NCBI RefSeq assembly: GCF_014200435.1
Contig: NZ_JACHBR010000001.1
Location: 4,371,501 to 4,435,500, forward strand
Length of the DNA: 64,000 nt
From: Sphaerisporangium krabiense
Lineage (GTDB): Bacteria; Actinomycetota; Actinomycetes; Streptosporangiales; Streptosporangiaceae
Reading direction: 5' to 3'
Shown here: piece after piece, positions 1 to 64,000 of the stretch
Layout: the number at the start of each line of letters is the position of its first letter
How positions within the stretch are numbered: the first letter of the stretch is position 1
Made by a program: the position numbers and the translations under genes
The notes under the pieces: model-generated
Told to the model about the DNA's origin: nothing
What the model saw: only the letters and a program-made list of their open reading frames with translations
The model's database searches: none

Positions 1-1336
1 GCTCGACCGCGCCTCCGTGGCAGACCTCGGCGTTCACCATGATGACGTCGCGGCTGCGCCCGCTCAGGTGGAGCAACCCGGTCGGGCCGAGATATCCGAG
101 GTCGCGGGTGTGCAGCCAGCCGTCCCGCAGCACCTCGGCGGTCTCCTCGGGCGCGTTCCAGTAGCCGCTCATCATGTGCGGGCTGCGCACCCAGATCTCG
201 CCGACCTCGCCCGGGGCCACCGGCGCGGAGCCGTCCCGGCGCAGGCCGACCTCGACGGCGGGCAGCGGCCGTCCCACCGACTCGCGCGCCGCGGGCTCGC
301 GGGCGAGGTCGTCCGGCGTCAGCATCGAGATCACCCCGGCCTCGCCCTGGCCGTACCCCTGCCACACGATGGGGCCGAGCCGCCGCACCGCCTCGGTGAG
401 CAGGCCGGGCCCCGCGGGGGAGCCGCCGAGGACCACGGCGCGCAGGCTGCCCACGTCAACGGGCCGCTCGTCCAGCGCGGCGAGCATGAGCCGCAGGCGC
501 GGCGGCGGCACGAGGATCGCGGTGAGGCGGTGGCGCTCGATCGCGCCGGGCAGCAGAGGTTCGGGGTCGTCGCCGGACGGCAGGACGGCGGCGCCGCCCG
601 CGATGAGGCAGCGGCCGAGGTAGGTCATCATGACGGGCCCGGCGAGGCTCTCGGAGATGAGGCAGCGCCCGAACCCGGTCATGAGCTCCGCGAGCGGGGC
701 CGGCCACCGCTCGCGGCGATAGGCCAGGGTGAACGCGTGGTAGGTCTGCGCGCACGCCTTCGGACGGCCGGTGCTGCCGCTGGTGAACGTCAGCCGCGCG
801 ATGTCGCCGGAGCGTCCCCGCGGCGTGAGGTCCGCCGCCTGCCGGACGGCGAGCAGGTCGGTGGCGTGCGGGCTCGGCCCGAGGGACAGTTCCCGGGGAC
901 CCGATGCGTGCGGGCTCGGCCCGGGGAAGAGGGCCCGGGGACCGGGCGCGTGCGGGCTCGGCCCGGGGGACAGGGCCTGGAGACCGGGCGCCGGAGGCCC
1001 GCCGGGGGAGGTCACCACGGCGTCGAAACCGAGGCCGAGCGCGTACTCCGTCTGGCGCGGGCTCCAGCCGGGACGCAGCGCCGCCACGCGGCAGCCGAGC
1101 GCGTGCGCCGCCAGGTGCGCCGCGTACGCCTCGGGCGTGAGGCCGGTCGCCATCGCGACCCCGCGCCCGGGGCCGAGCCCGGCGTCCCGCATCCCGGCGG
1201 CCAGCCGTGCGGCGAGGTCCAGCACCTCGCCGCACGTCACCGCACGCCCGCCCTGCAGGAACGCGACCCGCCCCGGCGACGCGCGCAGCGCGCCGAGCAC
1301 CGGCCCGGGGAAGACCTCCTCGCCCTCCTCGCTCAC
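1..1336 (-). CDS. AMP-dependent acyl/aryl ligase (ANL superfamily), C-terminus beyond window edge
   Basis: Adenylate-forming enzyme that would activate a carboxylic acid with ATP and pass it to CoA or a carrier protein. The 445 residues present include the phosphate loop TSGSTGRPK (185-193), YGQGEAG (328-334) and the ATP-binding Asp in WLHTRDLGYL (407-416). The C-terminal lid with the catalytic Lys is cut off by the window edge. The start is GTG 1336, which shares GTGA with the stop of the P450 gene upstream, so translation is probably coupled. It is the last visible gene of a four-gene operon. A Pro/Gly/Ser-rich insert of three 14-residue repeats (about 122-161) sits before the phosphate loop and is unusual for the family. 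The substrate cannot be read from the sequence. Confidence 0.86.
   Translation of the reverse strand, partial: MSEEGEEVFPGPVLGALRASPGRVAFLQGGRAVTCGEVLDLAARLAAGMRDAGLGPGRGVAMATGLTPEAYAAHLAAHALGCRVAALRPGWSPRQTEYALGLGFDAVVTSPGGPPAPGLQALSPGPSPHAPGPRALFPGPSPHASGPRELSLGPSPHATDLLAVRQAADLTPRGRSGDIARLTFTSGSTGRPKACAQTYHAFTLAYRRERWPAPLAELMTGFGRCLISESLAGPVMMTYLGRCLIAGGAAVLPSGDDPEPLLPGAIERHRLTAILVPPPRLRLMLAALDERPVDVGSLRAVVLGGSPAGPGLLTEAVRRLGPIVWQGYGQGEAGVISMLTPDDLAREPAARESVGRPLPAVEVGLRRDGSAPVAPGEVGEIWVRSPHMMSGYWNAPEETAEVLRDGWLHTRDLGYLGPTGLLHLSGRSRDVIMVNAEVCHGGAVE
864..989. repeat. three tandem 42-bp repeats inside the acyl ligase gene
   Basis: The word GCGTGCGGGCTCGGCCC recurs at 864, 906 and 948, giving three 42-bp units. 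The length is a multiple of three, so each unit encodes a 14-residue Pro/Gly/Ser-rich block (core PGPSPHA.GPR) and the frame is kept. It probably forms a flexible linker that varies in copy number by slippage. Confidence 0.8.
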
Positions 1337-2670
1337 GCCGTCCGCTCCTGGCTCGGGCACGCCGACTCCTGCGAGGCGGCGGCGAAGTGGCGCCGGCACA
1401 GCTGTCGCCTGCGCGCGTCCCACACCATGTAGGTGCCGAGCACGAGCTGCGTCAGCGCGCGTCCCACGTCCTCCCACCGGTCGCGCACGCGCATGAACGC
1501 CAGCGCCGCGCCGCGCCACCACGGCCGGGCGCCGCGCGGCAGCACCAGGCACGGGCCCCGGTTGGGCAGCGAGCGGGTGTGCGCGGCCGAGGTGTGGAAG
1601 TCCAGGCGGGGCAGCAGCGCGGCGACGACGGCGCGCATGGCCAGCGGCGCGAGCCGCCACGCCGGGCAGGGCCGGTTGGCCGCCACGCCGAACGGGATGT
1701 GGTTGGCCTCGCGCACGGACAGCGTCTCCCACCGCGCCGGGTCGAACCGGTCGGGGTCCGGGAACCCGGTCCGGTGGAACTCGGGGTAGTTGAAGCACAG
1801 CACCGTCCCGGCGGGCAGCGTGGTGCCGCCGTCCAGCGCGATGTCGGCCGAGGTGACGCGGTGCGCGATCCCGAACAGCGGGTACAGCCGCAGCGTCTCC
1901 TCGATCACGTTGCCGAGCGGCGCGGGGTCGCGGGCCAGCGCGTCCTGCGTCTCCCGGTGCCGGGCGAGGGTCATCAGCACGTGGGCGGTGGCCTCGGACT
2001 GCTGCACGACGGCCGTGTTGAAGAACGTCCCCTGCAGGTACAGCGCCTGCTCGACGCGGGTGAGGCCGCCGGGCGGCGGGTGGCACGCGTCGTCGAGGCG
2101 GGTCAGCAGGTAGCGGGTGAGACGGTCCCTGCGCTCCATGTGGCGCAGGCCGCAGCCCTTGAGCGCGGTGACCACGTCGTCGGCGTTGGCCACGATGAGG
2201 GCGCGCGCCTCGGCCGGGCACTCCTCGCCGAAGACCAGCTCGTAGAAGAACTCCGCCCACATCGGCATCAGCAGGTCGCGCAGCCGCACGAACCCGGACG
2301 GGCGCAGCCGCCCGGCGGCCCGCGTGGCCATCGCCGTCACCCGCGCGGACGGCAGGCCGAGGAACGCGCGGGTGGCCCGCGCGACCCGCTCGTAGCGCTC
2401 GCCGGGCTCCAGGTGCTCCTGGTGGACGTCCGCGCCGGGGGACAGCCAGTACCAGAACAGGTCCGACAGCGCGGCGCCCCTGCTGCGCCCGTCGGCGGCC
2501 GGGTCGGCGTACACCCGGCGGAACTGCTCGACCGGGACGAGGTCGCCGGGCACGGGGACGCCCTCGTCGCCGTTGATCCTCGTGAAGAGCCACATGCGCA
2601 GGCGGACGACGACGCGCGGCAGCCAGTACGGCAGGCTGAGCACCAGGGCGGCGGCGGCCGGCGCGATCAT
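1333..2670 (-). CDS. cytochrome P450, divergent haem-binding loop
   Basis: Haem-thiolate monooxygenase of 445 residues. It has the K-helix ExxR motif (E258-T-L-R261), a PERF-like segment (FDPARW, about 309-314) and a haem loop FGVAANRPCPA (327-337) with the axial Cys335. Two normally conserved glycines of the loop (FxxGxxxCxG) are Ala here. The I-helix segment (about 211-230) lacks the usual A/G-G-x-D/E-T oxygen-activation motif. The N-terminus is hydrophobic. The protein may therefore be a peroxygenase-like or otherwise atypical P450 (inference). The ATG start at 2670 overlaps the upstream sulfotransferase stop (ATGA), and its own stop overlaps the ligase start (GTGA). No ferredoxin gene is adjacent. 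Confidence 0.88.
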   Translation of the reverse strand: MIAPAAAALVLSLPYWLPRVVVRLRMWLFTRINGDEGVPVPGDLVPVEQFRRVYADPAADGRSRGAALSDLFWYWLSPGADVHQEHLEPGERYERVARATRAFLGLPSARVTAMATRAAGRLRPSGFVRLRDLLMPMWAEFFYELVFGEECPAEARALIVANADDVVTALKGCGLRHMERRDRLTRYLLTRLDDACHPPPGGLTRVEQALYLQGTFFNTAVVQQSEATAHVLMTLARHRETQDALARDPAPLGNVIEETLRLYPLFGIAHRVTSADIALDGGTTLPAGTVLCFNYPEFHRTGFPDPDRFDPARWETLSVREANHIPFGVAANRPCPAWRLAPLAMRAVVAALLPRLDFHTSAAHTRSLPNRGPCLVLPRGARPWWRGAALAFMRVRDRWEDVGRALTQLVLGTYMVWDARRRQLCRRHFAAASQESACPSQERTA

Positions 2671-3332
2671 GACCGCCGCCTGGACTCGGCCATCCTCGCC
2701 TCGACCCGCCCCCAGAACCTGCCGGGGTCGTTCAGGTGCGGGTACTCCTGGTCCGGCACCGGCACACCGAGGAACGCGCACAGCGGAGCCCATCCCGAGC
2801 CGGGCTCGCAGACGAGCAGCCGTTCGGCGGGCACCTCGGCGCGGACGGCGGCGTTGTGCTCCTCGTAGACGGCGATGGCGCGCTCGCGGTCGGCGAAGCC
2901 GCCGCCGAAGAAGCCGTCCCAGATCATGCGCCGGTGGAACCGCGTGAACACCTCCATGCCGGGGACGACGCGCAGCGCCTCGCGCGCCCGGGGGTCGGAG
3001 GAGGTGCCGAACATCGGGTAGATCGTGCGCGCGACGCTGTCGTACCACCCGTCCGGCTCACGCACGGTCAGAATGATCTTCGCGGCCGGGAAGGCGGCGG
3101 TCAGCTCGCGCCAGAACGCCGCGCCCGGCCAGTCCACGCTGGACTCGTAGCCCGCGAAGACGGCGGACCAGTCGACGGCGTCGCCCCGGGCCGCGGCCTC
3201 CCACAGGGCGAGCCGGTCGGGGTGGTCAAGGACGTGCCGTCCGTGGAAGCACGGCCCGAGGCCCAGGGTCTCCAGGGCCGCCTTCAGGGACAGGGTGCCG
3301 GTGCGTCCGACACCCACGCCGATGACCTTCAT
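2667..3332 (-). CDS. sulfotransferase-family protein
   Basis: A 221-residue P-loop protein of the sulfotransferase fold, as in actinobacterial 'sulfotransferase family protein' genes, which would transfer sulfate from PAPS. The N-terminal loop GVGRTGTLSLK (residues 6-16) matches the 5'-phosphosulfate-binding loop, and VREPDGWYDS (about 92-101) matches the 3'-phosphate-binding segment. It overlaps its neighbours by ATGA on both sides, so it is co-translated between the FMN oxidase and the P450. Its place in a tailoring operon suggests sulfation of a hydroxylated product, but many members of this subfamily have no proven activity. Confidence 0.82.
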   Translation of the reverse strand: MKVIGVGVGRTGTLSLKAALETLGLGPCFHGRHVLDHPDRLALWEAAARGDAVDWSAVFAGYESSVDWPGAAFWRELTAAFPAAKIILTVREPDGWYDSVARTIYPMFGTSSDPRAREALRVVPGMEVFTRFHRRMIWDGFFGGGFADRERAIAVYEEHNAAVRAEVPAERLLVCEPGSGWAPLCAFLGVPVPDQEYPHLNDPGRFWGRVEARMAESRRRS

Positions 3333-4405
3333 CGGCCACCACCTTCCACGACGAGATCACGGGGAACCGACAGGGGAGAGTCGCACCCGCACAGGGTGAG
3401 CGCGTTGACCAGCTCGGCGCGCAGCAGGGACAGCACGCGGGCCACGCCGTCCTCGCCGTCCACGGCGAGGCCCCACAGGACGGGACGGCCGACGGCCGCG
3501 GCGCTCGCGCCGAGGGCCAGCGCCTTGACGACGTCGGTGCCGCGCCGGACCCCGCCGTCCAGCACGAGCGGGATCTCCCCGCCCACCGCGTCGGCGATGA
3601 CCGGCAGCCGGTCGATCGAGGCGGGCGTGGTGTCGAGCTGCCGCCCGCCGTGGTTGGAGACGATCAGCCCGTCCACCCCGCGCCGCACGGCGAGCCGGGC
3701 GTCCTCGGGGTGCAGCACGCCCTTCAGCACGATGGGCAGGCCGGTGATCCCGCGCAGCCAGTCCAGGTGCCGCCAGGAGATCTCCGGGGAGAGCACGACG
3801 CCGCGCACGTCGCCGCCGATCTCGCGCAGGTTCTCGCAGCGCATGCCGGGCGGCAGGTCGTGGAAGCCGTTGCGGTCGCCGCGCTCGTTGCGCCCGAGCG
3901 CGGGGGAGTCGACGGTGACGACGAGCGCCGTGCACCCGGCCGCCTCGGCCCGCCGCACGACGGCCTCGGTGAAGCCGAGGTCGGGCTGCACGTAGAGCTG
4001 GAACCACAGCGCGGCGTTCTCGTCCACCTTGCGCGCCTCGCCGGCGACCTCCTCGATCGCCGTCGTGGCCAGCATCGCGGCGATCATGACGACGCCGGCC
4101 CCGGCGGCGGCGCGCGCGGTGGCCAGCTCGGCGCCGGGGTGCGCGAGCCGGTGGAAGGCGGTCGGCGCCATCAGCAGGGGCATGGACGTCCGGTGGCCGA
4201 GCACGGTCGTCTCCAGGCCCGGCGGGCCGAGGCCGCGCAGCACGCGCGGCACCAGGCACAGGCGGCGGAAGGCGGCCTCGTTCGCGGCCGTCGTGACCTC
4301 GTCCTGCGCCCCGGAGGCGAAGTAGTCGTAGAAGACGGGGTCGAGCGCGTCGCGCGCGGCGTGCTCGAACTCCCGGACGTTGACAGGCCCTCTGACAGAC
4401 TTCAC
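3329..4405 (-). CDS. FMN-dependent alpha-hydroxy-acid oxidase/dehydrogenase
   Basis: TIM-barrel flavoenzyme of the lactate/glycolate/mandelate oxidase family, 358 residues and full length. It oxidises a 2-hydroxy acid to a 2-oxo acid. Visible signatures are the N-terminal YDYFASGAQDE segment, FQLYVQPD, the active-site motif VSNHGGRQLD with the catalytic His and substrate-binding Arg, and the FMN-phosphate motif DGGVRRGTDV. It is first in a minus-strand operon with a sulfotransferase, P450 and acyl ligase. In some natural-product pathways this family makes arylglyoxylates (hydroxymandelate oxidase), so a role in building an acid for the ligase is possible but unproven. A 70-80 bp divergent promoter region separates it from the sigma-factor gene. 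Confidence 0.92.
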   Translation of the reverse strand: MKSVRGPVNVREFEHAARDALDPVFYDYFASGAQDEVTTAANEAAFRRLCLVPRVLRGLGPPGLETTVLGHRTSMPLLMAPTAFHRLAHPGAELATARAAAGAGVVMIAAMLATTAIEEVAGEARKVDENAALWFQLYVQPDLGFTEAVVRRAEAAGCTALVVTVDSPALGRNERGDRNGFHDLPPGMRCENLREIGGDVRGVVLSPEISWRHLDWLRGITGLPIVLKGVLHPEDARLAVRRGVDGLIVSNHGGRQLDTTPASIDRLPVIADAVGGEIPLVLDGGVRRGTDVVKALALGASAAAVGRPVLWGLAVDGEDGVARVLSLLRAELVNALTLCGCDSPLSVPRDLVVEGGGR

Positions 4406-4482
4406 AGCGGTAATACGAAATCAGGGGTATGGCGGGATTCATAGGGGTTGAACCGGCCTGATCCTTGATCCGTCAAGTAAAC

Positions 4483-5001
4483 GTGGCGCTCTCGGATGAG
4501 GCTCTCGTCGCGGGCATGGCCTCAGGGGACGCGCACGCCGCCACGGCGTTCGTCCGGCGGTTCCAGGCGCGGGTCCTCGGCATGGCGAGGAGCGTGGTCG
4601 GCGACCCGGACCTGGCCGAGGAGATCGCGCAGGAGGCGTTCGTGCGCGTGTGGCTGCGCGCGGCCGGCTACGACCCCGGCCGGGGCCCGGTCGCGGCCTG
4701 GCTCCTCACGATCACGCGCAACCTCGCCGTGGACGCCGCCCGCCGCCGGCGGCGGACCGAGCCGGACCTCCTGCCCTGGCCGCTCGCGCCGCCCGCGTCC
4801 CCCCTCTTCGACGACGGCGCGGGGGACGGCCTCGCCGCGGCCCTGCGGGCACTGCCGCCGGAGCAGAGCCGTCCCATCGTCCTGTCGGCGGTCTACGGCC
4901 TCACCGCCAAGGAGATAGCCGAGTGGGACGGCGTGCCCCTGGGCACGGTGAAGACGCGGATCCGCCTGGGGCTCGCCAAGCTCAGGGACAAGCTCGGCTG
5001 A
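4483..5001 (+). CDS. ECF-type RNA polymerase sigma factor
   Basis: Sigma-70 family factor of about 172 residues with region 2 (FVRRFQARVLGMARSVVG followed by EEIAQEAFVRVW) and region 4 (YGLTAKEIAEWDGVPLGTVKTRIRLGLAKL), the usual two-domain ECF layout. I chose GTG 4483; a TTG at 4465 would add six residues, and neither has a clear Shine-Dalgarno site. No anti-sigma gene follows. The next genes run the other way, so how it is controlled is not visible. It is transcribed away from the hydroxy-acid oxidase operon and could regulate it or the secreted proteins nearby (inference only). Confidence 0.9.
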   Translation: MALSDEALVAGMASGDAHAATAFVRRFQARVLGMARSVVGDPDLAEEIAQEAFVRVWLRAAGYDPGRGPVAAWLLTITRNLAVDAARRRRRTEPDLLPWPLAPPASPLFDDGAGDGLAAALRALPPEQSRPIVLSAVYGLTAKEIAEWDGVPLGTVKTRIRLGLAKLRDKLG

Positions 5002-5007
5002 GGGCCG

Positions 5008-5529
5008 TCACCTCGGCGGATTGACCAGCGTGTTGTGGAAGGACCGCACCAGCCACCGGCCGGAGTCCTTCACGACCAGGCTCGTGTTCCACGACAGCGT
5101 GTTGGGGTGGCAGCTCGTCTCCTTGGCGAAGAAGACGCAACCCTTCCTGATGATGTAGGCCAGCGTGGGGGACAGCATCTGGATCTTCTCTTCCAGCGTG
5201 ATGATCCGGCTGTTCTTCAGCTGGGCGCCGAGGTAGCGCTGGAAACGGGTCCCGATCTCGCGGCCGGTGTGGATGTGCTCGCCGGTGACGTTGACGAAGT
5301 CGGCGTCCGCGGTGTACGTCGCGCCGTACGCGTGCCCGTCCCCGCGCGCCCAGGCCCCGGCCTGGCGTTCCCAGAGCTGGGCCAGCGCGACGCGGTCGGC
5401 GTCGCTCGGGCCCGCGGCGGGCACGGGGTCCGCGACGGCGGCGGAGCCGGGCATGAGCGCGGCGCCGAGCCCCAGGGCGGCCGCGCAGACGGCGCGGGCG
5501 GATCGCCTCGTTCGGTGATGGGTGTCCAT
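5008..5529 (-). CDS. secreted SgcJ/EcaC-type (SnoaL/NTF2-like) protein, copy 1
   Basis: A 173-residue protein with a Sec signal peptide (Arg-rich start, hydrophobic core about 12-32, AVADP cleavage region) followed by one cystatin/NTF2-like domain of the SgcJ/EcaC (DUF4440-like) family. Typical features are the WERQAGAWARGDGHAYG helix, the TADADFVNVTGEHIHTGREI segment and the closing GRWLVRSFHNTLV strand. These domains bind or turn over small hydrophobic ligands, and several are of unknown function. The next gene upstream on the same strand is a clear paralogue with the same layout, so the pair arose by tandem duplication. It ends 7 bp from the convergent sigma-factor gene. Confidence 0.85.
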   Translation of the reverse strand: MDTHHRTRRSARAVCAAALGLGAALMPGSAAVADPVPAAGPSDADRVALAQLWERQAGAWARGDGHAYGATYTADADFVNVTGEHIHTGREIGTRFQRYLGAQLKNSRIITLEEKIQMLSPTLAYIIRKGCVFFAKETSCHPNTLSWNTSLVVKDSGRWLVRSFHNTLVNPPR

Positions 5530-5542
5530 TCGTGTCCCCCGG

Positions 5543-6151
5543 TCATTCCGTGGTGTCGAAGGCGGCGCCGAAGTGGCCGCCGGCGCTCAGCGGCGTGGCC
5601 GCGGCGCCGTGGTCCTGGACGAGCGTGTTGTGGAAGGACGTGACCAGCCACTGGCCCGCCTGCTTGACGACGACGCTGGTGTTGATCGAGAGGCGGCCCG
5701 GGCGGCAGGCCGTCTCGCCGCCGTACAGGACGCAGTCCCTGCGCACGATGAGCGCCGTGGTGGGGGAGAGCCTGCGCACCCGTTCGTCCAGCCGCAGGAT
5801 GCGGGTGTTCTTGAGGTCGTGGTCGAAGTAGTGCTGGAGCCGCGCGGCGATGACGCGGCGGTCGTGCAGGTGTTCGCCCTTGATGTTCACCAGGTCGGCG
5901 TCCGGGGTGTAGACCCTGGCGTAGGCGGCGCCGTCGCCCCGTGCCCAGGCCTCGGCCTGGCGTTCCCAGACGCGCCGCAGCGCGAGCTGGTCGGGGTCCT
6001 GCGGGACGGCGGTCGTCGGGCGGGAGGCGGCGGGACCCGTCGCGTCCGGTGTCACGGCGGCCGTCGGTGGCGTGGAGGTGACGAGTGTGGCCCCGAGGCC
6101 GCCGATGAGCGCCAGACGGACCGTTCTCGTGGTGTGTCGACGAATGTCCAT
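5543..6151 (-). CDS. secreted SgcJ/EcaC-type (SnoaL/NTF2-like) protein, copy 2
   Basis: A 202-residue paralogue of the downstream neighbour. It has a signal peptide (about 1-32), the WERQAEAWARGDGAAYARVY helix, TPDADLVNIKGEHLH, paired Cys residues in the RRDCVLYGGETAC segment (two Cys also occur in copy 1, so a disulfide is plausible in the secreted protein), the closing strand GQWLVTSFHNTLV and a 25-residue tail that copy 1 lacks. Both copies conserve the WERQA.AWARGDG core. The spacing of 13 bp and shared orientation indicate one operon. No enzyme partner is adjacent, so the ligand or substrate is unknown. Confidence 0.85.
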   Translation of the reverse strand: MDIRRHTTRTVRLALIGGLGATLVTSTPPTAAVTPDATGPAASRPTTAVPQDPDQLALRRVWERQAEAWARGDGAAYARVYTPDADLVNIKGEHLHDRRVIAARLQHYFDHDLKNTRILRLDERVRRLSPTTALIVRRDCVLYGGETACRPGRLSINTSVVVKQAGQWLVTSFHNTLVQDHGAAATPLSAGGHFGAAFDTTE

Positions 6152-6422
6152 GCGTGCCCCCGTTCAACGTGCGCTGGAGCAAACGTATAAGCGCTTCCTC
6201 TCATTGATGGCTTGACGGGATCATGCGCCTTCTGATGATTCGGCAACCTGTGCGTACAGGTGCGCCGGTCGCAGCCTGTCTTGCGTGACTTCATGAGGTA
6301 TTCCCGGAAGCGCCGCTTTCGGCACCTAAGTGGGGATTTTTGGATTCTGTACCATTTTCGTCCTTCGTCCGGTGTGTCCGTCTTGTGCATGGGGGAGGAA
6401 CGGCGGCGAGGGGGAGTGACAT

Positions 6423-7316
6423 ATGCAGATAGCAGTCCTGGGAATGGGGAACATGGGCCGGGCGGTGGCCCGGCGGCTCATCGAGCACGGAACCGAGATC
6501 ACCATCTGGAACCGGACACCGGGCAGGGCGGCCGAGCTGGTGCAGGCGGGCGCGACCGAGGCCGCCACGCCGGCGGATGCCGCCAAGGGCGCCGACGCGG
6601 TGCTGATGTCCCTCGCCGACGACCGCGCCGTCCTCGATGTGGCGGGACGGCTCGCCGACGCCACGCAGACGGGCGACGGGGCCCCCGTCCTCGTCGACAT
6701 GAGCACCGTCTCCCCGCAGACCTCCCGCCTGCTGCGGGACGCGGAGCCCGGCCGCGGGTTCGTGGCCGCCCCGATCATCGGAGCCCCCCAGACCATCGCG
6801 CACGGCCGGGCGACGGCCCTCGTCGCGGGCGAACGGCGCCTCGTCGACCGGCTGGAGCCGGTGCTGTCCCAGATCTTCCACGCCCACACCTACTGCGGCG
6901 AGGACCCCGGCGCCGCCACCACCTTCAAGCTGCTCAACAACTACCTGCTCATCTCGGCCATGGCCGTCGTCGCGGAGGTGGTCGCCGCCGCCGAGGCCGC
7001 CGGGCTCGACACCGAGCTGCTGCGCGGCGAGCTCCACCAGTGGCCCACCGTCCCGCCCGCGCTCCTCAACCGCATCGACGACACGGTCGGCGGCGACCAC
7101 CACGGCTGGTTCAGCACGCGGCTCGGCGCCAAGGACGTGCGGCTCGTCGCCGAGGTGGCGGAGTCCAACGGGCTGCCCCTGCCCATCGCGCGGCTCGTCG
7201 AGAAGCGTTTCGAGGAGGCGGCCCGCCACACCTCGGCCGAGGCCGACATCGCCGCCGTCGTGGAACTGGTCCGCGCCGAACGCGGCCCCCGACCGGTGAC
7301 CGCGGCTCATGGGTGA
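6423..7316 (+). CDS. NAD(P)-dependent beta-hydroxyacid dehydrogenase/imine-reductase-type enzyme
   Basis: A 297-residue enzyme of the 6-phosphogluconate/3-hydroxyisobutyrate dehydrogenase superfamily. It has an N-terminal Rossmann motif GMGNMGRAVARRL and the NRT end of strand 2 (WNRTPGRA), which favours NADP. The substrate segment MSTVSPQTS and the helix FKLLNNYLL, which carries the family Lys and Asn, are also present. A GAPQTIAHGRATALVAG segment replaces the usual G-G-x-x-G-A motif. The C-terminal helical domain is complete. An ATG after the purine-rich GGCGAGGGGGAG gives a good start. The following SDR gene begins before this one ends, so they form an operon. The substrate is unknown. Confidence 0.87.
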   Translation: MQIAVLGMGNMGRAVARRLIEHGTEITIWNRTPGRAAELVQAGATEAATPADAAKGADAVLMSLADDRAVLDVAGRLADATQTGDGAPVLVDMSTVSPQTSRLLRDAEPGRGFVAAPIIGAPQTIAHGRATALVAGERRLVDRLEPVLSQIFHAHTYCGEDPGAATTFKLLNNYLLISAMAVVAEVVAAAEAAGLDTELLRGELHQWPTVPPALLNRIDDTVGGDHHGWFSTRLGAKDVRLVAEVAESNGLPLPIARLVEKRFEEAARHTSAEADIAAVVELVRAERGPRPVTAAHG

Positions 7317-8130
7317 CCGGCCCACGCCGGACGGCCTTCGCGATCACGGCCGGGGCGGCCTCCGTGAGACCGGCGTGACCGGCGATGCCCGGGACCGCCC
7401 GGTGACGGCGCTGGTCACGGGCGCGAACCAGGGGATCGGCCGCGAGATCGCCGCCCGGCTCGCCGGGCTCGGCATGACCGTCCTGCTCGGCGCCCGCGAC
7501 CCGCGCAGGGGCGAGGAGGCGGCGCGGGCCCTGCGCGCGGCCGGCGGCGACGTGCGAGCGGTCCTCCTCGACGTCACCGACGCCGTGTCGATCAAGGGCG
7601 CGGCCCAGCACGTCGGCGAACGGTTCGGCGTGCTGGACGTGCTGGTCAACAACGCCGGCATCCTCGGCGACCCCGCCGGGCAGGCGCCCGGCACGGCCGA
7701 GCTGGACGTCGTCAGGCAGGTCTTCGAGACCAACGTCTTCGGCGTGATCGGCGTGACCACCGCGATGATCCCGTACCTGCTGCGCTCGCCCGCGGGACGC
7801 GTCGTCAACGTCACGAGTGGCCTCGGGTCGCTGACGCTGATGAGCGAACCCGAGGGCCTGTTCGGCGGGCGCCCGGCCTCGGTGGCCTACGTGCCGTCCA
7901 AGACCGCGCTCAACTCGCTGACCGTCCAGTACGCCAGGGAACTGCGCCCGCACGGCATCCTGGTCAACGCGGCCGACCCGGGCCTGTGCGCGACCGCCTT
8001 CACCCGCGGCGTCCCCGGAGTCACCCGCACCGCCGCGGACGGCGCCGCCATCGCCGTCCGCCTGGCCACCCTCCCCGCCGACGGCCCCACCGGCGGCTGC
8101 TTCGGCGAGTCCGGCCCGCTCCCATGGTGA
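7309..8130 (+). CDS. short-chain dehydrogenase/reductase
   Basis: Classical SDR with TGANQGIG for nucleotide binding, the LLDVTD acidic segment, NNAG, a Ser in NVTSGLGS and the catalytic YVPSK, followed by the PG switch (NAADPGLCATAF). It overlaps the previous dehydrogenase by 8 bp if ATG 7309 is the start. The first 31 residues are low in complexity, and GTG 7375 or GTG 7402 (just before TALVTGANQGIG) would fit the family better. None has a strong Shine-Dalgarno site. A 12-bp perfect hairpin follows the stop. It is co-transcribed with the beta-hydroxyacid dehydrogenase, so the two may act in sequence on a carbonyl compound. Confidence 0.9.
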   Translation: MGDRPTPDGLRDHGRGGLRETGVTGDARDRPVTALVTGANQGIGREIAARLAGLGMTVLLGARDPRRGEEAARALRAAGGDVRAVLLDVTDAVSIKGAAQHVGERFGVLDVLVNNAGILGDPAGQAPGTAELDVVRQVFETNVFGVIGVTTAMIPYLLRSPAGRVVNVTSGLGSLTLMSEPEGLFGGRPASVAYVPSKTALNSLTVQYARELRPHGILVNAADPGLCATAFTRGVPGVTRTAADGAAIAVRLATLPADGPTGGCFGESGPLPW

Positions 8131-8147
8131 CGGCCCGCTTTTGAAAC

Positions 8148-8182
8148 GATCGGGCCGCCCCTCCGCGGGTGGCGGCCCGATC
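8148..8182. terminator. bidirectional hairpin terminator
   Basis: Perfect 12-bp inverted repeat GATCGGGCCGCC / GGCGGCCCGATC with an 11-nt loop. It lies between the converging SDR and LPXTG genes and ends two bases before the LPXTG stop codon. There is no U tract, as is usual in high-GC actinobacteria. It probably ends transcription from both sides. Confidence 0.75.
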
Positions 8183-8183
8183 C

Positions 8184-8888
8184 CTACCGTTTCGTAAGGC
8201 TCTTTCTCCCGCGGCGGGTCGTCAGGCGGATGAGGAGGGCGCCGAGGAGCAGGCAGGCGCCGGCTGCGGTCAGGGTGAGGGCGAGGTCGGTGCCGGTGAA
8301 GGGGAGGTCGCCGGGCCGTGCGGGGGCGGGGCCGGTGGGCGGGTCTGCGTCGGGGGAGCCGGGGCCGGGCTTGCCCGTGGTGTCGCCGAAGGGACCGGGG
8401 CCCGTTCTGCCGGTGGTGCCGCCGGTGGTGCCGGTGTCGTGGGAGGTGGTGCCGCCTTCGGTGAGCTCGGTGACCTCGTTCCCGGTGATGACGGTGACGC
8501 CGTCGTCGCGTCCGCCGGGCCGGCCGGGCGTTCCCGGGGCGCTCGCCTTCTCGGAGGTGCCGCCTGGTTTCTCGGGAGTGCCGCCCGGCTTCTCAGAAGT
8601 GCTGCCCGGATCCTCAGGGGGGTCTCCGGGGGGCAGGACGCGGACGGTCACTCCCACGGAGCCGGGGTCGGTGCGTCGTGGGGCGGGGGCCGGTTGTGGT
8701 GCCGTGGGGTGGCGGGCGCCGAGGGAGGACGCGGTGGGTGGGGACGTGGACGGCAGGCGGTGCCAGAAGGCGCCGGTGCCGGTGGTGGCCGAGGCGGTCA
8801 TCGTCGCGAAGAAGGTCAGCGCGATCGCGGTCTCGATGCCCAGTAGGACCGGCGTGAAGCGTCTACCCATCATTCCCCCAAATGGCAC
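8184..8888 (-). CDS. LPXTG-type cell-wall-anchored Pro/Gly/Thr-rich protein
   Basis: A 234-residue surface protein. An N-terminal hydrophobic segment (about 13-33) acts as a signal, then a long disordered Pro/Gly/Thr-rich region follows with degenerate SEKPGGTP repeats. The C-terminus is a sorting signal: LPFTG, a hydrophobic stretch (LTAAGACLLLGALLI) and a basic tail (RRGRKSLTKR). Sortase would cleave at T-G and attach the protein to peptidoglycan. No sortase gene is in the window. The first ATG is 8888; ATGs at 8873 and 8870 lie next to a GGGGG run and could be used instead. The function is unknown; it may be a stalk-like spacer or adhesin without a folded domain. Confidence 0.8.
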   Translation of the reverse strand: MPFGGMMGRRFTPVLLGIETAIALTFFATMTASATTGTGAFWHRLPSTSPPTASSLGARHPTAPQPAPAPRRTDPGSVGVTVRVLPPGDPPEDPGSTSEKPGGTPEKPGGTSEKASAPGTPGRPGGRDDGVTVITGNEVTELTEGGTTSHDTGTTGGTTGRTGPGPFGDTTGKPGPGSPDADPPTGPAPARPGDLPFTGTDLALTLTAAGACLLLGALLIRLTTRRGRKSLTKR

Positions 8889-9700
8889 CGGCGACCGGGT
8901 AATTTGCCATTGACCGAATATCTTTGCTCTTTCAGGTTTTACCCCCTTTCGTGGGCGCTCTCACCGTCATGACGGCCTATCTCCCGCCATCTCCGCTCCT
9001 ATTCTCCGGGTGGATTCTCCCGCGCAAGCGGCAGACGAGATCTACGCGATGAGAACAAATGGAAGCCGTTACAGCGGAATTTGACGTGTCATTCCAACGA
9101 TGCGCCGCCGCTCGCCAGGCGCATGGGCGTCCTGCTCGGAGCCCTGTCCGTGGCCAGTGCGCAGTGTCCGCCCGTCCTGGCGGCGTCACGGCCGGTTCCC
9201 GACTTCTCGCCGCGGGTGAGCCCGACCCGCCTGCTGGTCCCCGCCGGCATGACCTCCGTCGCGCAGTGCCGGTCGACCGGAACCGTGAATTTACCAGGCA
9301 TAAGCCGGGCGAGTGCGTTTGCGGCGGCGGAGAAGCGGTGATCACCGCCAATATAACGCGATTCTGTGGGGCCATATGTCCAATTTTGAAAGTCCCATGC
9401 CGTGCTCGTGGGCCTGGCCATGGCCGAGGGCGATACCGAGTCCACGGTGGCGAACGTCGTCGTCACGGCCTTGATCACCCTGATCGGGGTCACGCCGTCG
9501 TTCACGCTCGCCGATCATCGACTACGTGGCCGACACCCTGTAACGCCGGCCGGGGCGGCGCGCTCCCGTGAAGACGCGCGGCGCGTCGACGGTGATGCCT
9601 GCGGAGAAAGGCTCTGTCGGCATCTACCATTCTCGAAAAGGGGAATCCGTCCGCACGCGGCCCGCGTGGCAGAAATCCATCACCGTAAAAGGTATTATTC
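8889..9700. other. gene-poor region, possible decayed small genes
   Basis: About 810 bp with no convincing gene and with more AT-rich patches than the neighbourhood. Two plus-strand fragments look protein-like. One, around 9123-9340, begins with a signal-peptide-like stretch (MGVLLGALSVASA). The other, around 9402-9540, encodes a hydrophobic stretch (VVVTALITLIGVTPSF) and then appears to need a frameshift near 9510 to reach the natural-looking end DYVADTL. I read these as remnants or unannotated small membrane proteins and make no firm call. Confidence 0.35.
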
Positions 9701-10357
9701 ATGTTTTTTCACGTCACACCGGTGCGCCCGGCCGCCGCGCGCGGTGCCCGCGCCGCCCGCCCGCTCCGCGCCGTCGTGCTGAGCCCGCTCGCCGCCGCCC
9801 TCGCCGCCGTGCCCGTCGCGGCGGCCGTGGTCCCCGCGCACGCCTCCGTGCCGCACCCGGCCGAGCCCGCCTACGCGCTGCGCATCGGCATCGACAACGG
9901 CCAGACGAGCGTCCGGCCGGGCGACCGCCTCACCTACACGATCCAGGTCAGCAACACCGGCGCCAAGGACTCGCCCGACCTCGTGCTGAAGCAGGTGGTG
10001 CCTCCGGGGCTGAAGGTGCTCTCCTCCACGCCCGAGGGCAAGATCTCCCGGGACGTGATCGCCTGGCGGCGCGCCGTGCCCGCGGGCAGGACCGACCGGC
10101 TCAGCGTCGCCGTCGAGGTCGGAAGCTTCCCCGCCCAGCTCCGGCGGCTGGCGGCCGTCGTCTGCGCCTCGGTGAAGCACGAGAAACGCCCGATCGTCTG
10201 CGCCACCGACCTCGACCGCCTCCCCTCCGCGGCCCCGCCGTCCGAGCGCGCCTCCGTGGGAGCGGGGCTCTGGTGGGCGCTCGGCGCGGTCCTGGCGGTG
10301 CTCGTCGCGTTCCTCGGGCCGCGGGCACGCCGGGCGCTGCGGCGGGCGCGCCCCTAG
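9701..10357 (+). CDS. membrane-anchored DUF11-domain protein
   Basis: A 218-residue protein with a signal peptide (about 1-49, ending AHASV), one DUF11 beta-sandwich domain (about 57-160; TVRPGDRLTYTI-like strand, VSNTGAKDSPDLVL, PPGLKVLSSTPEGK) and a C-terminal transmembrane helix (about 188-207) followed by a basic tail (RARRALRRARP). DUF11 domains occur in surface and adhesin-like proteins of actinobacteria and archaea. This one is probably exposed outside the membrane. The start at ATG 9701 is supported by AAAAGG 7 bp upstream. It is transcribed toward udgX, but a functional link is not implied. Confidence 0.82.
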   Translation: MFFHVTPVRPAAARGARAARPLRAVVLSPLAAALAAVPVAAAVVPAHASVPHPAEPAYALRIGIDNGQTSVRPGDRLTYTIQVSNTGAKDSPDLVLKQVVPPGLKVLSSTPEGKISRDVIAWRRAVPAGRTDRLSVAVEVGSFPAQLRRLAAVVCASVKHEKRPIVCATDLDRLPSAAPPSERASVGAGLWWALGAVLAVLVAFLGPRARRALRRARP

Positions 10358-10430
10358 GGATGCGCCGGTCGTTCGCGGGTACCCGCCCGCCGGGGCCCGG
10401 CACGCGGGCGCCGGAGGGGAGGACGACGCC

Positions 10431-11105
10431 GTGACCACCGCCGACGGAGAGGGCTACGACGCCTCGCCGTACGTGCCGCAGGGCGCCGACCTGGACGAAC
10501 TGCGCGCCGCCGCCGCGGACTGCCACGGCTGCCCGCTCTACCGCGACGCCACCCAGACCGTCTTCGGCGAGGGCGACCCCTCGGCCCGCGTGCTGCTCGT
10601 CGGCGAGCAGCCGGGCGACCAGGAGGACCGGCAGGGCCACCCGTTCGTCGGACCGGCCGGGCGGGTGCTGGAACGCGCGCTCGGCGAGGCCGGCGTCGAC
10701 CCCGGCGACACCTACGTCACCAACGCCGTCAAGCACTTCAAGTTCGACTTTCGCGGCGGCGGCAAGAAGCGCATCCACAAGCCGCCGAGCCTGCGCGAGA
10801 TGGCGGCCTGCCGGCCGTGGCTGGCCGCCGAGATGCGCCTCGTCCGGCCCGAGGTGGTCGTCGCGCTCGGCGCCACCGCGGGGAAGACGCTGCTCGGCCC
10901 CGCCTTCCGGGTCAGCGACCGGCGCGGCGTGCCGGAGCCCTTCCCCGGCGAGAAGCCGGAACTGTGGCGGCAGGTCATGGGGGAGGGCCGCGCCTGCCTG
11001 GTCGCGACCATCCACCCCTCGGCGGTGCTGCGCGCCGACGACCGCGAGGCGATGTACGCGGGCCTGGTGTCCGACCTGCGCCGCGTCTCGGACGCCCTGC
11101 GCTGA
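10431..11105 (+). CDS. udgX: UdgX-family uracil-DNA glycosylase
   Basis: A 224-residue family of uracil-DNA glycosylases known to crosslink covalently to the abasic site. Visible motifs are the N-terminal Cys-rich iron-sulfur region (ADCHGCPLY), motif A GEQPGDQEDRQGHPFVGPAG, KHFKF, the UdgX-specific loop KKRIHK whose His forms the covalent bond in the Mycobacterium enzyme, and motif B HPSAVLRA. The GTG start at 10431 follows GGAGGGGAGG. It acts in DNA repair on uracil. It lies about 210 bp upstream of the ChlI/ChlD/CHAT operon on the same strand, with a likely separate promoter between them. Confidence 0.93.
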   Translation: MTTADGEGYDASPYVPQGADLDELRAAAADCHGCPLYRDATQTVFGEGDPSARVLLVGEQPGDQEDRQGHPFVGPAGRVLERALGEAGVDPGDTYVTNAVKHFKFDFRGGGKKRIHKPPSLREMAACRPWLAAEMRLVRPEVVVALGATAGKTLLGPAFRVSDRRGVPEPFPGEKPELWRQVMGEGRACLVATIHPSAVLRADDREAMYAGLVSDLRRVSDALR

Positions 11106-11315
11106 GCCCCGAGCCGAATCCCTGAGCCGAGTCCCCGCGCTGAGCCTTTCCCCGCGCGGGCGGGTATCCGGCTGTCTACGCTAGGTCAGGGACGATCCCG
11201 CGCGATCCCGTGCACACTTTGCGTGTCGGGCCCTCGCGGGGACCGAGGGGACGGCCGCCCGGCCCACCCCCGGAACGTCCCTCGGGGGACGACCGGTCAC
11301 GGTGAAGGAGGGGTC

Positions 11316-12329
11316 TTGGGCGAAGGGGCGGCATCGGCCGGGGAGCCGGCCACGGCCGGCGGATCGGATCCGGGACGGGAGGAGGGCGCGGCCGAGGCGT
11401 TCCCCATCCTCCCCTACAGCTACGTCGTCGGGCAGGACGCGCTGTGCCGGGCCCTGGAGATCGCCTACGTCGTGCCCGCCGTGGGCGGCGTCCTGGTCAG
11501 CGGCGAACGCGGCACCGCCAAGTCCACCACCGTGCGCGCCTTCGCCCGCATGATGTACGGCGAGCTGCCGGTCACGCTCCCGATGAACGTCACCGACGAC
11601 CGCGTCATCGGCGGCTGGCGCATCGACGCGCTGATGGCGGGCAGGACCGAGCCGCAGCCCGGCCTGCTCGAACACGCCGGCCGTCAGGGCATGCTCTACA
11701 TCGACGAGGTCAACCTCCTGGACGACCACATCGTCAACCTCATCCTCGACGTCGTGTCCACCGGCCTGCTCGTCGTCCAGCGCGAGGGCCTGGACCGCCC
11801 CGAGATCCCGCTGTCGTTCACGCTCGTCGGCACCATGAACCCCGAGGAGGGCACGCTGCGGCCCCAGCTCCTCGACCGCTTCGGCCTGCTGGTGCCGGTG
11901 GCCGCGGAGCCCGACCCGATCGTGCGGCGCGAGATCCTGCGCACCGTGCTGCGCTTCGACGAGGAGCGCGCCCGGCCGTCCTCCGACTGGCTCGACCAGG
12001 GCGCCGCGCTGGACCGCGAGCGCCGTGCGACGATCGCCGCCGCGCGCGAGGCCGTCCACGACATCCGGCTCGACGACGACACCGTGTCGCTGTGCGCCCA
12101 CGTCGCCGCCGAGTTCCACGTCGCCGGCCACCGGGGCGAGATCGTCATGGCCCACGCGGCCCGCGCCGTCGCCGCGCTGCAGGGCCGCACCACCCTCGTT
12201 CCCGGCGACGTCCGCGCCGTGGCCCCGCAGGCCCTCATCCACCGCCGTCGCGAGGCCGCCTACGGCGACGGCCTGGACTGGACCGACAAGGACCAGGACC
12301 GCCTGGACAAGGTCATCGACGAGGCGTGA
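11316..12329 (+). CDS. AAA+ ATPase of the magnesium-chelatase subunit I/MoxR type
   Basis: A 337-residue AAA+ ATPase most like the chelatase I subunit. It has Walker A GERGTAKST (63-71), the IGGWRID loop (98-104, matching the IGG insert of ChlI), Walker B MLYIDEVNLL (126-135), sensor 1 LVGTMNPEEG (170-179) and an arginine-finger LLDRF (185-189). The TTG start at 11316 is preferred because GAAGGAGG lies just upstream; an in-frame GTG at 11223 would add a low-complexity segment. It overlaps the next gene (TGATG) and forms the motor half of an I/D pair. No H (CobN/BchH) chelatase subunit is nearby, and the operon continues with a CHAT protease. It probably remodels a protein complex rather than inserting a metal. 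Confidence 0.85.
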   Translation: MGEGAASAGEPATAGGSDPGREEGAAEAFPILPYSYVVGQDALCRALEIAYVVPAVGGVLVSGERGTAKSTTVRAFARMMYGELPVTLPMNVTDDRVIGGWRIDALMAGRTEPQPGLLEHAGRQGMLYIDEVNLLDDHIVNLILDVVSTGLLVVQREGLDRPEIPLSFTLVGTMNPEEGTLRPQLLDRFGLLVPVAAEPDPIVRREILRTVLRFDEERARPSSDWLDQGAALDRERRATIAAAREAVHDIRLDDDTVSLCAHVAAEFHVAGHRGEIVMAHAARAVAALQGRTTLVPGDVRAVAPQALIHRRREAAYGDGLDWTDKDQDRLDKVIDEA

Positions 12330-14197
12330 TGCCCGACCACGGCACCGACCCGCTCCCCGGCTCCCCGCCCCCGGGCGTACGGGAGCGGGTCGCGACGGGC
12401 CTGGCCTGCGCCGCGGTCGAGCCGAGCCTGGCCGGGATCCTGCTGTTCGACCTCGACGCCGACGTGATCCTTCCCGTCGTGCGCTGGTTCGCCGGCCTCG
12501 CCGAGGTCTCGCCGGCGCCGGTCATGCTGGGCGCGACGGCCACCGACGACGACCTGTGGGTGCGCGTCCGCCCGTACCCCGGCGAGGCGGGCGGGTTCCG
12601 CCTGGAACGCGGACCGCTGGTGGGGGAGGGGCGCGCTCCGCGCGTGGTGGTGGTGCCCGACCTCGCGCGCCTGGGCGCCGCCGGGGCCCGCGCGGCGCTC
12701 GCCTCCATCGGCGCGGACGTGACGCACCTGGAGCACACCGGCGTCCAGGCCCGGTGGCGCCCCCGGGACCACTGGATCGCCTGCTGCCGCCGCGACGAGG
12801 TCGGCCGGGTCTCCCCCCACCTGCTGGACCGCTTCGCGCTGCGCCTCGACGCCGCCGGGCTGAAGCGGACGGCCGGGCGGGACGTGCTGGACGAGCCCGA
12901 CCCCCGATGGCGGCGGGCCGTGCGCGCGGGGCGGGTGCCCGGCACCTCGCGGGACGCCGTCGAGGCCGTCGTGGCGGCGCTGTCGCCGGCCGGGCCGCGC
13001 CGGGACCTCGCGCTCGGGCGCGTCGCGCGGGCGCTGGCCGCGCTGCGGGACGACTCCGTCGTCGAGCGCGAGCACGTCGAGCAGGCCGCGCGCCTGACCG
13101 GCGTCTTCGCGGCGGCGCGGCAGGACGGCCCGCGCGACCCCGCGCAGCCCTCCCCGTCCCCGGCGGCGGGTGCGCAGCCCGACGGCGGGCAGGAGCAGGG
13201 CCCGCGCCCGGTCGAGGTGCCCGCGGGCGAGGCCACGCCGCTGCCGTCCGGGCCGCTGCCCGCTGTCGAGACGCCGCGCGAGCCGTACCCCGAGGACCAC
13301 GCCGACCCCGACCACGACGCCTACCCTTTGCGGCTGCCCCCCTACCGCCGCGCCGGCGGCGGCCCGGCGCGCGGCCACCCCATCGGCACCCGGCCCGCGC
13401 GCGACCTCAGGGACATCGCGGTCGCGGCGACGCTGCTGGAGGCCGCGAAGTTCCAGGCCGTCCGCCGCGAGGAGCGCGACGGGCCGTGCCGGGACGGCGA
13501 CCGGCTGCTCGTCGAGCCCGTGGACCTGCGCGGCCACCGCAGGGCTCCGCGCCCGGGAAGCCTGCTCCTGCTGCTGCTCGACCACACCTGCCACCGGGGC
13601 TGGGACTGGTACGAGCCGCTCGCGCCGTATCTGCGCTGGGCGTACGCGGCCCGCGCGCCGGTCGCCGTGGTCGAGGTGGGCGCGGCGGACGCGCCCGACG
13701 AGCTGCGCGCCGAGATGTTCGCCGCGCGCGGCGTGCTCGACCCCCGGGTGGCCACGGCCATGGAACGCCCGCCCGGGCGCGCCACGCCGCTCGCGCACGG
13801 CCTGACGCTGGCCGGGCGCGCCCTGCGGCACGGCACCCGGCAGGGCGACGCGGCGATCGTGGACGCGCTGCTGGTCGTCGTCACCGACGGGCGCGCCAAC
13901 GTGCCCCTCGCCGCGGGCCTGGCCGGGCGCATGCCCGAGCGGGTGGCGGCGGAAGGCGTGCAGGACGCCGTCGAGGCGGCGCGCCGCATCAGCGCCCTGC
14001 GCCGGGTGCGCAGCGTCGTGATCGACCCCGGCCCCCGCCCCGGGGCCCACCTCACCGCGGCCCTCGCCGCCGCTCTCGGCGGCACGCTGATCCCCGGCGT
14101 CCCCGCCGACCCGCCCGGGACGGCCTCCGGCGGCGGGCCGGGATCGGCCGCCGCGGACGGTGATCCGCGATCGGCGGTCCGGGGGGAGGACGGATGA
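12329..14197 (+). CDS. ChlD-like protein: inactive AAA+, acidic/proline linker and vWA domain
   Basis: A 622-residue partner of the ATPase with the three-part layout of the chelatase D subunit. Residues 1-250 are a degenerate AAA+ domain without Walker A, but with a Walker-B-like VVVVPDLARL (106-115) and LLDRF (165-169). Residues 265-345 are a Pro/acidic linker. Residues 405-590 are a von Willebrand A domain. Its metal-site (MIDAS) motif is altered: DxSxS reads D418-H-T420-C-H422, while T486 and T519-D-G are kept. The gene starts at ATG 12329 inside the ATPase stop and ends in ATGA shared with the CHAT gene. It probably docks on the ATPase ring and binds partners through the vWA domain. Confidence 0.83.
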   Translation: MPDHGTDPLPGSPPPGVRERVATGLACAAVEPSLAGILLFDLDADVILPVVRWFAGLAEVSPAPVMLGATATDDDLWVRVRPYPGEAGGFRLERGPLVGEGRAPRVVVVPDLARLGAAGARAALASIGADVTHLEHTGVQARWRPRDHWIACCRRDEVGRVSPHLLDRFALRLDAAGLKRTAGRDVLDEPDPRWRRAVRAGRVPGTSRDAVEAVVAALSPAGPRRDLALGRVARALAALRDDSVVEREHVEQAARLTGVFAAARQDGPRDPAQPSPSPAAGAQPDGGQEQGPRPVEVPAGEATPLPSGPLPAVETPREPYPEDHADPDHDAYPLRLPPYRRAGGGPARGHPIGTRPARDLRDIAVAATLLEAAKFQAVRREERDGPCRDGDRLLVEPVDLRGHRRAPRPGSLLLLLLDHTCHRGWDWYEPLAPYLRWAYAARAPVAVVEVGAADAPDELRAEMFAARGVLDPRVATAMERPPGRATPLAHGLTLAGRALRHGTRQGDAAIVDALLVVVTDGRANVPLAAGLAGRMPERVAAEGVQDAVEAARRISALRRVRSVVIDPGPRPGAHLTAALAAALGGTLIPGVPADPPGTASGGGPGSAAADGDPRSAVRGEDG

Positions 14198-15582
14198 CGG
14201 CCGAGGGACGCCGCAGGTTCTTCGGGGCCGTCTTCGGCTCGTCACGACGCACGAGCGCCGGCCCGGCGGCCCCCGCGCCCGCCGCGCCGACCCCTCCTCC
14301 CGGCCCGCCGGCGCCGTCGCCCGCCCCCCATCCCGTCCCCCCGGCGGGCTCCGGACCGGAGACCGCCGGGACGCTCCCGCGGACCCGGGGCGCGGAGGCC
14401 GGGGACGCGGGGGAGGCGCGGGCGCGGGTGGTCGCGGACGCGGGGGACCCGATGGTGTTCGACGTCATCGAGGCCGACCTCGGCGCGGGGCTGCCGGAGG
14501 GCATGGCCCTGCTCACGGTCGTCCCGGTCCCCCAGGAGGGCGGCGCGCCCGGCTTCCGGCTGCGCGGCGTCTGCTGCTGCGGCGAGGCCGCCGAGTTCGC
14601 CGAGGTCTACGGGCGCCCGCGGCTGGACCTCGGCGAGCTGGCCTCCGAGGGGGGCGAGCTGCCCGCCGACGTGCTGAGCTTCATGCAGATCTGGTCGCGG
14701 CCGAAGGCCGAGCTGACCCGCTGGCTGGACCGCCGCATCTGCGCGCACGGCGAGCGGCTCCAGCTCGTGATCTGGGACGACACCGGCTACCGCATCCCGT
14801 GGGAGCTGTTCTGGCTCGACTACGACGGCGGCAGGTCGGAGGGGTGGCTCGGCGGCGTCGTCACGCTGACCCGGTGGCTGTCCATCCGCACCCCCTGGCC
14901 GGAGACGGTCCGCGACTACCGCTCCGCGCACACCTGCACCGGCCCGGTGGCCGCGTACGTCGAGCCCCGGATGCCCCAGGACCACGCCCTGCTCACCTCC
15001 TACCACGTGGAGCGGAGCGCCGACATGCCCGCCCTGGCCAAGGCGTTGCGCGCGCACGGGACCGCGCTCGCCTTGATCTACGTGGCCTGTCACGGCCGGT
15101 TCGGCGACCAGGTGACCGAGTCCGCCCTCGGCGGTCTGCCGCTGAAGCACGCCGACACGATGAAGTTCCTGCGGCTGCGGTCGGCGGCGACGCTGGTGTT
15201 CCTGAACGCCTGCCAGTCGGGCGCGCTCGGGTACGACACCGACCGGTTCAACGACCGGGTGCTGCGCGGGTTCGCGGAGGTGTTCCTGCGCTCGGGCGCG
15301 GCGGGCGTGCTCGCCACCAGCGGGAACGTCGGCGACCGCGAGGCGTGGAAGATGGCGCGTGAGCTGTTCCGGTACATGCGCGAGCACCCGGGCCGCCCGG
15401 TGGCGGAGGCGCTGCGCGAGCTGCGGGCCCGCGCCGCGACGCTGTCCCCCGCCGACCTGGCCGGCGTGTCGGGGAGGGCGGCCGATGAGGAGCTTATTCC
15501 GCTTTTGTATAGGTTCATGTACGTCTATTACGGGAGCCCGCGCACGCTGGTGACCCCGGACGCGGCCTTGGGGGCGTCATGA
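14194..15582 (+). CDS. CHAT-domain cysteine protease (caspase-like)
   Basis: A 462-residue protein. An N-terminal disordered Pro/Ala-rich region (about 15-75) precedes a middle domain (85-240) and a C-terminal CHAT caspase-fold domain. The catalytic dyad is in place: His300 in YVACHGRFGD and Cys340 in FLNACQSGALG. CHAT proteases are clan CD peptidases related to caspases and separase, used as death effectors in bacterial conflict systems, for example the gasdermin- and Csx30-cleaving types. The gene overlaps both neighbours by ATGA, so the four operon proteins should be made in step. No separate substrate such as a gasdermin is visible in the window, so the target is unknown. Confidence 0.88.
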   Translation: MTAEGRRRFFGAVFGSSRRTSAGPAAPAPAAPTPPPGPPAPSPAPHPVPPAGSGPETAGTLPRTRGAEAGDAGEARARVVADAGDPMVFDVIEADLGAGLPEGMALLTVVPVPQEGGAPGFRLRGVCCCGEAAEFAEVYGRPRLDLGELASEGGELPADVLSFMQIWSRPKAELTRWLDRRICAHGERLQLVIWDDTGYRIPWELFWLDYDGGRSEGWLGGVVTLTRWLSIRTPWPETVRDYRSAHTCTGPVAAYVEPRMPQDHALLTSYHVERSADMPALAKALRAHGTALALIYVACHGRFGDQVTESALGGLPLKHADTMKFLRLRSAATLVFLNACQSGALGYDTDRFNDRVLRGFAEVFLRSGAAGVLATSGNVGDREAWKMARELFRYMREHPGRPVAEALRELRARAATLSPADLAGVSGRAADEELIPLLYRFMYVYYGSPRTLVTPDAALGAS

Positions 15583-18422
15583 ACGGTGCCGTGCCCGGTG
15601 GGGCCGCCGCCACCTCCGGTGCCCGGCTGCGCCTGGAGCCCGTGGTGAGCTGGCCGCGCGACATGGCCGCGGGACGGCCGCACCTGGTCGCCGTGGACCT
15701 TCGCCTCGCGGGGCCGCCGGAGGAGTGGCCGTACGACGAGGAGGAGTTCGCCTTCACCTGCCTGCTGGACGGCTCGCAGGCGTTCTCCGTGGCCGCGCTG
15801 CGGGACGCCGCGGTCATCGTCCACCGCTTCGGCGGCTCCTACGGCCCCGCCGAGTTCCTGGTCACCCCGGAGGCGGGGCCGCGCGACCGCGCGCTGCTCC
15901 TCACCATCGTCACCCCGCGCGGCGTGATGATCCGCACCACCGAACTCCCCGTCCGCGTCCACGCCGAGCCGCCCGCGGGCATCCCCGTCCCGACCTTCCC
16001 GGTCATGACCGGCCTCGCGGTCGCCGAGGCGGAGGGAAGCGGCCTCTACTACGACGACGGGTTCCCCGGACGGTCCCGGCCGGCCGAACCGGCACCCGCG
16101 GAAGACGCCGGCGTCTCCGGCGACGCCGACGGCCCGCGCCGCGTATGCGTCGCCGTGGACATCGCGAGCCTGAGCGCCCTCTCCGACGAGGACCAGGCCG
16201 ACCGGCACCGCCGCACGTCGGCGGTGGCGACCGCGGCGCTGCGCGCGGCCGGCCAGGACATGGGCGAGTCCACCATCGCGGCGCAGGGCGACGGTGTGGT
16301 GGTCGTCCTTCCCGAAGAGATCGACATCGTGCGGGTCGTGCCGCGGTTCCTCTACGGACTGCGGGTGGCGCTGCGACAGGAGAACCGGACGGCCGTCGCG
16401 GACGAGCGCCTCCGCCTGCGGGTGGCGCTGGCCGCCGGACCCGTCTCCGACGAGCCCGTCGGGATCAGCGGTACGACGGTCCTGCGCGCGCTCCAGATGG
16501 CCGGGTCCTTACAGGGCGAAAGGGCCCTGGACCGCGCGCCCGGCCGCGATGTCGTGGTGATCGTCACCGACGAGCTGTACGAGGGCGCCGAGGGCGACCG
16601 CATCGCCGGCCGGGACGCCCCCCGGTTCTCCAGGGTGCTGAGCACCGTCATGGGCGTCGCCGAGATCATCTGGGTGGCCGTCCCGCCGCCACCGGAGCTC
16701 GACGAGTTCCCGGAGGCAGGCGAGTTCCCGGAGGCAGCCGAGTTCCCGGAGGCAGGCAAGTTCCCGGAGGCCGCCGAGTTGATCGAACCCGACGAGGTGA
16801 CGCGGGAGCCGGAGGTCCCGGTACCCGAGGAGGTCGCGCGGACGCCGGGGCCCGAGGACGCCTCGGGAGCCGTTCGCACTCCGGAGGAGGACGGCGACCA
16901 GCCGCCGCTGACCCAGGCCGAACGCCACTACCGCACCAGCCTCGCCATCGCCGAGCGGCTGGTGGCCTCCGATCCCGCCAACGTCGAGGCGCAGCGGGAC
17001 CTGAGCATCGCCCACATCAACCTGGGCAACCTGCTCAGCGCCCGCGGGGACCTCGACGGGGCCGAGCCGCACTACCGTGACAGCCTCGCCATCGCCGAGC
17101 ACCTCGCCACCACGCATCCCGCCAACACCCAGTTCCGGCGGGACCTCAGCATCTCGCACAACAACCTGGCGAACCTGTCCAACGCCAAGGGCGACCTCGC
17201 CGGGGCGGAGCCGCACTACCGCAGCAGCATCACCATCGCCCAGCGGCTCGTCACCGACGACCCCGCCGACACGCAGGTGCAGCGCGACCTCGGCGTCTAC
17301 CACAGCAACCTCGGCGACCTGCTCACCGCCTCCGGCGACCTCAAGGGGGCCGAGCGCCACTACGGCAGGAGCCTGGCCATCGCCGGGGTCCTGGCCGACG
17401 CCCACCCCGCCGACGCGCAGGTGCAGCGCGACCTCAGCGTGTACTTCAACAAGGTGGGGGACGTGCTCGCCGCGCGGGGCGACCTCACGGGGGCGGAGAG
17501 CCACTACCGTAACGGCCTCGTCATCGCCGAGCGCCTGGCGTCCCAGGATCCGGACGGCGGCGAGGCGCAGCGCGACCTGAGCATCTCCCACAACCGGGTC
17601 GGCGACATGCTCATGGCCCGGGGCGATGTCACCGGCGCCGAGGACCACTACCGCGCCGGCCTGGCCATCGCCGTGACCCTCCTGTCCCGGGACCCCGGCG
17701 GCGCCGTGGCACGGCGCGACCTCACCATCTCGCACAACAAGGTCGGCGACACGCTGAGCGCCCGCGGCGACTTCGAGGGGGCCGAGTCCCACTACCACGC
17801 CGGCCTGGCCCTCGCCGAGGCGCTCGCCGACCTCGATCCCGCCAGGTCCGAGGCCCAGCGCGACCTGAGCATCTCGCACAACAGCCTGGGCGACCTCTAC
17901 ACCCGGCAGGGTGACCTGACCCGGGCCGAGACCCACTTCCGCCAGGCGCTGCGGATCGCGGAGCGGCTGGTCGCCCAGGATCCCTCCCGTCCGGGCAACC
18001 ACCGCGACCTCGGCATCTACCACAACAAGCTGGGGGACGTGGCGCTGGCGCAGGGCTCGGCCGAGGACGCCGCGCGGCACTTCGGCACGAGCCTGGCCAT
18101 CACCGAGCGGCTGGCCGCGGACGACCCGGGCAACCCCCAGCTCCAGAGGGACCTCAGCGTCTACCACAACAAGGTCGGGGACGTGTACGCCACACGCGGG
18201 GCCTACGACGCGGCCGAACGGCACTTCCGCGACGGCCTGGTGATCGCCGAGCGGCTCGCGGCCAGGGACCCGGGCAACGTCCAGGCGCAGCGCGACCTGA
18301 GCATCTCCCACAACAAGCTCGGCGACGTGCTCAGCAGGCGGGGCGAGCCCGGGCAGGCCGCGAGCCACCACCGGGCCGCGCGGCGGGCGCTGAAGGGCGA
18401 AGAGGGCAACGGCGCCGGTTGA
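15579..18422 (+). CDS. multidomain protein: beta-rich N-domain, nucleotide-cyclase-like domain, ten TPR repeats
   Basis: A 947-residue protein. Residues about 15-130 look like an all-beta domain. Residues 188-366 resemble the cyclase-homology domain common in actinobacterial regulators (VCVAVDIASLS, QGDGVVVVLPEE, LRLRVALAAGPV). The metal-binding residues of true cyclases are not clearly kept, so catalysis is doubtful. Residues 376-399 hold four EFPEA-type hexapeptides. Residues 447-926 are ten 48-residue TPR-like repeats with the consensus AE.HYR..LAIAERL...DP...QRDLSISHNKLGDVL. It is the last gene of the ATPase/vWA/CHAT operon and overlaps the CHAT gene by ATGA. The TPR array probably senses or scaffolds a partner that controls the protease. 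Confidence 0.85.
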   Translation: MNGAVPGGAAATSGARLRLEPVVSWPRDMAAGRPHLVAVDLRLAGPPEEWPYDEEEFAFTCLLDGSQAFSVAALRDAAVIVHRFGGSYGPAEFLVTPEAGPRDRALLLTIVTPRGVMIRTTELPVRVHAEPPAGIPVPTFPVMTGLAVAEAEGSGLYYDDGFPGRSRPAEPAPAEDAGVSGDADGPRRVCVAVDIASLSALSDEDQADRHRRTSAVATAALRAAGQDMGESTIAAQGDGVVVVLPEEIDIVRVVPRFLYGLRVALRQENRTAVADERLRLRVALAAGPVSDEPVGISGTTVLRALQMAGSLQGERALDRAPGRDVVVIVTDELYEGAEGDRIAGRDAPRFSRVLSTVMGVAEIIWVAVPPPPELDEFPEAGEFPEAAEFPEAGKFPEAAELIEPDEVTREPEVPVPEEVARTPGPEDASGAVRTPEEDGDQPPLTQAERHYRTSLAIAERLVASDPANVEAQRDLSIAHINLGNLLSARGDLDGAEPHYRDSLAIAEHLATTHPANTQFRRDLSISHNNLANLSNAKGDLAGAEPHYRSSITIAQRLVTDDPADTQVQRDLGVYHSNLGDLLTASGDLKGAERHYGRSLAIAGVLADAHPADAQVQRDLSVYFNKVGDVLAARGDLTGAESHYRNGLVIAERLASQDPDGGEAQRDLSISHNRVGDMLMARGDVTGAEDHYRAGLAIAVTLLSRDPGGAVARRDLTISHNKVGDTLSARGDFEGAESHYHAGLALAEALADLDPARSEAQRDLSISHNSLGDLYTRQGDLTRAETHFRQALRIAERLVAQDPSRPGNHRDLGIYHNKLGDVALAQGSAEDAARHFGTSLAITERLAADDPGNPQLQRDLSVYHNKVGDVYATRGAYDAAERHFRDGLVIAERLAARDPGNVQAQRDLSISHNKLGDVLSRRGEPGQAASHHRAARRALKGEEGNGAG
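16704..16775. repeat. four 18-bp tandem repeats coding EFPEA(G/A)
   Basis: Four copies of GAGTTCCCGGAGGCAGSC with period 18 bp. They encode an acidic hexapeptide repeat in the linker between the cyclase-like domain and the TPR array. Copies are nearly identical in DNA, which points to recent slippage. Confidence 0.85.
16917..18356. repeat. ten 144-bp TPR-coding repeats
   Basis: Ten in-frame units of exactly 144 bp, each one TPR-like helical hairpin of 48 residues. The invariant core is QRDLS(I/V)(S/Y)HN(K/N)(L/V)GD. The uniform unit length suggests expansion by unequal crossing over. Confidence 0.85.
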
Positions 18423-18548
18423 CGGAACGCCCCGCGTGGGGGTCCGGCGGGGGCAAGGAGAGCAACCTGCGAGAAGACAAAAATTCTGGGGCACTGTCAC
18501 GATTTGTGTCCAGGCGAGCGGGCTGTCCGGTCCAACATTCGCCTTCTA

Positions 18549-18581
18549 TCCGAACACCGAGCGCGTGATCCGGTTCGGATG
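18549..18581. promoter_or_regulatory. inverted repeat upstream of the DUF6879 gene
   Basis: Perfect 8-bp arms ATCCGAAC (18549-18556) and GTTCGGAT (18574-18581), with 17 bp between them, 24 bp before the ATG. The spacing is near two helical turns between arm centres, as in an operator for a dimeric regulator. No regulator gene is adjacent. Confidence 0.45.
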
Positions 18582-18604
18582 ACGGGGCTCGTTACGGAGG
18601 TCAC

Positions 18605-19123
18605 ATGACGACGACGACCGTCCCGAAGTTCGAGGAGCTCATCGCCGGCACCGAGTTCTCGGCGATCCACCTGGAAATGCGTGACATGTACACCCCCAAG
18701 GGCGCGGTGTACGTGGACTGGAAGGCCGGAATCCCCATCGAGTACGACCGGCACGGCGGCTGGGTCGAGCTGGTCGGCGCGGCCGTGGCCAGGGGAGTGG
18801 ACTGGCGGCGCGCCCGCGTCGTCTCCGAGCCGGTCACCGACTTCATCGAGTACGAGTACGAGACCGCGACCATCGTGAACGTCCCCGCCGGGGAGAACGT
18901 CCGGTGGCTGCCGCGCCGCCTCGCCTCCGACCTGATGCTGCCCGGCAACGACTTCTGGGTGTTCGACAACCGCCTGGTCAGGTTCACCCATTTCGCCGGC
19001 GACGGGTCCTACGGCCCGCACGAGCTGAGCGACGACCCGGCGCTCGTGAAGAACTGCGTCGACGCCTTCGAGGCCGTCTGGGCGCGCGCGATCGACCACA
19101 AGGACTACACCCCCGTCGTCTGA
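18605..19123 (+). CDS. DUF6879-family protein
   Basis: A 172-residue actinobacterial protein of the DUF6879 family. It is recognised by FEELIAGTEFSAIHLEMRDMY near the N-terminus, the RVVSEPVTDFIEYEYE centre, AGENVRWLPR and the DFWVFDNRLVRFTHF strand. The function is unknown. In other actinomycetes these genes often sit beside an XRE-type regulator, which is absent here. The start at ATG 18605 has GGAGG five bases upstream. A gap of 148 bp separates it from the globin gene, so it may or may not belong to the following operon. Confidence 0.85.
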   Translation: MTTTTVPKFEELIAGTEFSAIHLEMRDMYTPKGAVYVDWKAGIPIEYDRHGGWVELVGAAVARGVDWRRARVVSEPVTDFIEYEYETATIVNVPAGENVRWLPRRLASDLMLPGNDFWVFDNRLVRFTHFAGDGSYGPHELSDDPALVKNCVDAFEAVWARAIDHKDYTPVV

Positions 19124-19271
19124 CGCGGCGCCACGCGCGTCCCGTCCCCCCGGCCCCCGCGCGCCCCGCGGGCGAGACCCGGCGGCGGGACCGCGCATCC
19201 CGACCAACCCCGTGGCCGTGCCGTCCCCGTGGCGCACGGCCACGACCGGCAGCGGCCGACGGGAGTACGAC

Positions 19272-19796
19272 ATGCCATCCAAAGCCGTCCCCGAGCACGA
19301 CGGAAAGGTGCTCATCGTCGCGGACGAGGGAGTGAGACCGGCCGAGCACATGACGCCGGCCGAGGTGGACAAGAAGGTCGGCGACTTCTACGCCGGCATC
19401 GGCGGCGAACCCTTCTTCCGGGCGCTGGCCACGCGGTTCTATGAGCTGGTGTCACGGGACGAGGTGCTGGTCCCGCTGTTCCCCGTGCACGACTGGGCCA
19501 GGCACGCCGAGCGCCTGACCGCCCACTACGTCCAGATCTACGGGAACAACGACCTCACGGCCGCGTGGGACCCGCGCCTGCACCAGGCGCACAGCCACAT
19601 GCTCATCACCCGGGAGCAGCGCCTGCGCTGGCTCGCGCTGATGAAGGAGGCCGGCGCCTCGCTGGGCGCGCCCGAGCCGCACTTCACCGAGTTCCTCACC
19701 ATCATGAAGATCGCCAGCGGCGAGATGATGGCCGTGTCCCGGGGCGCCGCCATCGCGCGGGGCGTCCGGTTCCACTGGGACGGCACGCCGCGATGA
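19272..19796 (+). CDS. group II truncated haemoglobin
   Basis: A 174-residue protein with a 40-residue N-terminal extension and then a 2/2 globin domain (FYAGIGGEPFFRALATRFYELV, the VLVPLFPVHDWARHAERL region, and HQAHSHMLIT with the proximal His, followed by the WLALM helix). Group II trHbs bind O2 or NO and can detoxify NO or supply oxygen. ATG 19272 is preceded by GGGAG; longer in-frame starts have no such site. It overlaps the flavin monooxygenase gene by ATGA, so the two are co-translated. An oxygen- or NO-related role in that enzyme's pathway is a reasonable inference. Confidence 0.88.
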   Translation: MPSKAVPEHDGKVLIVADEGVRPAEHMTPAEVDKKVGDFYAGIGGEPFFRALATRFYELVSRDEVLVPLFPVHDWARHAERLTAHYVQIYGNNDLTAAWDPRLHQAHSHMLITREQRLRWLALMKEAGASLGAPEPHFTEFLTIMKIASGEMMAVSRGAAIARGVRFHWDGTPR

Positions 19797-21481
19797 CGCC
19801 GCGGACACCGAACCGCGTCGCCGTCGTCGGCGCGGGCGCCGCGGGCGCGTTCTTCGCCCTCGAACTGTCACGGCTGCGCCCCGGCATCGCCATCGACCTG
19901 TACGACAGGGACGAGAGGTCGGCGGGCGCGGGCATCGTGATGTCGTGGGAGTTCGCCGAGCGGGTGCGCGCCGTGCACCCGCGCGCGTTCGCCCTTCCCC
20001 CGGAGGCGATGGCCACCTGGGACCGCACGCTCACCCTGGCCGGCGAGGACCGCGTCTGGTCGGGCGCGTACGGCATGTTCGGCCTGACCCGCCGGGTCTT
20101 CCACGAGCACGTGCGGGCGCTGGCGTGCGAGCCGCCCACCGTGACCTTCCACGCCCGGGACGTGACCGCCGACCCGGGCGGCCATGACCTGCTGGTCGTC
20201 GCGGACGGCGCGAACAGCCGCCTGCGCGCGGCCCGCGACCACGGCACCGTCACCACGCACGGCCGCACGGTGTTCCTGTGGATGAGCACGCCCGCGGTGC
20301 TGGAGCCCACGTTCGTCCTCAAGTGCGTCGGCGCCGGCGTGCTGATCGTGCACGCCTACCCGCACGGCGCCGCCGAGAGCACCTTCATCGTCGAGGCCGA
20401 CCCGGACACGCTGCGCTCGCGCGGCCTGCTCGACCGGCCGCTGCACGAGGTCGAGACGATCCTCGCCGGCGTCTTCCGCGACGAACTGGACGGCGCGCCG
20501 CTCACCGCGCGGACCGCGGGGTGGCGGCCCTTCCCGACGGTCGTCAACGAACGCTGGCACCACGGCCGCGCCGTCCTGGTCGGCGACGCCGCGCACACCG
20601 TCCACTTCTCCGTCGGCTCGGGCACCGCCCTGGCCATCGACGACGCGTTCTGCCTGGCCAGATCGCTCGCCGCCTGCGACTCCACCGACGACGCCCTCGC
20701 CGAGTACGCGCGGACCCGGGCGCCCGTGGCGGCGGAGGCGCAGGCCGAGGCCGGGGACAGCCAGCGCTGGTTCGAGACGCTGAGCCGCCGCGACCGGCTG
20801 CGCGGCGCCCAGACGGTCTTCGCGCTGCGCAGCCGCAGGGACGCCAACACCTTCGCGCGGCTCGGCGCCCGCGACCCGGAGTTCGTGGCGCGGGCCATGG
20901 AGACGTACGCGGGCCGTCCCACCCGGGCCGAGCCGGTGGACGTGCCGCTCACCGTGGGGGACCTCAGGCTGCGCACCCGGATGGTCGCCGCGGGCCTGGA
21001 GCGGGACGCGCCCGTGCTGCTCTTCCCCACGGCGACCGGCGACCGCCCGTGCGTGGTGACCCGCGACGCGCCCGCTCCGCCCGCTCCGCCCTGCGTGCTG
21101 GTGACCCCGGACGGCACCGCCGACCCGCGGGAGCTGCGCGCCGCGGGGGCGTCGGCCGTCGGGCTGCTGGTGTCCGGGGACGAGCCCGTGGCGGACACGC
21201 CGGCGCGCGGGTTCGACTTCGTCGCCGTCCCCGCCGAGACGGGCGCGGGGCGGATCGCCAGGACCGGGCTCGCCGACCGCGTCCGCCACGAGAGCGACCT
21301 GCCCGTGCTGCTGCTGTCGGCGCAGCGGCTGTCCCGCGACGAGATCAACACGTTGCTGCTGGCCGGGCGCGTGGACATGGTCGCGTGCGTGGACGCGCGC
21401 GACCTCTCCCGCGGCGCGGATTCCGGGGACGGATCGCGCATTCTGGAAGATGCCGCCGTGCGAAGCGGGCCGGAAGAGTGA
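19793..21481 (+). CDS. FAD-dependent aromatic monooxygenase, salicylyl/anthraniloyl-CoA hydroxylase type with eroded OYE domain
   Basis: A 562-residue protein. The N-terminal FAD fold has GAGAAGAFFALEL, and GDAAHTVHFSVGSGTALAIDDA matches salicylyl-CoA 5-hydroxylase and 2-aminobenzoyl-CoA monooxygenase closely. Those enzymes hydroxylate CoA-bound aromatics. The C-terminal third (about 400-540) still shows strand patterns of the Old-Yellow-Enzyme barrel found in the anthraniloyl-CoA enzyme (ASAVGLLVSGDE, LPVLLLSAQRLSRDEINTLLLAGRVDMV). It is shorter than the full barrel and lacks recognisable FMN-binding motifs, so it is probably non-catalytic. It is co-translated with the globin (ATGA) and followed by an acyltransferase, exporter and deacetylase. 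Confidence 0.85.
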   Translation: MTPRTPNRVAVVGAGAAGAFFALELSRLRPGIAIDLYDRDERSAGAGIVMSWEFAERVRAVHPRAFALPPEAMATWDRTLTLAGEDRVWSGAYGMFGLTRRVFHEHVRALACEPPTVTFHARDVTADPGGHDLLVVADGANSRLRAARDHGTVTTHGRTVFLWMSTPAVLEPTFVLKCVGAGVLIVHAYPHGAAESTFIVEADPDTLRSRGLLDRPLHEVETILAGVFRDELDGAPLTARTAGWRPFPTVVNERWHHGRAVLVGDAAHTVHFSVGSGTALAIDDAFCLARSLAACDSTDDALAEYARTRAPVAAEAQAEAGDSQRWFETLSRRDRLRGAQTVFALRSRRDANTFARLGARDPEFVARAMETYAGRPTRAEPVDVPLTVGDLRLRTRMVAAGLERDAPVLLFPTATGDRPCVVTRDAPAPPAPPCVLVTPDGTADPRELRAAGASAVGLLVSGDEPVADTPARGFDFVAVPAETGAGRIARTGLADRVRHESDLPVLLLSAQRLSRDEINTLLLAGRVDMVACVDARDLSRGADSGDGSRILEDAAVRSGPEE

Positions 21482-21533
21482 GGGGAATGGGCGGACGCCA
21501 CCCCGACAGTCCTCCGCGGTCAAGGGAGGCACG

Positions 21534-22652
21534 GTGACCACGACGACACCCGGCCCCGTCGCGCGGACCGCCACGCGGTTCGAGGTCCGCGAGGGGCTGC
21601 CCGCCGGCTGGGACGCCCACATGGGGGACGCCCCGGCGAGCCTGAGCGCCCGCTGGATCGGCCTGGCCCAGGCGAGGATCCCCGGCGGCCTGCGCACCTT
21701 CGGCCTCTACGAGGACGACCGGATCGCCGTCGCGTTCTGCGGCGGCGTCCAGGACGCCCCCACCGGCCACCCGAGGTTCGACCCGTACGCGGTGCTCAGC
21801 GGCGCGTCGGCGACCGACGACGTGGCGCTCGCCGCGCGGGGCCCGCATCCGTGGAAGGGCGCGGACCCGGCCGAGGTGTTCCCCTGCTGCCTGGTCATGT
21901 TCCCCAACTACGAGACCGCCCCCGCCGGGCACGGCGCCCGCGACCACGCCCTCGCGGGCCGGTTCGTCGCCGGCCTGGACGCCTGGGCCAGGGACAACGG
22001 CGCCCGCAGCGTCGCCTACCTGTACCTGCGGCCCGACTACCCCGAGTTCGCCGGCGCGCTGCGCGAGGCCGGGTACACGACGATCCCCATGGTCGAGCGC
22101 TGCGACATGCGCGTCACCTGGACCGATTTCGACGGCTACCTCGCGACGCTCAGCCGCAACCGGCGCACGGCCGCGCGCCGCGAGCTGCGCGAGACCCGCG
22201 AGCGCGGCATCGTCGTCGCCGAGCGCCGCGTCACCGACGAGGAGCCCGAGCTGGTGCGGCTGCGCTGCAACCTGATCGCCAAGTACGGCGGCACGCCCGA
22301 CCCCGAGCGCGAGGCGTTCTCGCTGCGCTACCTGCGCGACCACTTCGGCGCCGGCGACCTGCTGCTCATCGAGGCACGCAGGGACGGGGACCTACTGGCC
22401 TTCAGCCTGTTCATCCGGGACGGGGCGAGCTGGTCGGTGCTCATGAACGGCACCGACTACGACGACCCCGACGCCTCGTTCACCTACTTCACCACGATGT
22501 TCTACCGCCCCGCCCAGCTCGCCCCGGCGGCCGGCGTGCGCACCATCGGGTACGGCATCGGCACGATCGACGCCAAGCGTTCCCGTGGATGCCGGACCAG
22601 CACGCTCCAGGCCGCCGTCCGGGCGATCGACCCGATGGGAGTGACGACGTGA
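21534..22652 (+). CDS. GNAT/FemAB-like acyltransferase
   Basis: A 372-residue protein with two GNAT-like halves, as in the FemAB/BioF2-like (peptidogalycan) acyltransferase group. The second half has RNRRTAARRELRETRERG and the strand-helix LLLIEARRDGDLLAFSLFIRDG. It transfers an acyl or aminoacyl group to an amine; the donor may be acyl-CoA or aminoacyl-tRNA. The GTG start at 21534 follows GGGAGG. The stop overlaps the MFS gene start (GTGA). In this operon it would modify an amine made available by the PIG-L deacetylase, or the product of the flavin enzyme (inference). Confidence 0.8.
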   Translation: MTTTTPGPVARTATRFEVREGLPAGWDAHMGDAPASLSARWIGLAQARIPGGLRTFGLYEDDRIAVAFCGGVQDAPTGHPRFDPYAVLSGASATDDVALAARGPHPWKGADPAEVFPCCLVMFPNYETAPAGHGARDHALAGRFVAGLDAWARDNGARSVAYLYLRPDYPEFAGALREAGYTTIPMVERCDMRVTWTDFDGYLATLSRNRRTAARRELRETRERGIVVAERRVTDEEPELVRLRCNLIAKYGGTPDPEREAFSLRYLRDHFGAGDLLLIEARRDGDLLAFSLFIRDGASWSVLMNGTDYDDPDASFTYFTTMFYRPAQLAPAAGVRTIGYGIGTIDAKRSRGCRTSTLQAAVRAIDPMGVTT

Positions 22653-23917
22653 CCGCCACCGCGCCCCCGGAAACCCCCACCCCGCCCGCCCCGGGCAGGT
22701 TCGCCCGGCTGCTGCCGCCGCCCGGGCCCGGCCGGATGCTCGTCGTCTGCTCGGCGGTGGCGAGCGTCGGCAACGGCCTCTACCTGTCGGGGTCGGCCAT
22801 CTACTTCATCCGCGAGGTCGGCCTGTCGTCCGGGCAGGTCGGGCTCGGCCTGTCGCTGGTCGGGCTGATCAGCCTGCCGATCAACGTGCCGCTCGGCTAC
22901 CTCGCCGACCGGTTCGGCCCGCGCGAGGTCACGATCCTGACCACGCTCACCAAGGTCGTGGCGCTCATCGCCGCGATGTTCGTCGCGAACTTCCCGATGT
23001 ACCTGCTGGTGGTCGGCGTGCTCGGCGTCGCCGACAGCGGCGGCCAGGTCGCCAGGGGCGCGCTGATCTCCGGCCTCATGGGCAGGGAGGGCAGGGTCGC
23101 GCTGTCGGCGTACCTGCGCTCGGTGTTCAACGCGGGCTTCACGCTGGGCGTGCTCGGCGCGGGCATCGTCATCGCCTTCGACACCCGGCCCGCGTACCTG
23201 TCGCTCATGCTCGGCAACGCCGCCGCGATGGTGCTGGCCGCGATCCTCTACCTGCGGCTGCCCCGGGTGCCCGGCACGCGCGGCGAGAAGAAGCGCGAGG
23301 GCGGCGGCTGGCTCGCGCTGCGCGACTGGCCCTACCTCGCGGTCGCCCAGGTCGCCGGCATCGCCCGCCTCGGCCCCACGCTGGCCGCCGTCGGCCTGCC
23401 CGTGTGGCTGGTCACCCGGACCGACGCGCCCCGCGCGCTGGCCGCCTGGCTGTACGCGATCAACACGCTGATGGTCGTGCTGCTCCAGGTCCGCGCCGCC
23501 CGCGGCGCCGACACGGTGCCCGGGGCCGCGCGCCTGCAACGGTGGACGTTCCTCGGGCTCGCGGGCGCGTGCGTCGTCACCGGCCTCGCCTCCGGGGCGC
23601 CGCCCCTCCTCGCCACCACGATCATGGTGTTCGGCATGGTCGTCTTCACGCTGGGCGAGATCTGGGGCGAGGGCGCCCGCTGGGGCCTGCGGTACGAGCT
23701 GGCCCCCGACCACGCGCAGGGCCAGTACGGCGGCATGTTCTCGACCGGCGACGCGCTGGCCGCCATCGCCGGGCCCACGCTGGTCACCGTCCTGCCCGAA
23801 CGCTTCGGCCTCGGCGGGTGGATCGCGCTGGCGGTGATCTTCCTCGTCGGGCTCGCCGCGAGCGGCCCGGTGATCCGCTGGGCCGAGCGCACCCGGCCGC
23901 GGTTCGTCACCGCATAG
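22649..23917 (+). CDS. MFS transporter
   Basis: A 422-residue integral membrane protein with about 12 predicted helices. It has the MFS motif A between helices 2 and 3 (GYLADRFGPREV), a central basic loop (TRGEKKREGG) and a strongly hydrophobic pattern throughout. It is translationally coupled to the acyltransferase by GTGA. It probably exports the product of the 19.3-24.7 kb operon. The substrate is not inferable from the sequence. Confidence 0.88.
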   Translation: MTATAPPETPTPPAPGRFARLLPPPGPGRMLVVCSAVASVGNGLYLSGSAIYFIREVGLSSGQVGLGLSLVGLISLPINVPLGYLADRFGPREVTILTTLTKVVALIAAMFVANFPMYLLVVGVLGVADSGGQVARGALISGLMGREGRVALSAYLRSVFNAGFTLGVLGAGIVIAFDTRPAYLSLMLGNAAAMVLAAILYLRLPRVPGTRGEKKREGGGWLALRDWPYLAVAQVAGIARLGPTLAAVGLPVWLVTRTDAPRALAAWLYAINTLMVVLLQVRAARGADTVPGAARLQRWTFLGLAGACVVTGLASGAPPLLATTIMVFGMVVFTLGEIWGEGARWGLRYELAPDHAQGQYGGMFSTGDALAAIAGPTLVTVLPERFGLGGWIALAVIFLVGLAASGPVIRWAERTRPRFVTA

Positions 23918-23953
23918 GACCCTGCTCAGCTCACGCGGGAAGGTTGGTGGATC

Positions 23954-24685
23954 ATGCCGGAGCCGTACGCCCCCATGCCCGACGACTGGGGGCGCGCGCT
24001 CGCGGTCGTCGCGCACCCGGACGACCTGGAGTACGGCCCGGCGTGCGCGGTCGCGGCCTGGACCGCGGCGGGCAAGGACGTCGCCTACCTCATCGTGACC
24101 CGGGGGGAGGCGGGCATCGACTCGCTGCCCCCCGAGCAGGCCGGGCGGGTGCGCGAGCGCGAGCAGATCGAGGCCGCCGCGATCGTCGGCGTGGAGCGGG
24201 TGGAGTTCCTCGGCCACCGGGACGGCGTCGTCGAGTACGGGCTGCCGCTGCGGCGGGACATCGCCGCGGCGATCCGCCGGTTCCGGCCGGAGGTCCTGAT
24301 CGGGCTCAACCACCACGAGCGGTGGCGCAGCGGCGACTGGAACTCCCCCGACCACCGCAACGTCGGCGTCGCCCTGCTCGACGCCGCCGGCGACGCGGGG
24401 AATCGCTGGATATTCCCCGAACTGGCGGACCAGGGCCTCGCGCCGTGGCCGGGCGTGCGCTTCGCGGCCATGGGCGGCTCGCCGCACGCGCGCCACGCGG
24501 TCGACGTCTCGGGCAGCCTGGACAAGGGCGTCGCCGCGCTGGAGGCCCACCGCTCCTACCTCCCCGCGCTCGGCCCGGAGCATCCGATGTCCGACGCGCG
24601 CGGGTTCCTGGAGGCCAAGACCCGCAGGTTCGGCGAGAGATTCGACGGGGTTGCCTGCATCGCCTTCGAGGTCATCGGGATCTGA
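23954..24685 (+). CDS. PIG-L/LmbE-family zinc deacetylase
   Basis: A 243-residue metal-dependent N-deacetylase. It shows the AHPDD zinc motif (about 21-25), TRGEAG, and the later His of SPDHRNVG, which are the three positions that coordinate zinc in MshB and GlcNAc-PI deacetylase. These enzymes remove N-acetyl groups from sugar-linked amines. MshB itself is usually elsewhere and longer, so I do not assign the mycothiol role. A 36-bp gap follows the MFS gene. It is the last gene before a perfect 19-bp hairpin and so the end of the operon. Confidence 0.9.
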   Translation: MPEPYAPMPDDWGRALAVVAHPDDLEYGPACAVAAWTAAGKDVAYLIVTRGEAGIDSLPPEQAGRVREREQIEAAAIVGVERVEFLGHRDGVVEYGLPLRRDIAAAIRRFRPEVLIGLNHHERWRSGDWNSPDHRNVGVALLDAAGDAGNRWIFPELADQGLAPWPGVRFAAMGGSPHARHAVDVSGSLDKGVAALEAHRSYLPALGPEHPMSDARGFLEAKTRRFGERFDGVACIAFEVIGI

Positions 24686-24704
24686 ACAGGCCCCGAGCAC
24701 GTCG

Positions 24705-24752
24705 GTGCGGGCACGGAGGCGGGTGGGGGGATTCCCGCCTCCGTGCCCGCAC
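24705..24752. terminator. perfect 19-bp hairpin terminator
   Basis: Arms GTGCGGGCACGGAGGCGGG and its exact complement at 24734-24752, with a 10-nt G-rich loop. It lies 20 bp after the deacetylase stop and before the convergent VWD-repeat gene. It probably serves as a strong terminator. The remaining 250 bp up to 25006 hold nothing I can assign. Confidence 0.8.
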
Positions 24753-25006
24753 GGCCGGCATGGTCTCCGTCGCTCCTTGTCTCGCGGGGTTCGCGGTCGC
24801 GGATGTCAGCGCGGGGCCGGGGAAGGCGGCCGGCGGCTGGTGGCGCGCGGGGCGGGGGAGGACGCTCACGCGAGGCCGGTGGGCCGTCGGGAGAGGGGCT
24901 GCGACGGCCGGGGGGACGGTTGGGGGGACGCCGCCCCCGCCGCGCGCCCGGGCCGCGGGCGGCCGGATCGTGGGAGGTCACGTCGCCGGCCGGCGTCGTG
25001 GCGTCG

Positions 25007-25384
25007 TCAGTTGAGCTGCCGCTTGTCCCACACCTTGGGCAGGTCCCAGACCTCGGACACGTCCCAGACGGGCACGCGGTCGAAGACCCGGGACTCGTCC
25101 CAGACCTCGGGGAGGCGTCCGGGCGTGAACGCGTCCCACACCGTGAGGCCGTCCCACACGTCGTGGGCGTCCCAGACCCTCAGGCCGTCCCAGACCTCGA
25201 GGGGCTCCTCCGCGGAGTCCCAGACCCGGTAGGCGTCCCAGACCTCCAGCGCGTCCCAGACGTCGAAGGCGTCCCAGGTCTCGTAGTGGTCCCAGACCTT
25301 CAGGTGGTCCCAGACCTCCTGCCGGTCCCAGACCGTTGGGTCGCGGCCGAGGGCGACGCCCGTGGAGATGACGGACACAGTCAT
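25007..25384 (-). CDS. unrecognised VWD-hexapeptide-repeat protein
   Basis: A 125-residue protein. A 17-residue N-terminal segment (MTVSVISTGVALGRDPT) is followed by 16 units of (V/T)-(W/F)-D-x-x-x that run to the C-terminus. Thirteen units are 6 residues; the seventh is 10, the eleventh 12 and the last 8. V-W-D is invariant but for one T-W-D and one V-F-D. Position five is often L, Y or F. There is no signal peptide, membrane helix or Cys. ATG 25384 has AAGGGA about 8 bp upstream, which fixes the start. I do not recognise the family. It could be a beta-solenoid-like repeat protein or a multicore precursor peptide. It is unrelated to von Willebrand D domains. It stands alone between a convergent deacetylase and a divergent S33 peptidase. 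Confidence 0.8.
   Translation of the reverse strand: MTVSVISTGVALGRDPTVWDRQEVWDHLKVWDHYETWDAFDVWDALEVWDAYRVWDSAEEPLEVWDGLRVWDAHDVWDGLTVWDAFTPGRLPEVWDESRVFDRVPVWDVSEVWDLPKVWDKRQLN
25010..25333. repeat. 18-bp period repeats coding VWDxxx
   Basis: Sixteen in-frame units. On the coding strand nearly every unit holds GTCTGGGAC, while the three following codons vary. The conserved and free positions fit selection on the V-W-D core rather than simple DNA slippage. Confidence 0.85.
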
Positions 25385-25640
25385 TTCGCGATCCCTTTCC
25401 CTTCTGTTTCCCGTTCGACTTCCTTGCGTTGAGTCAACTGTGCGCCCCGGCACGGTCCCTGTTCCAGATGGACGACGTTCAGGAAGTTGTCCGCGAAGAA
25501 CCGCTTCCTGCCAGCGGCACGCTGGACCTTTCGGCGCGCACGTTATTCAATGGCGCTTCGCGGGGCACGGAGCGTACGGTCGGGCGCGTGGACGGCGTGC
25601 GGACAGGGTGGCGGGCCGTCCGACGGAAGGAATCCACCAC

Positions 25641-26900
25641 ATGATTCACATGCCGGGGATGGCGGTCACCGACCACCACTTCAGCGTCCCGCTCGACCAC
25701 GCCGACCCGGGCGGGCCCGGCATCACCGTCTTCGCCCGCGAGATCGCCGACCCGGCGCACGTCGGGCAGGACCTGCCCTTCCTGCTGTACCTCCAGGGCG
25801 GCCCCGGCGGCAAGTCGCCCCGCCCGCCGCGCCCCGACGGCTGGATGACCCACGCGCTGCGCACGCACCGCGTCCTGCTGCTCGACCAGCGCGGCACCGG
25901 CCGCAGCACGCCGGTCACCGCCGCGACCGCCGCCCGCCTCGGCGACGACCTGGCCGCCTACCTGCGCCACTTCCGCGCGGACGCGATCGTCGCCGACGCC
26001 GAGCACATCCGCCGCGCCCTGTGCGGCGACCGTCCGTGGGAGACGCTCGGCCAGAGCTACGGCGGGTTCATCACGCTGACCTACCTGTCGAAGGCCCCCG
26101 AGGGGCTGCGCGCCTGCTACGTGACCGGCGGCCTGCCCGGCCTCGCCGCGACGGCGGACGAGGTCTACGCGCGCACCTACCCCCGCGTCAGGGACAAGGT
26201 CGAGCGCTACTACGCGCGCTACCCCGGCGACGTGGCCACGGTCGCGGCCATGGCCGCCCACCTCGCCGAGCACGACGTGCGGCTGCCCGACGGCGACCGG
26301 CTCACCGTGCGCCGCCTCCAGACGCTCGGCATGGCGCTCGGCATGAGCGACGGCGCGGAGCGGCTGCACTGGCTGTTCGACGAGGCGTGGGACGGCGCGG
26401 CGCCGTCGGACACCTTCCTGCGCCAGGTCATGGCGCTGACCGCGTTCGCGGACCAGCCGCTGTACGGAGTGCTCCAGGAGGTCATCTACGCCCAGGGCGG
26501 CACGCCGACCGCCTGGGCGGCCGAGCGGGCGCTCGCCTCGCGCCCGGAGTTCGCGCCCGGGGCCGAGCCGCTGCTGTTCACCGGCGAGATGTTCTACCCG
26601 TTCATGTTCGAGGAGTTCAGCGGGCTGCGCCCCTTCGCCGGGGCCGCCCGCGCGCTGGCCGAGGCGCGGGACTGGCCGCCGCTGTACGACCCCGGGCGGC
26701 TGGCGGCCAACACGGTGCCGGTGGCCGCGATCGTGTACCACGACGACATGTACGTCGACGCCGAGCTGTCGTTGCGCACCGCCAGGTCGGTGGGCAACCT
26801 GCGGCACTGGGTCACCAACGAGTGGGAGCACGACGGCGTGCGGGCCTCCGGCGACCGGGTGCTGTCCCGCCTGATGGACCTGGCGGCGGGACGCCTCTGA
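25641..26900 (+). CDS. S33-family aminopeptidase (proline iminopeptidase type)
   Basis: A 419-residue alpha/beta hydrolase. It has an oxyanion motif QGGPGG, the DQRGTGRST strand that marks proline iminopeptidases, a nucleophile elbow GQSYGG, an acid in VYHDDMYVD and the catalytic His in NEWEHDGVR. It is of the longer actinobacterial prolyl-aminopeptidase type with a helical cap. It would remove N-terminal residues, typically Pro, from peptides in the cytoplasm. ATG 25641 follows GGAAGG at a 10-bp spacing. It is divergent from the VWD-repeat gene with about 255 bp between the starts. That region could hold promoters for both, but I see no clear motif there. Confidence 0.88.
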   Translation: MIHMPGMAVTDHHFSVPLDHADPGGPGITVFAREIADPAHVGQDLPFLLYLQGGPGGKSPRPPRPDGWMTHALRTHRVLLLDQRGTGRSTPVTAATAARLGDDLAAYLRHFRADAIVADAEHIRRALCGDRPWETLGQSYGGFITLTYLSKAPEGLRACYVTGGLPGLAATADEVYARTYPRVRDKVERYYARYPGDVATVAAMAAHLAEHDVRLPDGDRLTVRRLQTLGMALGMSDGAERLHWLFDEAWDGAAPSDTFLRQVMALTAFADQPLYGVLQEVIYAQGGTPTAWAAERALASRPEFAPGAEPLLFTGEMFYPFMFEEFSGLRPFAGAARALAEARDWPPLYDPGRLAANTVPVAAIVYHDDMYVDAELSLRTARSVGNLRHWVTNEWEHDGVRASGDRVLSRLMDLAAGRL

Positions 26901-27053
26901 CCGGCCGCCCGGGGCCGGTGGCGGCCCGCCCGCGTCCGTGTCGAACGGAGCACGGCCGATATTCGCCCGGACTTCACCTCAGGGCTATTTGAGTCCGTAT
27001 ATTTCGTGGAAAATAACCATATAGCGGTGCCCACCTGGCGAGGGGCGGTTCGG

Positions 27054-27350
27054 ATGGGCGACCTGGACGTGGCTTCCCCGGCCGCGCCGGCCGGTCACGA
27101 CGTGCGCGGATCGTGCGCGGACGACGGGACACTGGCGGCGCTGATCGGCGCGCTGGGCGAGAAGGGGATCAAGGTCCGGGTGCTCGACCGCGCCCGGCAC
27201 CCCGGCGACGGCGAGCCCGCGGTGCACACGGTGTACGTCGAGTGCGAGCTCGACGGCACCCTCTCCTGGGGCACGGGCGTGGGCGCCAACGACGCCGTCG
27301 CCTTGTGCAAGGGCGTCGCGAGCGCGCTCGGCCGCGCCTACCCCGCCTGA
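27054..27350 (+). CDS. stand-alone LeuA-type regulatory (dimerisation) domain
   Basis: A protein of about 98 residues whose second half (VHTVYVECELDGTLSWGTGVGANDAVALCKGVASALGRA pattern, residues about 58-94) matches the C-terminal allosteric domain of 2-isopropylmalate synthase. That domain binds leucine in LeuA. No catalytic barrel is present. ATG 27054 follows AGGGGCGG; a GTG at 27006 would add 16 residues. Its stop overlaps the convergent transporter gene by 13 bp. It may be a small amino-acid-binding regulator. A similar one-domain gene could also be a decayed leuA remnant, but the frame is intact and has normal codon usage. Confidence 0.7.
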   Translation: MGDLDVASPAAPAGHDVRGSCADDGTLAALIGALGEKGIKVRVLDRARHPGDGEPAVHTVYVECELDGTLSWGTGVGANDAVALCKGVASALGRAYPA

Positions 27351-28828
27351 GCGCCGTCGGGTCGCTCCGGCCCCCGCCGGGCGCCGCCTCCTATGACGAG
27401 GAAGACGACGACGGCCGCCAGGCACAGGAACGCGGACGCGGAGAGGCCCGCCACGCCGAACCCGTGGACGGCCGCCTCGGCGGGTTCGCCCGGACGGGCC
27501 CGCAGGTGGCCGGCCGCGGCGGTCGCGGCGACCGTGCTGAGCAGGGCGGTGCCGAGCGAGGCGCCGATCTGCTGCGAGGTCATGACCATGGCTCCGGCCA
27601 CGGCCGTGTCGGCGCCCGCGCCGAGCGTCGCGGTGCTGTTGGCGGTGACGAGCAGCCAGCCGCTGCCGAGTCCGACCAGGAGGAACACCAGCAGCACGCC
27701 CGGCCGGTAGCCGCTGTCGGTGCGCAGCGCGCCGAGCAGCGCGAGTCCCGCGGCGACCGTCAGCAGACCGGGGCAGAGCAGCAGCCGCACCGGCACCCGC
27801 GCCATGAGGGGGCTCACCAGCCGCCCGCCCGCCATGAGCCCGGCGGTGAGCGGGAGGTAGGCGAGGCCCGCCCGCACCGGCGGATAGCCGAGCACGTTCT
27901 GCAGGTAGAAGGTGAGGAAGAACAGTGCGGCGAAGATGCCCGAGGCCACGCCGAACACCGCGAGGTAGGACCCGCCGCGGCGCCGGTCGAGCACCACCCG
28001 GAGCGGCAGCAGCGGCCGCGCGGCCCGCGCCTGCGCCAGAACGAACGCGGCCAGCGTGAGCAGGCCCAAGGCCAGCGCGCCGAGCGTCACCGCCGCGCCC
28101 CAGCCGTCGGTCTCGGCCCGGGCGAAGCCGAACACCAGGGCCATCAGGCCGGTGGTGGCGAGCAGCGCCCCTGTCACGTCGAGGCGCACGCCCCCCGCCC
28201 GCGGGGCGGGGCGGACCGCGTAGAGCACTCCGGCGGCGGCGAGCCCGGCGATGGGCAGGTTCACGTACATGCACCAGCGCCAGTCCAGGTGGTCGGTGAG
28301 CAGGCCGCCCAGCACGACGCCGAGACCGGACGAGCTGCCCATGACCGTGCCGTAGATCCCGAACGCCCGGCCGCGCTCGGCCGAGCCCTCGCCTGAGCCG
28401 GACACGGGGAAGGACGCGGCGAGCGTGGCCAGCACGGACGGCGTCAGCAGCGCGCCGAAAACGCCCTGGAGCGCGCGCGAGGTCAGCAGCATCGCCGGAC
28501 CGGTGGCCGCGCCGCCGAGGGCGGAGGCGAGGGCGAAGCCGGTCAGCCCGAACAGCAGGGCGCGCCTGCGGCCGAGCAGGTCGGAGAGCCTGCCGCCCAG
28601 CAGCAGCGGGCCGCCGTACCCGAGCGCGAAGATCGTGACCACCCATTGGCGGGCGGGGTCGGACAGTTCGAGCGATCTCTGCACGGACGGCAGCGCGATG
28701 TTCATGACGGTCAGGTCCAGGCCGATCATGAGCTGGGCGACCGCGACCGCGGCGAGCGCCCACCAGCGCCGCGGGGCGGGGACGGCGGTGTCCGAGGGGC
28801 GCCGGGACGAGCCGACGGATGTGGTCAT
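27338..28828 (-). CDS. DHA2-family (14-TM) MFS drug exporter
   Basis: A 496-residue proton-driven exporter of the EmrB/QacA type. It has LDLTVMNIALPSVQ (motif D1 region), GRLSDLLGRRRAL (motif A) and LGGLLTDHLDWRWCMYVNLPI (motif C and the WRW signature of DHA2). ATG 28828 has GAGG five bases upstream. It is divergent from a MarR regulator, and the 110 bp between them carry several TTGG/CCAA inverted repeats. Repression by that regulator is very likely. The last 13 bp overlap the convergent LeuA-domain gene. Confidence 0.92.
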   Translation of the reverse strand: MTTSVGSSRRPSDTAVPAPRRWWALAAVAVAQLMIGLDLTVMNIALPSVQRSLELSDPARQWVVTIFALGYGGPLLLGGRLSDLLGRRRALLFGLTGFALASALGGAATGPAMLLTSRALQGVFGALLTPSVLATLAASFPVSGSGEGSAERGRAFGIYGTVMGSSSGLGVVLGGLLTDHLDWRWCMYVNLPIAGLAAAGVLYAVRPAPRAGGVRLDVTGALLATTGLMALVFGFARAETDGWGAAVTLGALALGLLTLAAFVLAQARAARPLLPLRVVLDRRRGGSYLAVFGVASGIFAALFFLTFYLQNVLGYPPVRAGLAYLPLTAGLMAGGRLVSPLMARVPVRLLLCPGLLTVAAGLALLGALRTDSGYRPGVLLVFLLVGLGSGWLLVTANSTATLGAGADTAVAGAMVMTSQQIGASLGTALLSTVAATAAAGHLRARPGEPAEAAVHGFGVAGLSASAFLCLAAVVVFLVIGGGARRGPERPDGAQAG

Positions 28829-28860
28829 CGAAACCTCACAGGGGACGTCACAGGAAACCA

Positions 28861-28926
28861 TTGGTTCGTCCAACGTTGGTCCGGCCAACGATAACAACAT
28901 CCGTGGGCCGCGCCAACGAGTTTGGC
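28861..28926. promoter_or_regulatory. clustered MarR-type operator half-sites
   Basis: Between the exporter and marR genes are TTGG-TTCGT-CCAA (28861-28873), CGTTGGTCCGGCCAACG (28874-28890, perfect 6-bp arms) and GCCAACGAGTTTGGC (28912-28926, perfect 5-bp arms). All use the half-site TTGG with a 5-bp spacer, as expected for a dimeric winged-helix repressor controlling both genes. Confidence 0.7.
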
Positions 28927-28938
28927 TAGACTTCCGGC

Positions 28939-29379
28939 ATGCGGAGAGCGCCCACCCGCCTGCGAGGCAAGCCGACCTGGCTGATCAACAAGATCTCGCT
29001 GCACGCCCAGCGGCTGATCGCCGAGGCCGTGGCCCCTCTCGACGCGCGCGCCTACCACTTCGCGTTGCTGGCCGCGCTGGAGGAGTACGGGCCCGCGAGC
29101 CAGGCCGCCCTCGGTCACCGCTGCGCGATCGACCGCAGCGACATGGTGGCCATGGTCAACGAGCTGGCCGAGCAGGGCCTGGCGGTGCGGTCCCCCGACC
29201 CGGAGGACCGGCGGCGCAACGTCATCACCATCACGCCGGCGGGCCGGCGGCGCCTCGCCGAACTCGACGCGGCCCTCGCGGAGGCCCAGGACCGGCTGCT
29301 CGCCCCCCTGTCAGAGGCCGAGCGCGGCCGGCTCGCGGACCTGCTCGGCCGCGTCCTCGACCATCACACCCCGCCCTGA
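28939..29379 (+). CDS. MarR-family regulator
   Basis: A 146-residue winged-helix regulator with the helix-turn-helix at about 50-75 (SQAALGHRCAIDRSDMVAMVNEL) and the wing DPEDRRRNVITIT. It is divergent from the DHA2 exporter and shares its operator region, the standard layout for a repressor of a multidrug pump that is released by the pump substrate. The ATG start at 28939 is close to the last operator half-site. Confidence 0.9.
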   Translation: MRRAPTRLRGKPTWLINKISLHAQRLIAEAVAPLDARAYHFALLAALEEYGPASQAALGHRCAIDRSDMVAMVNELAEQGLAVRSPDPEDRRRNVITITPAGRRRLAELDAALAEAQDRLLAPLSEAERGRLADLLGRVLDHHTPP

Positions 29380-29539
29380 GGCCGCTCGCCGGCGGCTGGT
29401 GCGACCTGTCGGCGAGGGGACCCGGGGGAGTGGGGTAGCCGTTCGGAGATCGCGGCGGAAGTATTCTCTTGGGTGCAGGGTAATTAACCTCACTAAGGAA
29501 AGCGTTTCAGCTAGCCAAGGGAAATGGGATGGGATACCA

Positions 29540-30031
29540 ATGGCGGAGAAGTCCCGTTCGCAGCTGCTCGCCCTGGTCCACGAGGCGATACGTGCCTACA
29601 CGGCCGGCGCCGTGCTGCACAGCCAGGCCGTGGCCGACCGGCTCGGGTTGAACGCCACCGACTCCCGCTGCCTGGACATCCTGCGCCGCACCGGCCCCAT
29701 CACGGCCGGCCAGGTCGCCGAACTGACCGGGCTGACCACCGGCGCGATCACCGGGGTCGTGGACCGCCTGGAGAAACCCGGCTACGTCCGCAGGGTCAGG
29801 GACGAGGAGGACCGGCGCCGCGTGATCATCGTGCCGGTCCCCGAGGAGGAGCTGCCCATCGACGCCTGCCTGCGGGACATCGGCCGCCGCCTGGAGGAGT
29901 TCCTGCGCACCTACACCGACGAGCAGCTCGCCGTGATCCTGGACTTCCTCAGCCGGTCCGCGGAGATGGCGCCCAGCGGGATCACCGCCATCCGCGACAA
30001 GGCCGCCCGCCTGACCTCCCCGGCGACCTGA
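29540..30031 (+). CDS. MarR-family regulator
   Basis: A 163-residue regulator with HTH residues about 60-85 (ITAGQVAELTGLTTGAITGVVDRLE) and the wing DEEDRRRVIIV. Its start at ATG 29540 (MAEKSRSQ) is preceded by GGGAT; further in-frame codons upstream are low in quality. An imperfect dyad TTAACCTCACTAAGGAAA lies about 40 bp before the start and may be its own operator. The next gene is a DHA2 exporter on the same strand after a 330-bp gap, but that exporter has its own MarR gene, so the target of this one is open. Confidence 0.88.
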   Translation: MAEKSRSQLLALVHEAIRAYTAGAVLHSQAVADRLGLNATDSRCLDILRRTGPITAGQVAELTGLTTGAITGVVDRLEKPGYVRRVRDEEDRRRVIIVPVPEEELPIDACLRDIGRRLEEFLRTYTDEQLAVILDFLSRSAEMAPSGITAIRDKAARLTSPAT

Positions 30032-30330
30032 CCTCCGCGGCGGTGCCCCGCCCGTGCGGCCGGGGCCGCGCCCGGTGCGGGGCGGTTCCGTGGCGGGACG
30101 GGGGACAGCCACGAGCCCGCGGCCGGCCGCTGTCCCCCTGAGCGCGGCGACGGCTGAGCCCGGCCCGAACGCGCTGCGCGGCACCCGGCCGGCGTTCCAT
30201 GACGGAGCCCGCCGCGGGTGACCGGCCGTCGCACGCCCCCCCGATCACCGTCCTCCCCGTGCGCGGGTGTGCATAGCACCAGGTCATACGCATAAATCAG
30301 CCTATTGACGGCATGAGTTGTACTGTGGAA
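30032..30330. other. intergenic region before the second exporter
   Basis: About 300 bp, GC-rich in the first two thirds and AT-richer after 30260. I see no gene. The right end (TTGACG at 30305 and the palindrome that follows) is probably the exporter promoter. Confidence 0.4.
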
Positions 30331-30352
30331 ATCGTTGTACTCCTACAACGAT
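30331..30352. promoter_or_regulatory. 9-bp-arm palindrome, probable operator
   Basis: Arms ATCGTTGTA and TACAACGAT flank CTCC, a perfect 22-bp inverted repeat. It lies 11 bp before the GTG start of the exporter and next to its Shine-Dalgarno site. Binding here would block expression of the exporter-marR operon. TTGTACT also occurs at 30318, 17 bp to the left. Confidence 0.75.
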
Positions 30353-30363
30353 CGTGGAGGGCC

Positions 30364-31806
30364 GTGACCGCACCCAGCCGCCGCAGGCGGACGCTGATCC
30401 TGTTGATCTGCTGCATGAGCCTGCTGATCGTCGGGCTGGACAACACGATCGTGAACGTCGCCCTGCCCGCCATCGAGCGCGACCTGCACGCCCCCGTCTC
30501 CGGCATGCAGTGGACGGTCGACGCCTACATCCTCGTGCTCGCCTGCCTCCTGCTGCTGTCCGGCTCCACGGCCGACCGCATCGGACGGCGCCGCACCTTC
30601 CAGCTCGGCCTGGTGATCTTCGCGGTGGGTTCGCTGCTGTGCGGGCTCGCCCCCAGCCTCGGCTGGCTGATCGCCTTCCGGGTCCTCCAGGCGATCGGCG
30701 GCTCCATGCTCAACCCGGTCGCCATGTCGATCATCACGAACACCTTCACCGACCCCCGCGAGCGGGCCCGCGCCATCGGCCTGTGGGGCGGTGTGGTCGG
30801 CGTCAGCATGGCGCTCGGTCCCGTCGTCGGCGGCGCCCTGGTGGACACCTCCAACTGGCGCGCGATCTTCTGGATCAACGTGCCCGTCGCGATCGCCGCG
30901 ATCGTGCTCGCCGCCCTGTTCGTCCCCGAATCCCGTGCGCCGCACCCCCGCCGCATCGACCCGGTCGGGCAGATCCTGGTCATCCTGGCGCTCGGCTCGC
31001 TGACGTACGGCATCATCGAGGCGCCCGGCCTCGGCCTCGGATCCCCGCCGATCATCGCGTCGTTCACCGTGGCCGCGGTCTCGTTCGCCGCCTTCCTCGC
31101 CTACGAGCCCCGGCGGCGCGAACCTCTCATCGACCTGCGCTTCTTCCGCAGCGCCCCCTTCTCCGGCGCCTCGGCCATCGCGCTGTGCGTGTTCGCCGGG
31201 TTCGGCGGCTTCCTGTTCCTCAACACGCTCTACCTTCAGGACGTGCGCGGCCTCTCCCCGCTGTCCGCCGGCCTCTGCACGCTGCCGATCGCCGCGATGG
31301 CCGTGGTCTTCGCCCCCCTGTCGGGGAAGCTGGTCGGCGACAGGGGCCCGCGGGCGCCTCTGGTCATCGCGGGGGTCGCCATCTGCGCCGGCGGGCTCAT
31401 GCTCACGCCGCTCACCGCGCACACCCCGCTGCCGTGGCTGCTCGCCGCCTACGCCGTGTTCGGCCTCGGGTTCGCCATGGCCAACGCGCCCATCACCAAC
31501 ACCGCGGTCTCCGGCATGCCGCGCGCACAGGCCGGGGTGGCGGCGGCCATCGCCTCCACCGGCCGCCAGGTCGGGCAGTCCTTCGGCGTGGCGATCGCCG
31601 GATCGGTGCTGGCCTCCGGCCTGGCCGGATCGTCGCACGCCGGGTTCGCGCACGCCAGCCGGGCCGGGTGGTGGATGGTCGCGGGGTACGGCGCCATGGT
31701 GCTCGTCCTCGGCCTGTTCACCACGGGCAGGTGGGCGAAGGCCACCGCGGAGCGCACCGCCTCCTGCCTGATCGCGGACGGCGTCCGGCCCCAGGCCGTG
31801 TCATGA
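30364..31806 (+). CDS. DHA2-family MFS drug exporter
   Basis: A 480-residue exporter with LDNTIVNVALPAIERDL, GSTADRIGRRRTFQ (motif A) and the GGALVDTSNWRAIFWINVPV motif C region, and about 14 helices. GTG 30364 is chosen because GGAGGG lies four bases upstream; an in-frame ATG at 30313 would start inside the operator. Its stop overlaps the start of a MarR gene (ATGA), so pump and regulator are co-translated and probably controlled by the palindrome upstream. Confidence 0.92.
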   Translation: MTAPSRRRRTLILLICCMSLLIVGLDNTIVNVALPAIERDLHAPVSGMQWTVDAYILVLACLLLLSGSTADRIGRRRTFQLGLVIFAVGSLLCGLAPSLGWLIAFRVLQAIGGSMLNPVAMSIITNTFTDPRERARAIGLWGGVVGVSMALGPVVGGALVDTSNWRAIFWINVPVAIAAIVLAALFVPESRAPHPRRIDPVGQILVILALGSLTYGIIEAPGLGLGSPPIIASFTVAAVSFAAFLAYEPRRREPLIDLRFFRSAPFSGASAIALCVFAGFGGFLFLNTLYLQDVRGLSPLSAGLCTLPIAAMAVVFAPLSGKLVGDRGPRAPLVIAGVAICAGGLMLTPLTAHTPLPWLLAAYAVFGLGFAMANAPITNTAVSGMPRAQAGVAAAIASTGRQVGQSFGVAIAGSVLASGLAGSSHAGFAHASRAGWWMVAGYGAMVLVLGLFTTGRWAKATAERTASCLIADGVRPQAVS

Positions 31807-32366
31807 CCGATCCCAGCACCCCGGGCACGCCCGGCGTCCCGGAGGAGGCCGGAGACCTCGCCGCGCGCGTGTGGCGCGAGATGCGGGCGATGGTGCTGGA
31901 CCTGCACGACCGCCGCAGACAGGTCTGCGCCGCGCTCGGCATGAGCTTCATCAGGGCCAAGGCCCTGCGCCGCCTGGCCGCCGGGCCGGCGACGCTGCGG
32001 CGGCTGGCCGCCGACCTGGCCACCGACGCGCCGTACACCACCGTGATCGTGGAGGATCTGGTGCGGCGCGGGCTGGTCGTGCGCGAGGTGGACCCGGGCG
32101 ACCGCCGCCAGAGGATCGTCACGATCACCGAGGCGGGCGCGCGGGCCGCGGCGCTCGCGGACGCGATCCTGAGCGAGCCGCCCGCACCGCTGCGCGCCCT
32201 CGACCCCGCCGACCTCGCGACCCTGCACCGCGTCCTGCGCACCCTCACCGGCCCGCACGGCCCAGGCGGTGTGGCCGGCCCGGACGGCTCGGACGACCGG
32301 GACGGCGCGGACGTTCCCCGTGATTCGGATGGTCCGCCGACCCCGCTCAGTGGTCGCGGTGGGTGA
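31803..32366 (+). CDS. MarR-family regulator
   Basis: A 187-residue winged-helix protein with a helix-turn-helix at about 55-85 (TLRRLAADLATDAPYTTVIVEDLVRRG), the wing DPGDRRQRIVTIT and a disordered Gly/Asp-rich tail. It is coupled to the exporter gene by ATGA and is its likely repressor. The last 20 bp overlap the convergent polyprenyl synthase gene. Confidence 0.88.
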   Translation: MTDPSTPGTPGVPEEAGDLAARVWREMRAMVLDLHDRRRQVCAALGMSFIRAKALRRLAAGPATLRRLAADLATDAPYTTVIVEDLVRRGLVVREVDPGDRRQRIVTITEAGARAAALADAILSEPPAPLRALDPADLATLHRVLRTLTGPHGPGGVAGPDGSDDRDGADVPRDSDGPPTPLSGRGG

Positions 32367-33381
32367 TCAGGTGGGCCAGCGCGCGCAGTTCGGTGGCGGC
32401 CCCGGGCGTGGGTGAGGCCGCCGCGAGGTGGCCCAGGGCCTCGCGCAGCAGCTCGCCGGCCTGCTGCGTGCTCCAGGCGCGCCCGCCCGCCAGCTCGATC
32501 AGCTCGGCGGCGCGCACCAGGTCCGGCCCGGCGGGCGGCTCCTCCCTGCCGTACAGGGCGGCCAGCTCGTCCCCTGCCGGGGACCCGGAGGACAGCGCGG
32601 CGACCACGGGCAGCGACTTCTTGCGGTTGCGCAGATCGGAATGGATGGGCTTGCCGGTGACGGCGGGGTCGCCCCAGATGCCGAGCAGATCGTCCACGAA
32701 CTGGAACGCCAGGCCGAGGCGGTCGCCGAACGCCCGCAGGCGCTCCACCCGCTCGGGCGCGGCCCCGCCGAACAGCGCGCCGAGCGCGCAGGAGGCCCCG
32801 AGGAGCGCGCCGGTCTTGGACTCGGCCATGCTCAGGCACTCCTGGAGGCTGACGTCGCCGCGCGTCTCGAAGGAGGTGTCGGCGCCCTGCCCGTCGATCA
32901 GGTCGAGGACGGTCGCGCCGAGCAGGCGGCCCCCTTCGGGGGCGGCGGGATGGCCGCTGGCGGCGAGCACGTCGAAGGCGAGCGCGAGCAGGGCGTCACC
33001 GGCCAGGATCGCCGGGCTGACCCCGAACAGGCTCCACGCCGTCGCCCGGTGCCGCCGGGTCAGGTCGCCGTCCATCACGTCGTCGTGCAGGAGCGAGAAG
33101 TTGTGCACCAGCTCGACGGCGACCGCGGCGGGCACGGCCGTGCCGGCGTCCGCGCCGACGGCCTCGGCGGACAGCAGGGCCAGCGCCGGGCGGACGGCCT
33201 TGCCCCCGCCGCCCACGGCGGCGGCGCCGTGCCGGTCCAGCCAGCCGAAGTGGTAGCCCGCGACGCTCCGCATCGACGGGGGCAACGACTCGACGGCGCC
33301 CCGCAGCGCCGGACCGGCCTGGTCGCGGCTCCAGGCCAGCACTTCGTGTGCCTGACGCCCCGTGGTGGTCACTTCGACCAT
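32347..33381 (-). CDS. polyprenyl diphosphate synthase, probable family 2 encapsulin cargo
   Basis: A 344-residue trans-isoprenyl diphosphate synthase that condenses allylic and isopentenyl diphosphates. The first aspartate-rich motif is intact (LLHDDVMDGD). The second reads FQFVDDLLGIWGD, with Gly in place of the last Asp of DDxxD, as in the cargo-type synthases linked to family 2 encapsulins. The GKPIHSDLRNRKKS loop is present. ATG 33381 follows GGAAGGGG. It lies downstream of two encapsulin shell genes on the same strand. There is no long disordered N-terminal loading segment from this start; a start at 33477 would add 32 Pro/Gly/Arg-rich residues but has no ribosome-binding site. Product chain length is unknown. 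Confidence 0.88.
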   Translation of the reverse strand: MVEVTTTGRQAHEVLAWSRDQAGPALRGAVESLPPSMRSVAGYHFGWLDRHGAAAVGGGGKAVRPALALLSAEAVGADAGTAVPAAVAVELVHNFSLLHDDVMDGDLTRRHRATAWSLFGVSPAILAGDALLALAFDVLAASGHPAAPEGGRLLGATVLDLIDGQGADTSFETRGDVSLQECLSMAESKTGALLGASCALGALFGGAAPERVERLRAFGDRLGLAFQFVDDLLGIWGDPAVTGKPIHSDLRNRKKSLPVVAALSSGSPAGDELAALYGREEPPAGPDLVRAAELIELAGGRAWSTQQAGELLREALGHLAAASPTPGAATELRALAHLITHRDH

Positions 33382-33553
33382 GCGCGCCCCTTCCCGCCCG
33401 GCACGCCCGGGAGGCCGGGTACGCCGGGAAAGCTTGTCGTGGACTTCATCACACGCGCCCGGGCCGATCGCTGCCATGTCATCGCGAACCTGGTGCCCTC
33501 ACTGAGCGGCTGAAGTGGCCGGGCGCGTCCCGTTCTCCTGACGGCCGGGCCGG

Positions 33554-34957
33554 TCAGTGGCCGATCTCGACGTTCTCCAGGATGCCGAGGGCGTCGGGGA
33601 CCAGGACCGCCGCGGAGTAGTACGTGGAGACCAGGTAGGAGACGACCGCCTGCTCGTTGACGCCCATGAACCGGACCGACAGCCCGGGCTCGTACTCCTC
33701 CGGCAGGCCCGTGTACCACAGGCCGATCACGCCCTCGTCCTCCTGCCCCGTGCGCATGACCAGGATCGACGACGTGCGGCTCTCGCTGATCGGGATCTTG
33801 TCGCAGGGCAGCAGCGGGACGCCGCGCCAGGACGCCACCGTCCGGCCGTCGACCTCGGTGGTCTGGGGGTAGACGCCGCGGCGGCTGCACTCGCGCCCGA
33901 ACGCGGCGATCGTCAGCGGATGGGCCAGGAACAGGTGCGACCGCCTGCGCCGGCAGAGGAGCTCGTCGAGGTCGTCGGGGGTTGGGGGGCCGGTGCGGGT
34001 GTGGATGCGTTGTTTGAGGTCGGCGTTTTGGAGGAGGCCGAAGTCGGTGTTGTTGATGAGTTCGTGTTCTTGGCGTTCGCGGAGGGCTTCGATGGTGAGG
34101 CGGAGTTGTTGGTGGGTTTGGTTCATGGGGTGGTTGTAGAGGTCGGCGATGCGGGTGTGGATGCGCAGGATGGTTTGGGCGACGGAGAGTTCGTATTCGC
34201 GGGGGGTGGTTTCGTAGTCGACGAAGGTGCCGGGGAGGTGGGGTTCTCCGGTGTGGCCTGAGGTGATGGTGATGGCGGCTTCGCCGTGTTTGTTCTGGGG
34301 GTGGCGGGGGGTGTTCTGGTGGTTTTGGAGGTGGGTGGCGAGGGTGAGGTTGATGGCGAGGAGTTGTTGGAAGTCTTGGCGGGTGAGGGTGAGGGTGGTG
34401 GTGGGGGTGACGGCTTGGATGGTGTGTTCCCAGGTGGCGTCGCCGGTGGTGGTGAGGGTGTGGTCGCCGTAGTGGTCGCCGTCGGCGAGGGTGGCCAGGA
34501 TGGTGTTGTCGCCGTAGGGGCCGGTGCCGATCTTGTTGACTTTGCCGTGGGCGATGAGGATGAGGCGGTCGGCGGGTTGGCCGGTTTGGGTGATGGCTTC
34601 GCCGGTTTGGTGGTGGTTTTGGGTGAAGCGTTGGGCGAGGGCGTGGAGGGTGTCGTCGTCGTCGAAGTGGCGGAGGAGGGGGAGTTCGCGGAGTTCTTGG
34701 GGGATGACGTGGATGTCGGTGCCTTGGCTGGTGAAGCTGAGGCGGCCGTCGCCCAGGGCGTAGGACAGGCGGCGGTTGACGCGGTAGGTGCCGCCGCTGG
34801 TGTGGATCCAGGGGAGCATGCGCAGCAGCCAGCGCGAGGAGATGTTCTGCATCTGGGGCTGCGATTTGGTCGTCGTGGCCAGGTTGCGGGCGGCCGCGGT
34901 GGCCAGTGCCTGCTGGGCCTGGTTCTCGCCCGGCGTCATATCGGTTGTCTCGGTCAC
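33554..34957 (-). CDS. family 2B encapsulin shell protein, copy A
   Basis: A 467-residue HK97-fold shell protein with an inserted cyclic-nucleotide-binding-like domain (about 92-212). Typical parts are [26 protein letters not shown] near the N-terminus and the C-terminal [14 protein letters not shown] plus [16 protein letters not shown]. The nucleotide pocket lacks the phosphate-binding Arg ([16 protein letters not shown]), so cNMP binding is doubtful. GTG 34957 is chosen because homologues begin near TETT; an ATG at 34939 is the alternative. Codons from about residue 78 to 331 differ from the rest of the gene (CTC, CAA, GAA preferred), and this part is almost identical to copy B. It probably co-assembles with copy B around the prenyl synthase. 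Confidence 0.92.
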
Positions 34958-34975
34958 AACCCACACCACCAATCC
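33963..34975. repeat. 1,013-bp tract nearly identical to 35461-36473 (copy A)
   Basis: Aligned by eye without gaps at an offset of 1,498 bp, it differs from the second copy at only two bases (one Q/H and one L/P change). It starts in the codons for DDLDELL and ends 18 bp upstream of the GTG start. The flanking parts of the two genes differ clearly. This points to recent gene conversion or duplication. Confidence 0.92.
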
Positions 34976-35048
34976 GTGGAAAGGACAAGGGAAGGACGCC
35001 GTGGCGCGGGCCCGGTGCGGGCCCGCGGGCGGCGTCGGCGGTCGTGGC

Positions 35049-36455
35049 TCAGTGGCCGATCTCGACGTTCTCCAGGATGCCGAGGGCGTCGGGGACCAGG
35101 ACGGCGGCCGAGTAGTAGGTGGAGACCAGGTAGCTGATGATGGCCTGGTCGTTGACGTTCATGAAGCGGACCGACAGGCCGGGCTCGTACTCGTCGGGGA
35201 TGCCGGTCTGCCACAGGCCGATGACGCCCTGGTCCTGCTCGCCGGTGCGCATCAGCAGGATGCTGCTGGTGCGGCTGTCGGTGACGGGGATCTTGTTGCA
35301 GGGGAGCAGCGGGACGCCGCGCCAGGAGGGGATGGCGTGGCCGTGCAGGTCGGTGCTCTGCGGGTAGACGCCGCGGCGGCTGGCCTCGCGGCCGAACGCG
35401 GCGATGGTGAGCGGGTGCGCCAGGAAGAACGCCGGCTCCTTCCACACGGTCGCCAGCAGGTCGTCGAGGTCGTCGGGGGTTGGGGGGCCGGTGCGGGTGT
35501 GGATGCGTTGTTTGAGGTCGGCGTTGTGGAGGAGGCCGAAGTCGGTGTTGTTGATGAGTTCGTGTTCTTGGCGTTCGCGGAGGGCTTCGATGGTGAGGCG
35601 GAGTTGTTGGTGGGTTTGGTTCATGGGGTGGTTGTAGAGGTCGGCGATGCGGGTGTGGATGCGCAGGATGGTTTGGGCGACGGAGAGTTCGTATTCGCGG
35701 GGGGTGGTTTCGTAGTCGACGAAGGTGCCGGGGAGGTGGGGTTCTCCGGTGTGGCCTGAGGTGATGGTGATGGCGGCTTCGCCGTGTTTGTTCTGGGGGT
35801 GGCGGGGGGTGTTCTGGTGGTTTTGGAGGTGGGTGGCGAGGGTGGGGTTGATGGCGAGGAGTTGTTGGAAGTCTTGGCGGGTGAGGGTGAGGGTGGTGGT
35901 GGGGGTGACGGCTTGGATGGTGTGTTCCCAGGTGGCGTCGCCGGTGGTGGTGAGGGTGTGGTCGCCGTAGTGGTCGCCGTCGGCGAGGGTGGCCAGGATG
36001 GTGTTGTCGCCGTAGGGGCCGGTGCCGATCTTGTTGACTTTGCCGTGGGCGATGAGGATGAGGCGGTCGGCGGGTTGGCCGGTTTGGGTGATGGCTTCGC
36101 CGGTTTGGTGGTGGTTTTGGGTGAAGCGTTGGGCGAGGGCGTGGAGGGTGTCGTCGTCGTCGAAGTGGCGGAGGAGGGGGAGTTCGCGGAGTTCTTGGGG
36201 GATGACGTGGATGTCGGTGCCTTGGCTGGTGAAGCTGAGGCGGCCGTCGCCCAGGGCGTAGGACAGGCGGCGGTTGACGCGGTAGGTGCCGCCGCTGGTG
36301 TGGATCCAGGGGAGCATGCGCAGCAGCCAGCGCGAGGAGATGTTCTGCATCTGGGGCTGCGATTTGGTCGTCGTGGCCAGGTTGCGGGCGGCCGCGGTGG
36401 CCAGTGCCTGCTGGGCCTGGTTCTCGCCCGGCGTCATATCGGTTGTCTCGGTCAC
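35049..36455 (-). CDS. family 2B encapsulin shell protein, copy B
   Basis: A 468-residue paralogue of copy A with the same order of HK97 parts and inserted cNMP-like domain. It is nearly identical over residues 1-330 and diverges after it: [18 protein letters not shown] here versus [17 protein letters not shown] in copy A, then scattered changes to the shared end [11 protein letters not shown]. It is first of the three-gene operon; a 91-bp gap separates it from copy A. Two-shell family 2B loci are known in actinobacteria, and mixed shells have been reported, so the C-terminal differences may set how the two subunits pack or which cargo they bind (inference). Confidence 0.92.
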
Positions 36456-36473
36456 AACCCACACCACCAATCC
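35461..36473. repeat. 1,013-bp tract nearly identical to 33963-34975 (copy B)
   Basis: This is the partner of the tract in copy A. Within both, the segment of about 750 bp from codon 78 to 331 is strongly G/T-skewed on the plus strand (C/A-rich codons on the coding strand). The first 77 codons and the C-terminal part follow normal host usage. Confidence 0.92.
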
Positions 36474-37117
36474 CTGAAGCAATGAACGGGGGACAAGGGA
36501 TCCATCGGATTTACTCGGCCGCGAAGGCCGTGCGCAGTGAGTTGATGCCGTCGGCGCCATATCGCCGATTTCCGCCGGCGTGTGACCGGCGGACGCCCCG
36601 GTGGCCGGACGACGGACGGGTGCGATTCCGTGTCGCCGGTCGCCGCCTTACAGAGGTCGATCGAGAAAGACGTACGCCAATTGCCGGACGATACTTCCGG
36701 CTGTTCGTCGTGCTCGGGGGAGTGACTTTATCGAGAGGGGGGTGACGGGCGGTCTTTCGATGCTGCGTATGGCGCCGGACCGCTGTAATTATGCGGTGCC
36801 GATCTTTCGCGTGTCAATTCCGTGTCCGCCGCCCGCCGGGCTGCGGCCCCCGATATTCGGATTGCCCGGTAAAGCCGGGTGAGTCAGTTATTTCTGAACA
36901 CTCCCCTGCATTTCACTGTTGTATGGTCAAATGCCGCTTCTCCCGCTGTCGGGGAACGCCCGTGACGGCCCCGGGGCACGGCGAAGAGGCGCCCGCCGCC
37001 CGGGAAGCGTAGGCTCGGGAAGGACGGCCCAGGTCCGCCCGGGAGGCGCCGGCGGTGCACACATCCGCGGCGCAGGTGCGCAGGGCGGCCCGCATCAGAG
37101 CACGTTGGGGGCCACCC
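36474..37117. other. intergenic region upstream of the encapsulin operon
   Basis: About 640 bp between divergent operons with several AT-rich patches (36530-36560, 36680-36740, 36780-36930). I see no convincing gene on either strand. It probably holds promoters for the encapsulin operon and for the phosphoribosyltransferase gene. Confidence 0.5.
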
Positions 37118-39130
37118 ATGTCCGACCACCTGTTCCGCGACCGCAGGGACGCGGGCCGCGCGCTGGCGGGACTGCTCGACCGCTACCGGGGCGAGCCGGC
37201 GCTCCTCGTCCTCGCCCTGCCGCGCGGGGGCGTCCCCATCGCCTACGAGGTGGCCAGAACCCTCGGGGCCCCGCTCGACGTCTTCCTCGCGCGCAAGCTC
37301 GGCGTGCCCGGCCAGGAGGACCTGGCGATGGGCGCGGTCGCGGGCGACGGCGTGCTCGCGCTCAACGACGACGTCATCCGGGGCCTGGCCATCCCCGCCG
37401 AGGTGGTCGAGCACGTCGCCGACTGGGAGGGCCGCGAGATCCCCCGGTGGGAGCGGCACTTCCGGCAGGACCGCCCGGCCCCGGCGATCGAGGGCCGGGT
37501 GGTGATCCTCGTCGACGACGGGACGACCACCGGGGCCGGCCTGCGCGCCGCCATCAAGGCGCTGCGCCGGCGGCGTCCCGTGCGCGTCGTGGTCGCCGTC
37601 CCCGCCGTCGCGGAGGCCACCTGCGAGGAACTGGCCGCCGAGGCGGACGAGGTCGTCTACGCCACCACCCCCTCGCCGTTCTTCGCCGTCGACCAGTCCT
37701 ACTGGGACTTCGCCGAGGTCACCGTGGAGGACGTGCGCGACCTGCTGCGCGCCGCCGCCGAGTCGCTGCCCGCCAGGGCCTCGACGCCGCTGCCGGGGGA
37801 GATCACGGCGGTCCGCGCGGAGGCGCTCCCGACCCAGGACGGGGTCCCGCACGCGGACGCGCTCGCCGACCTGGTGGGGGACGCCCGCCTGGTGCTCATC
37901 GGGGGCGCCTCCCACGGCACCCACGAGTTCTACGCGGCCCGCGCGGCCATGACCCGCAGGCTCATCGAGGACAAGGGCTTCTGCGCCATCGCGATCCAGG
38001 CGGACTGGCCGGACGCCTACCGGGTCAACCGGTACGTCCAGGGGCACGGCAACGACGCCACCGCCGAGGAGGCGCTGCGCGGCTTCCAGCGCTTCCCGGT
38101 CTGGATGTGGCGCAACGTGGTGGTGCACGACTTCGTCCAGTGGCTGCGCGACCACAACGACAGGGAGGCCGAGGAGCGCGGGGACAAGGCCAGGTTCTAC
38201 GGGCTGGACCTGTACGGCATCCACAAGGCGATGCGCGAGGTGGTCGCCCACCTGGACCGGATCGACCCGTCGGCGGCGGCCCGCGCGCGGGAGCGCTACG
38301 GCTGCTTCGACCACCTGGGCAGCGGCGAGGCCCAGGCGTACGGGTTCACGGCGGCCTGCGGGGCCGGGGACGCCTGCGAGAGCGAGGTGATCGGCCACCT
38401 GGTGGACCTGCGCAGGCGGGTGCCGGAGTCCGAGCGGCGGCAGGGGCTGCTCGCCGAGGACGAGCTGTTCTACCCCGACCTGAGCAGGCGCGCGCTGGAG
38501 TCGGCGCGGGAGTACTACCGCTCGATGTTCTCGGGCCGCATCGCGGCGTGGAACCTGCGCGACCGTCACATGGCCGACACCCTGGACGCGATCCTGGAGA
38601 ACCTGTCCCGGCGCAGGGGCAGCCCGGCGAAGATCGTCGTGTGGATGCACAACGCGCACGTCGGCGACGCGCGCGCCACCGAGGCGGCCTGCCGCGGCGA
38701 GATCAACGTCGGCGGCCTGGTGCGTGAGCGGCACGGCGAGGACTGCCGCCTGATCGGCCTCACCACCTACACGGGGACGGTCACCGCGACCGGACGCTGG
38801 GAGGGCCCCGCCGAGCGCAGGTGGCTGCGGCCCGCCCTGCCCGACAGCGTCGAGGAGCTCTTCCACGAGGCGGGGGAGAAGGAGTTCCTCACCGCGTTCC
38901 GCGTCGCGCCGCGCACCGGGGACGTGCTGGGCTCGGCGCGCCTGGAGCGCATGGTCGGCGCGGTCTACCGCCCGCGCTCGGAACGGCGCAGCCACTACTT
39001 CCGCGCCCGCCTGCGCGACCAGTTCGACGCCGTCATCCACATGGACGAGACCCGGGCCGTGGAGCCCCTGGACGGCAGGGCGCACTGGAGCGAGGGCGAG
39101 CTTCCCGAGACCTATCCGGCGCGGGCCTGA
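37118..39130 (+). CDS. phosphoribosyltransferase fused to erythromycin-esterase-like domain
   Basis: A 670-residue fusion. Residues 1-215 are a type I phosphoribosyltransferase fold with the PRPP loop VILVDDGTTTGAGL (about 127-140). Residues about 235-660 are an EreA-like domain (IGGASHGTHEFY, QADWPDAYRVNRYVQG, VWMHNAHVGD). Erythromycin esterases usually have Glu before the A-x-H-G core (GExTHG); here it is Gly, while both catalytic-region His residues are kept, so macrolide hydrolysis is uncertain. ATG 37118 follows GGGGG. The next gene is an alpha/beta hydrolase; in other actinobacteria that domain is often fused to the same phosphoribosyltransferase, which supports a shared pathway of unknown substrate. 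Confidence 0.87.
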   Translation: MSDHLFRDRRDAGRALAGLLDRYRGEPALLVLALPRGGVPIAYEVARTLGAPLDVFLARKLGVPGQEDLAMGAVAGDGVLALNDDVIRGLAIPAEVVEHVADWEGREIPRWERHFRQDRPAPAIEGRVVILVDDGTTTGAGLRAAIKALRRRRPVRVVVAVPAVAEATCEELAAEADEVVYATTPSPFFAVDQSYWDFAEVTVEDVRDLLRAAAESLPARASTPLPGEITAVRAEALPTQDGVPHADALADLVGDARLVLIGGASHGTHEFYAARAAMTRRLIEDKGFCAIAIQADWPDAYRVNRYVQGHGNDATAEEALRGFQRFPVWMWRNVVVHDFVQWLRDHNDREAEERGDKARFYGLDLYGIHKAMREVVAHLDRIDPSAAARARERYGCFDHLGSGEAQAYGFTAACGAGDACESEVIGHLVDLRRRVPESERRQGLLAEDELFYPDLSRRALESAREYYRSMFSGRIAAWNLRDRHMADTLDAILENLSRRRGSPAKIVVWMHNAHVGDARATEAACRGEINVGGLVRERHGEDCRLIGLTTYTGTVTATGRWEGPAERRWLRPALPDSVEELFHEAGEKEFLTAFRVAPRTGDVLGSARLERMVGAVYRPRSERRSHYFRARLRDQFDAVIHMDETRAVEPLDGRAHWSEGELPETYPARA

Positions 39131-39160
39131 CCGGGCCGCGCCCGGGACGAGGAGGACCCG

Positions 39161-39841
39161 ATGGCCGTCACCGAAAGCATCCAGATCCCCGCCGCCGGGG
39201 TCGCCCTCGGGGCGGACGTCGTCGTGCCGGCCTTCGCCCACGGGGTCGTGGTGTTCGCGCACGGCAGCGGCAGCGGCCGGCACAGCCCCCGCAACCGCCG
39301 CGTGGCCGCCGACCTCCAGGTCGCCAACCTGGCGACCGTCCTGGTGGACCTGCTGACCCTCGAGGAGGAGCGGGTCGACGCGGTCACGGCGGGGCTGCGG
39401 TTCGACATCGGGCTGCTCGCGGAGCGGGTGATCGCCGTGACGGACTGGGTGCGCGGGCACGGGCCGACCGCCACGCTCGGCGCCGGCCTCTTCGGCGCCA
39501 GCACCGGCGCGGCGGCGGCGCTGGTGGCGGCGGCGGAGCGGCCCGCCACGGTGCAGGCCGTGGTGTCGCGCGGCGGGCGCCCGGACCTCGCGGGCGACCA
39601 CCTGCGCGGGGTGACCCAGCCGACCCTGCTGATCGTCGGCGAGCTGGACCCGGTGGTGATCGAGCTGAACCGCGAGGCGCGTGAGCTGATCCCCGGGGAG
39701 ACCTCCTTCGCCGTCGTGGCGGGCGCCACGCACCTGTTCGAGGAGCCCGGGGCCCTGGAACAGGTGGCACGCCTGGCCCGCGACTGGTTCGTCCGGCATC
39801 TGCGGAGCGTGCCGCGTCCCCAGCCGCACCCCTGGGAGTGA
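39161..39841 (+). CDS. dienelactone-hydrolase-like alpha/beta hydrolase
   Basis: A 226-residue alpha/beta hydrolase with the oxyanion HGSGSGRHSPRNR loop, nucleophile elbow GASTGAAAAL (Ser as nucleophile), acid in VGELDPVV and the catalytic His in GATHLFEEP. It follows the phosphoribosyltransferase/EreA fusion after 30 bp with GAGGAGG before its ATG, so the two are one operon. The family acts on small esters or lactones; the substrate is unknown. Confidence 0.87.
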   Translation: MAVTESIQIPAAGVALGADVVVPAFAHGVVVFAHGSGSGRHSPRNRRVAADLQVANLATVLVDLLTLEEERVDAVTAGLRFDIGLLAERVIAVTDWVRGHGPTATLGAGLFGASTGAAAALVAAAERPATVQAVVSRGGRPDLAGDHLRGVTQPTLLIVGELDPVVIELNREARELIPGETSFAVVAGATHLFEEPGALEQVARLARDWFVRHLRSVPRPQPHPWE

Positions 39842-39958
39842 CCACCGGAAGATCGTTGATCGGACACCCTGGGCGTACCGGGGTGAGACCGCCTAGGTGT
39901 GGCGATCAACCCTTTACTCCATGTTGTCCCGCTTAGGGTGTCGGTCCGCTGCGTACGC

Positions 39959-39980
39959 ACCGTAGCCTGACGACTACGGT
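39959..39980. promoter_or_regulatory. inverted repeat upstream of the hydrogenase operon
   Basis: ACCGTAG (39959-39965) and CTACGGT (39974-39980) form a perfect 7-bp inverted repeat with an 8-bp spacer, 18 bp before the first ATG of the hydrogenase cluster. It could be an operator or an RNA hairpin in the leader. I cannot place a clear -35/-10 pair. Confidence 0.45.
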
Positions 39981-39998
39981 ACATAACGGAGCGTACAC

Positions 39999-40709
39999 AT
40001 GCCTGTGACATCGAGCACGCGCCTGGCCGTCGGCGAGGCCTTCGCCCGGCGGGACGCCGCGGGACGCCGGTTGGCGGAGGACGCCGAGCGCATCGCGCGA
40101 GCGTGCCGTGACATGGCGGCGCGGTTCCACCGGGGCGGAAAGCTGATCGTCTTCGGCAACGGGGGCGCGGGCACGGACGCCTCGCACGTCGCGGTGGAGT
40201 TCATGCACCCGGTGATCGTGGGCAAGCGCGCGCTTCCGGCCATGGCCCTCGGCAACGACGCCGCCACGGTCACCGGCGTGACCGCCCGCGAGGGGTTCGC
40301 CGAGGTGTTCGCCCACCAGATACGCCACTGGGCCGACCCGGCGGACATCGCGCTCGGGATCTCGCCCGACGGCGCGTGCGCCAATGTCCTGCGCGGGCTG
40401 GAGACGGCCCGCGAGCTCGGCCTGTACACGATGGCGCTGCTCGGCGGCGACGGCGGCGCGGTGGCGCGGAGCCCCGCCGTCGACCAGGCGCTCATCGCCA
40501 GGTCCTGCGACCCGGCGGTGGTGAAGGAAATCCACGTCACGACCTACCACGTGCTGTGGGAGCTGGTCCATGTCTTCTTCGCCCAGACCGTCCCGCCCGG
40601 GTCCGCCGGGTCCGAGACCGGTGAACCCGAGACCTCCGCGCGCACGGCGGGACGCGCCGGGCGCGCGTCCGAGGGCGATGGTGACCGCGATGTGGAGGCG
40701 GTGAGATGA
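39999..40709 (+). CDS. SIS-domain protein of the hydrogenase cluster (GmhA-like), copy 1
   Basis: A 236-residue sugar-isomerase-fold protein resembling phosphoheptose isomerase (FGNGGAGTDASHVAVEF, ISPDGACANVLRGLE, TYHVLWELVHVFF). It has a disordered 40-residue tail. The catalytic His and Glu pattern of GmhA is only partly kept. Such SIS genes recur at the front of group 1h [NiFe]-hydrogenase clusters in actinobacteria, where their role is unknown. It overlaps the HypC-like gene by ATGA and is the first gene of the hydrogenase operon. Confidence 0.85.
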   Translation: MPVTSSTRLAVGEAFARRDAAGRRLAEDAERIARACRDMAARFHRGGKLIVFGNGGAGTDASHVAVEFMHPVIVGKRALPAMALGNDAATVTGVTAREGFAEVFAHQIRHWADPADIALGISPDGACANVLRGLETARELGLYTMALLGGDGGAVARSPAVDQALIARSCDPAVVKEIHVTTYHVLWELVHVFFAQTVPPGSAGSETGEPETSARTAGRAGRASEGDGDRDVEAVR

Positions 40710-40972
40710 ACGAGCGCGTGAACCGCCTCGCGGACGCCTGCCTGACCTGCTCGGACGAGGCGCTGCCCGCCCGGGTGGTCCGGCCGTCGGGGCCGGGCCT
40801 CGCCGTGGTGGAGATCGAGGGCGCCGAGGAGGAGGTCAGCGTCGCGCTGGTCGACGCCGGGCCCGGCGACACCGTCCTCGTGCACGCCAAGGAGGCCATC
40901 GCCGTCATCACCAGAGGCGGCGCACGCGGGCACGGGCATGGCGGGCAGGGCGGGCAGGGCGGACATGGCTGA
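40706..40972 (+). CDS. HypC/HupF-family hydrogenase chaperone, atypical N-terminus
   Basis: An 88-residue HypC-like beta-barrel protein (ALPARVVRPSGPGLAVVEIEG, VDAGPGDTVLVHAKEAIAVI) with a His/Gly-rich tail (GHGHGGQGGQGGHG) that may bind nickel. Canonical HypC starts M-C-L-G-I-P with Cys2 active; here the first Cys is at residue 12 in ADACLTCSDEALP. It is a second HypC in the cluster; the canonical one is at 48858. It may serve the specific hydrogenase large subunit rather than the general Fe(CN)2CO assembly. It overlaps both neighbours. Confidence 0.8.
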   Translation: MNERVNRLADACLTCSDEALPARVVRPSGPGLAVVEIEGAEEEVSVALVDAGPGDTVLVHAKEAIAVITRGGARGHGHGGQGGQGGHG

Positions 40973-41702
40973 GGAGACGCGCCCGCAGGTGGTGCGCCGG
41001 CTGTACCCGTTCCTGTACGGCGGCCCGGCCGCGCGCGGGGACGAACCGCCCGGGGACGGCGACCAGGCGCGCCGCGCGGACGGGCACGCGGTCTGGTCCA
41101 CCGAGGTGAAGGCCGACGAGATCGTGCGCCTGCGCCGCCAGGTCGGAGACATGTACGCCGACCGGCTCGCCGCGTGCGCCGAGCAGATGGCCGAGCGGTT
41201 CGCCGCGGGCGGCAGGCTGTTCACCTTCGGCAACGGCGGCAGCAGCACCGACGCCCAGGACATGGCCACCTGCTACCTGAACCCGCCCCACGGCCGGCCG
41301 CTGCCCGCGCTCTCGCTCACCACGGACGTCGCCGTGGTGACCGCCCTGTCCAACGACGTCGGCTTCGACATCGTCTTCGCGCGCCAGATCGCGGCCCTCG
41401 CGCGGCCCGGCGACATGGCCGTCGGTCTGTCGACGAGCGGCGGCTCGCTCAACCTCGTGCACGCGTTCCAGGAGGCCGGCCGCCGGGACATGCTGACCGT
41501 GGGCCTGGCCGGCTACCAGGGCGGACGGCTGGCCGAGCTGGCCGAGCTCGACGTGCTCGACCACCTGTTCGTCGTCCCCTCCTCGTCGGTGCACCGCATC
41601 CAGGAGGCGCAGACGACCGTCTACCACGTCCTCTGGGAGATCACCCAGCAGGTCCTCGGCTCCGCGGCCGCGGCGCGGCCGCCGGGGGCCGCCCTGCGAT
41701 GA
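40965..41702 (+). CDS. SIS-domain protein of the hydrogenase cluster (GmhA-like), copy 2
   Basis: A 245-residue SIS protein with FGNGGSSTDAQDMATCYL, LSTSGGSLNLVHAF and QTTVYHVLWEITQQVL, closer to phosphoheptose isomerase than copy 1. An N-terminal extension of about 60 residues holds LYPFLYGG and charged residues. ATG 40965 lies inside the end of the HypC-like gene, an 8-bp overlap. The pair of SIS proteins with a HypC-like protein between them is a fixed module of the cluster. A role in making or delivering a cofactor part is possible but unproven. Confidence 0.87.
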   Translation: MAEETRPQVVRRLYPFLYGGPAARGDEPPGDGDQARRADGHAVWSTEVKADEIVRLRRQVGDMYADRLAACAEQMAERFAAGGRLFTFGNGGSSTDAQDMATCYLNPPHGRPLPALSLTTDVAVVTALSNDVGFDIVFARQIAALARPGDMAVGLSTSGGSLNLVHAFQEAGRRDMLTVGLAGYQGGRLAELAELDVLDHLFVVPSSSVHRIQEAQTTVYHVLWEITQQVLGSAAAARPPGAALR

Positions 41703-41783
41703 GCGGAGCCGCGCGGCTCCGGTGACCGCAGGCGATCGAGGCCGGCCGAAGGGCCGGGAGAACGGGGAGAAGGGGGAGGCGGT

Positions 41784-42860
41784 ATGGCGACGACGGCGAA
41801 GCAGACGGGGAACGCGACGCGGGAGCGGGACGAACCCGTCGTCCACATCCTCTGGATCAACGCCGGGATGAGCTGCGACGGCGACTCGGTCGCGCTCACC
41901 GCGGCGCTCCAGCCGCCCATCGAGGACATCGTCCTCGGCGCCCTGCCCGGGCTGCCCAAGGTGGAGGTCCACTGGCCGCTGATCGACTACTGCAGCGGGC
42001 CCATGCAGGGCGCCGACGCCATGATCGAGTGGTACTTCCTGGCGGCCGAGGGCGGCCTGGAGCCGTTCGTGCTGGTCGTCGAGGGGTCCATCCCGAACGA
42101 GTCGATCAAGCAGGAGGGCTACTGGTCCGGGTTCGGCAACAACCCCGAGACCGGACAGCCGATCACCCTGCCCGAGTGGCTGGACCGGCTCGCGCCGGAG
42201 GCCACGGCGGTGATCGCGGCGGGCACCTGCGCGACGTACGGCGGCATCCACGCCATGGCGGGCAACCCGACCGGCTCGATGGGCCTGGCCGACTACCTCG
42301 GCTGGGAGTGGCGGTCCAAGGCGGGCATCCCCATCGTCAACGTGCCGGGCTGCCCGATCCAGCCGGACAACATGTCCGAGACCCTGCTGTACCTGCTCTA
42401 CCAGCTCAACGGGCAGGCGCCGATGATCCCGCTGGACGAGGCGCTGCGCCCGACGTGGCTGTTCGGCAAGACCGTCCACGAGGGCTGCGACCGGGCCGGG
42501 TACTACGAGCAGGGGCAGTTCGCCGTCGAGTACGGCTCGCCGCTGTGCCTGGTCAAGATCGGGTGCTGGGGGCCCGTCGTCAAGTGCAACGTCCCCAAGC
42601 GCGGGTGGATGAACGGGATCGGCGGCTGCCCGAACGTCGGCGGCATCTGCATCGCCTGCACGATGCCCGGCTTCCCGGACAAGTTCATGCCGTTCATGGA
42701 CGAGCCGCCGGGCGCCCGCGTGTCCTCGACGGTCAGCACCATGTACGGCGGCGTCATCCGCAGGCTGCGCGACATCACGCTCAAGACCGTCGACAAGGAG
42801 CCGAAGTGGCGGGCCAAGGGCCGCGCGCTGCTCACCGGATACAAGGCCCCGTGGAGCTGA
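41784..42860 (+). CDS. hhyS: [NiFe]-hydrogenase small subunit, group 1h (high affinity)
   Basis: A 358-residue iron-sulfur subunit that carries electrons from the active site through three clusters. The proximal cluster motif is C31-D-G-D34: the second Cys of the usual CxxC is Asp, a mark of the oxygen-tolerant group 1h (Ralstonia AH type) enzymes. Further Cys ligands are in AGTCATYGG, VNVPGCPIQPDN, CDRAGYY, PLCLVKIGCWGP, CNVPKRGW, GGCPNVGGICIACTMPGFPDKF. There is no Tat signal or C-terminal membrane anchor. The enzyme oxidises H2 at atmospheric levels to support persistence in starved or sporulating actinomycetes. One base separates it from the large-subunit gene. Confidence 0.95.
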   Translation: MATTAKQTGNATRERDEPVVHILWINAGMSCDGDSVALTAALQPPIEDIVLGALPGLPKVEVHWPLIDYCSGPMQGADAMIEWYFLAAEGGLEPFVLVVEGSIPNESIKQEGYWSGFGNNPETGQPITLPEWLDRLAPEATAVIAAGTCATYGGIHAMAGNPTGSMGLADYLGWEWRSKAGIPIVNVPGCPIQPDNMSETLLYLLYQLNGQAPMIPLDEALRPTWLFGKTVHEGCDRAGYYEQGQFAVEYGSPLCLVKIGCWGPVVKCNVPKRGWMNGIGGCPNVGGICIACTMPGFPDKFMPFMDEPPGARVSSTVSTMYGGVIRRLRDITLKTVDKEPKWRAKGRALLTGYKAPWS

Positions 42861-42861
42861 G

Positions 42862-44646
42862 ATGACCACCTCGAAGGAGCGGAAGAGCGACCTGGTCGAG
42901 ATGGCCTGGGACCCGATCACGCGCATCGTCGGCAGCCTGGGCATCTACGCCAAGATCGACTTCGCGCAGAAGAAGGTCGCGGAGTGTCACAGCACGTCGT
43001 CGATCTTCCGCGGCTACAGCATCTTCATGAAGGGCAAGGACCCCCGCGACGCCCACTTCATCACCAGCCGCATCTGCGGCATCTGCGGCGACAACCACGC
43101 GACGTGCTCGGTCTATACGCAGAACATGGCCTACGGCGTGCGCCCGCCCGCGCTCGCCGAGTGGATCATCAACCTCGGCGAGTGCGCCGAGTACATGTTC
43201 GACCACAACATCTACCAGGAGAACCTGGTAGGGGTCGACTACTGCGAGAAGATGGTCCGCGAGACCAACCCCGGCGTCATGGAGCTCGCCGAGCGCACCG
43301 AGTCGCCGCACGCCGCCGAGCACGGCTACCGCACGATCGCCGACATCATGCGCTCGCTCAACCCGATGGAGGGCGAGTTCTACCGCGAGGCGCTGGTGAT
43401 GAGCCGCCTGTCCCGCGAGATGTTCTGCCTGATGGAGGGACGGCACGTCCACCCCTCGACGCTGTACCCCGGCGGCGTCGGCACGGTCGCGACCGTGCAG
43501 CTCTTCACCGACTACCTGACCCGGCTCATGCGCTACGTCGAGTTCATGAAGAAGGTCGTGCCGATGCACGACGACCTGTTCGACTTCTTCTACGACGCGC
43601 TGCCCGGCTACGAGCAGGTCGGACGGCGCCGCGTGCTGCTCGGCTGCTGGGGCGCGCTCAACGACCCCGCGTACTGCGACTTCACCTACGAGAACATGAA
43701 CGCCTGGGGCCACAAGATGTTCATCACCCCGGGCGTCATCGTCGACGGCAGGCTCGTCACCAACGACCTGGTCGACATCAACCTCGGCATGCGCATCCTG
43801 CTCGGCAGCTCCTACTACGAGGACTGGCAGGACCAGGAGCCGTTCGTCACCCACGACCCGCTCGGCAACCCGGTCGACATGCGGCACCCGTGGAACCAGC
43901 ACACGATCCCGCGCCCGCAGAAGCGCGACTTCAAGGACAAGTACAGCTGGGTGATGTCGCCGCGCTGGTTCGACGGCGAGAACATGCTCCCGCTGGACAC
44001 CGGGGGCGGCCCGATCGCCCGGCTGTGGTCGACGGCGCTGAACGGCAAGGTGGACATCGGCGTCGTGAAGGCCACCGGCCACAGCGTGCGGATCACGCTG
44101 CCGAAGACGGCCACGCTGCCGGAGAAGACCCTGGAGTGGTCGATCCCGCAGTGGAACGGCGAGCCGCTGTCCAACACGCTGGAGCGCAACCGGGCCAGGT
44201 CCTACTTCCAGGCGTACGTCGCCGCGTGCGCGGTGTACTTCACCGAGCAGGCCCTCGACGAGGTCAGGCGGGGCCACAGTCAGACGTGGGAGCCGTTCGA
44301 GGTGCCGGACGAGGCCATCTCCTGCGGGTTCACCGAGGCCGTGCGCGGCGTGCTGTCCCACCACATGGTGATCAGGAACGGCAGGATCGCCAACTACCAC
44401 CCGTATCCGCCGACGCCGTGGAACGCCAGCGTCCGCGACAGCAACGGCGTCCCCGGCCCGTACGAGGACGCCGTGCAGAACACGCCGATCTTCGAGGAGA
44501 ACCCGCCGGGCGACTTCAAGGGGATCGACATCATGCGCACGGTCCGCAGCTTCGATCCCTGCCTGCCCTGCGGGGTGCACATGTACCTCGGCGGCGGCAA
44601 GGAACTGCGCAAGATTCACAGTCCCCATGCGTTCGGTGCGAGCTGA
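42862..44646 (+). CDS. hhyL: [NiFe]-hydrogenase large subunit, group 1h (high affinity)
   Basis: A 594-residue catalytic subunit. The nickel-iron ligands are in the L1 motif R70-I-C-G-I-C-G and the L2 motif DPCLPCGVH (565-573). A 21-residue tail follows His573 and would be removed by the maturation protease encoded at 47829 after nickel insertion. The long insertions (LYPGGVGTVATVQLF, SPRWFDGENMLPLDTGGG) are typical of group 1h. The end of the gene overlaps the next one by 20 bp. Confidence 0.96.
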   Translation: MTTSKERKSDLVEMAWDPITRIVGSLGIYAKIDFAQKKVAECHSTSSIFRGYSIFMKGKDPRDAHFITSRICGICGDNHATCSVYTQNMAYGVRPPALAEWIINLGECAEYMFDHNIYQENLVGVDYCEKMVRETNPGVMELAERTESPHAAEHGYRTIADIMRSLNPMEGEFYREALVMSRLSREMFCLMEGRHVHPSTLYPGGVGTVATVQLFTDYLTRLMRYVEFMKKVVPMHDDLFDFFYDALPGYEQVGRRRVLLGCWGALNDPAYCDFTYENMNAWGHKMFITPGVIVDGRLVTNDLVDINLGMRILLGSSYYEDWQDQEPFVTHDPLGNPVDMRHPWNQHTIPRPQKRDFKDKYSWVMSPRWFDGENMLPLDTGGGPIARLWSTALNGKVDIGVVKATGHSVRITLPKTATLPEKTLEWSIPQWNGEPLSNTLERNRARSYFQAYVAACAVYFTEQALDEVRRGHSQTWEPFEVPDEAISCGFTEAVRGVLSHHMVIRNGRIANYHPYPPTPWNASVRDSNGVPGPYEDAVQNTPIFEENPPGDFKGIDIMRTVRSFDPCLPCGVHMYLGGGKELRKIHSPHAFGAS

Positions 44647-45208
44647 GCCGCGCGGCGCCGCGCGCCGTGAGGACGGGCCCGCGCTCGACGTGCGGCGGGC
44701 GGGCGAGCGCGCCGAGGCGCTGATCGACGAGCTGGCCGCGCTCGCCGACCCGGGTGCCAGGGACAAGGCCGAGGAGCTGGTGCGCCTGCTCGTCGGCCTG
44801 TACGGCGCCGGGCTGGAAAGGATGCTCGGCGCCGTGGTGGAGTGCGACGCGGCCGAGGTGCTGCGCAGGTTCACCGCCGACGAGGTCGTCTCCGGCCTGC
44901 TCGTCCTGCACGACCTGCACCCGCTCGGCACCGACGAGCGCGTCCGCGCGGCGCTGGACGGCGTGCGCGGGCGCGTCGGGGACGGCGTCGAACTGCTCGG
45001 CGTGGACCGCGGCGGCGGGCAGGACGTCGTACGGCTGCGGATGGCCGGCCAGGGGTGCGCCTCCACGCGGGCCGCGGTCGCCGGGGCCGCCGAGCGCGCG
45101 GTCCTGGCCGCCGCGCCCGAGGTGGCGCGCGTGGAGGTCGAGCAGGCGGCCGAGGCGCGGCCGCTGCTGCAGATCGGGCGCAGGCCGCCCGCGGAGCCCG
45201 CGCCGTGA
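44627..45208 (+). CDS. NifU-domain-like hydrogenase accessory protein
   Basis: A 193-residue protein whose C-terminal half resembles the NifU/Nfu scaffold domain (VRAALDGVRGRVGDGVELLGVD, VRLRMAGQGCAS). The scaffold needs C-x-x-C; here only one Cys (GQGCASTRAA) remains, so cluster assembly on it would differ from the classical case. The N-terminal half is helical. It starts inside the part of hhyL coding for the cleaved tail and ends in GTGA shared with the DUF5947 gene, so it is tightly coupled. Similar genes recur in group 1h clusters. Confidence 0.75.
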   Translation: MRSVRAEPRGAARREDGPALDVRRAGERAEALIDELAALADPGARDKAEELVRLLVGLYGAGLERMLGAVVECDAAEVLRRFTADEVVSGLLVLHDLHPLGTDERVRAALDGVRGRVGDGVELLGVDRGGGQDVVRLRMAGQGCASTRAAVAGAAERAVLAAAPEVARVEVEQAAEARPLLQIGRRPPAEPAP

Positions 45209-45852
45209 CCGCCAGGCCCGCGGGCCCGCCGGGGCTGCGCCGCTTCCGCGAGCCCCCGCCGCCGGAGACGCCCCGCTGCGAGATGTGCGCCGAGCCGCTG
45301 GAGGAGCGGCACGGCCACGTGGTGAACGTCCAGACCAGGGCCCTGCTGTGCACGTGCAGGGGCTGCTCGCTGGTCATGCCCGGCAGCGGCCCGGGGGCGC
45401 GCTACCGCGGCGTGCCCGAGCGCCACCTGCTCCTTCCGGGGTTCCGGCTGACCGCGGCCGACTGGGAGGCCCTGCAGATCCCGGTACGCGCCGCGTTCTT
45501 CTTCCCCCACTCGGTGCTCGGCCGGTACGTGGCCTTCTACCCGAGCCCCGCGGGCGCCGCCGAGTCGCTGCTCCCGTTGGACGCCTGGGACGACGTGCTC
45601 GCCGCCAACCCCGAGGCGCCCCGGCCGCTGCCGGACGTCGAGGCCTACCTCGTCGACCGGGGCCCCGAGCGCCTCACCTGCCACCTGGTGCCGATCGACG
45701 CCTGCTACGAGCTGGTCGGGCTCGTGCGCCTGCACTGGAAGGGGTTCCACGGCGGCCCGGAGGCGTGGCGGGCCATCGACGGCTTCTTCGCCGAGATCCG
45801 CGCCCGCGCGGAGGCCGAGGCCGGGGTCTACGGGGAGGGCCGTCGTGCCTGA
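45205..45852 (+). CDS. DUF5947-family hydrogenase-cluster protein
   Basis: A 215-residue protein with an N-terminal metal-binding-like cluster of Cys residues: CEMCAEP (C-x-x-C), then LLCTCRGCSLVM (C-x-C-x-x-C). A mixed alpha/beta part follows (GRYVAFYPSPAGAAES, LTCHLVPIDACYELVGLVRLHWKGFHGG). It is known only from group 1h hydrogenase loci and their relatives; the role is unknown, perhaps zinc or iron-sulfur binding in electron transfer or assembly. The GTG start is shared with the stop of the NifU-like gene. Confidence 0.85.
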   Translation: MTARPAGPPGLRRFREPPPPETPRCEMCAEPLEERHGHVVNVQTRALLCTCRGCSLVMPGSGPGARYRGVPERHLLLPGFRLTAADWEALQIPVRAAFFFPHSVLGRYVAFYPSPAGAAESLLPLDAWDDVLAANPEAPRPLPDVEAYLVDRGPERLTCHLVPIDACYELVGLVRLHWKGFHGGPEAWRAIDGFFAEIRARAEAEAGVYGEGRRA

Positions 45853-46504
45853 GACACGGGAGACGCCCGCCGGGTCCGAAATCGGGTTCCGGTGCCTGGG
45901 CGTGCGCGCCGACCCGCACGCGGCGTCCCCCACGCTGTGCTTCCGCCTCGGCGTCCACGAGCCCGTCGGCGAGTCGGTGCACGCGATCGCGCTGCGCGTG
46001 CAGATCAGGATCGAGCCGGCGCGCCGCCGCCACGACCCCGCCGAGAGCGAACTGCTGGCCGACCTCTTCGGGCACCCCTCCCGGTGGGGCGACACGCTCA
46101 GGCCCTTGCAGTTCGCCACCGTCTCGCTCATGGTGCCGCGGTTCACCGGCTCCACCGAGGTGGACCTGCCCGTCCCGTGCAGCTACGACCTGGAGGTCGC
46201 CGCGGGCAAGTACTTCGCCTCGCTCGACGACGGGGAGGCGCCCCTGCTGCTGTTGTTCAGCGGCACGGTGTTCGCCAGGTCCGGCGAGGGGTTCACCGTG
46301 CGCCAGGTGCCGTGGCACTGCGAGGCGCGGCAAGGGCTGCCCGTGGCGGTGTGGCGGGAGCTGATCGACCGCTACTTCCCCGGCAGCGGCTGGCTGCGCC
46401 TGCACCGCGACACGCTGCGCGCGCTGCAACGGTTCAAGTCCGACCGCACCCTCGCCACCTGGGACGAGACGGTCGAAGCGCTGCTGAAGGAGGCGCGCCG
46501 ATGA
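45845..46504 (+). CDS. DUF6084-family hydrogenase-cluster protein
   Basis: A 219-residue, mainly beta protein (HAIALRVQIRIEPARRR, LMVPRFTGSTEVDLPVPCSYDLEV, LLLLFSGTVFARS, VPWHCEARQGLPVAVWREL). It is of the DUF6084 family found beside DUF5947 in group 1h clusters. No catalytic motif is seen. The GTG start at 45845 overlaps the previous gene by 8 bp, and the stop overlaps the next start (ATGA). Confidence 0.83.
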   Translation: MPETRETPAGSEIGFRCLGVRADPHAASPTLCFRLGVHEPVGESVHAIALRVQIRIEPARRRHDPAESELLADLFGHPSRWGDTLRPLQFATVSLMVPRFTGSTEVDLPVPCSYDLEVAAGKYFASLDDGEAPLLLLFSGTVFARSGEGFTVRQVPWHCEARQGLPVAVWRELIDRYFPGSGWLRLHRDTLRALQRFKSDRTLATWDETVEALLKEARR

Positions 46505-47832
46505 GCGTGGCCATGGACAACGCCCGCAAGGTCGCCGACGCCGTCCTGTACGAGGGCTACCTGCTGTACCCGTACCGGGCCTCGGCCGCCAAGAACCGGG
46601 TGCGCTGGCAGTTCGGGGTGCTCGTCCCGCCCGCCTACACCGCGACCTCCGAGCCCTCCTCCAGCGTGACCGAATGCCTGCTCGACGGCGCGGCCAACGC
46701 GCTGGTGCGGCTGCGCCTGCGGTTCCTGCACGTCAAGGAGCGCCGGGTGGAGCGCGCGGACGGCGGCGGCTTCGTGCCCGTGGACCGCCTGGACACCGGC
46801 GAGCGCAGCCATCTGACCTTCGACGAGGCCACCGAGCGCGAGGTGGAGCACGTGCTCGCCATGCCCGCCCTGCTCGGCGTGGAGCGCACGGTGACCGTGC
46901 GGGTGCCGGGGGACCGGTCCGAGGAGGCCGTCCTGTCCGGCGCGGGGGAGCCGCTCGGCCGGGTGGTCTGCGAGCACCGGCCGCTGCACGCCGTGCTGGA
47001 CGTCACGGCCGAGGCCGGCGCCGGCCCGCACGGGCTGGTGAAGCTGCGCGTCCGCACGCGCAACCTCACCGGCTGGACGGGCGACGGCACGCGCGATCAG
47101 GCGCTGCGGCGCTCGCTGGTCGCCGCGCACCTGCTCATCGGCGTCACCGCGGGCCGGTTCCTGTCGCTGTCGGACCCGCCGGAGTGGGCGCGCCCGGCCG
47201 CGCGGGGCTGCGTCAACGAGAACACCTGGCCGGTGCTGGTGGCCGGGCCCGGCGGGCGCGACGCCGTGCTGTCCTCGCCGATCATCCTGTACGACCACCC
47301 GCGCGTCGCCCCCGAGAGTCCCGGCGACCTGTGCGACGCCACCGAGATCGACGAACTGCTCCACCTGCGCACCCGGACGCTCACCGAGGAGGAGAAGCGG
47401 GAGGCGGCGGCCACCGACCCGCGCGCCGCCGAGATCGTCCGCCTGGCCGGCGAACTGCCGCCGGAGATGATGGAACGCCTGCACGGCGTGATGCGCCACG
47501 AGCCCGCGACACCGTGGTGGGACCCGGCCGCCGACGCCGCGGTGTCGCCGGACACCGACACCGTGACCGTCGCCGGCGTCGAGGTCGCCAAGGGCAGCCG
47601 GGTGCGGCTGACGCCGGGCCGGCGGCGCGCCGACGCCCACGACATGTTCCTCGCGGGCAGGACCGCGCGCGTGGAGGCCGTCCTGTCCGACGTGGACGGC
47701 GCGCCCCACCTGGCCGTGACGCTGGAGGAGGACCCCGGGGCCGACCTGCACCGCTCGCACGGCCGCTACCTGTACTTCGCGCCGGACGAGGTCGAGCCGC
47801 TCGCGGAGCCTTCGGGGAAGGGGAGCGCGTGA
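46501..47832 (+). CDS. conserved hydrogenase-cluster protein, unknown function
   Basis: A 443-residue soluble protein that I know only by context. It has an N-terminal segment DAVLYEGYLLYPYRASAAKN, a beta-rich middle, NENTWPVLVAG, SSPIILYDHPRVAPES, and a C-terminal domain with HDMFLAGRTARVEAV, AVTLEEDPGADL and RYLYFAPDEVEP. Proteins with this start and end occur regularly in actinobacterial group 1h clusters. It is coupled by ATGA to DUF6084 and by GTGA to the protease. A role in enzyme maturation or in building the mature complex is likely, but no mechanism is visible. Confidence 0.8.
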   Translation: MSVAMDNARKVADAVLYEGYLLYPYRASAAKNRVRWQFGVLVPPAYTATSEPSSSVTECLLDGAANALVRLRLRFLHVKERRVERADGGGFVPVDRLDTGERSHLTFDEATEREVEHVLAMPALLGVERTVTVRVPGDRSEEAVLSGAGEPLGRVVCEHRPLHAVLDVTAEAGAGPHGLVKLRVRTRNLTGWTGDGTRDQALRRSLVAAHLLIGVTAGRFLSLSDPPEWARPAARGCVNENTWPVLVAGPGGRDAVLSSPIILYDHPRVAPESPGDLCDATEIDELLHLRTRTLTEEEKREAAATDPRAAEIVRLAGELPPEMMERLHGVMRHEPATPWWDPAADAAVSPDTDTVTVAGVEVAKGSRVRLTPGRRRADAHDMFLAGRTARVEAVLSDVDGAPHLAVTLEEDPGADLHRSHGRYLYFAPDEVEPLAEPSGKGSA

Positions 47833-48515
47833 ACGTCCTGGTGGCCGGGGTGGGCAACGTCTTCCTGGGCGACGACGGCTTCGGCGTCGCGGTGGCGCGG
47901 CGGCTGGCCGGCGCGGACCTGCCCGCCGGGGCCGTGGTGCGCGACTTCGGCATCCGCGGCGTCCACCTGGCCTACGAGCTGACCGGCGGCGCCTACGACG
48001 GCGCGGTCATCGTCGACGCGGTCGCGCGCGGCGGGCGTCCGGGCACGCTGTACGTGCTGCGGCCCGAGCCGGCCGAGGCCCCGCCGGTGTTCGCCGACGC
48101 CCACGACATGACCCCCGACGCCGTGCTGGCGCTGTCGTCCGCCCTCGGCGGCGCGCCCGGGCGGGTGCTGGTCGTCGGCTGCGAGCCGCGCGACCTCTCG
48201 CCCGGCATGGACCTGAGCCCCCCGGTGTCCGAGGCGGTTGGCCCCGCCGCGGACCTGGTGCTCGAACTGGTCGCGGACCTGGCCGAGGAACCGGCCACGG
48301 AGAAGGTCGCGGAAAAGATCGCGGAACGGAGAGCCGCGGCGCCGTCCGGCGCCGCGCGGAGGGAGGACCACCATGCTGAAGCGTCTCGTGATGATCTCGG
48401 CGCTGGTCGCGGCCGGCGTCATGGTCTACCAGTCGATTCCGGACATCAAGCGGTACATGAAGATCCGGAGCATGTGACCGGCGCGGGCATGTCCCAGGAA
48501 ACGGGGGTGAACTGA
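47829..48515 (+). CDS. hydrogenase maturation endopeptidase (HycI/HupD family)
   Basis: Nickel-checking protease that trims the C-terminal tail of the hydrogenase large subunit. It shows GVGNVFLGDDGFG with the first acidic metal ligand, the Asp in DGAVIVDAV and the His of DAHDMTPDAV. Family members are about 150-180 residues; here the frame stays open to 228. The extra 60 residues are low in complexity and overlap, in another frame, a separate small gene at 48373. So the C-terminal extension may be only read-through of that region. The GTG start is coupled to the upstream gene. Confidence 0.88.
   Translation: MNVLVAGVGNVFLGDDGFGVAVARRLAGADLPAGAVVRDFGIRGVHLAYELTGGAYDGAVIVDAVARGGRPGTLYVLRPEPAEAPPVFADAHDMTPDAVLALSSALGGAPGRVLVVGCEPRDLSPGMDLSPPVSEAVGPAADLVLELVADLAEEPATEKVAEKIAERRAAAPSGAARREDHHAEASRDDLGAGRGRRHGLPVDSGHQAVHEDPEHVTGAGMSQETGVN
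48373..48477 (+). CDS. DUF6893-type 34-residue membrane microprotein nested in the protease gene
   Basis: A single-helix protein: basic MLKR start, hydrophobic LVMISALVAAGVMVYQ, then IPDIKRYMKIRSM, which follows the positive-inside rule. GGAGGGAGG lies six bases before ATG 48373, a stronger site than for many neighbours. It is read in a different frame from the C-terminal part of the maturation protease. Very short proteins of this pattern (DUF6893) are found in group 1h loci. It may tether the soluble hydrogenase or its complex to the membrane (inference). Confidence 0.78.
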   Translation: MLKRLVMISALVAAGVMVYQSIPDIKRYMKIRSM

Positions 48516-48517
48516 TC

Positions 48518-48910
48518 GTGCACGAGTTCGGGATCGCCGAGTCGATCCTCGCCGCGGTCGAGGGCCGCGCGGACGGCCGGCGCATACGCCGGGCGCGCGT
48601 CCAGGTGGGCGCGCTGCTGCGCGTCGCCGAGCCCTCGCTCAACGACGCGTTCTCACTGGTCGCCGAGGGGACGGTCGCCGAGGGCGCGCGGCTCGACCTG
48701 GTGACGGTCCCGGTGCGGCTCACCTGCCGTGCCTGCGCCGGGACCGCCACGTCGGTGGACCCGTACGCGGTGTGCCCCCACTGCGGGGACACCGACGTCG
48801 ACGTCGAAGGGGGCGACGACCTCGTCCTCGAATCCATCCAGCTCGCGGAGGCGGCGCATGTGCCTGGGAATTCCCGGGGAGATCGTGGAGATCCTCAAGG
48901 ATCGTCCTGA
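48518..48910 (+). CDS. hypA: hydrogenase nickel incorporation protein HypA
   Basis: A 130-residue nickel metallochaperone. The family start M-H-E-x-x-I-A-E-S-I is kept (GTG codon at 48518), with the Ni-binding His2, and the zinc site is CRACAG...CPHCG (C-x-x-C twice). The last 18 codons overlap hypC in another frame. HypA delivers nickel to the large subunit together with HypB, which is not in this window. Confidence 0.93.
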   Translation: MHEFGIAESILAAVEGRADGRRIRRARVQVGALLRVAEPSLNDAFSLVAEGTVAEGARLDLVTVPVRLTCRACAGTATSVDPYAVCPHCGDTDVDVEGGDDLVLESIQLAEAAHVPGNSRGDRGDPQGSS

Positions 48911-49136
48911 CCTGGCGACGGTCGACGTGAGCGGGGTGCGGCGCGCCATCAACATCGGCCTGCTGGAGGGGGAGCCGCTCGCGCCGGGCGACTGGATCCT
49001 CATCCACGTCGGCTTCGCGCTGTCGAAGATCGACGAGGCGGAGGCCAAGTCGGCGCTGGACTTCCTCACCGGCATCGGCCAGGCCTACGAGGACGAGATC
49101 GCGGCGCTGCGCGACTCCATGATCGAAGAGGGGTGA
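48858..49136 (+). CDS. hypC: hydrogenase assembly chaperone HypC
   Basis: A 92-residue canonical HypC beginning MCLGIPGEIVEI, with the essential Cys2 that holds the iron during Fe(CN)2CO assembly, followed by the five-stranded barrel (DLATVDVSGVRRAINIGLL, GDWILIHVGFALSKID). It starts 53 bp inside hypA and is followed six bases later by hypD. It is the second HypC of the cluster. Confidence 0.95.
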   Translation: MCLGIPGEIVEILKDRPDLATVDVSGVRRAINIGLLEGEPLAPGDWILIHVGFALSKIDEAEAKSALDFLTGIGQAYEDEIAALRDSMIEEG

Positions 49137-49142
49137 GGCGCG

Positions 49143-50312
49143 GTGCGCTTCGTCGACGAGTACCGCGACGCGGCCAAGGCCAGGGCCCTGGCCGCGAGGA
49201 TCGCGGCGCTGTGCGAGCCCGGCCGCCCGTACAAGTTCATGGAGGTCTGCGGCGGCCACACCCACACCATCTACAAGCACGGCCTGGAGGACCACCTGCC
49301 CCCCGCGGTCACGCTCGTCCACGGGCCGGGGTGCCCGGTGTGCGTGATCCCGATGGGCCGGGTGGACGACGCCGTCCACATCGCCGAGCAGCCCGGCGTG
49401 ATCATGACCACCTTCGGCGACATGATGCGCGTCCCCGGCGGGCGCGGCACCTTCCTGGAGGCCACCGCCCGCGGCGCGGACATCCGCATGGTGTACTCGC
49501 CGCTGGACGCGCTGAAGATCGCCCGCGAGAACCCGGACCGGCGGGTGGTGTTCCTCGCGATCGGCTTCGAGACCACGGCCCCGTCCACGGCCATGACGGT
49601 GCTGCGCGCGCGGGCCGAGGGTGTCACGAACTTCTCGGTCTTCTGCAACCACGTGATGATCATCCCGGCCATCAACGCCATCCTGGACTCGCCCGACCTG
49701 CGGTTGGACGGGTTCATCGGCCCCGGCCACGTCTCGGCGGTGATCGGCTGCCTGCCGTACCGCTTCATCGCGCGCGACCACGGCAAGCCGCTGGTCGTCG
49801 CGGGCTTCGAGCCCTTGGACGTGCTGCAGGCGGTGTACCAGAACCTCGTCCAGCTCGCCGAGGGGCGCGCGGAGGTCGAGAACCAGTACGCCAGGGTCGT
49901 GCCGTGGGAGGGCAACCTCAAGGCGCTGGCCGTGATCGACGAGGTGATGGAGGTGCGCCCCACCTTCGAGTGGCGCGGCCTCGGCTTCATCTCGGAGTCG
50001 GCGCTGCGGATGCGCGACGGGTACGCCGAGTTCGACGCCGAGCGGGTGTTCGGCGTCCCCGGCGTGCGGGTGGCCGACCCGCAGGCGTGCCAGTGCGGCG
50101 AGGTCCTGAAGGGCGTGCTCAAACCCTGGGAGTGCAAGGTATTCGGCACGGCCTGCACACCCGAGACGCCCATCGGCACGTGCATGGTGTCGTCGGAGGG
50201 GGCCTGCGCGGCCTACTACAACTTCGGCCGGTTCTCGCGCGACCGGGTGCGCGAGGCGACGCTGACCGGGACGGCGCCGACCGGGACGGCGGGGGACGGG
50301 GAGCGGCCGTGA
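49143..50312 (+). CDS. hypD: hydrogenase formation protein HypD
   Basis: A 389-residue iron-sulfur scaffold on which Fe(CN)2CO is built with HypC. Invariant parts are present: FMEVCGGHTHTIYKHG with the active Cys, HGPGCPVCVIP, TTFGDMMRVPG, GFETTAPSTA, FIGPGHVSAVIG, and the cluster ligands in CQCGEVLKGVLKPWECKVFGTACTPETPIGTCMVSSEGACAAYY. The GTG start follows hypC; the stop shares GTGA with hypE. Confidence 0.96.
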   Translation: MRFVDEYRDAAKARALAARIAALCEPGRPYKFMEVCGGHTHTIYKHGLEDHLPPAVTLVHGPGCPVCVIPMGRVDDAVHIAEQPGVIMTTFGDMMRVPGGRGTFLEATARGADIRMVYSPLDALKIARENPDRRVVFLAIGFETTAPSTAMTVLRARAEGVTNFSVFCNHVMIIPAINAILDSPDLRLDGFIGPGHVSAVIGCLPYRFIARDHGKPLVVAGFEPLDVLQAVYQNLVQLAEGRAEVENQYARVVPWEGNLKALAVIDEVMEVRPTFEWRGLGFISESALRMRDGYAEFDAERVFGVPGVRVADPQACQCGEVLKGVLKPWECKVFGTACTPETPIGTCMVSSEGACAAYYNFGRFSRDRVREATLTGTAPTGTAGDGERP

Positions 50313-51373
50313 GCGGCGAGGAGCAGGTGCTGGAGCGGATCGAGCGGGTACGCCGCCGCAAGCCCCGCGTGCGCGAGGAACTGGTCACGCTCGCGCACGG
50401 CGCCGGGGGCAAGGCCACCCGCACGCTCATCGAGGCCGTCTTCCTGGAGGCGTTCTCCAACCCGCTGCTGGCCCCGCTCGCCGACGGCGCGGTCGCCGAC
50501 GGGCTGGCGTTCACCACCGACTCCTACGTGGTGACCCCGCTGTTCTTCCCCGGCGGCGACATCGGGGACCTCGCGGTCAACGGGACCGTCAACGACCTCG
50601 CCATGTGCGGGGCCCGCCCGTCGTACCTGTCGGCGGCGTTCGTCCTGGAGGAGGGCTTCCCCGTCGAGGACCTGCGCCGCGTCACCGCCTCGATGGCGCG
50701 GGCCGCCCGGGACGCCGGCGTGCCGATCGTCACCGGCGACACCAAGGTCGTGCAGCGCGGCAAGGCGGACGGCTGCTACATCACCACGGCCGGGGTCGGC
50801 ACCGTGGACCCGGCGGTCCGGCTGCGCGCCTCCGCCGCGCGGCCCGGGGACGCGGTCATCGTGTCGGGGCCGATCGGCGAGCACGGCGTCACGGTCATGC
50901 TCGCCCGGGGCGAGCTGGACATCGAGGCCGACCTCGCCTCCGACACCGCCCCGCTGGCGGGCCTGGTCGCCTGCCTGCTGGACGCCTGCCGCCAGGGAGA
51001 GGTGCGCTGCCTGCGCGACCCCACGCGGGGCGGCGTGGCGACGGTGCTCAACGAGATCGCCGGGGCGTCCGAGGCCGCGGTCGTGCTCGACGAGGACGCC
51101 GTCCCGGTGCGTCCGGCGGTGCGCGGCGCCTGCGAGCTGCTCGGCATCGACCCGCTGTACGTGGCCTGCGAGGGACGCATGATCGCCGTCGTGGACCCGG
51201 GCGCCGCGCCCGCCGCGCTGGACGCGCTGCGCGCGCACCCGCTCGGCGCGGGCGCGGCCGTGATCGGGCGGATCGCGCAGGACCCGCCCGGCCTGGTGCT
51301 GCTCAGGACCTCCTTCGGAGGGACGCGGATCGTCGACGTGCTCGTGGGCGATCCTCTGCCCCGCATCTGCTGA
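50309..51373 (+). CDS. hypE: hydrogenase expression/formation protein HypE
   Basis: A 354-residue ATP-dependent dehydratase of the PurM fold that makes the thiocyanate group for cyanide ligands. The C-terminus is PRIC, whose terminal Cys carries the carbamoyl group delivered by HypF. Also seen are HGAGGKATRTLI, TTDSYVVTPLFFPGGDIG, NDLAMCGARP, GDTKVV and CLRDPTRGGVATVLNEI. hypF is absent from the window and must be elsewhere. The last 71 bp overlap the convergent glycosyltransferase gene, which ends the hydrogenase operon. Confidence 0.96.
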   Translation: MSGEEQVLERIERVRRRKPRVREELVTLAHGAGGKATRTLIEAVFLEAFSNPLLAPLADGAVADGLAFTTDSYVVTPLFFPGGDIGDLAVNGTVNDLAMCGARPSYLSAAFVLEEGFPVEDLRRVTASMARAARDAGVPIVTGDTKVVQRGKADGCYITTAGVGTVDPAVRLRASAARPGDAVIVSGPIGEHGVTVMLARGELDIEADLASDTAPLAGLVACLLDACRQGEVRCLRDPTRGGVATVLNEIAGASEAAVVLDEDAVPVRPAVRGACELLGIDPLYVACEGRMIAVVDPGAAPAALDALRAHPLGAGAAVIGRIAQDPPGLVLLRTSFGGTRIVDVLVGDPLPRIC

Positions 51374-52121
51374 ACACCCGGTCGCGGCGGGCCGGGCGCA
51401 GCAGGGTGCGCACCCGCGCGGCCAGCAGCCCGCCGGCCATGCCGGGGGCCATGAGGGCGATGAGCACGGCCGACGCCCACGGCAGCTCGCCGCCGCCGCC
51501 CTTCCACCGCACCGGGTGCCCGGCGACCCGGTACCCCCGCGCGGCCAGGGTGTGCAGGAGCTCGACGTCGAACGCCCATGACCGCCACGACGACCTGGCC
51601 AGCCCGGCCCGCGCGGCGGCGCGGGTCATGACCTTCAGCGGCGTCTGGGTGTCGCGCACGGGCATGCGCGGGAACAGCAGGCGCGTCAGGCGGATGAACC
51701 CGTTGGTCTTCGCCCGCCGCGTCGCGCTCCAGTCGTGCTGGTCGCGCTGCGCCACCAGGCAGTCGGCCTCGCCGTCCCGCACCCGGGCGACCATCGCGCG
51801 CATGTCGTCCGGCCCCGCCTCCCACCCGTGGTCGGCGTCGAGGTAGCAGACGACCCGGCCCCGCGCCTCGGCGAGGCCGTGCCGGACGGCGGCGGCCTTG
51901 GCCCCCGGCGCTTCGAGCAGCCGCACGCGGGCGTCCACGGTCAGCGCGTAGGAGCGTGTCGCGGCGGCGGCGGGGCCGGGCGTCGCCGGGTCGGTGACGA
52001 CGAGGATCTCCGAATCCGGCCAGGCGGCCCTGACGACGTCCAGGGTCGCGGTCATGCCGGTGTGGCCGCCGCGCACGGGGATGACGACCGACAGCTCAGG
52101 CTCGGGGGCGGGTGACGGCAT
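51303..52121 (-). CDS. family 2 glycosyltransferase
   Basis: A 272-residue GT-A-fold enzyme (LSVVIPVRGG; metal/nucleotide-binding YLDADHGWEAGPDD; RDTQTPLKVMTR; FDVELLHTLAARGYR, as in dolichol-phosphate-mannose-synthase-like enzymes). A hydrophobic stretch near the C-terminus (ASAVLIALMAPGMAGGLLAA) may associate with the membrane. It would transfer a sugar from a nucleotide or lipid carrier. It is the last gene of a minus-strand operon that begins with a sugar nucleotidyltransferase, so donor and transfer steps may be paired. Its 3' end overlaps hypE by 71 bp; a basic, low-complexity tail (RARRRSASLRRRS) lies in that overlap. Confidence 0.87.
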   Translation of the reverse strand: MPSPAPEPELSVVIPVRGGHTGMTATLDVVRAAWPDSEILVVTDPATPGPAAAATRSYALTVDARVRLLEAPGAKAAAVRHGLAEARGRVVCYLDADHGWEAGPDDMRAMVARVRDGEADCLVAQRDQHDWSATRRAKTNGFIRLTRLLFPRMPVRDTQTPLKVMTRAAARAGLARSSWRSWAFDVELLHTLAARGYRVAGHPVRWKGGGGELPWASAVLIALMAPGMAGGLLAARVRTLLRPARRDRVFSRCGAEDRPRARRRSASLRRRS

Positions 52122-53409
52122 CGACGCAGGTCTCCTTGTAGTTCGCCCAGGGCAGCAGACGGACGACGGGGCGTGCCACGCCGGTCGAGGCCAGCGAGGC
52201 CACGGTCAGCTCCAGGTTCGCGACGCCGTCCCGCCACAGCCGGGCGTCCAGCGGGGTGTTGGCGGGCAGCCAGGACGGGTCGGGCAGGCCGGGCGGGGCC
52301 GCCACCGGGCGGTCATGCGCCCACATGGGGATGCCGTGCCCGACGAGGTTCCCCGTCAGGTCGCCGTGCGGGCCGGGCACGACGAGGTAGGAGTGCGTGC
52401 GGTCGGCCCCCACCACGAGCGTCGGGCGCGCCTCGCCGTCCGGCCCGGTCAGGGGCTGGATGCCCCGCCCGGAGCGCAGCCTTCCCGGCCGGTGCTCGTA
52501 CCAGCCGTGGCCGGTGTGGCGGAGCAGCCGTGGCGCGGCGACGCGGCGCGGGCGGTGGCGCTCCAGGGCCGCCAGGATCTCCTCGGCGCACAGGTGCCGG
52601 GTCGCGTAGCCGTACAGGACGGCGGTGTCGGCGAACCGCAGGAACGTCTGGGACAGCGGGTCGCTCGCCGGCAGGCCGAACAGCTGGTGCTCTCCCACCA
52701 GGCCCGGCTCGACCAGGCGCAGGTCGAGGCAGCGCCCGGCCATGCGCCCGAACAGGTTCTCGTAGGCCCAGGCCCGGATCGCCGGCGCCCCGGTGTGCAC
52801 GACGACCACCAACTCCCCGTCCACCACACCGCTCATGTCGGGCATGTCGAGGGGCTGGGCGGTGTAGAAGGCCACGAAATGACCGGAGACCGACCCCGCG
52901 TGGTCGGCCAGGAGCCGGCGCAGGCCCGCGTCGAACAGGCCCGCGTCTCCGCGCAGCCCCGGCGGCTGCTCCGCCCCGGGGCCGGGGTCGTATCCGGTGG
53001 GGTCCGGCAGCGCGGTCAGGCCGCCGTCGAGGACCGCGTCGACGTCGACGTCCGGCGCGATCCTGCCGGGAGAGGTGACGCCGATGGCCGCTCTGACGTC
53101 GGCGAACACGTGCCTGGCGCGCTCCCGGCTCCAGCCCGCCGGGTCCACGCCGGTGGCGATCACGGCGAAGCCGCAGGCGATGTCGGTGACGGCGGTCGGG
53201 TAGACCATGGGGTCGTCGGCGGACGTGGTCACCGCGACCCCGGTCGGGACGCCGAGCGTCTTGGGCGCGACGTCCGCCCACACGTCCACCGCGGTGACCG
53301 TGGGCAGACCGGCCACCCGGTCGATCACCCGCCGCAGCGGCGAGGCGTCGAACCGCCCGGTGAGATACGCGTCGGCATGCACCACCACGGGCGCGGACAC
53401 CACGCTCAC
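52096..53409 (-). CDS. RtcB-like protein with altered active-site motifs
   Basis: A 437-residue protein that I place in the RtcB fold. AVTDIACGF (about 73-81) matches the VGxDIGCGM motif with the metal-binding Cys. VVVHTGAPAIRAW matches the HxGSRxLG motif, and HSYLVVPGPHGDLTGNLVGHG matches the strand and SHGAGR loop that carries the nucleotide-linked His in RtcB. Several positions differ (GHGIPM for SHGAGR; no clear MPDxHxG), so RNA ligase activity is uncertain. GTG 53409 is supported by GAGGG and shares GTGA with the upstream gene. It sits between a PEP-synthase-like protein and a glycosyltransferase, not with RNA-repair genes. Confidence 0.68.
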   Translation of the reverse strand: MSVVSAPVVVHADAYLTGRFDASPLRRVIDRVAGLPTVTAVDVWADVAPKTLGVPTGVAVTTSADDPMVYPTAVTDIACGFAVIATGVDPAGWSRERARHVFADVRAAIGVTSPGRIAPDVDVDAVLDGGLTALPDPTGYDPGPGAEQPPGLRGDAGLFDAGLRRLLADHAGSVSGHFVAFYTAQPLDMPDMSGVVDGELVVVVHTGAPAIRAWAYENLFGRMAGRCLDLRLVEPGLVGEHQLFGLPASDPLSQTFLRFADTAVLYGYATRHLCAEEILAALERHRPRRVAAPRLLRHTGHGWYEHRPGRLRSGRGIQPLTGPDGEARPTLVVGADRTHSYLVVPGPHGDLTGNLVGHGIPMWAHDRPVAAPPGLPDPSWLPANTPLDARLWRDGVANLELTVASLASTGVARPVVRLLPWANYKETCVDAVTRPRA

Positions 53410-55079
53410 CGGCCCTCCCCGGTCGAGCCGGGTGGCGAGGGCGGTCCGGGGGGCGGCGTGGACGATGGCGAGAGGATCAGCCGTTGCCGGGTCACGTGGG
53501 TCGTGGGGTCGCCCGCCCAGAGTTCGTGAGGGAGGGGGCGGGGGGCGGAGAGCCATCGCACGAGTCCGCCGCCGGCAAGGGGGCTCACCTGGGCCGTCTC
53601 TTCCGTGGGTTCGCCGTGCGGGAGCAGGACCCCCAGCACGCCCTGCCGGGTGAGCGCGCCGGGGTCGGCCAGGAGGGGGCGTGTGCGGTGGTCGACGGCC
53701 AGGACGCACGGCTCAGGGACGGCGGGCGGCCTGGAGACGACCCGCGGTCCCCGCGATGTGGGAGGCGGCCGGTGCGCGGGGGCCTCGGGCGGGAGCCCGC
53801 CGGGGTCGAGGAGGAGCAGGCCGCGGTCGCCGTCCACGGTGACGAGGTCGCCGTCCCTGACGACCTCGGGCGCCGTGAGCAGGCCGGTCACGCAGGGCTT
53901 GCCGAGTTCGCGGGCCACGATCGCGGTGTGGCACAGCAGGCCGGAGTCGGCGCACGCGATCGCGGCGGCCTTCACCAGCGCGGGCACGAGCTCGGGACGC
54001 GCGGGACCGCAGACCAGGACCCCGCCGTCCGGCATGCGCCCCGCGTCGCCCGCGTCCAGGATCACCGCCGCCGCCCCCGACGCGGCCCCCGGCGAGGCCG
54101 CCTCCCCGGCCAGCACCCGGCCACGGGAGGAGGGCTCTCCGGCAAGCGCCGGATCGCCGGAGGGCGGTGGGTCGTGAGGGAGCGGTGGGCTGCCTGGGGG
54201 CGATTCGGGGGTGGGAGCGGACGGAGCGGTGGCCGGGCGGGCTTGGAGGAGCCAGAGGCGGCCGTGGTGGTCGCGGGCCCATTCCACGTCCAGGGCGTCA
54301 TGCCGGAGGACGTGGGCGGCCTCGCGCCCGAGTTCGCGCACCGCGGTCACGCCGGGCGGGTCGAGGGCCGGAGCGCGGCCGGTCGCCGTGGACGGGCGCG
54401 CGTACACCAGGTGGTCATCGCTGAACACGAGCTTGGACCGGCCGCCGGCGGGCCAGGAGATCCACTCGCCGGGCGGCAGACCGGCCTCCTCGGGCGCGGC
54501 GGGCAGCGCGACGACGTACTTCTCCGCGATCCGCTCGCCCCGTCCGGTGTGGACGTCCGGCCGGACCTCTCCGTTCACCAGCAGGACGGCCAGCCCGAGC
54601 GTGGCCTCGATCCGCCAGTCCTCGCCCCAGCGGGTGAACAGCACCCCCGCGCTCCACGGCCGGATCGCCGGCTGCACGAGGACGGCCGTCCCCGTGGGCG
54701 GCGGCAGGCCGCGCGCGGCGGCGTACGCGGTCACGGCGGGCCCGGAGGCCGAGGCGCGCACCTCCGCGACGGCGCGCCCGAGCGCCGCCACGGCCGGCGC
54801 GGCGAAGCGCGAGGCGAACAGCCCGGCGAAGCTCGCGTGCTCGCCGTCCTCGGCCGGCGCCGAGGAACGCACCACCACGCCGTGCGGCGCCCGCGCCCGC
54901 GCCCACGCCGCGATCTCCCCGACCAGGGCGGCCGCCCGGCCCTCGGCGACGGCGGTGACCTCCTCGACGTCCAGGACGATCCCCGGCGGCACCGGCAGCC
55001 CGGCCCGGGCCAGGACGGCGAGCGCGACGGCCTTGCCCCCGTGGCGCGACGGGTCGCCGGCCTCGATCAACGCGCGCAC
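53406..55079 (-). CDS. PEP-synthase-like protein: ATP-grasp plus phosphohistidine domain, no PEP barrel
   Basis: A 557-residue protein. Residues 1-285 form the PPDK/PEP-synthase ATP-binding domain (HGGKAVALAVLARAGLPVPPG, VVRSSAPAEDGEHASFAGLF at 69-88, DVEWARD, LWLLQARP). Residues about 320-430 form the swivelling domain with the catalytic H384 in LLCHTAIVAREL (usual form SHAAIVAREL). The C-terminal 125 residues do not look like the PEP-binding barrel. It thus resembles rifampin-phosphotransferase-type enzymes that phosphorylate a small molecule through a His. GTG 55079 follows GAGGAGG. It overlaps the helical-protein gene by 13 bp; that protein may supply the substrate domain (inference). Confidence 0.85.
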   Translation of the reverse strand: MRALIEAGDPSRHGGKAVALAVLARAGLPVPPGIVLDVEEVTAVAEGRAAALVGEIAAWARARAPHGVVVRSSAPAEDGEHASFAGLFASRFAAPAVAALGRAVAEVRASASGPAVTAYAAARGLPPPTGTAVLVQPAIRPWSAGVLFTRWGEDWRIEATLGLAVLLVNGEVRPDVHTGRGERIAEKYVVALPAAPEEAGLPPGEWISWPAGGRSKLVFSDDHLVYARPSTATGRAPALDPPGVTAVRELGREAAHVLRHDALDVEWARDHHGRLWLLQARPATAPSAPTPESPPGSPPLPHDPPPSGDPALAGEPSSRGRVLAGEAASPGAASGAAAVILDAGDAGRMPDGGVLVCGPARPELVPALVKAAAIACADSGLLCHTAIVARELGKPCVTGLLTAPEVVRDGDLVTVDGDRGLLLLDPGGLPPEAPAHRPPPTSRGPRVVSRPPAVPEPCVLAVDHRTRPLLADPGALTRQGVLGVLLPHGEPTEETAQVSPLAGGGLVRWLSAPRPLPHELWAGDPTTHVTRQRLILSPSSTPPPGPPSPPGSTGEGR

Positions 55080-56050
55080 GCGACCTCCTCGAACGCGGCG
55101 GCGAACCCGTCCAGCGTGAGCGTGAACGCGTCCCAGCGGTGGGTCTCGGCGAGCAGGCGGAGCGCCCGCAGCAGGCGCTGCTGGGCGACCTTGCGGAACT
55201 CCTCCTCGTCGGCGGCCAGCTCGCACACCACGCCGATCGCCTGGGTGGTCTCGTGGGCGGCGCGGTCGCCCGCGCAGGCCAGCAGCGCCGCCGCGTACAG
55301 GTCGTCGCGCCGGGCGGACGCGCGGCGGTGGCTCTCGCGCAGCGCGGACACCTGCGCCGTCAGATGGTCCTCCCCGTCGCGGGCCAGGCGCTCCAGCAGG
55401 GCCGAGGCGTGGCGCGGGTCCTCCCATGGGGTCGCCGCGAGCCCTTGGCGCTGCAGGAAGCCGCCGCGCCTGGCGAAGGTCTCCGCGTCCGCGTCCGCGG
55501 CGCACTCCAGCAGCCAGGCGTGCACGTCCAGCAGGTGGGCGGGCTCGGCCGGGACCATCTGGGCGAGCAGGCAGGCGCGGGCCGCCGTCCTGTCGCCGAG
55601 CACCGCGCTCAGGTGGTCCTCCGCGCGCTCGCGGGGGAGCAGCCAGTTGAGGGTGTGGAACGCCATCACGGCGTCCGTCGCCGCCGCGAGGTCCCGCAGC
55701 GGGGGAGGCGGGGCGGCGCCCGCGAGGTGCTCCTCCAGGAGGGCGAGCCCGGCGGTGAGCACGCGCCGCGCGTCGTCGAACGCGGCCCGCGCGGCGAGGG
55801 CGCCGTCCAGGGTCAGCAGCCGGTCGCGCACCGCGGCGCAGAAGGGGTCGTAGCGTGCCGCGGGGACGTCGACCACGCCGGGGCGGCGGACGCGGCCGAG
55901 CGGCACGGGGTCGTCCAGCAGCACGCGGGGCGCGACGCGCAACCCCCTGCCGTACAGGTCGTACTCGACGAGCGCGCCGCGGCCGGCGGCGCCCTCCATC
56001 AGGTCGATCTCGTAGTCGCAGATCACCAGGTCGCGCCAGCGTATCTCCAT
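55067..56050 (-). CDS. helical protein of unknown function in the peptide/dikinase operon
   Basis: A 327-residue protein that I do not recognise. A short beta N-terminus (MEIRWRDLVICDYEIDL, ALVEYDLYGRGLRVAPR) precedes a long run of amphipathic helices (about 75-327) rich in Ala, Leu, Arg and Glu, with no membrane segment or catalytic signature. It overlaps the PEP-synthase-like gene and follows the small-peptide gene by 65 bp. The tight coupling suggests it forms a complex with the kinase-like protein or binds its substrate. Confidence 0.75.
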   Translation of the reverse strand: MEIRWRDLVICDYEIDLMEGAAGRGALVEYDLYGRGLRVAPRVLLDDPVPLGRVRRPGVVDVPAARYDPFCAAVRDRLLTLDGALAARAAFDDARRVLTAGLALLEEHLAGAAPPPPLRDLAAATDAVMAFHTLNWLLPRERAEDHLSAVLGDRTAARACLLAQMVPAEPAHLLDVHAWLLECAADADAETFARRGGFLQRQGLAATPWEDPRHASALLERLARDGEDHLTAQVSALRESHRRASARRDDLYAAALLACAGDRAAHETTQAIGVVCELAADEEEFRKVAQQRLLRALRLLAETHRWDAFTLTLDGFAAAFEEVACAR

Positions 56051-56115
56051 GAGGCCCTCCCGCTCGTGGACCTCCGGGGGCGGCGGAGCGCGGCCGCCCC
56101 CGGACGTCGCTCAGG

Positions 56116-56256
56116 TCATCCGTTCAGGTCGGTGGCCGGCTCGGAGACCTTGACGGGCGGGAGGGTGGGAGTGGTGTCGGGTCGCGTCTCGGCGGCACGC
56201 GCGAGCATCGCGACGAATCGGGCGAGCTTGGAGTCGGCGAGCATGACTTCCGCCAT
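56116..56256 (-). CDS. 46-residue peptide, possible RiPP-type precursor
   Basis: A small gene with a good ribosome-binding site (GGGAGA, 7 bp before ATG 56256). The product has an amphipathic helical first half (MAEVMLADSKLARFVAMLA) and a Pro/Thr-rich second half containing TRPDTTPTLPP and ending SEPATDLNG. It has no signal peptide or Cys. It lies 22 bp after the sugar-nucleotidyltransferase gene and 65 bp before the helical protein, in the middle of a compact operon. Leader-like helix plus different C-terminal region is the usual look of a precursor peptide, but no known maturase family is proved. It could instead be a small regulatory subunit. Confidence 0.68.
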   Translation of the reverse strand: MAEVMLADSKLARFVAMLARAAETRPDTTPTLPPVKVSEPATDLNG

Positions 56257-56278
56257 GGCGGACTCTCCCTTCGGGAGG

Positions 56279-56992
56279 TCACCAGCCCAGCCGGCTGACC
56301 TCCTCGGTTGCCTCGTTGACGTCCTTGATCGTGTCCACGCCCCGCCAGTAGCCGTTGATCTTGTAGGCGGCGAGCCGCTTGTCGACCGCGAGCTGCGGGA
56401 ACGTGGTGTCCTCGTGGTCGCCCTTCTCCGGCAGCAGCGGGATCACGTCCGGTTCGAAGACGTAGATGCCGCCGTTGATCCAGTACGGCAGGCGCGGCGA
56501 CTGGACGAACCCGACGATGCGGTCATGGTCGTCCAGGGTCGCGATGCCCCACGTGGTCCGGTACTGGGCGAGGGCGATGGTGGCCATCGCCGCGGCGGTG
56601 ACGTGCCGTTCCACCATCTCCTCCAGCGGGAAACGGGTGAGCACGTCGCCGTTGAGGGCCAGCCACCGGTGGCCGCGGCTCGGCAGGTGGTCCGCGGCAA
56701 ACCGCAGCGCCCCGCCCCGGCCGAGGGGTTCCGACTCGGCGGCCACCTCGATCTTCATCGGGTAGGAGTGGCCGCCGAGGTGGTCCTGGAGGACGTCGGC
56801 CCGGTAGCCGCACGACACCACCACATGCTCGATGCCTTGCGCGGCGAGCCAGTCCAGCTGCCAGTCCAAGATCGTCCGCTCGGCGACGGGGATCATCGCC
56901 TTCGGGCGGTCGTCGGTGTAGGGCCGCAGCCGGGTCGCCTGGCCACCGGCCAGGATGACGGCCTGTCGTACGGTGTTCGTGTCGGTAACCAT
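56279..56992 (-). CDS. sugar-1-phosphate nucleotidyltransferase
   Basis: A 237-residue NDP-sugar pyrophosphorylase (GT-A-like Rossmann fold). It has the signature LAGGQATRLRPYTDDRPKAMIPV (about 15-37), LGRGGALRFA, the metal-binding LNGDVL and WINGGIYVFEPDV. It lacks the left-handed beta-helix of bifunctional forms. It makes an activated sugar from a sugar phosphate and NTP. It is the first gene of a six-gene minus-strand operon that ends with a family 2 glycosyltransferase, which supports a glycosylated product. Confidence 0.92.
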   Translation of the reverse strand: MVTDTNTVRQAVILAGGQATRLRPYTDDRPKAMIPVAERTILDWQLDWLAAQGIEHVVVSCGYRADVLQDHLGGHSYPMKIEVAAESEPLGRGGALRFAADHLPSRGHRWLALNGDVLTRFPLEEMVERHVTAAAMATIALAQYRTTWGIATLDDHDRIVGFVQSPRLPYWINGGIYVFEPDVIPLLPEKGDHEDTTFPQLAVDKRLAAYKINGYWRGVDTIKDVNEATEEVSRLGW

Positions 56993-57310
56993 GGGCGAAC
57001 CTTAGCCCCGACCGGGGTGTGCTATCCGACGTGCCGTCGATCGCGGTCACCGTGCCCTCCGGCTCGGCCGCGGCCGTCACCGGCCCGGCGTTCCTGTGGT
57101 CACGTCCGCCCTCCGCGCGCCATGTCGGGAATGTGATCGAGCGACTACCTTGCGTAGCGGGGGTTCTGGACACATGATGCGCCCGCGACGCGGGTCTGGC
57201 AAGAAGTTCTTCGCCGGCCCCCGCCGGAGAGGCCCGCCGCGCGCCGCGGCCCGCCGTCGCGCATCCACGGGCGCGGGCCTGGGTAGGTCCACATATGCGA
57301 GGAATCCGCG
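56993..57310. other. divergent intergenic region
   Basis: About 320 bp between the sugar-nucleotidyltransferase operon and the next plus-strand gene. I see no gene or strong palindrome. Promoters for both directions are expected here. Confidence 0.4.
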
Positions 57311-57748
57311 ATGGATGACGTGCGCAACGGGGGTGACGACGTCATGACCACGCCACTCGGGACGGAGAGCGCCGGCCACAGGGTCGACCTGGACGAACTT
57401 CGCGGGAAAGTGCGCGCGCAGGTCGCCATGGCGGGGGATCGCGCGTTCGCGAGCCCGCCGCTCGGCGACAGCCGTCCGCCGCGCGTCGTGACCGAGGTCG
57501 AGCGCGAGGGGGTGCCCTCGACCGACACCGAGGCCACCGCGCCCCTGGGCGTCGGCCCGAGCATGACCGGCAGGGCCGAGAAGATCGCCCAGCGCGAGAA
57601 GGAGCCGGGACTGAAGAAGCAGGGCGTCGAGGGACCCGCGCGGCGGCCGCACGGCACGTCCGGGCCCGAGCGGCACACGGGCGTCGGGGTCCAGGACACC
57701 GTCCACGAGGACAGCCCGACCATGGTCGCGGGCGACCAGGGAGGCTGA
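57311..57748 (+). CDS. hypothetical disordered protein
   Basis: A 145-residue protein with strong G/C third-position bias, which supports coding, but no recognised domain. It is hydrophilic and mostly disordered, with a short helical part (VDLDELRGKVRAQVAM), a charged KKQGVEGPARR-type middle and an acidic end. There is no signal peptide or membrane helix. ATG 57311 is used; an internal ATG at 57344 (MTTPLG) is possible. It stands alone, so I cannot suggest a function. Confidence 0.6.
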   Translation: MDDVRNGGDDVMTTPLGTESAGHRVDLDELRGKVRAQVAMAGDRAFASPPLGDSRPPRVVTEVEREGVPSTDTEATAPLGVGPSMTGRAEKIAQREKEPGLKKQGVEGPARRPHGTSGPERHTGVGVQDTVHEDSPTMVAGDQGG

Positions 57749-57841
57749 CCGGCCCCGTCCGCGCCGCGCGCGGCCCGGCTCGGTTCGAGGTGTCCCCCGA
57801 CGGGGGGTGATCTACGGCCGTGCCGGTGGCACAGTTGAGCC

Positions 57842-58876
57842 GTGGCGGACGACGTGCGCATCGGGGTCTTCCTCCTGGCGGCGGGTTTCCCCGGGCGGGA
57901 CCACGGGGAGGTGCTCGCGGCCGCGGTGGACACCGCCGTGGCCGCCGAGCGGGCCGGGTTCGACGACGTGTGGATCGCCGAGCATCACTTCATGTCCTAC
58001 GGCGTGTGTCCCTCGGCCGTCACCCTGGCCGGGTACGTCCTCGGCAGGACCGAGCGCGTCGGCGTCGGCACGGCGGTGAGCGTGCTGTCCACCCGGCATC
58101 CGGTGGCGCTGGCCGAGGAGGCCGCCCTGCTGGACCGGGTGTCGGGCGGCCGGTTCCGGCTCGGCGTGGGGCGCGGCGGCCCGTGGGTGGACCTGGAGGT
58201 GTTCGGCAGCGGTCTGGACCGCTTCGAGAACGGTTTCGCCGAGAGCCTCGACCTGCTGCTGGCCGCGTTGCACCGCCCCCGCGTGTCGTCGGACGGCCCG
58301 GCCTTCCGGTTCCGCGAGGTCGAGATCGTGCCTCGGCCCGGCGGCACGCTCCTGCCCGTCGTGGCGGCCACCTCGGCGCACACCGCGCGCCTGGCCGCGT
58401 CCCGGGGGCTCCCCCTGCTGCTCGGCATGCACGTCGGCGACGCCGAGAAGGCCGCCATGGTCCGCGAGCACGCCGAGGCCGCGGAGGCCGCCGGTGGGGC
58501 GCCCGGGCGCGCGGGGCATGTCGCGGCCGGCGTCGCCTACGTGGCCGACTCGACCGCCGAGGCGGTGGCGGCGATGCGGAGGTCGCTGCCGCGGTGGCTC
58601 GCGCCCGGCCTGGCCGGGTACCGTCCCGTCGACGACCGGCCGTACCGTCCGCGCGACGCCCACGAGTACGCCGACCTGCTGTGCCGCCTGCACCCGGTCG
58701 GCTCGCCCGCCCACTGCGCGGACACCATGATCGCCACGATCCGGCGCACCGGCGTGCGGCACCTGATCCTTCTGGTGGAGGGGGCGGGCGACCCGGAGCT
58801 CACCCGGGCGAACGTGGCGCGGCTGGGCGCGGAGGTGCTTCCCGCCGTACGGGCCGCATTTCGACATTCTCCGTAA
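57842..58876 (+). CDS. LLM-class flavin-dependent oxidoreductase
   Basis: A 344-residue luciferase-like monooxygenase with a TIM barrel. It has the N-terminal RIGVFLLAAGFPG strand, AERAGFDDVWIAEHHF, VGVGTAVSVLSTRHPVALAEE and the LDRVSGGRFRLGVGRGG segment. These enzymes use FMNH2 or F420 to oxidise or reduce small molecules. Nothing in the neighbourhood points to the substrate. The GTG start at 57842 (ADDVRIG) lies 93 bp after the previous gene. An AT-rich stretch follows its stop. Confidence 0.9.
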   Translation: MADDVRIGVFLLAAGFPGRDHGEVLAAAVDTAVAAERAGFDDVWIAEHHFMSYGVCPSAVTLAGYVLGRTERVGVGTAVSVLSTRHPVALAEEAALLDRVSGGRFRLGVGRGGPWVDLEVFGSGLDRFENGFAESLDLLLAALHRPRVSSDGPAFRFREVEIVPRPGGTLLPVVAATSAHTARLAASRGLPLLLGMHVGDAEKAAMVREHAEAAEAAGGAPGRAGHVAAGVAYVADSTAEAVAAMRRSLPRWLAPGLAGYRPVDDRPYRPRDAHEYADLLCRLHPVGSPAHCADTMIATIRRTGVRHLILLVEGAGDPELTRANVARLGAEVLPAVRAAFRHSP

Positions 58877-58981
58877 ATCAGCCGATAAAACGATATTTCA
58901 CAAAAAGTGGGATGACGGGTAAGGGGGGTGCACCCTACCATTGGCCTCCTTTCCCGTGGTATATGCCGATTTGGAGAGCCG

Positions 58982-59851
58982 ATGGCCTGCCCGCAATGCG
59001 GATACGCGTTACCCTCCGACGCCGCCTTCTGCCCCACCTGTCACCGCCCCTCCGACGCGCACGCGGGCGTCCCCGCGGATGCCCGTGCCACCGGCGGCAC
59101 GGCCTCCGTGGCGCCGCCCGTCCAGGGTGTTCCGGTTCCTCCGCCGGGCCCTTCCCCGTGGGAGGCGTTGTACGGCCCGGCCGTGCCCGCGCGCGCGGTG
59201 CGCCCCATCCACGGGCTGACGGTGGCGGTGACGGCGACGCTCGGCCTCTGGTGCCTGACGGCGCTGTTCGGCGGGGTGGTCGCCGTGTCCCGCGTGATCG
59301 TGATCGGCTCCGTGCTCGACGGGGAGGACGTGGTCCTGGGCGCGCTCGACGCCGGCGACGACCTGTGGGCTCTGAGCTGGTTCGCCAAGGTCCTCACGCA
59401 GGCGGCGGCCGGGGTGGTCTTCGTGGTGTGGCTGTTCCGCGCCCGCGCCAACGCCGAGGCCATGAGCCCGCTGCGGCACCGCTACGCCACGTTGTGGCTG
59501 GTCTTCGGATGGATCCTGCCGGTGGTGAGCCTCTTCGTGCCCAAGGGGGTCGTCGACGACATCTGGCTGGCCTCACAGCGGGGGCCGGTCACCGTGCGCG
59601 GGCGCCGTCCCGGCCTGGTGCGGCTGTGGTGGACGTCGTGGCTGTGCTCGACCTTCGTCGCGTGGACCGTCCAGCGTGTCTTCTTCCGCGGGGAGGACCT
59701 CGGCGACCTGCGCGGCGCCGCCGTCGTCGAGGTGGTCGCGACCGCGGCCGGGCTCACCGCGGCCGTGCTGGCGGTCCTGGTCGTCCGCCGGATCACGGTT
59801 TTCCAGGAGCTTCACCGCACCGCGCCCGCCGCGGGCCCGGGTGCCGCATGA
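58982..59851 (+). CDS. zinc-ribbon DUF4328 membrane protein
   Basis: A 289-residue protein with an N-terminal zinc ribbon (CPQCGYALP...FCPTCHRP, residues 3-24), a Pro-rich linker, and a DUF4328-type membrane region with four or five helices (about 80-105, 135-160, 175-195, 210-235, 255-275). It includes FAKVLTQAAAGVVFVVWLFRARANAEA and FGWILPVVSLFVPKGVVDDIW. ATG 58982 (MACPQCG) has GGAGAG five bases before it, better than any longer start. The role is unknown. Confidence 0.85.
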   Translation: MACPQCGYALPSDAAFCPTCHRPSDAHAGVPADARATGGTASVAPPVQGVPVPPPGPSPWEALYGPAVPARAVRPIHGLTVAVTATLGLWCLTALFGGVVAVSRVIVIGSVLDGEDVVLGALDAGDDLWALSWFAKVLTQAAAGVVFVVWLFRARANAEAMSPLRHRYATLWLVFGWILPVVSLFVPKGVVDDIWLASQRGPVTVRGRRPGLVRLWWTSWLCSTFVAWTVQRVFFRGEDLGDLRGAAVVEVVATAAGLTAAVLAVLVVRRITVFQELHRTAPAAGPGAA

Positions 59852-59911
59852 TTTGAGTGCCGGGACACACGGCAGGGGATGACCGGCTCAGGCGATCGAA
59901 GGGCGGCTCGT

Positions 59912-60568
59912 ATGCGTGTGGTCATCGCGGGGGGACATGGCAAGATCGCGCTGCGTCTGGAGCGCCTGCTCGCCGGGCGCGGCGACGAGCCGGTGGGGCT
60001 GATCAGGAACGCCGCGCACGTGGCCGACCTGGAGGCGGCCGGGGCCCGGCCGGTGCTCTGCGACCTGGAGGGCGCCGGGGTCGAGGAGGTCGCCTCCCAC
60101 CTGCGGGGCGCGGGCGCGGTGGTGTTCGCGGCCGGCGCCGGGCCGGGCAGTGGGGCGGCGCGCAAGGACACCGTGGACCGCGCGGCCTCGGTGCTGCTCG
60201 CGGACGCGGCCGAGCGGGCGGGCGTGGCGCGGTTCGTGCAGATCTCCGCGATCGGCGCGGACGCGCCGCCCCGCGCGGGCTCCGACGAGGTCTGGGCCGC
60301 CTACGTCCGGGCCAAGGGCGACGCCGAGGACGATCTGCGGGCGCGCGACCTGGACTGGACCATCCTGCGTCCGGGCGGGCTCACCGACGCGCCGGGCACG
60401 GGCAGGGTGCTCCTGGACGAGCGCGTGCCGCGCGGCACGGTCACCAGGGACGACGTCGCCGCGGTGATCGTCGCGCTGCTGGACACGCCCGGCGCCGCCG
60501 GCCGCACGCTGGAGCTGGTCCAGGGCGGCGTCCCGGTCGAGGAGGCCGTGGCCAGGTACGCCCGCTGA
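59912..60568 (+). CDS. NAD(P)-binding NmrA/SDR-a5-type protein
   Basis: A 218-residue atypical short-chain dehydrogenase with VIAGGHGKIALRLERLL at the N-terminus (G-x-x-G-x-x-A form), VVFAAGAGPGSG, the active-site-like VQISAIGAD, YVRAKGDAEDDLRARDLDWTILRPGGL, and a DDVAAVIVALLDTP end, as in YwnB/HSCARG-like proteins. These act as NADP sensors or reductases. ATG 59912 (MRVVIAGG) follows GAAGGGCGG. It is not linked to neighbours by overlap. Confidence 0.88.
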   Translation: MRVVIAGGHGKIALRLERLLAGRGDEPVGLIRNAAHVADLEAAGARPVLCDLEGAGVEEVASHLRGAGAVVFAAGAGPGSGAARKDTVDRAASVLLADAAERAGVARFVQISAIGADAPPRAGSDEVWAAYVRAKGDAEDDLRARDLDWTILRPGGLTDAPGTGRVLLDERVPRGTVTRDDVAAVIVALLDTPGAAGRTLELVQGGVPVEEAVARYAR

Positions 60569-60668
60569 CCCCTGGGACGCCCGCGCCGCCCCGGGTCCCT
60601 CACCAGGGGGCGCCGGACACGCCGGGGCGGCCTTGTCGGCACGGGAAACCGAATGTCACTCTGGTCGC

Positions 60669-61544
60669 ATGAACCGTGTGACGGTCAACGGCGTCGACCT
60701 GGCCTACGACAGCTTCGGCTCCCCCGGCGGGCGCCCGCTGTTGCTGATCATGGGCCTCGGCGCGCAGATGATCCAGTGGGACGAACGGCTCTGCGCGATG
60801 TTCGCCGAGCACGGGCACCACGTCGTCCGCTTCGACAACCGGGACGCGGGGCTGTCCACGCACCTGCACGCCGCGGGCGTCCCCGACCTCGGCCAGGCGC
60901 TCGGCGGCGGGCCCGTGGCGGCGCCGTACCTGGTGGAGGACATGGCCGACGACGCCGCGGGGCTGCTGGACGCCCTGGGCTGGGAGGGCGCCCACCTGCT
61001 CGGCGTCTCGATGGGCGGCATGATCGCGCAGTCCTTCGCCGCACGGCACCCGGCGAGGACGCGCAGCCTCACCTCGGTCATGTCCACGCCGTCGCCGTAC
61101 GTCGGCGCGCCGACCGAGCGGGCGCTGGCCGCGCTGCTGTCCCCCTCGCTGCCCGAGCGCGACGCCGTCGTGCGCCGGGCGGTGGAGTCGGCCCGGGTGC
61201 TCGGCTCGCCCGGGTACCCGATGGACGAGGAACGGGTGGCCGCGCTCGCCGCGCGGGCCTTCGACCGCTCCTACGACCCGGCCGGGTTCGCCCGCCAGTT
61301 CGCGGCGATCCTCGCCTCGGGCGACCGGACCCCCGCCCTGCGCGGGCTGTCGGTGCCCGCCCTGGTGATCCACGGGGAGCGCGACCAGCTCATCCAGCCG
61401 GCGGGCGGCGTGGCGACGGCCGACGCGATCCCGGAGGCCAAGCTGCTGACCTTCCCCGGCATGGGGCACGATCTGCCCGAGCCCCTCTGGCCCGACATCG
61501 TGTCCGCGGTCTCCGAGCTCACCGGGCGCGCCGAGGCCGTCTAG
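60669..61544 (+). CDS. alpha/beta hydrolase
   Basis: A 291-residue alpha/beta-fold hydrolase. It has an oxyanion-type LIMGLGAQMIQWDE, RFDNRDAGLST, nucleophile elbow GVSMGGMIAQ, acid in HGERDQLIQP and the catalytic His in FPGMGHDLPEP. It resembles the aclacinomycin-methylesterase (RdmC)-like subgroup common in actinomycetes. ATG 60669 is chosen over an upstream in-frame codon because homology begins here (VTVNGVDLAYD). Substrate unknown. Confidence 0.9.
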   Translation: MNRVTVNGVDLAYDSFGSPGGRPLLLIMGLGAQMIQWDERLCAMFAEHGHHVVRFDNRDAGLSTHLHAAGVPDLGQALGGGPVAAPYLVEDMADDAAGLLDALGWEGAHLLGVSMGGMIAQSFAARHPARTRSLTSVMSTPSPYVGAPTERALAALLSPSLPERDAVVRRAVESARVLGSPGYPMDEERVAALAARAFDRSYDPAGFARQFAAILASGDRTPALRGLSVPALVIHGERDQLIQPAGGVATADAIPEAKLLTFPGMGHDLPEPLWPDIVSAVSELTGRAEAV

Positions 61545-61562
61545 GGCCCGTACCGTGGAGGC

Positions 61563-62072
61563 ATGGAGAGGATCCTCGTCAGCGCCTGCCTGATGGGGCG
61601 TGCCGTGCGCTTCGACGGCCGCGCCAAGAGGCTGGACGACGCGCTGCTCGCCCGCTGGCGCGACGAGGGCCGCCTCGTGCCGTTCTGCCCCGAGATGGAG
61701 GGCGGGCTGCCCGTTCCGAGGCCGCCCGCCGAGATCGAGGGCGGCGCGGGCGGGGCCGCGGTGCTGGCGGGCCAGGCCCGCGTCCTCACGCCGGCGGGCG
61801 CCGACGTCACGGCGAACTTCCTGGCGGGCGCGCACGCCGCGCTGGCCGTGGCGCGGTCGATGGGCGTCCGGGTCGCCCTGCTGAAGGAGGGCAGCCCGTC
61901 CTGCGGGAGCCTGCGCGTCCACGACGGCACCTTCCGGGGCCGGGTCGCTCCCGGGGCCGGCGTGACGGCCGCGCTGCTGGAGGCCGGCGGGGTGCGCGTC
62001 TTCGGCGAGGACCGCCTGGCGGAGGCCGCCGCCCACGTCGCCGGGCTGGAGGAGGCGGCGGGCACGGTTTGA
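61563..62072 (+). CDS. DUF523-family protein
   Basis: A 169-residue protein of the DUF523 family: ILVSACLMGRAVRFDG with a conserved Cys, RLVPFCPEMEGGLPVPRPPAEI with a second Cys, and ALLKEGSPSCGSLRVHDG. The three Cys motifs suggest a metal or redox site. The function is not established. ATG 61563 is 18 bp after the hydrolase stop, so the two may be co-transcribed. Confidence 0.92.
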   Translation: MERILVSACLMGRAVRFDGRAKRLDDALLARWRDEGRLVPFCPEMEGGLPVPRPPAEIEGGAGGAAVLAGQARVLTPAGADVTANFLAGAHAALAVARSMGVRVALLKEGSPSCGSLRVHDGTFRGRVAPGAGVTAALLEAGGVRVFGEDRLAEAAAHVAGLEEAAGTV

Positions 62073-62085
62073 GCGCCACCCCGGT

Positions 62086-63318
62086 CTAGAGACCGGTGGG
62101 GTCGGGTTCCGGGCCGCCGATGATCGCCTTCTCGTCCGGCTTGAAGATCAGCACGGTGTCGATGTAGGAGGCCAGGGCGGCCTCCAGGCCGACGTCGCGG
62201 CCCGCGGTCTCGGACATGTACCAGCGGTGGTCGAGCACCTCGTGGAAGAGTTGCGCGGGCTCCAGCTTGCCGCGCAGGTCGGGCGGGATCGCCGTCACGG
62301 TGGGCTGGAAGATCTCGGCGAGCCAGCGGTGCGCCACGATCGCCTCGTCCTCGTGGCGCAGCCCCTTGGCCACGCGGAAGGAGTCGAGGTCGTTGAGCAG
62401 TCGCCTGGCCTGGTTCTCCTCGACGTCGAGCCCGGTGAGGCGCAGCAGGCGGCGCTGGTGGTGGCCGGAGTCCACGACCTTGGGCCGCACGATCAGCCGG
62501 GCGGTGCCGGCCTTGCGCCTGACCATCATCTCGGCGACGTCGAAGCCCAGGGAGTTGAGCCGGCGGATGCGCTGGTCGATGAGGTGCCATTCGACGTCCT
62601 CGACGATCTCCTCCTGGGTGAGCTCGTCCCACAGCCGGTGATAACGGCGGCACAATTGCTCGGCGAACGCGAGAGGGTCTATCGAGGAGTGCAGGAAACC
62701 GCCCGCCTGCAGGTCCAGCATTTCCCCGTAAATATTGATATGAGCGACTTCGATGTCGTAATTGCGCTGCCCTTCGCTGAGCACGGGATGCAGTTCCCCG
62801 GTCTCGGCGTCCACCAGGTACGCCGCGAACGCCCCCGCGTCCCGCCGGAACAGGGTGTTGCTCAGCGAGCAGTCGCCCCAGTAGAACCCGGCCAGGTGCA
62901 GCCGGACCAGCAGGACGGCCAGCGCGTCGAGCAGGCGGATCAGCGTGTCCGGGCGCAGGGTGCCCGACAGCATGGCCCGGTAGGGGAGCGAGAACTGCAG
63001 GTGGCGGGTGATCAGTGCGGAGTTCAGCGGCTCGCCGCCCGCCTCGCGCCTGCCCGTCACCACCGCCACGGGCTCGACGGCCGGCGCGTCCAGCCGGTTC
63101 AGGTCCCAGAGGAGCTGGTACTCCCGCTTGGCGTACCGCTCGCTGATCTCCTTGATCGCGTACACCCGTCCGGACAGCCTGGCGAACCGCACGATGTGCC
63201 GGGAGATGCCCCGGGGGAGTGTGACCAGGTGGTGCTCGGGCCACTCTTCGAGGGGGACGTCCCAGGGCAGGCGGATGAGATCGGGATCGCTGGGGGCGCC
63301 GGTCATCTGGAGCGGCAA
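62086..63318 (-). CDS. DUF4032 protein with kinase-like (WaaP/lipopolysaccharide-kinase) N-domain
   Basis: A 410-residue actinobacterial protein. The N-terminal half resembles a WaaP/Rio-type kinase fold (IVRFARLSGRVYAIKEI with a candidate ATP-binding Lys, LVRLHLAGFYWGDCSLSNTLFRRD as the catalytic loop, AYLVDAETGELHP as the metal-binding loop). The C-terminal half is DUF4032 (VEWHLIDQRIRRLNSLGFDVAEM, LEPAQLFHEVLDHRWYMSE). TTG 63318 is chosen because GGAGGAG lies four bases upstream; ATG 63306 is the alternative. The target of any phosphorylation is unknown. Confidence 0.88.
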   Translation of the reverse strand: MPLQMTGAPSDPDLIRLPWDVPLEEWPEHHLVTLPRGISRHIVRFARLSGRVYAIKEISERYAKREYQLLWDLNRLDAPAVEPVAVVTGRREAGGEPLNSALITRHLQFSLPYRAMLSGTLRPDTLIRLLDALAVLLVRLHLAGFYWGDCSLSNTLFRRDAGAFAAYLVDAETGELHPVLSEGQRNYDIEVAHINIYGEMLDLQAGGFLHSSIDPLAFAEQLCRRYHRLWDELTQEEIVEDVEWHLIDQRIRRLNSLGFDVAEMMVRRKAGTARLIVRPKVVDSGHHQRRLLRLTGLDVEENQARRLLNDLDSFRVAKGLRHEDEAIVAHRWLAEIFQPTVTAIPPDLRGKLEPAQLFHEVLDHRWYMSETAGRDVGLEAALASYIDTVLIFKPDEKAIIGGPEPDPTGL

Positions 63319-63695
63319 TGTGCTCCTCCATGTCGGGGTTGTCGGATTCGACGGTAACCGTTCCCGGCGCGGGACGGCGAGCCGGTTCACAGGTCGGACA
63401 TCAGGCGTACATTTCCCTCTGCGACAGGGCGGCCGCCGCGCGGACCCGCGGAGCCGTCCAAGATCGCCGCGAGCTCCGGAGGCAGACCGGTGGCGGCCCT
63501 GACAGCCGATCTTCGCTGTGCTGGTCTAGACCGGGTCAAGAGGGTGTCGATTTGGCCTCAATTTGTGACTTTTTCGGCCGGTGACCTGTGCCGATGCTAG
63601 GTTTCACGGTAGCCGCGGCAGGGGTCGGACACGGCCGTTGGTCGCGGGGCGAGTGCTGGTCGGCTACAGCTCGATCACGGGTTGGCCCATACCAC
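63319..63695. other. intergenic region
   Basis: About 380 bp between divergent genes, with AT-rich stretches near 63540-63610. No gene is supported. The right end leads into the lipoprotein promoter. Confidence 0.45.
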
Positions 63696-63724
63696 TTGAC
63701 CCCGGCCAGGGATGGACGTACGTT
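63696..63724 (+). promoter_or_regulatory. sigma-70-type promoter of the lipoprotein gene
   Basis: -35 TTGACC (63696-63701) and -10 TACGTT (63719-63724) with a 17-bp spacer, the consensus distance. Transcription would begin near 63731, just before the palindrome that follows. Confidence 0.7.
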
Positions 63725-63734
63725 CCTCAAACGT

Positions 63735-63751
63735 TTAGGAAACTTTCCTAA
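63735..63751. promoter_or_regulatory. ROK-type operator palindrome
   Basis: TTAGGAAACTTTCCTAA is a perfect inverted repeat with 8-bp arms around one central base. It lies directly downstream of the predicted start of transcription. The form TTAGGAAA/TTTCCTAA is that of operators bound by ROK-family sugar-responsive repressors in actinobacteria, which fits a sugar transport gene. Confidence 0.75.
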
Positions 63752-63778
63752 TTGATTGGCCCCATTCCTGGAGGGTTG

Positions 63779-64000
63779 ATGACCAACTCCGCAGGCTCCC
63801 CCAAAGACATCACCCGGCGGCAGATGCTCCGCCGTATCGGCCTGACCGCCCTCGTCGCGGGACCGGCCGGCAGCATGCTGGCCGCCTGCGCGACGGGCGG
63901 CAGCAGCTCCGAGGCCTCTCCGAGCGCCGCGCCGAGCGCCGCCGCGACCTCCGCGCAGAATCCTTTCGGAGTCAAGGCGGACGCGCCCCTCGAAGTGGTG
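63779..64000 (+). CDS. Tat-exported lipoprotein, likely N-acetylglucosamine/chitobiose-type ABC binding protein, truncated by window edge
   Basis: The first 74 residues of a lipoprotein: a twin-arginine signal (TRRQMLRRIGLTALVAG), a lipobox LAAC with the lipidated Cys at about residue 39, a Ser/Ala-rich linker and NPFGVKADAPLEVV. That last segment resembles the start of the mature NgcE-type solute-binding protein of GlcNAc/diacetylchitobiose transporters, which makes this the best guess. ATG 63779 has GGAGGG five bases upstream. It would be anchored to the outer face of the membrane and feed an ABC importer encoded beyond the window. The promoter carries a ROK-type operator. Confidence 0.75.
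   Translation, partial: MTNSAGSPKDITRRQMLRRIGLTALVAGPAGSMLAACATGGSSSEASPSAAPSAAATSAQNPFGVKADAPLEVV

Follow-up and report, generated by a model that had tools for sequence, protein, structure and literature searches.

The window, by which we mean the whole 64,000-nucleotide stretch of Sphaerisporangium krabiense DNA analysed here, contains a gene whose product is built of repeated Val-Trp-Asp (VWD) triads and a set of six neighbouring genes, referred to below as the cassette. The features are as follows.

18605..19123, plus strand: DUF6879 protein of 172 aa (PF21806, E 6e-50), present in 11 of the 12 loci with enough sequence
19272..19796, plus strand: truncated hemoglobin, group II-like, 174 aa (PF01152, E 1e-12; PDB 2bmm, 4uzv, 1ngk)
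19793..21481, plus strand: FAD monooxygenase of 562 aa, VioD-like over about residues 8-352 (PF01494; VioD 3c4a, E 1e-46)
21534..22652, plus strand: FemAB/GNAT-like transferase of 372 aa (PF13480, PF04339)
22649..23917, plus strand: predicted MFS exporter of 422 aa (PF07690)
23954..24685, plus strand: PIG-L family hydrolase of 243 aa with an invariant HPDD motif (PF02585)
25007..25384, minus strand: VWD-repeat gene, putative precursor of 125 aa with 16 units and 12 further intact relatives
25392..25401, minus strand: purine-rich ribosome-binding site GGGAAAGGGA of the VWD gene, read from printed upstream sequences and also found in the close relative G008 (L104)

The VWD gene is single-copy in its source genome and runs from an ATG at 25384 to a stop at 25007, with GGGAAAGGGA directly upstream of the ATG, in agreement with the ribosome-binding site claimed in the initial annotation. 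Translation of the minus strand also bears out the described open reading frame of 125 aa with 16 units (14 VWD, one TWD and one VFD) and 15 Trp, every one of which lies within a unit. The hexad units are present, but the clean hexad said to extend to the very end is not, because two linkers have 7 and 9 residues; unit spacing is six apart from one 10 and one 12, in a list that includes one incidental AFD in a linker. Similarly, the segment once called leader-like does comprise 17 residues before the first unit, but its sequence is not conserved beyond the closest relative. In 20,000 shuffles of the residues of the protein, at most five VWD triads were obtained, against the 14 observed. The protein has no match in Pfam or NCBIfam, and its AlphaFold model (mean pLDDT 35.6, pTM 0.16) contains neither strands nor any confident structure.

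Relatives were found by several routes. A back-translated VWDxxxVWDxxxVWD pattern, searched over the GTDB representatives, gave 70 loci, nine of which are relatives: six from Streptomyces, two from Microbispora, including one orphan, and one from a Pseudonocardiales MAG. Cassette genes lie in the extended stretches of eight of these, the remaining one being the orphan. The other 61 loci were sorted by translation, tblastn and linker identity, L050 alone being opened in detail, and were set aside as tandem repeats, subtilase-like tails or unrelated frames by the author's reading; L050 was judged a chance match after the detailed look, and G220/L014 was dropped for stops in its VWD frame. Genome scans revealed two more species with a VWD gene in the genus of the window (three of 11 in total). 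A search with the globin added G070, from another genus of the same family, and the linear Streptomyces plasmid NZ_CP108708.1, whose precursor had already been annotated as a hypothetical protein (WP_331729494.1). The G070 precursor has 30 residues and was missed by the three-unit pattern because of its shorter middle spacing. There are thus 13 intact precursors and one orphan, the intact hosts being three members of Sphaerisporangium, with the rest in Microbispora, a third genus of Streptosporangiaceae, Streptomyces and the Pseudonocardiales MAG. Gene boundaries of unannotated loci come from a custom gene caller, and some starts (e.g., L119, L120 and L123) were set by hand. As a side observation, C-terminal tandem VWDNTL/VWDETI repeats occur in proteins of Acidobacteria-type MAGs (L018, L035, L040, L045, L067 and L070), which we take to be subtilase-like, with no cassette genes in the DNA covered.

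The 13 precursors contain 138 units, of which 132 have an exact VWD; Val is retained in 136, Trp in 135 and Asp in 136, the variant units (TWD, SWD, VFD, VWE and VRE) having been recognised by eye. Around the triad, much else varies. The precursors have 30-125 aa and 4-16 units, with spacings of 5, 6, 7, 9, 10 and 12, that is, spacers of 2-9 residues between cores. Spacing 6 accounts for 99 of 124 counted intervals, which hold a few artefacts of incidental AFD and missed variant units (in L124, the VWE unit lies inside the interval of 12, and in L104 the 9+3 is an artefact around SWD). Linkers are often charged and have no fixed cleavage site; those of three residues favour E/R/Q, then L, then K/E/P, with no position fixed. 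The N-terminal segments, 6-17 residues long, differ between groups. Codon usage for the triad is itself mixed, with 94 GTC, 38 GTG and 2 GTT for Val and 134 GAC and 3 GAT for Asp (the latter including one incidental AFD). Val and Asp codons therefore vary synonymously, and the triad is kept as protein sequence against a background of shifting linkers, spacing and copy number. The product is thus ribosomally encoded, from an ORF with a ribosome-binding site and with protein-level conservation in 13 genes, and has the repeated core and variable spacers of a multicore precursor.

Closely related loci illustrate both the freedom and the limits of this constraint. Streptomyces L121 has 8 units and L122 has 16, with enzymes mostly 93-97% identical; the less well matched genes are the monooxygenase (86-89%) and a TrmO-like neighbour (91%). 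Between the window and G008, the VWD gene has 9 changes in 293 nonsynonymous sites and 5 in 82 synonymous sites, whereas the globin gene has 4 in 395 and 14 in 127. Constraint on the whole VWD gene is thus milder than that on the globin in this pair, which we count against our best explanation; eight amino acids differ, two of them in triads (T/S and F/W).

Two simple accounts of the repeat can be weighed here. That 61 of the 70 pattern loci are tandem repeats or unrelated proteins, by the author's reading, would suit a neutral DNA repeat that is in frame by chance. The initial annotation had itself asked whether homologues lack the repeats or have broken frames; on inspection they carry the repeats, and all 13 intact relatives have an open frame and the protein-level triad, their linkers differing in both length and sequence. 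A chance repeat was accordingly rejected for the VWD family and has practically no probability left. The second account, the first of two ideas offered originally, gives the protein a structural role as a beta-solenoid or a self-assembling Trp/Asp ladder, as the predominant spacing of six might suggest. Neither the regular repeat length nor the confident strands of a solenoid were found: copy number and spacing vary too widely, a complete member has just 30 aa, the window protein is modelled with a low pLDDT and no strands, and the linkage to biosynthetic genes described below is constant. This structural role was also rejected, and we hold it to be highly improbable.

The cassette genes were defined with the custom gene caller and all-against-all blastp, families being called on the window copies. 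Each of the 13 loci has globin and FAD monooxygenase genes near the VWD gene, the distance from precursor to globin never exceeding 5.3 kb, and this linkage persists across different gene orders and cluster contexts. The stop of the globin gene and the start of the monooxygenase gene overlap by four bases in every locus (ATGA in 12, GTGA in one), which suggests that the production of the two proteins is coupled. FemAB, MFS and PIG-L genes occur in 12 of 12 loci with enough sequence, the locus left out of this count being that of the Pseudonocardiales contig, which breaks off within the monooxygenase gene. DUF6879 is absent from 28.5 kb around the plasmid precursor. In G070, for which the two end pieces of about 59 kb of one contig were covered and the middle left out, the cassette is complete and split across both ends. 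Conserved, linked tailoring enzymes, a general property of RiPP systems, are therefore present, and the oxygenase/acyltransferase/exporter operon noticed at the outset beside the VWD gene belongs to this conserved cassette, of which the truncated globin, DUF6879 and PIG-L genes had been left unnamed. The divergent S33 peptidase gene that had been proposed as a partner was rejected: an S33-like gene was detected by tblastn in only one of the 13 fetched stretches, the near-identical G008 locus, and the best Pfam match of the window copy is Abhydrolase_1, the S33 model scoring under its cutoff. There is no protease among the six recurring families, and a PADLOC search of three proteins gave no match. 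A TrmO/UPF0066-like methyltransferase gene also recurs beside the monooxygenase gene (L148:7920-8270, L151:16012-16464, and L119, L121 and L122), the family model having been run on the L151 copy alone.

Gene orientation bears on a further possibility, a Trp-rich leader peptide that senses charged tRNA-Trp and acts as an attenuator. In Streptomyces, the VWD ORF, small and with many Trp codons, directly precedes the enzyme genes and shares their strand, as an attenuator would. In the window, G008 and G009, however, the VWD gene is on the strand opposite the globin-to-MFS genes, and Val and Asp are conserved as much as Trp. On these two grounds the attenuator was rejected, and we find it barely credible.

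The presence of the globin follows that of the VWD gene. With a profile cutoff of E at most 1e-30, the globin was matched in five of 297 genomes of the family Streptosporangiaceae, four of which match the VWD pattern, while the fifth, G070, carries the 30-residue precursor. In a sample of Streptomyces, the genus of G364, two of 382 genomes have the globin, and the same two are the sole carriers of a four-unit VWD pattern among 392. All seven globin-positive genomes thus own a VWD gene. In a class-wide sample, one genome of 394 was matched, that of the window alone. From the other side, the six Streptomyces genomes and the MAG that were found first through the VWD pattern all carry the globin.

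The orphan gene of Microbispora corallina (G116/L106) represents a natural loss. Its right-hand neighbours are 61-70% identical to those of the intact Microbispora locus, and its left flank shares one weaker gene (47% identical). No cassette enzyme was found in the 19.9 kb around the VWD gene (about 10 kb on each side), and the genome has no FemAB match and, in place of the pathway globin, a 65-bit paralogue only. In this orphan, VWD is exact in 5 of 14 units, by a hand count of units picked by eye after looking; we put no weight on a Fisher test of this count, which treats the units as independent. The decay of the triad in this one genome agrees with a constraint that was relaxed once the enzymes were lost.

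The globin is nearest to the group II truncated hemoglobins listed above. All 11 aligned sequences share His107 and Trp120, and in 10 of them and in two later loci (12 of 13) His78 stands where the T. fusca globin 2bmm has Ala; Phe70 stands where 2bmm has Tyr. We take His107 to be the proximal His, Trp120 a G8-like position and His78 a distal-pocket position. Family, His107, Trp120 and PDB matches together place the protein among group II truncated hemoglobins. For the monooxygenase, VioD is by far the best PDB match, all others having E-values of 2e-10 or worse. Among NCBIfam models, a salicylyl-CoA 5-hydroxylase/oxidoreductase model scores 231 bits and VioD 138 bits, both under their cutoffs (620 for the VioD equivalog), so the enzyme is a relative and not a member of VioD. 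Because the best family score is not that of VioD, its substrate need not be an indole. The intact motifs of the cassette enzymes are presumably FAD-, heme- and Zn-binding, those of the monooxygenase being FAD-binding.

These enzymes admit a kynurenine route, in which the globin would act as a peptide Trp 2,3-dioxygenase, the PIG-L enzyme would deformylate the product and the monooxygenase would hydroxylate the aminobenzoyl side chain. Each of the 12 loci that offer enough sequence has all three, the top family score of the monooxygenase is to a benzoyl-CoA-type hydroxylase, kynurenine 3-monooxygenases are among its weak PDB matches, and His replaces the Ala of the T. fusca globin at the presumed distal-pocket position in nearly all globins. 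Against this, the PDB matches of the globin are hemoglobins only, with no Trp dioxygenase, and VioD is a far better match to the monooxygenase than the kynurenine monooxygenases are (1e-46 versus about 5e-9). We consider the kynurenine route unlikely, if worth keeping in mind.

The reading that we favour, and hold to be probable from the gene comparisons above, is that of a leaderless multicore precursor in which the Trp of each VWD triad is oxidised by the globin/flavoenzyme pair, after which the units are excised, tailored and exported. We infer that the peptide is the substrate and Trp the modified residue. The triad would be recognition element and substrate at once for the cassette enzymes, because of the constraint on V, W and D, its loss where the enzymes are gone and the constant globin-monooxygenase pair. 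Oxidation of Trp is a natural guess because it is the only fixed aromatic residue and because VioD acts on an indole. The globin and the VioD-like monooxygenase, made together from overlapping genes, may thus oxidise every triad Trp, most simply by hydroxylating its indole ring. Cellular proteases would then cut the chain in its variable linkers, the FemAB-like enzyme could acylate or aminoacylate the released Trp-derived units, the PIG-L hydrolase might trim them, and the MFS protein would export the final units. Excision, acylation, trimming and the joining to polyketides considered below are suggested by gene content alone. Of the second idea in the initial annotation, a multicore precursor for Trp modification, the core and the neighbouring operon hold as the best-supported reading, and the S33 gene falls away.

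Alternatively, the VWD protein may not be consumed and could act as a flexible scaffold or carrier, either bringing the enzymes together or bearing intermediates on its Asp side chains; a repeat of 4-16 units could serve as a scaffold or sink. It is multivalent, has no confident fold and is free to vary in copy number, as such a role would allow. So strict a Trp (135 of 138) is not obviously needed for it, though, and no peptide-carrier partner was recognised among the family matches of the cassette, none of which is such a partner to our knowledge. We judge a scaffold or carrier to be quite unlikely.

The multicore precursor with oxidised Trp would be RiPP-like, the RiPP label itself being putative. 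Pfam and NCBIfam scans and alignments revealed no RRE, dedicated protease or conserved leader in the cassette, which counts against the favoured reading; the RRE models were matched by none of the six cassette enzymes of the window. An RRE is not known from every RiPP class. The DUF6879 protein is modelled poorly, with a mean pLDDT of 52.7, and the portion available of an RRE survey does not include DUF6879 (PMC12710340). Among the open-licence literature matches listed, there is no description of such a precursor, and nothing on VWD hexamer words or DUF6879.

The cassette lies in three larger cluster contexts, namely Streptomyces chromosomes, G070 and the Streptomyces plasmid. All six chromosomal loci of Streptomyces have a FabF-like synthase, an ACP and a PigE homologue beside the precursor, and five of them also hold a PigD homologue within the stretch (blastp clustering in both cases). 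Family models, run on L122 only, place PigE above its cutoff and the contig-cut PigD below. In G364 and G365, large genes that are PKS-like by eye lie further out and are 83-88% identical between the two. The core genes of G070 are near a gene that is PKS-like by eye and a Trp_halogenase-family protein, its end pieces holding PKS-like and other biosynthetic genes, and an ACP/aminomutase group is near the plasmid precursor. The stretches around the cassette in the genus of the window and in intact Microbispora have no PigD/PigE or PKS-like genes. For Streptomyces and G070, attachment of the unit to a polyketide-type product of the surrounding genes is probable. It is conceivable, although we lean against it, that the cassette represents a ribosomal pathway of a new class. 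A leaderless poly-(Val-Trp-Asp) protein would then act as a disposable store of Trp units, which a hemoglobin turned enzyme would oxidise together with a flavin monooxygenase, and different polyketide-type assembly lines would take up the excised units. If true, it would be a RiPP-like class that lacks a leader, takes as substrate a three-residue motif present in up to 16 copies and employs a hemoglobin in tailoring. Such a class would offer a way into a catalytic function of truncated globins, and would suggest how ribosomal peptides could supply units to polyketide clusters. Because precursors as short as 30 aa (G070) and 46 aa (Microbispora) occur naturally, mass spectrometry could test it directly.

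Several known systems resemble parts of this proposal. Dikaritins (ustiloxin and phomopsin) have one precursor with many short cores (YxIx) and oxidative tailoring of an aromatic residue (PMC7329392). As described there, they are fungal, Kex2-processed and made by DUF3328 enzymes on a Tyr-Ile core, whereas the VWD system is bacterial and has a globin and a FAD enzyme; no DUF3328 was found among the cassette proteins and no dibasic site between the units of the window protein, and VWD precursors in general have no regular dibasic sites between units, unlike Kex2-processed dikaritins. The multicore microviridins (graspetides) share a bacterial multicore precursor served by one processing enzyme (PMC5934393). 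They are macrolactones formed by an ATP-grasp ligase, and the cassette matches hold no such family. In pearlins of the ammosamide type and in crocagin, peptide-bound Trp becomes a small alkaloid-like product, as proposed here. A PEARL enzyme appends Trp to a carrier in pearlins, whereas the crocagin core is a single tripeptide. The cassette proteins match no PEARL-type family. VioD, the violacein indole hydroxylase, provides the nearest solved structures to the cassette monooxygenase and acts on a free pathway intermediate. Compared with VioD, the cassette enzyme has about 140-210 extra C-terminal residues and is gene-coupled to a globin.

Other features of the window were observed in passing. 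Two tandem family 2B encapsulin shell genes (32347-36437; 760 and 767 bits, cutoff 400) adjoin a polyprenyl transferase gene whose product scores above the cutoff of the family 2 encapsulin cargo model, and homologues of this region are also in the G008 stretch. Further along (41784-51373), genes for the small and large subunits of a [NiFe] hydrogenase precede maturation genes, among them HypD and an AIR-synthase-like gene, presumably of the HypE type, and downstream of the hydrogenase genes lies a PEP-synthase-like protein with PPDK_N and PEP-utilizers domains (53406-55079). About 170 kb before the window in the same genome (L161:465-14098, on G000:C1), a second FemAB-like pair lies beside a 47-aa ORF ending in TTCTDCVPNY, with an M16 peptidase, nucleotidyltransferase-like and NDK-like proteins, a methyltransferase-aminotransferase fusion and an M28 peptidase as neighbours. 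The gene order of L162 (G006) is similar, and the L161 region looks like another, uncharacterised peptide pathway.
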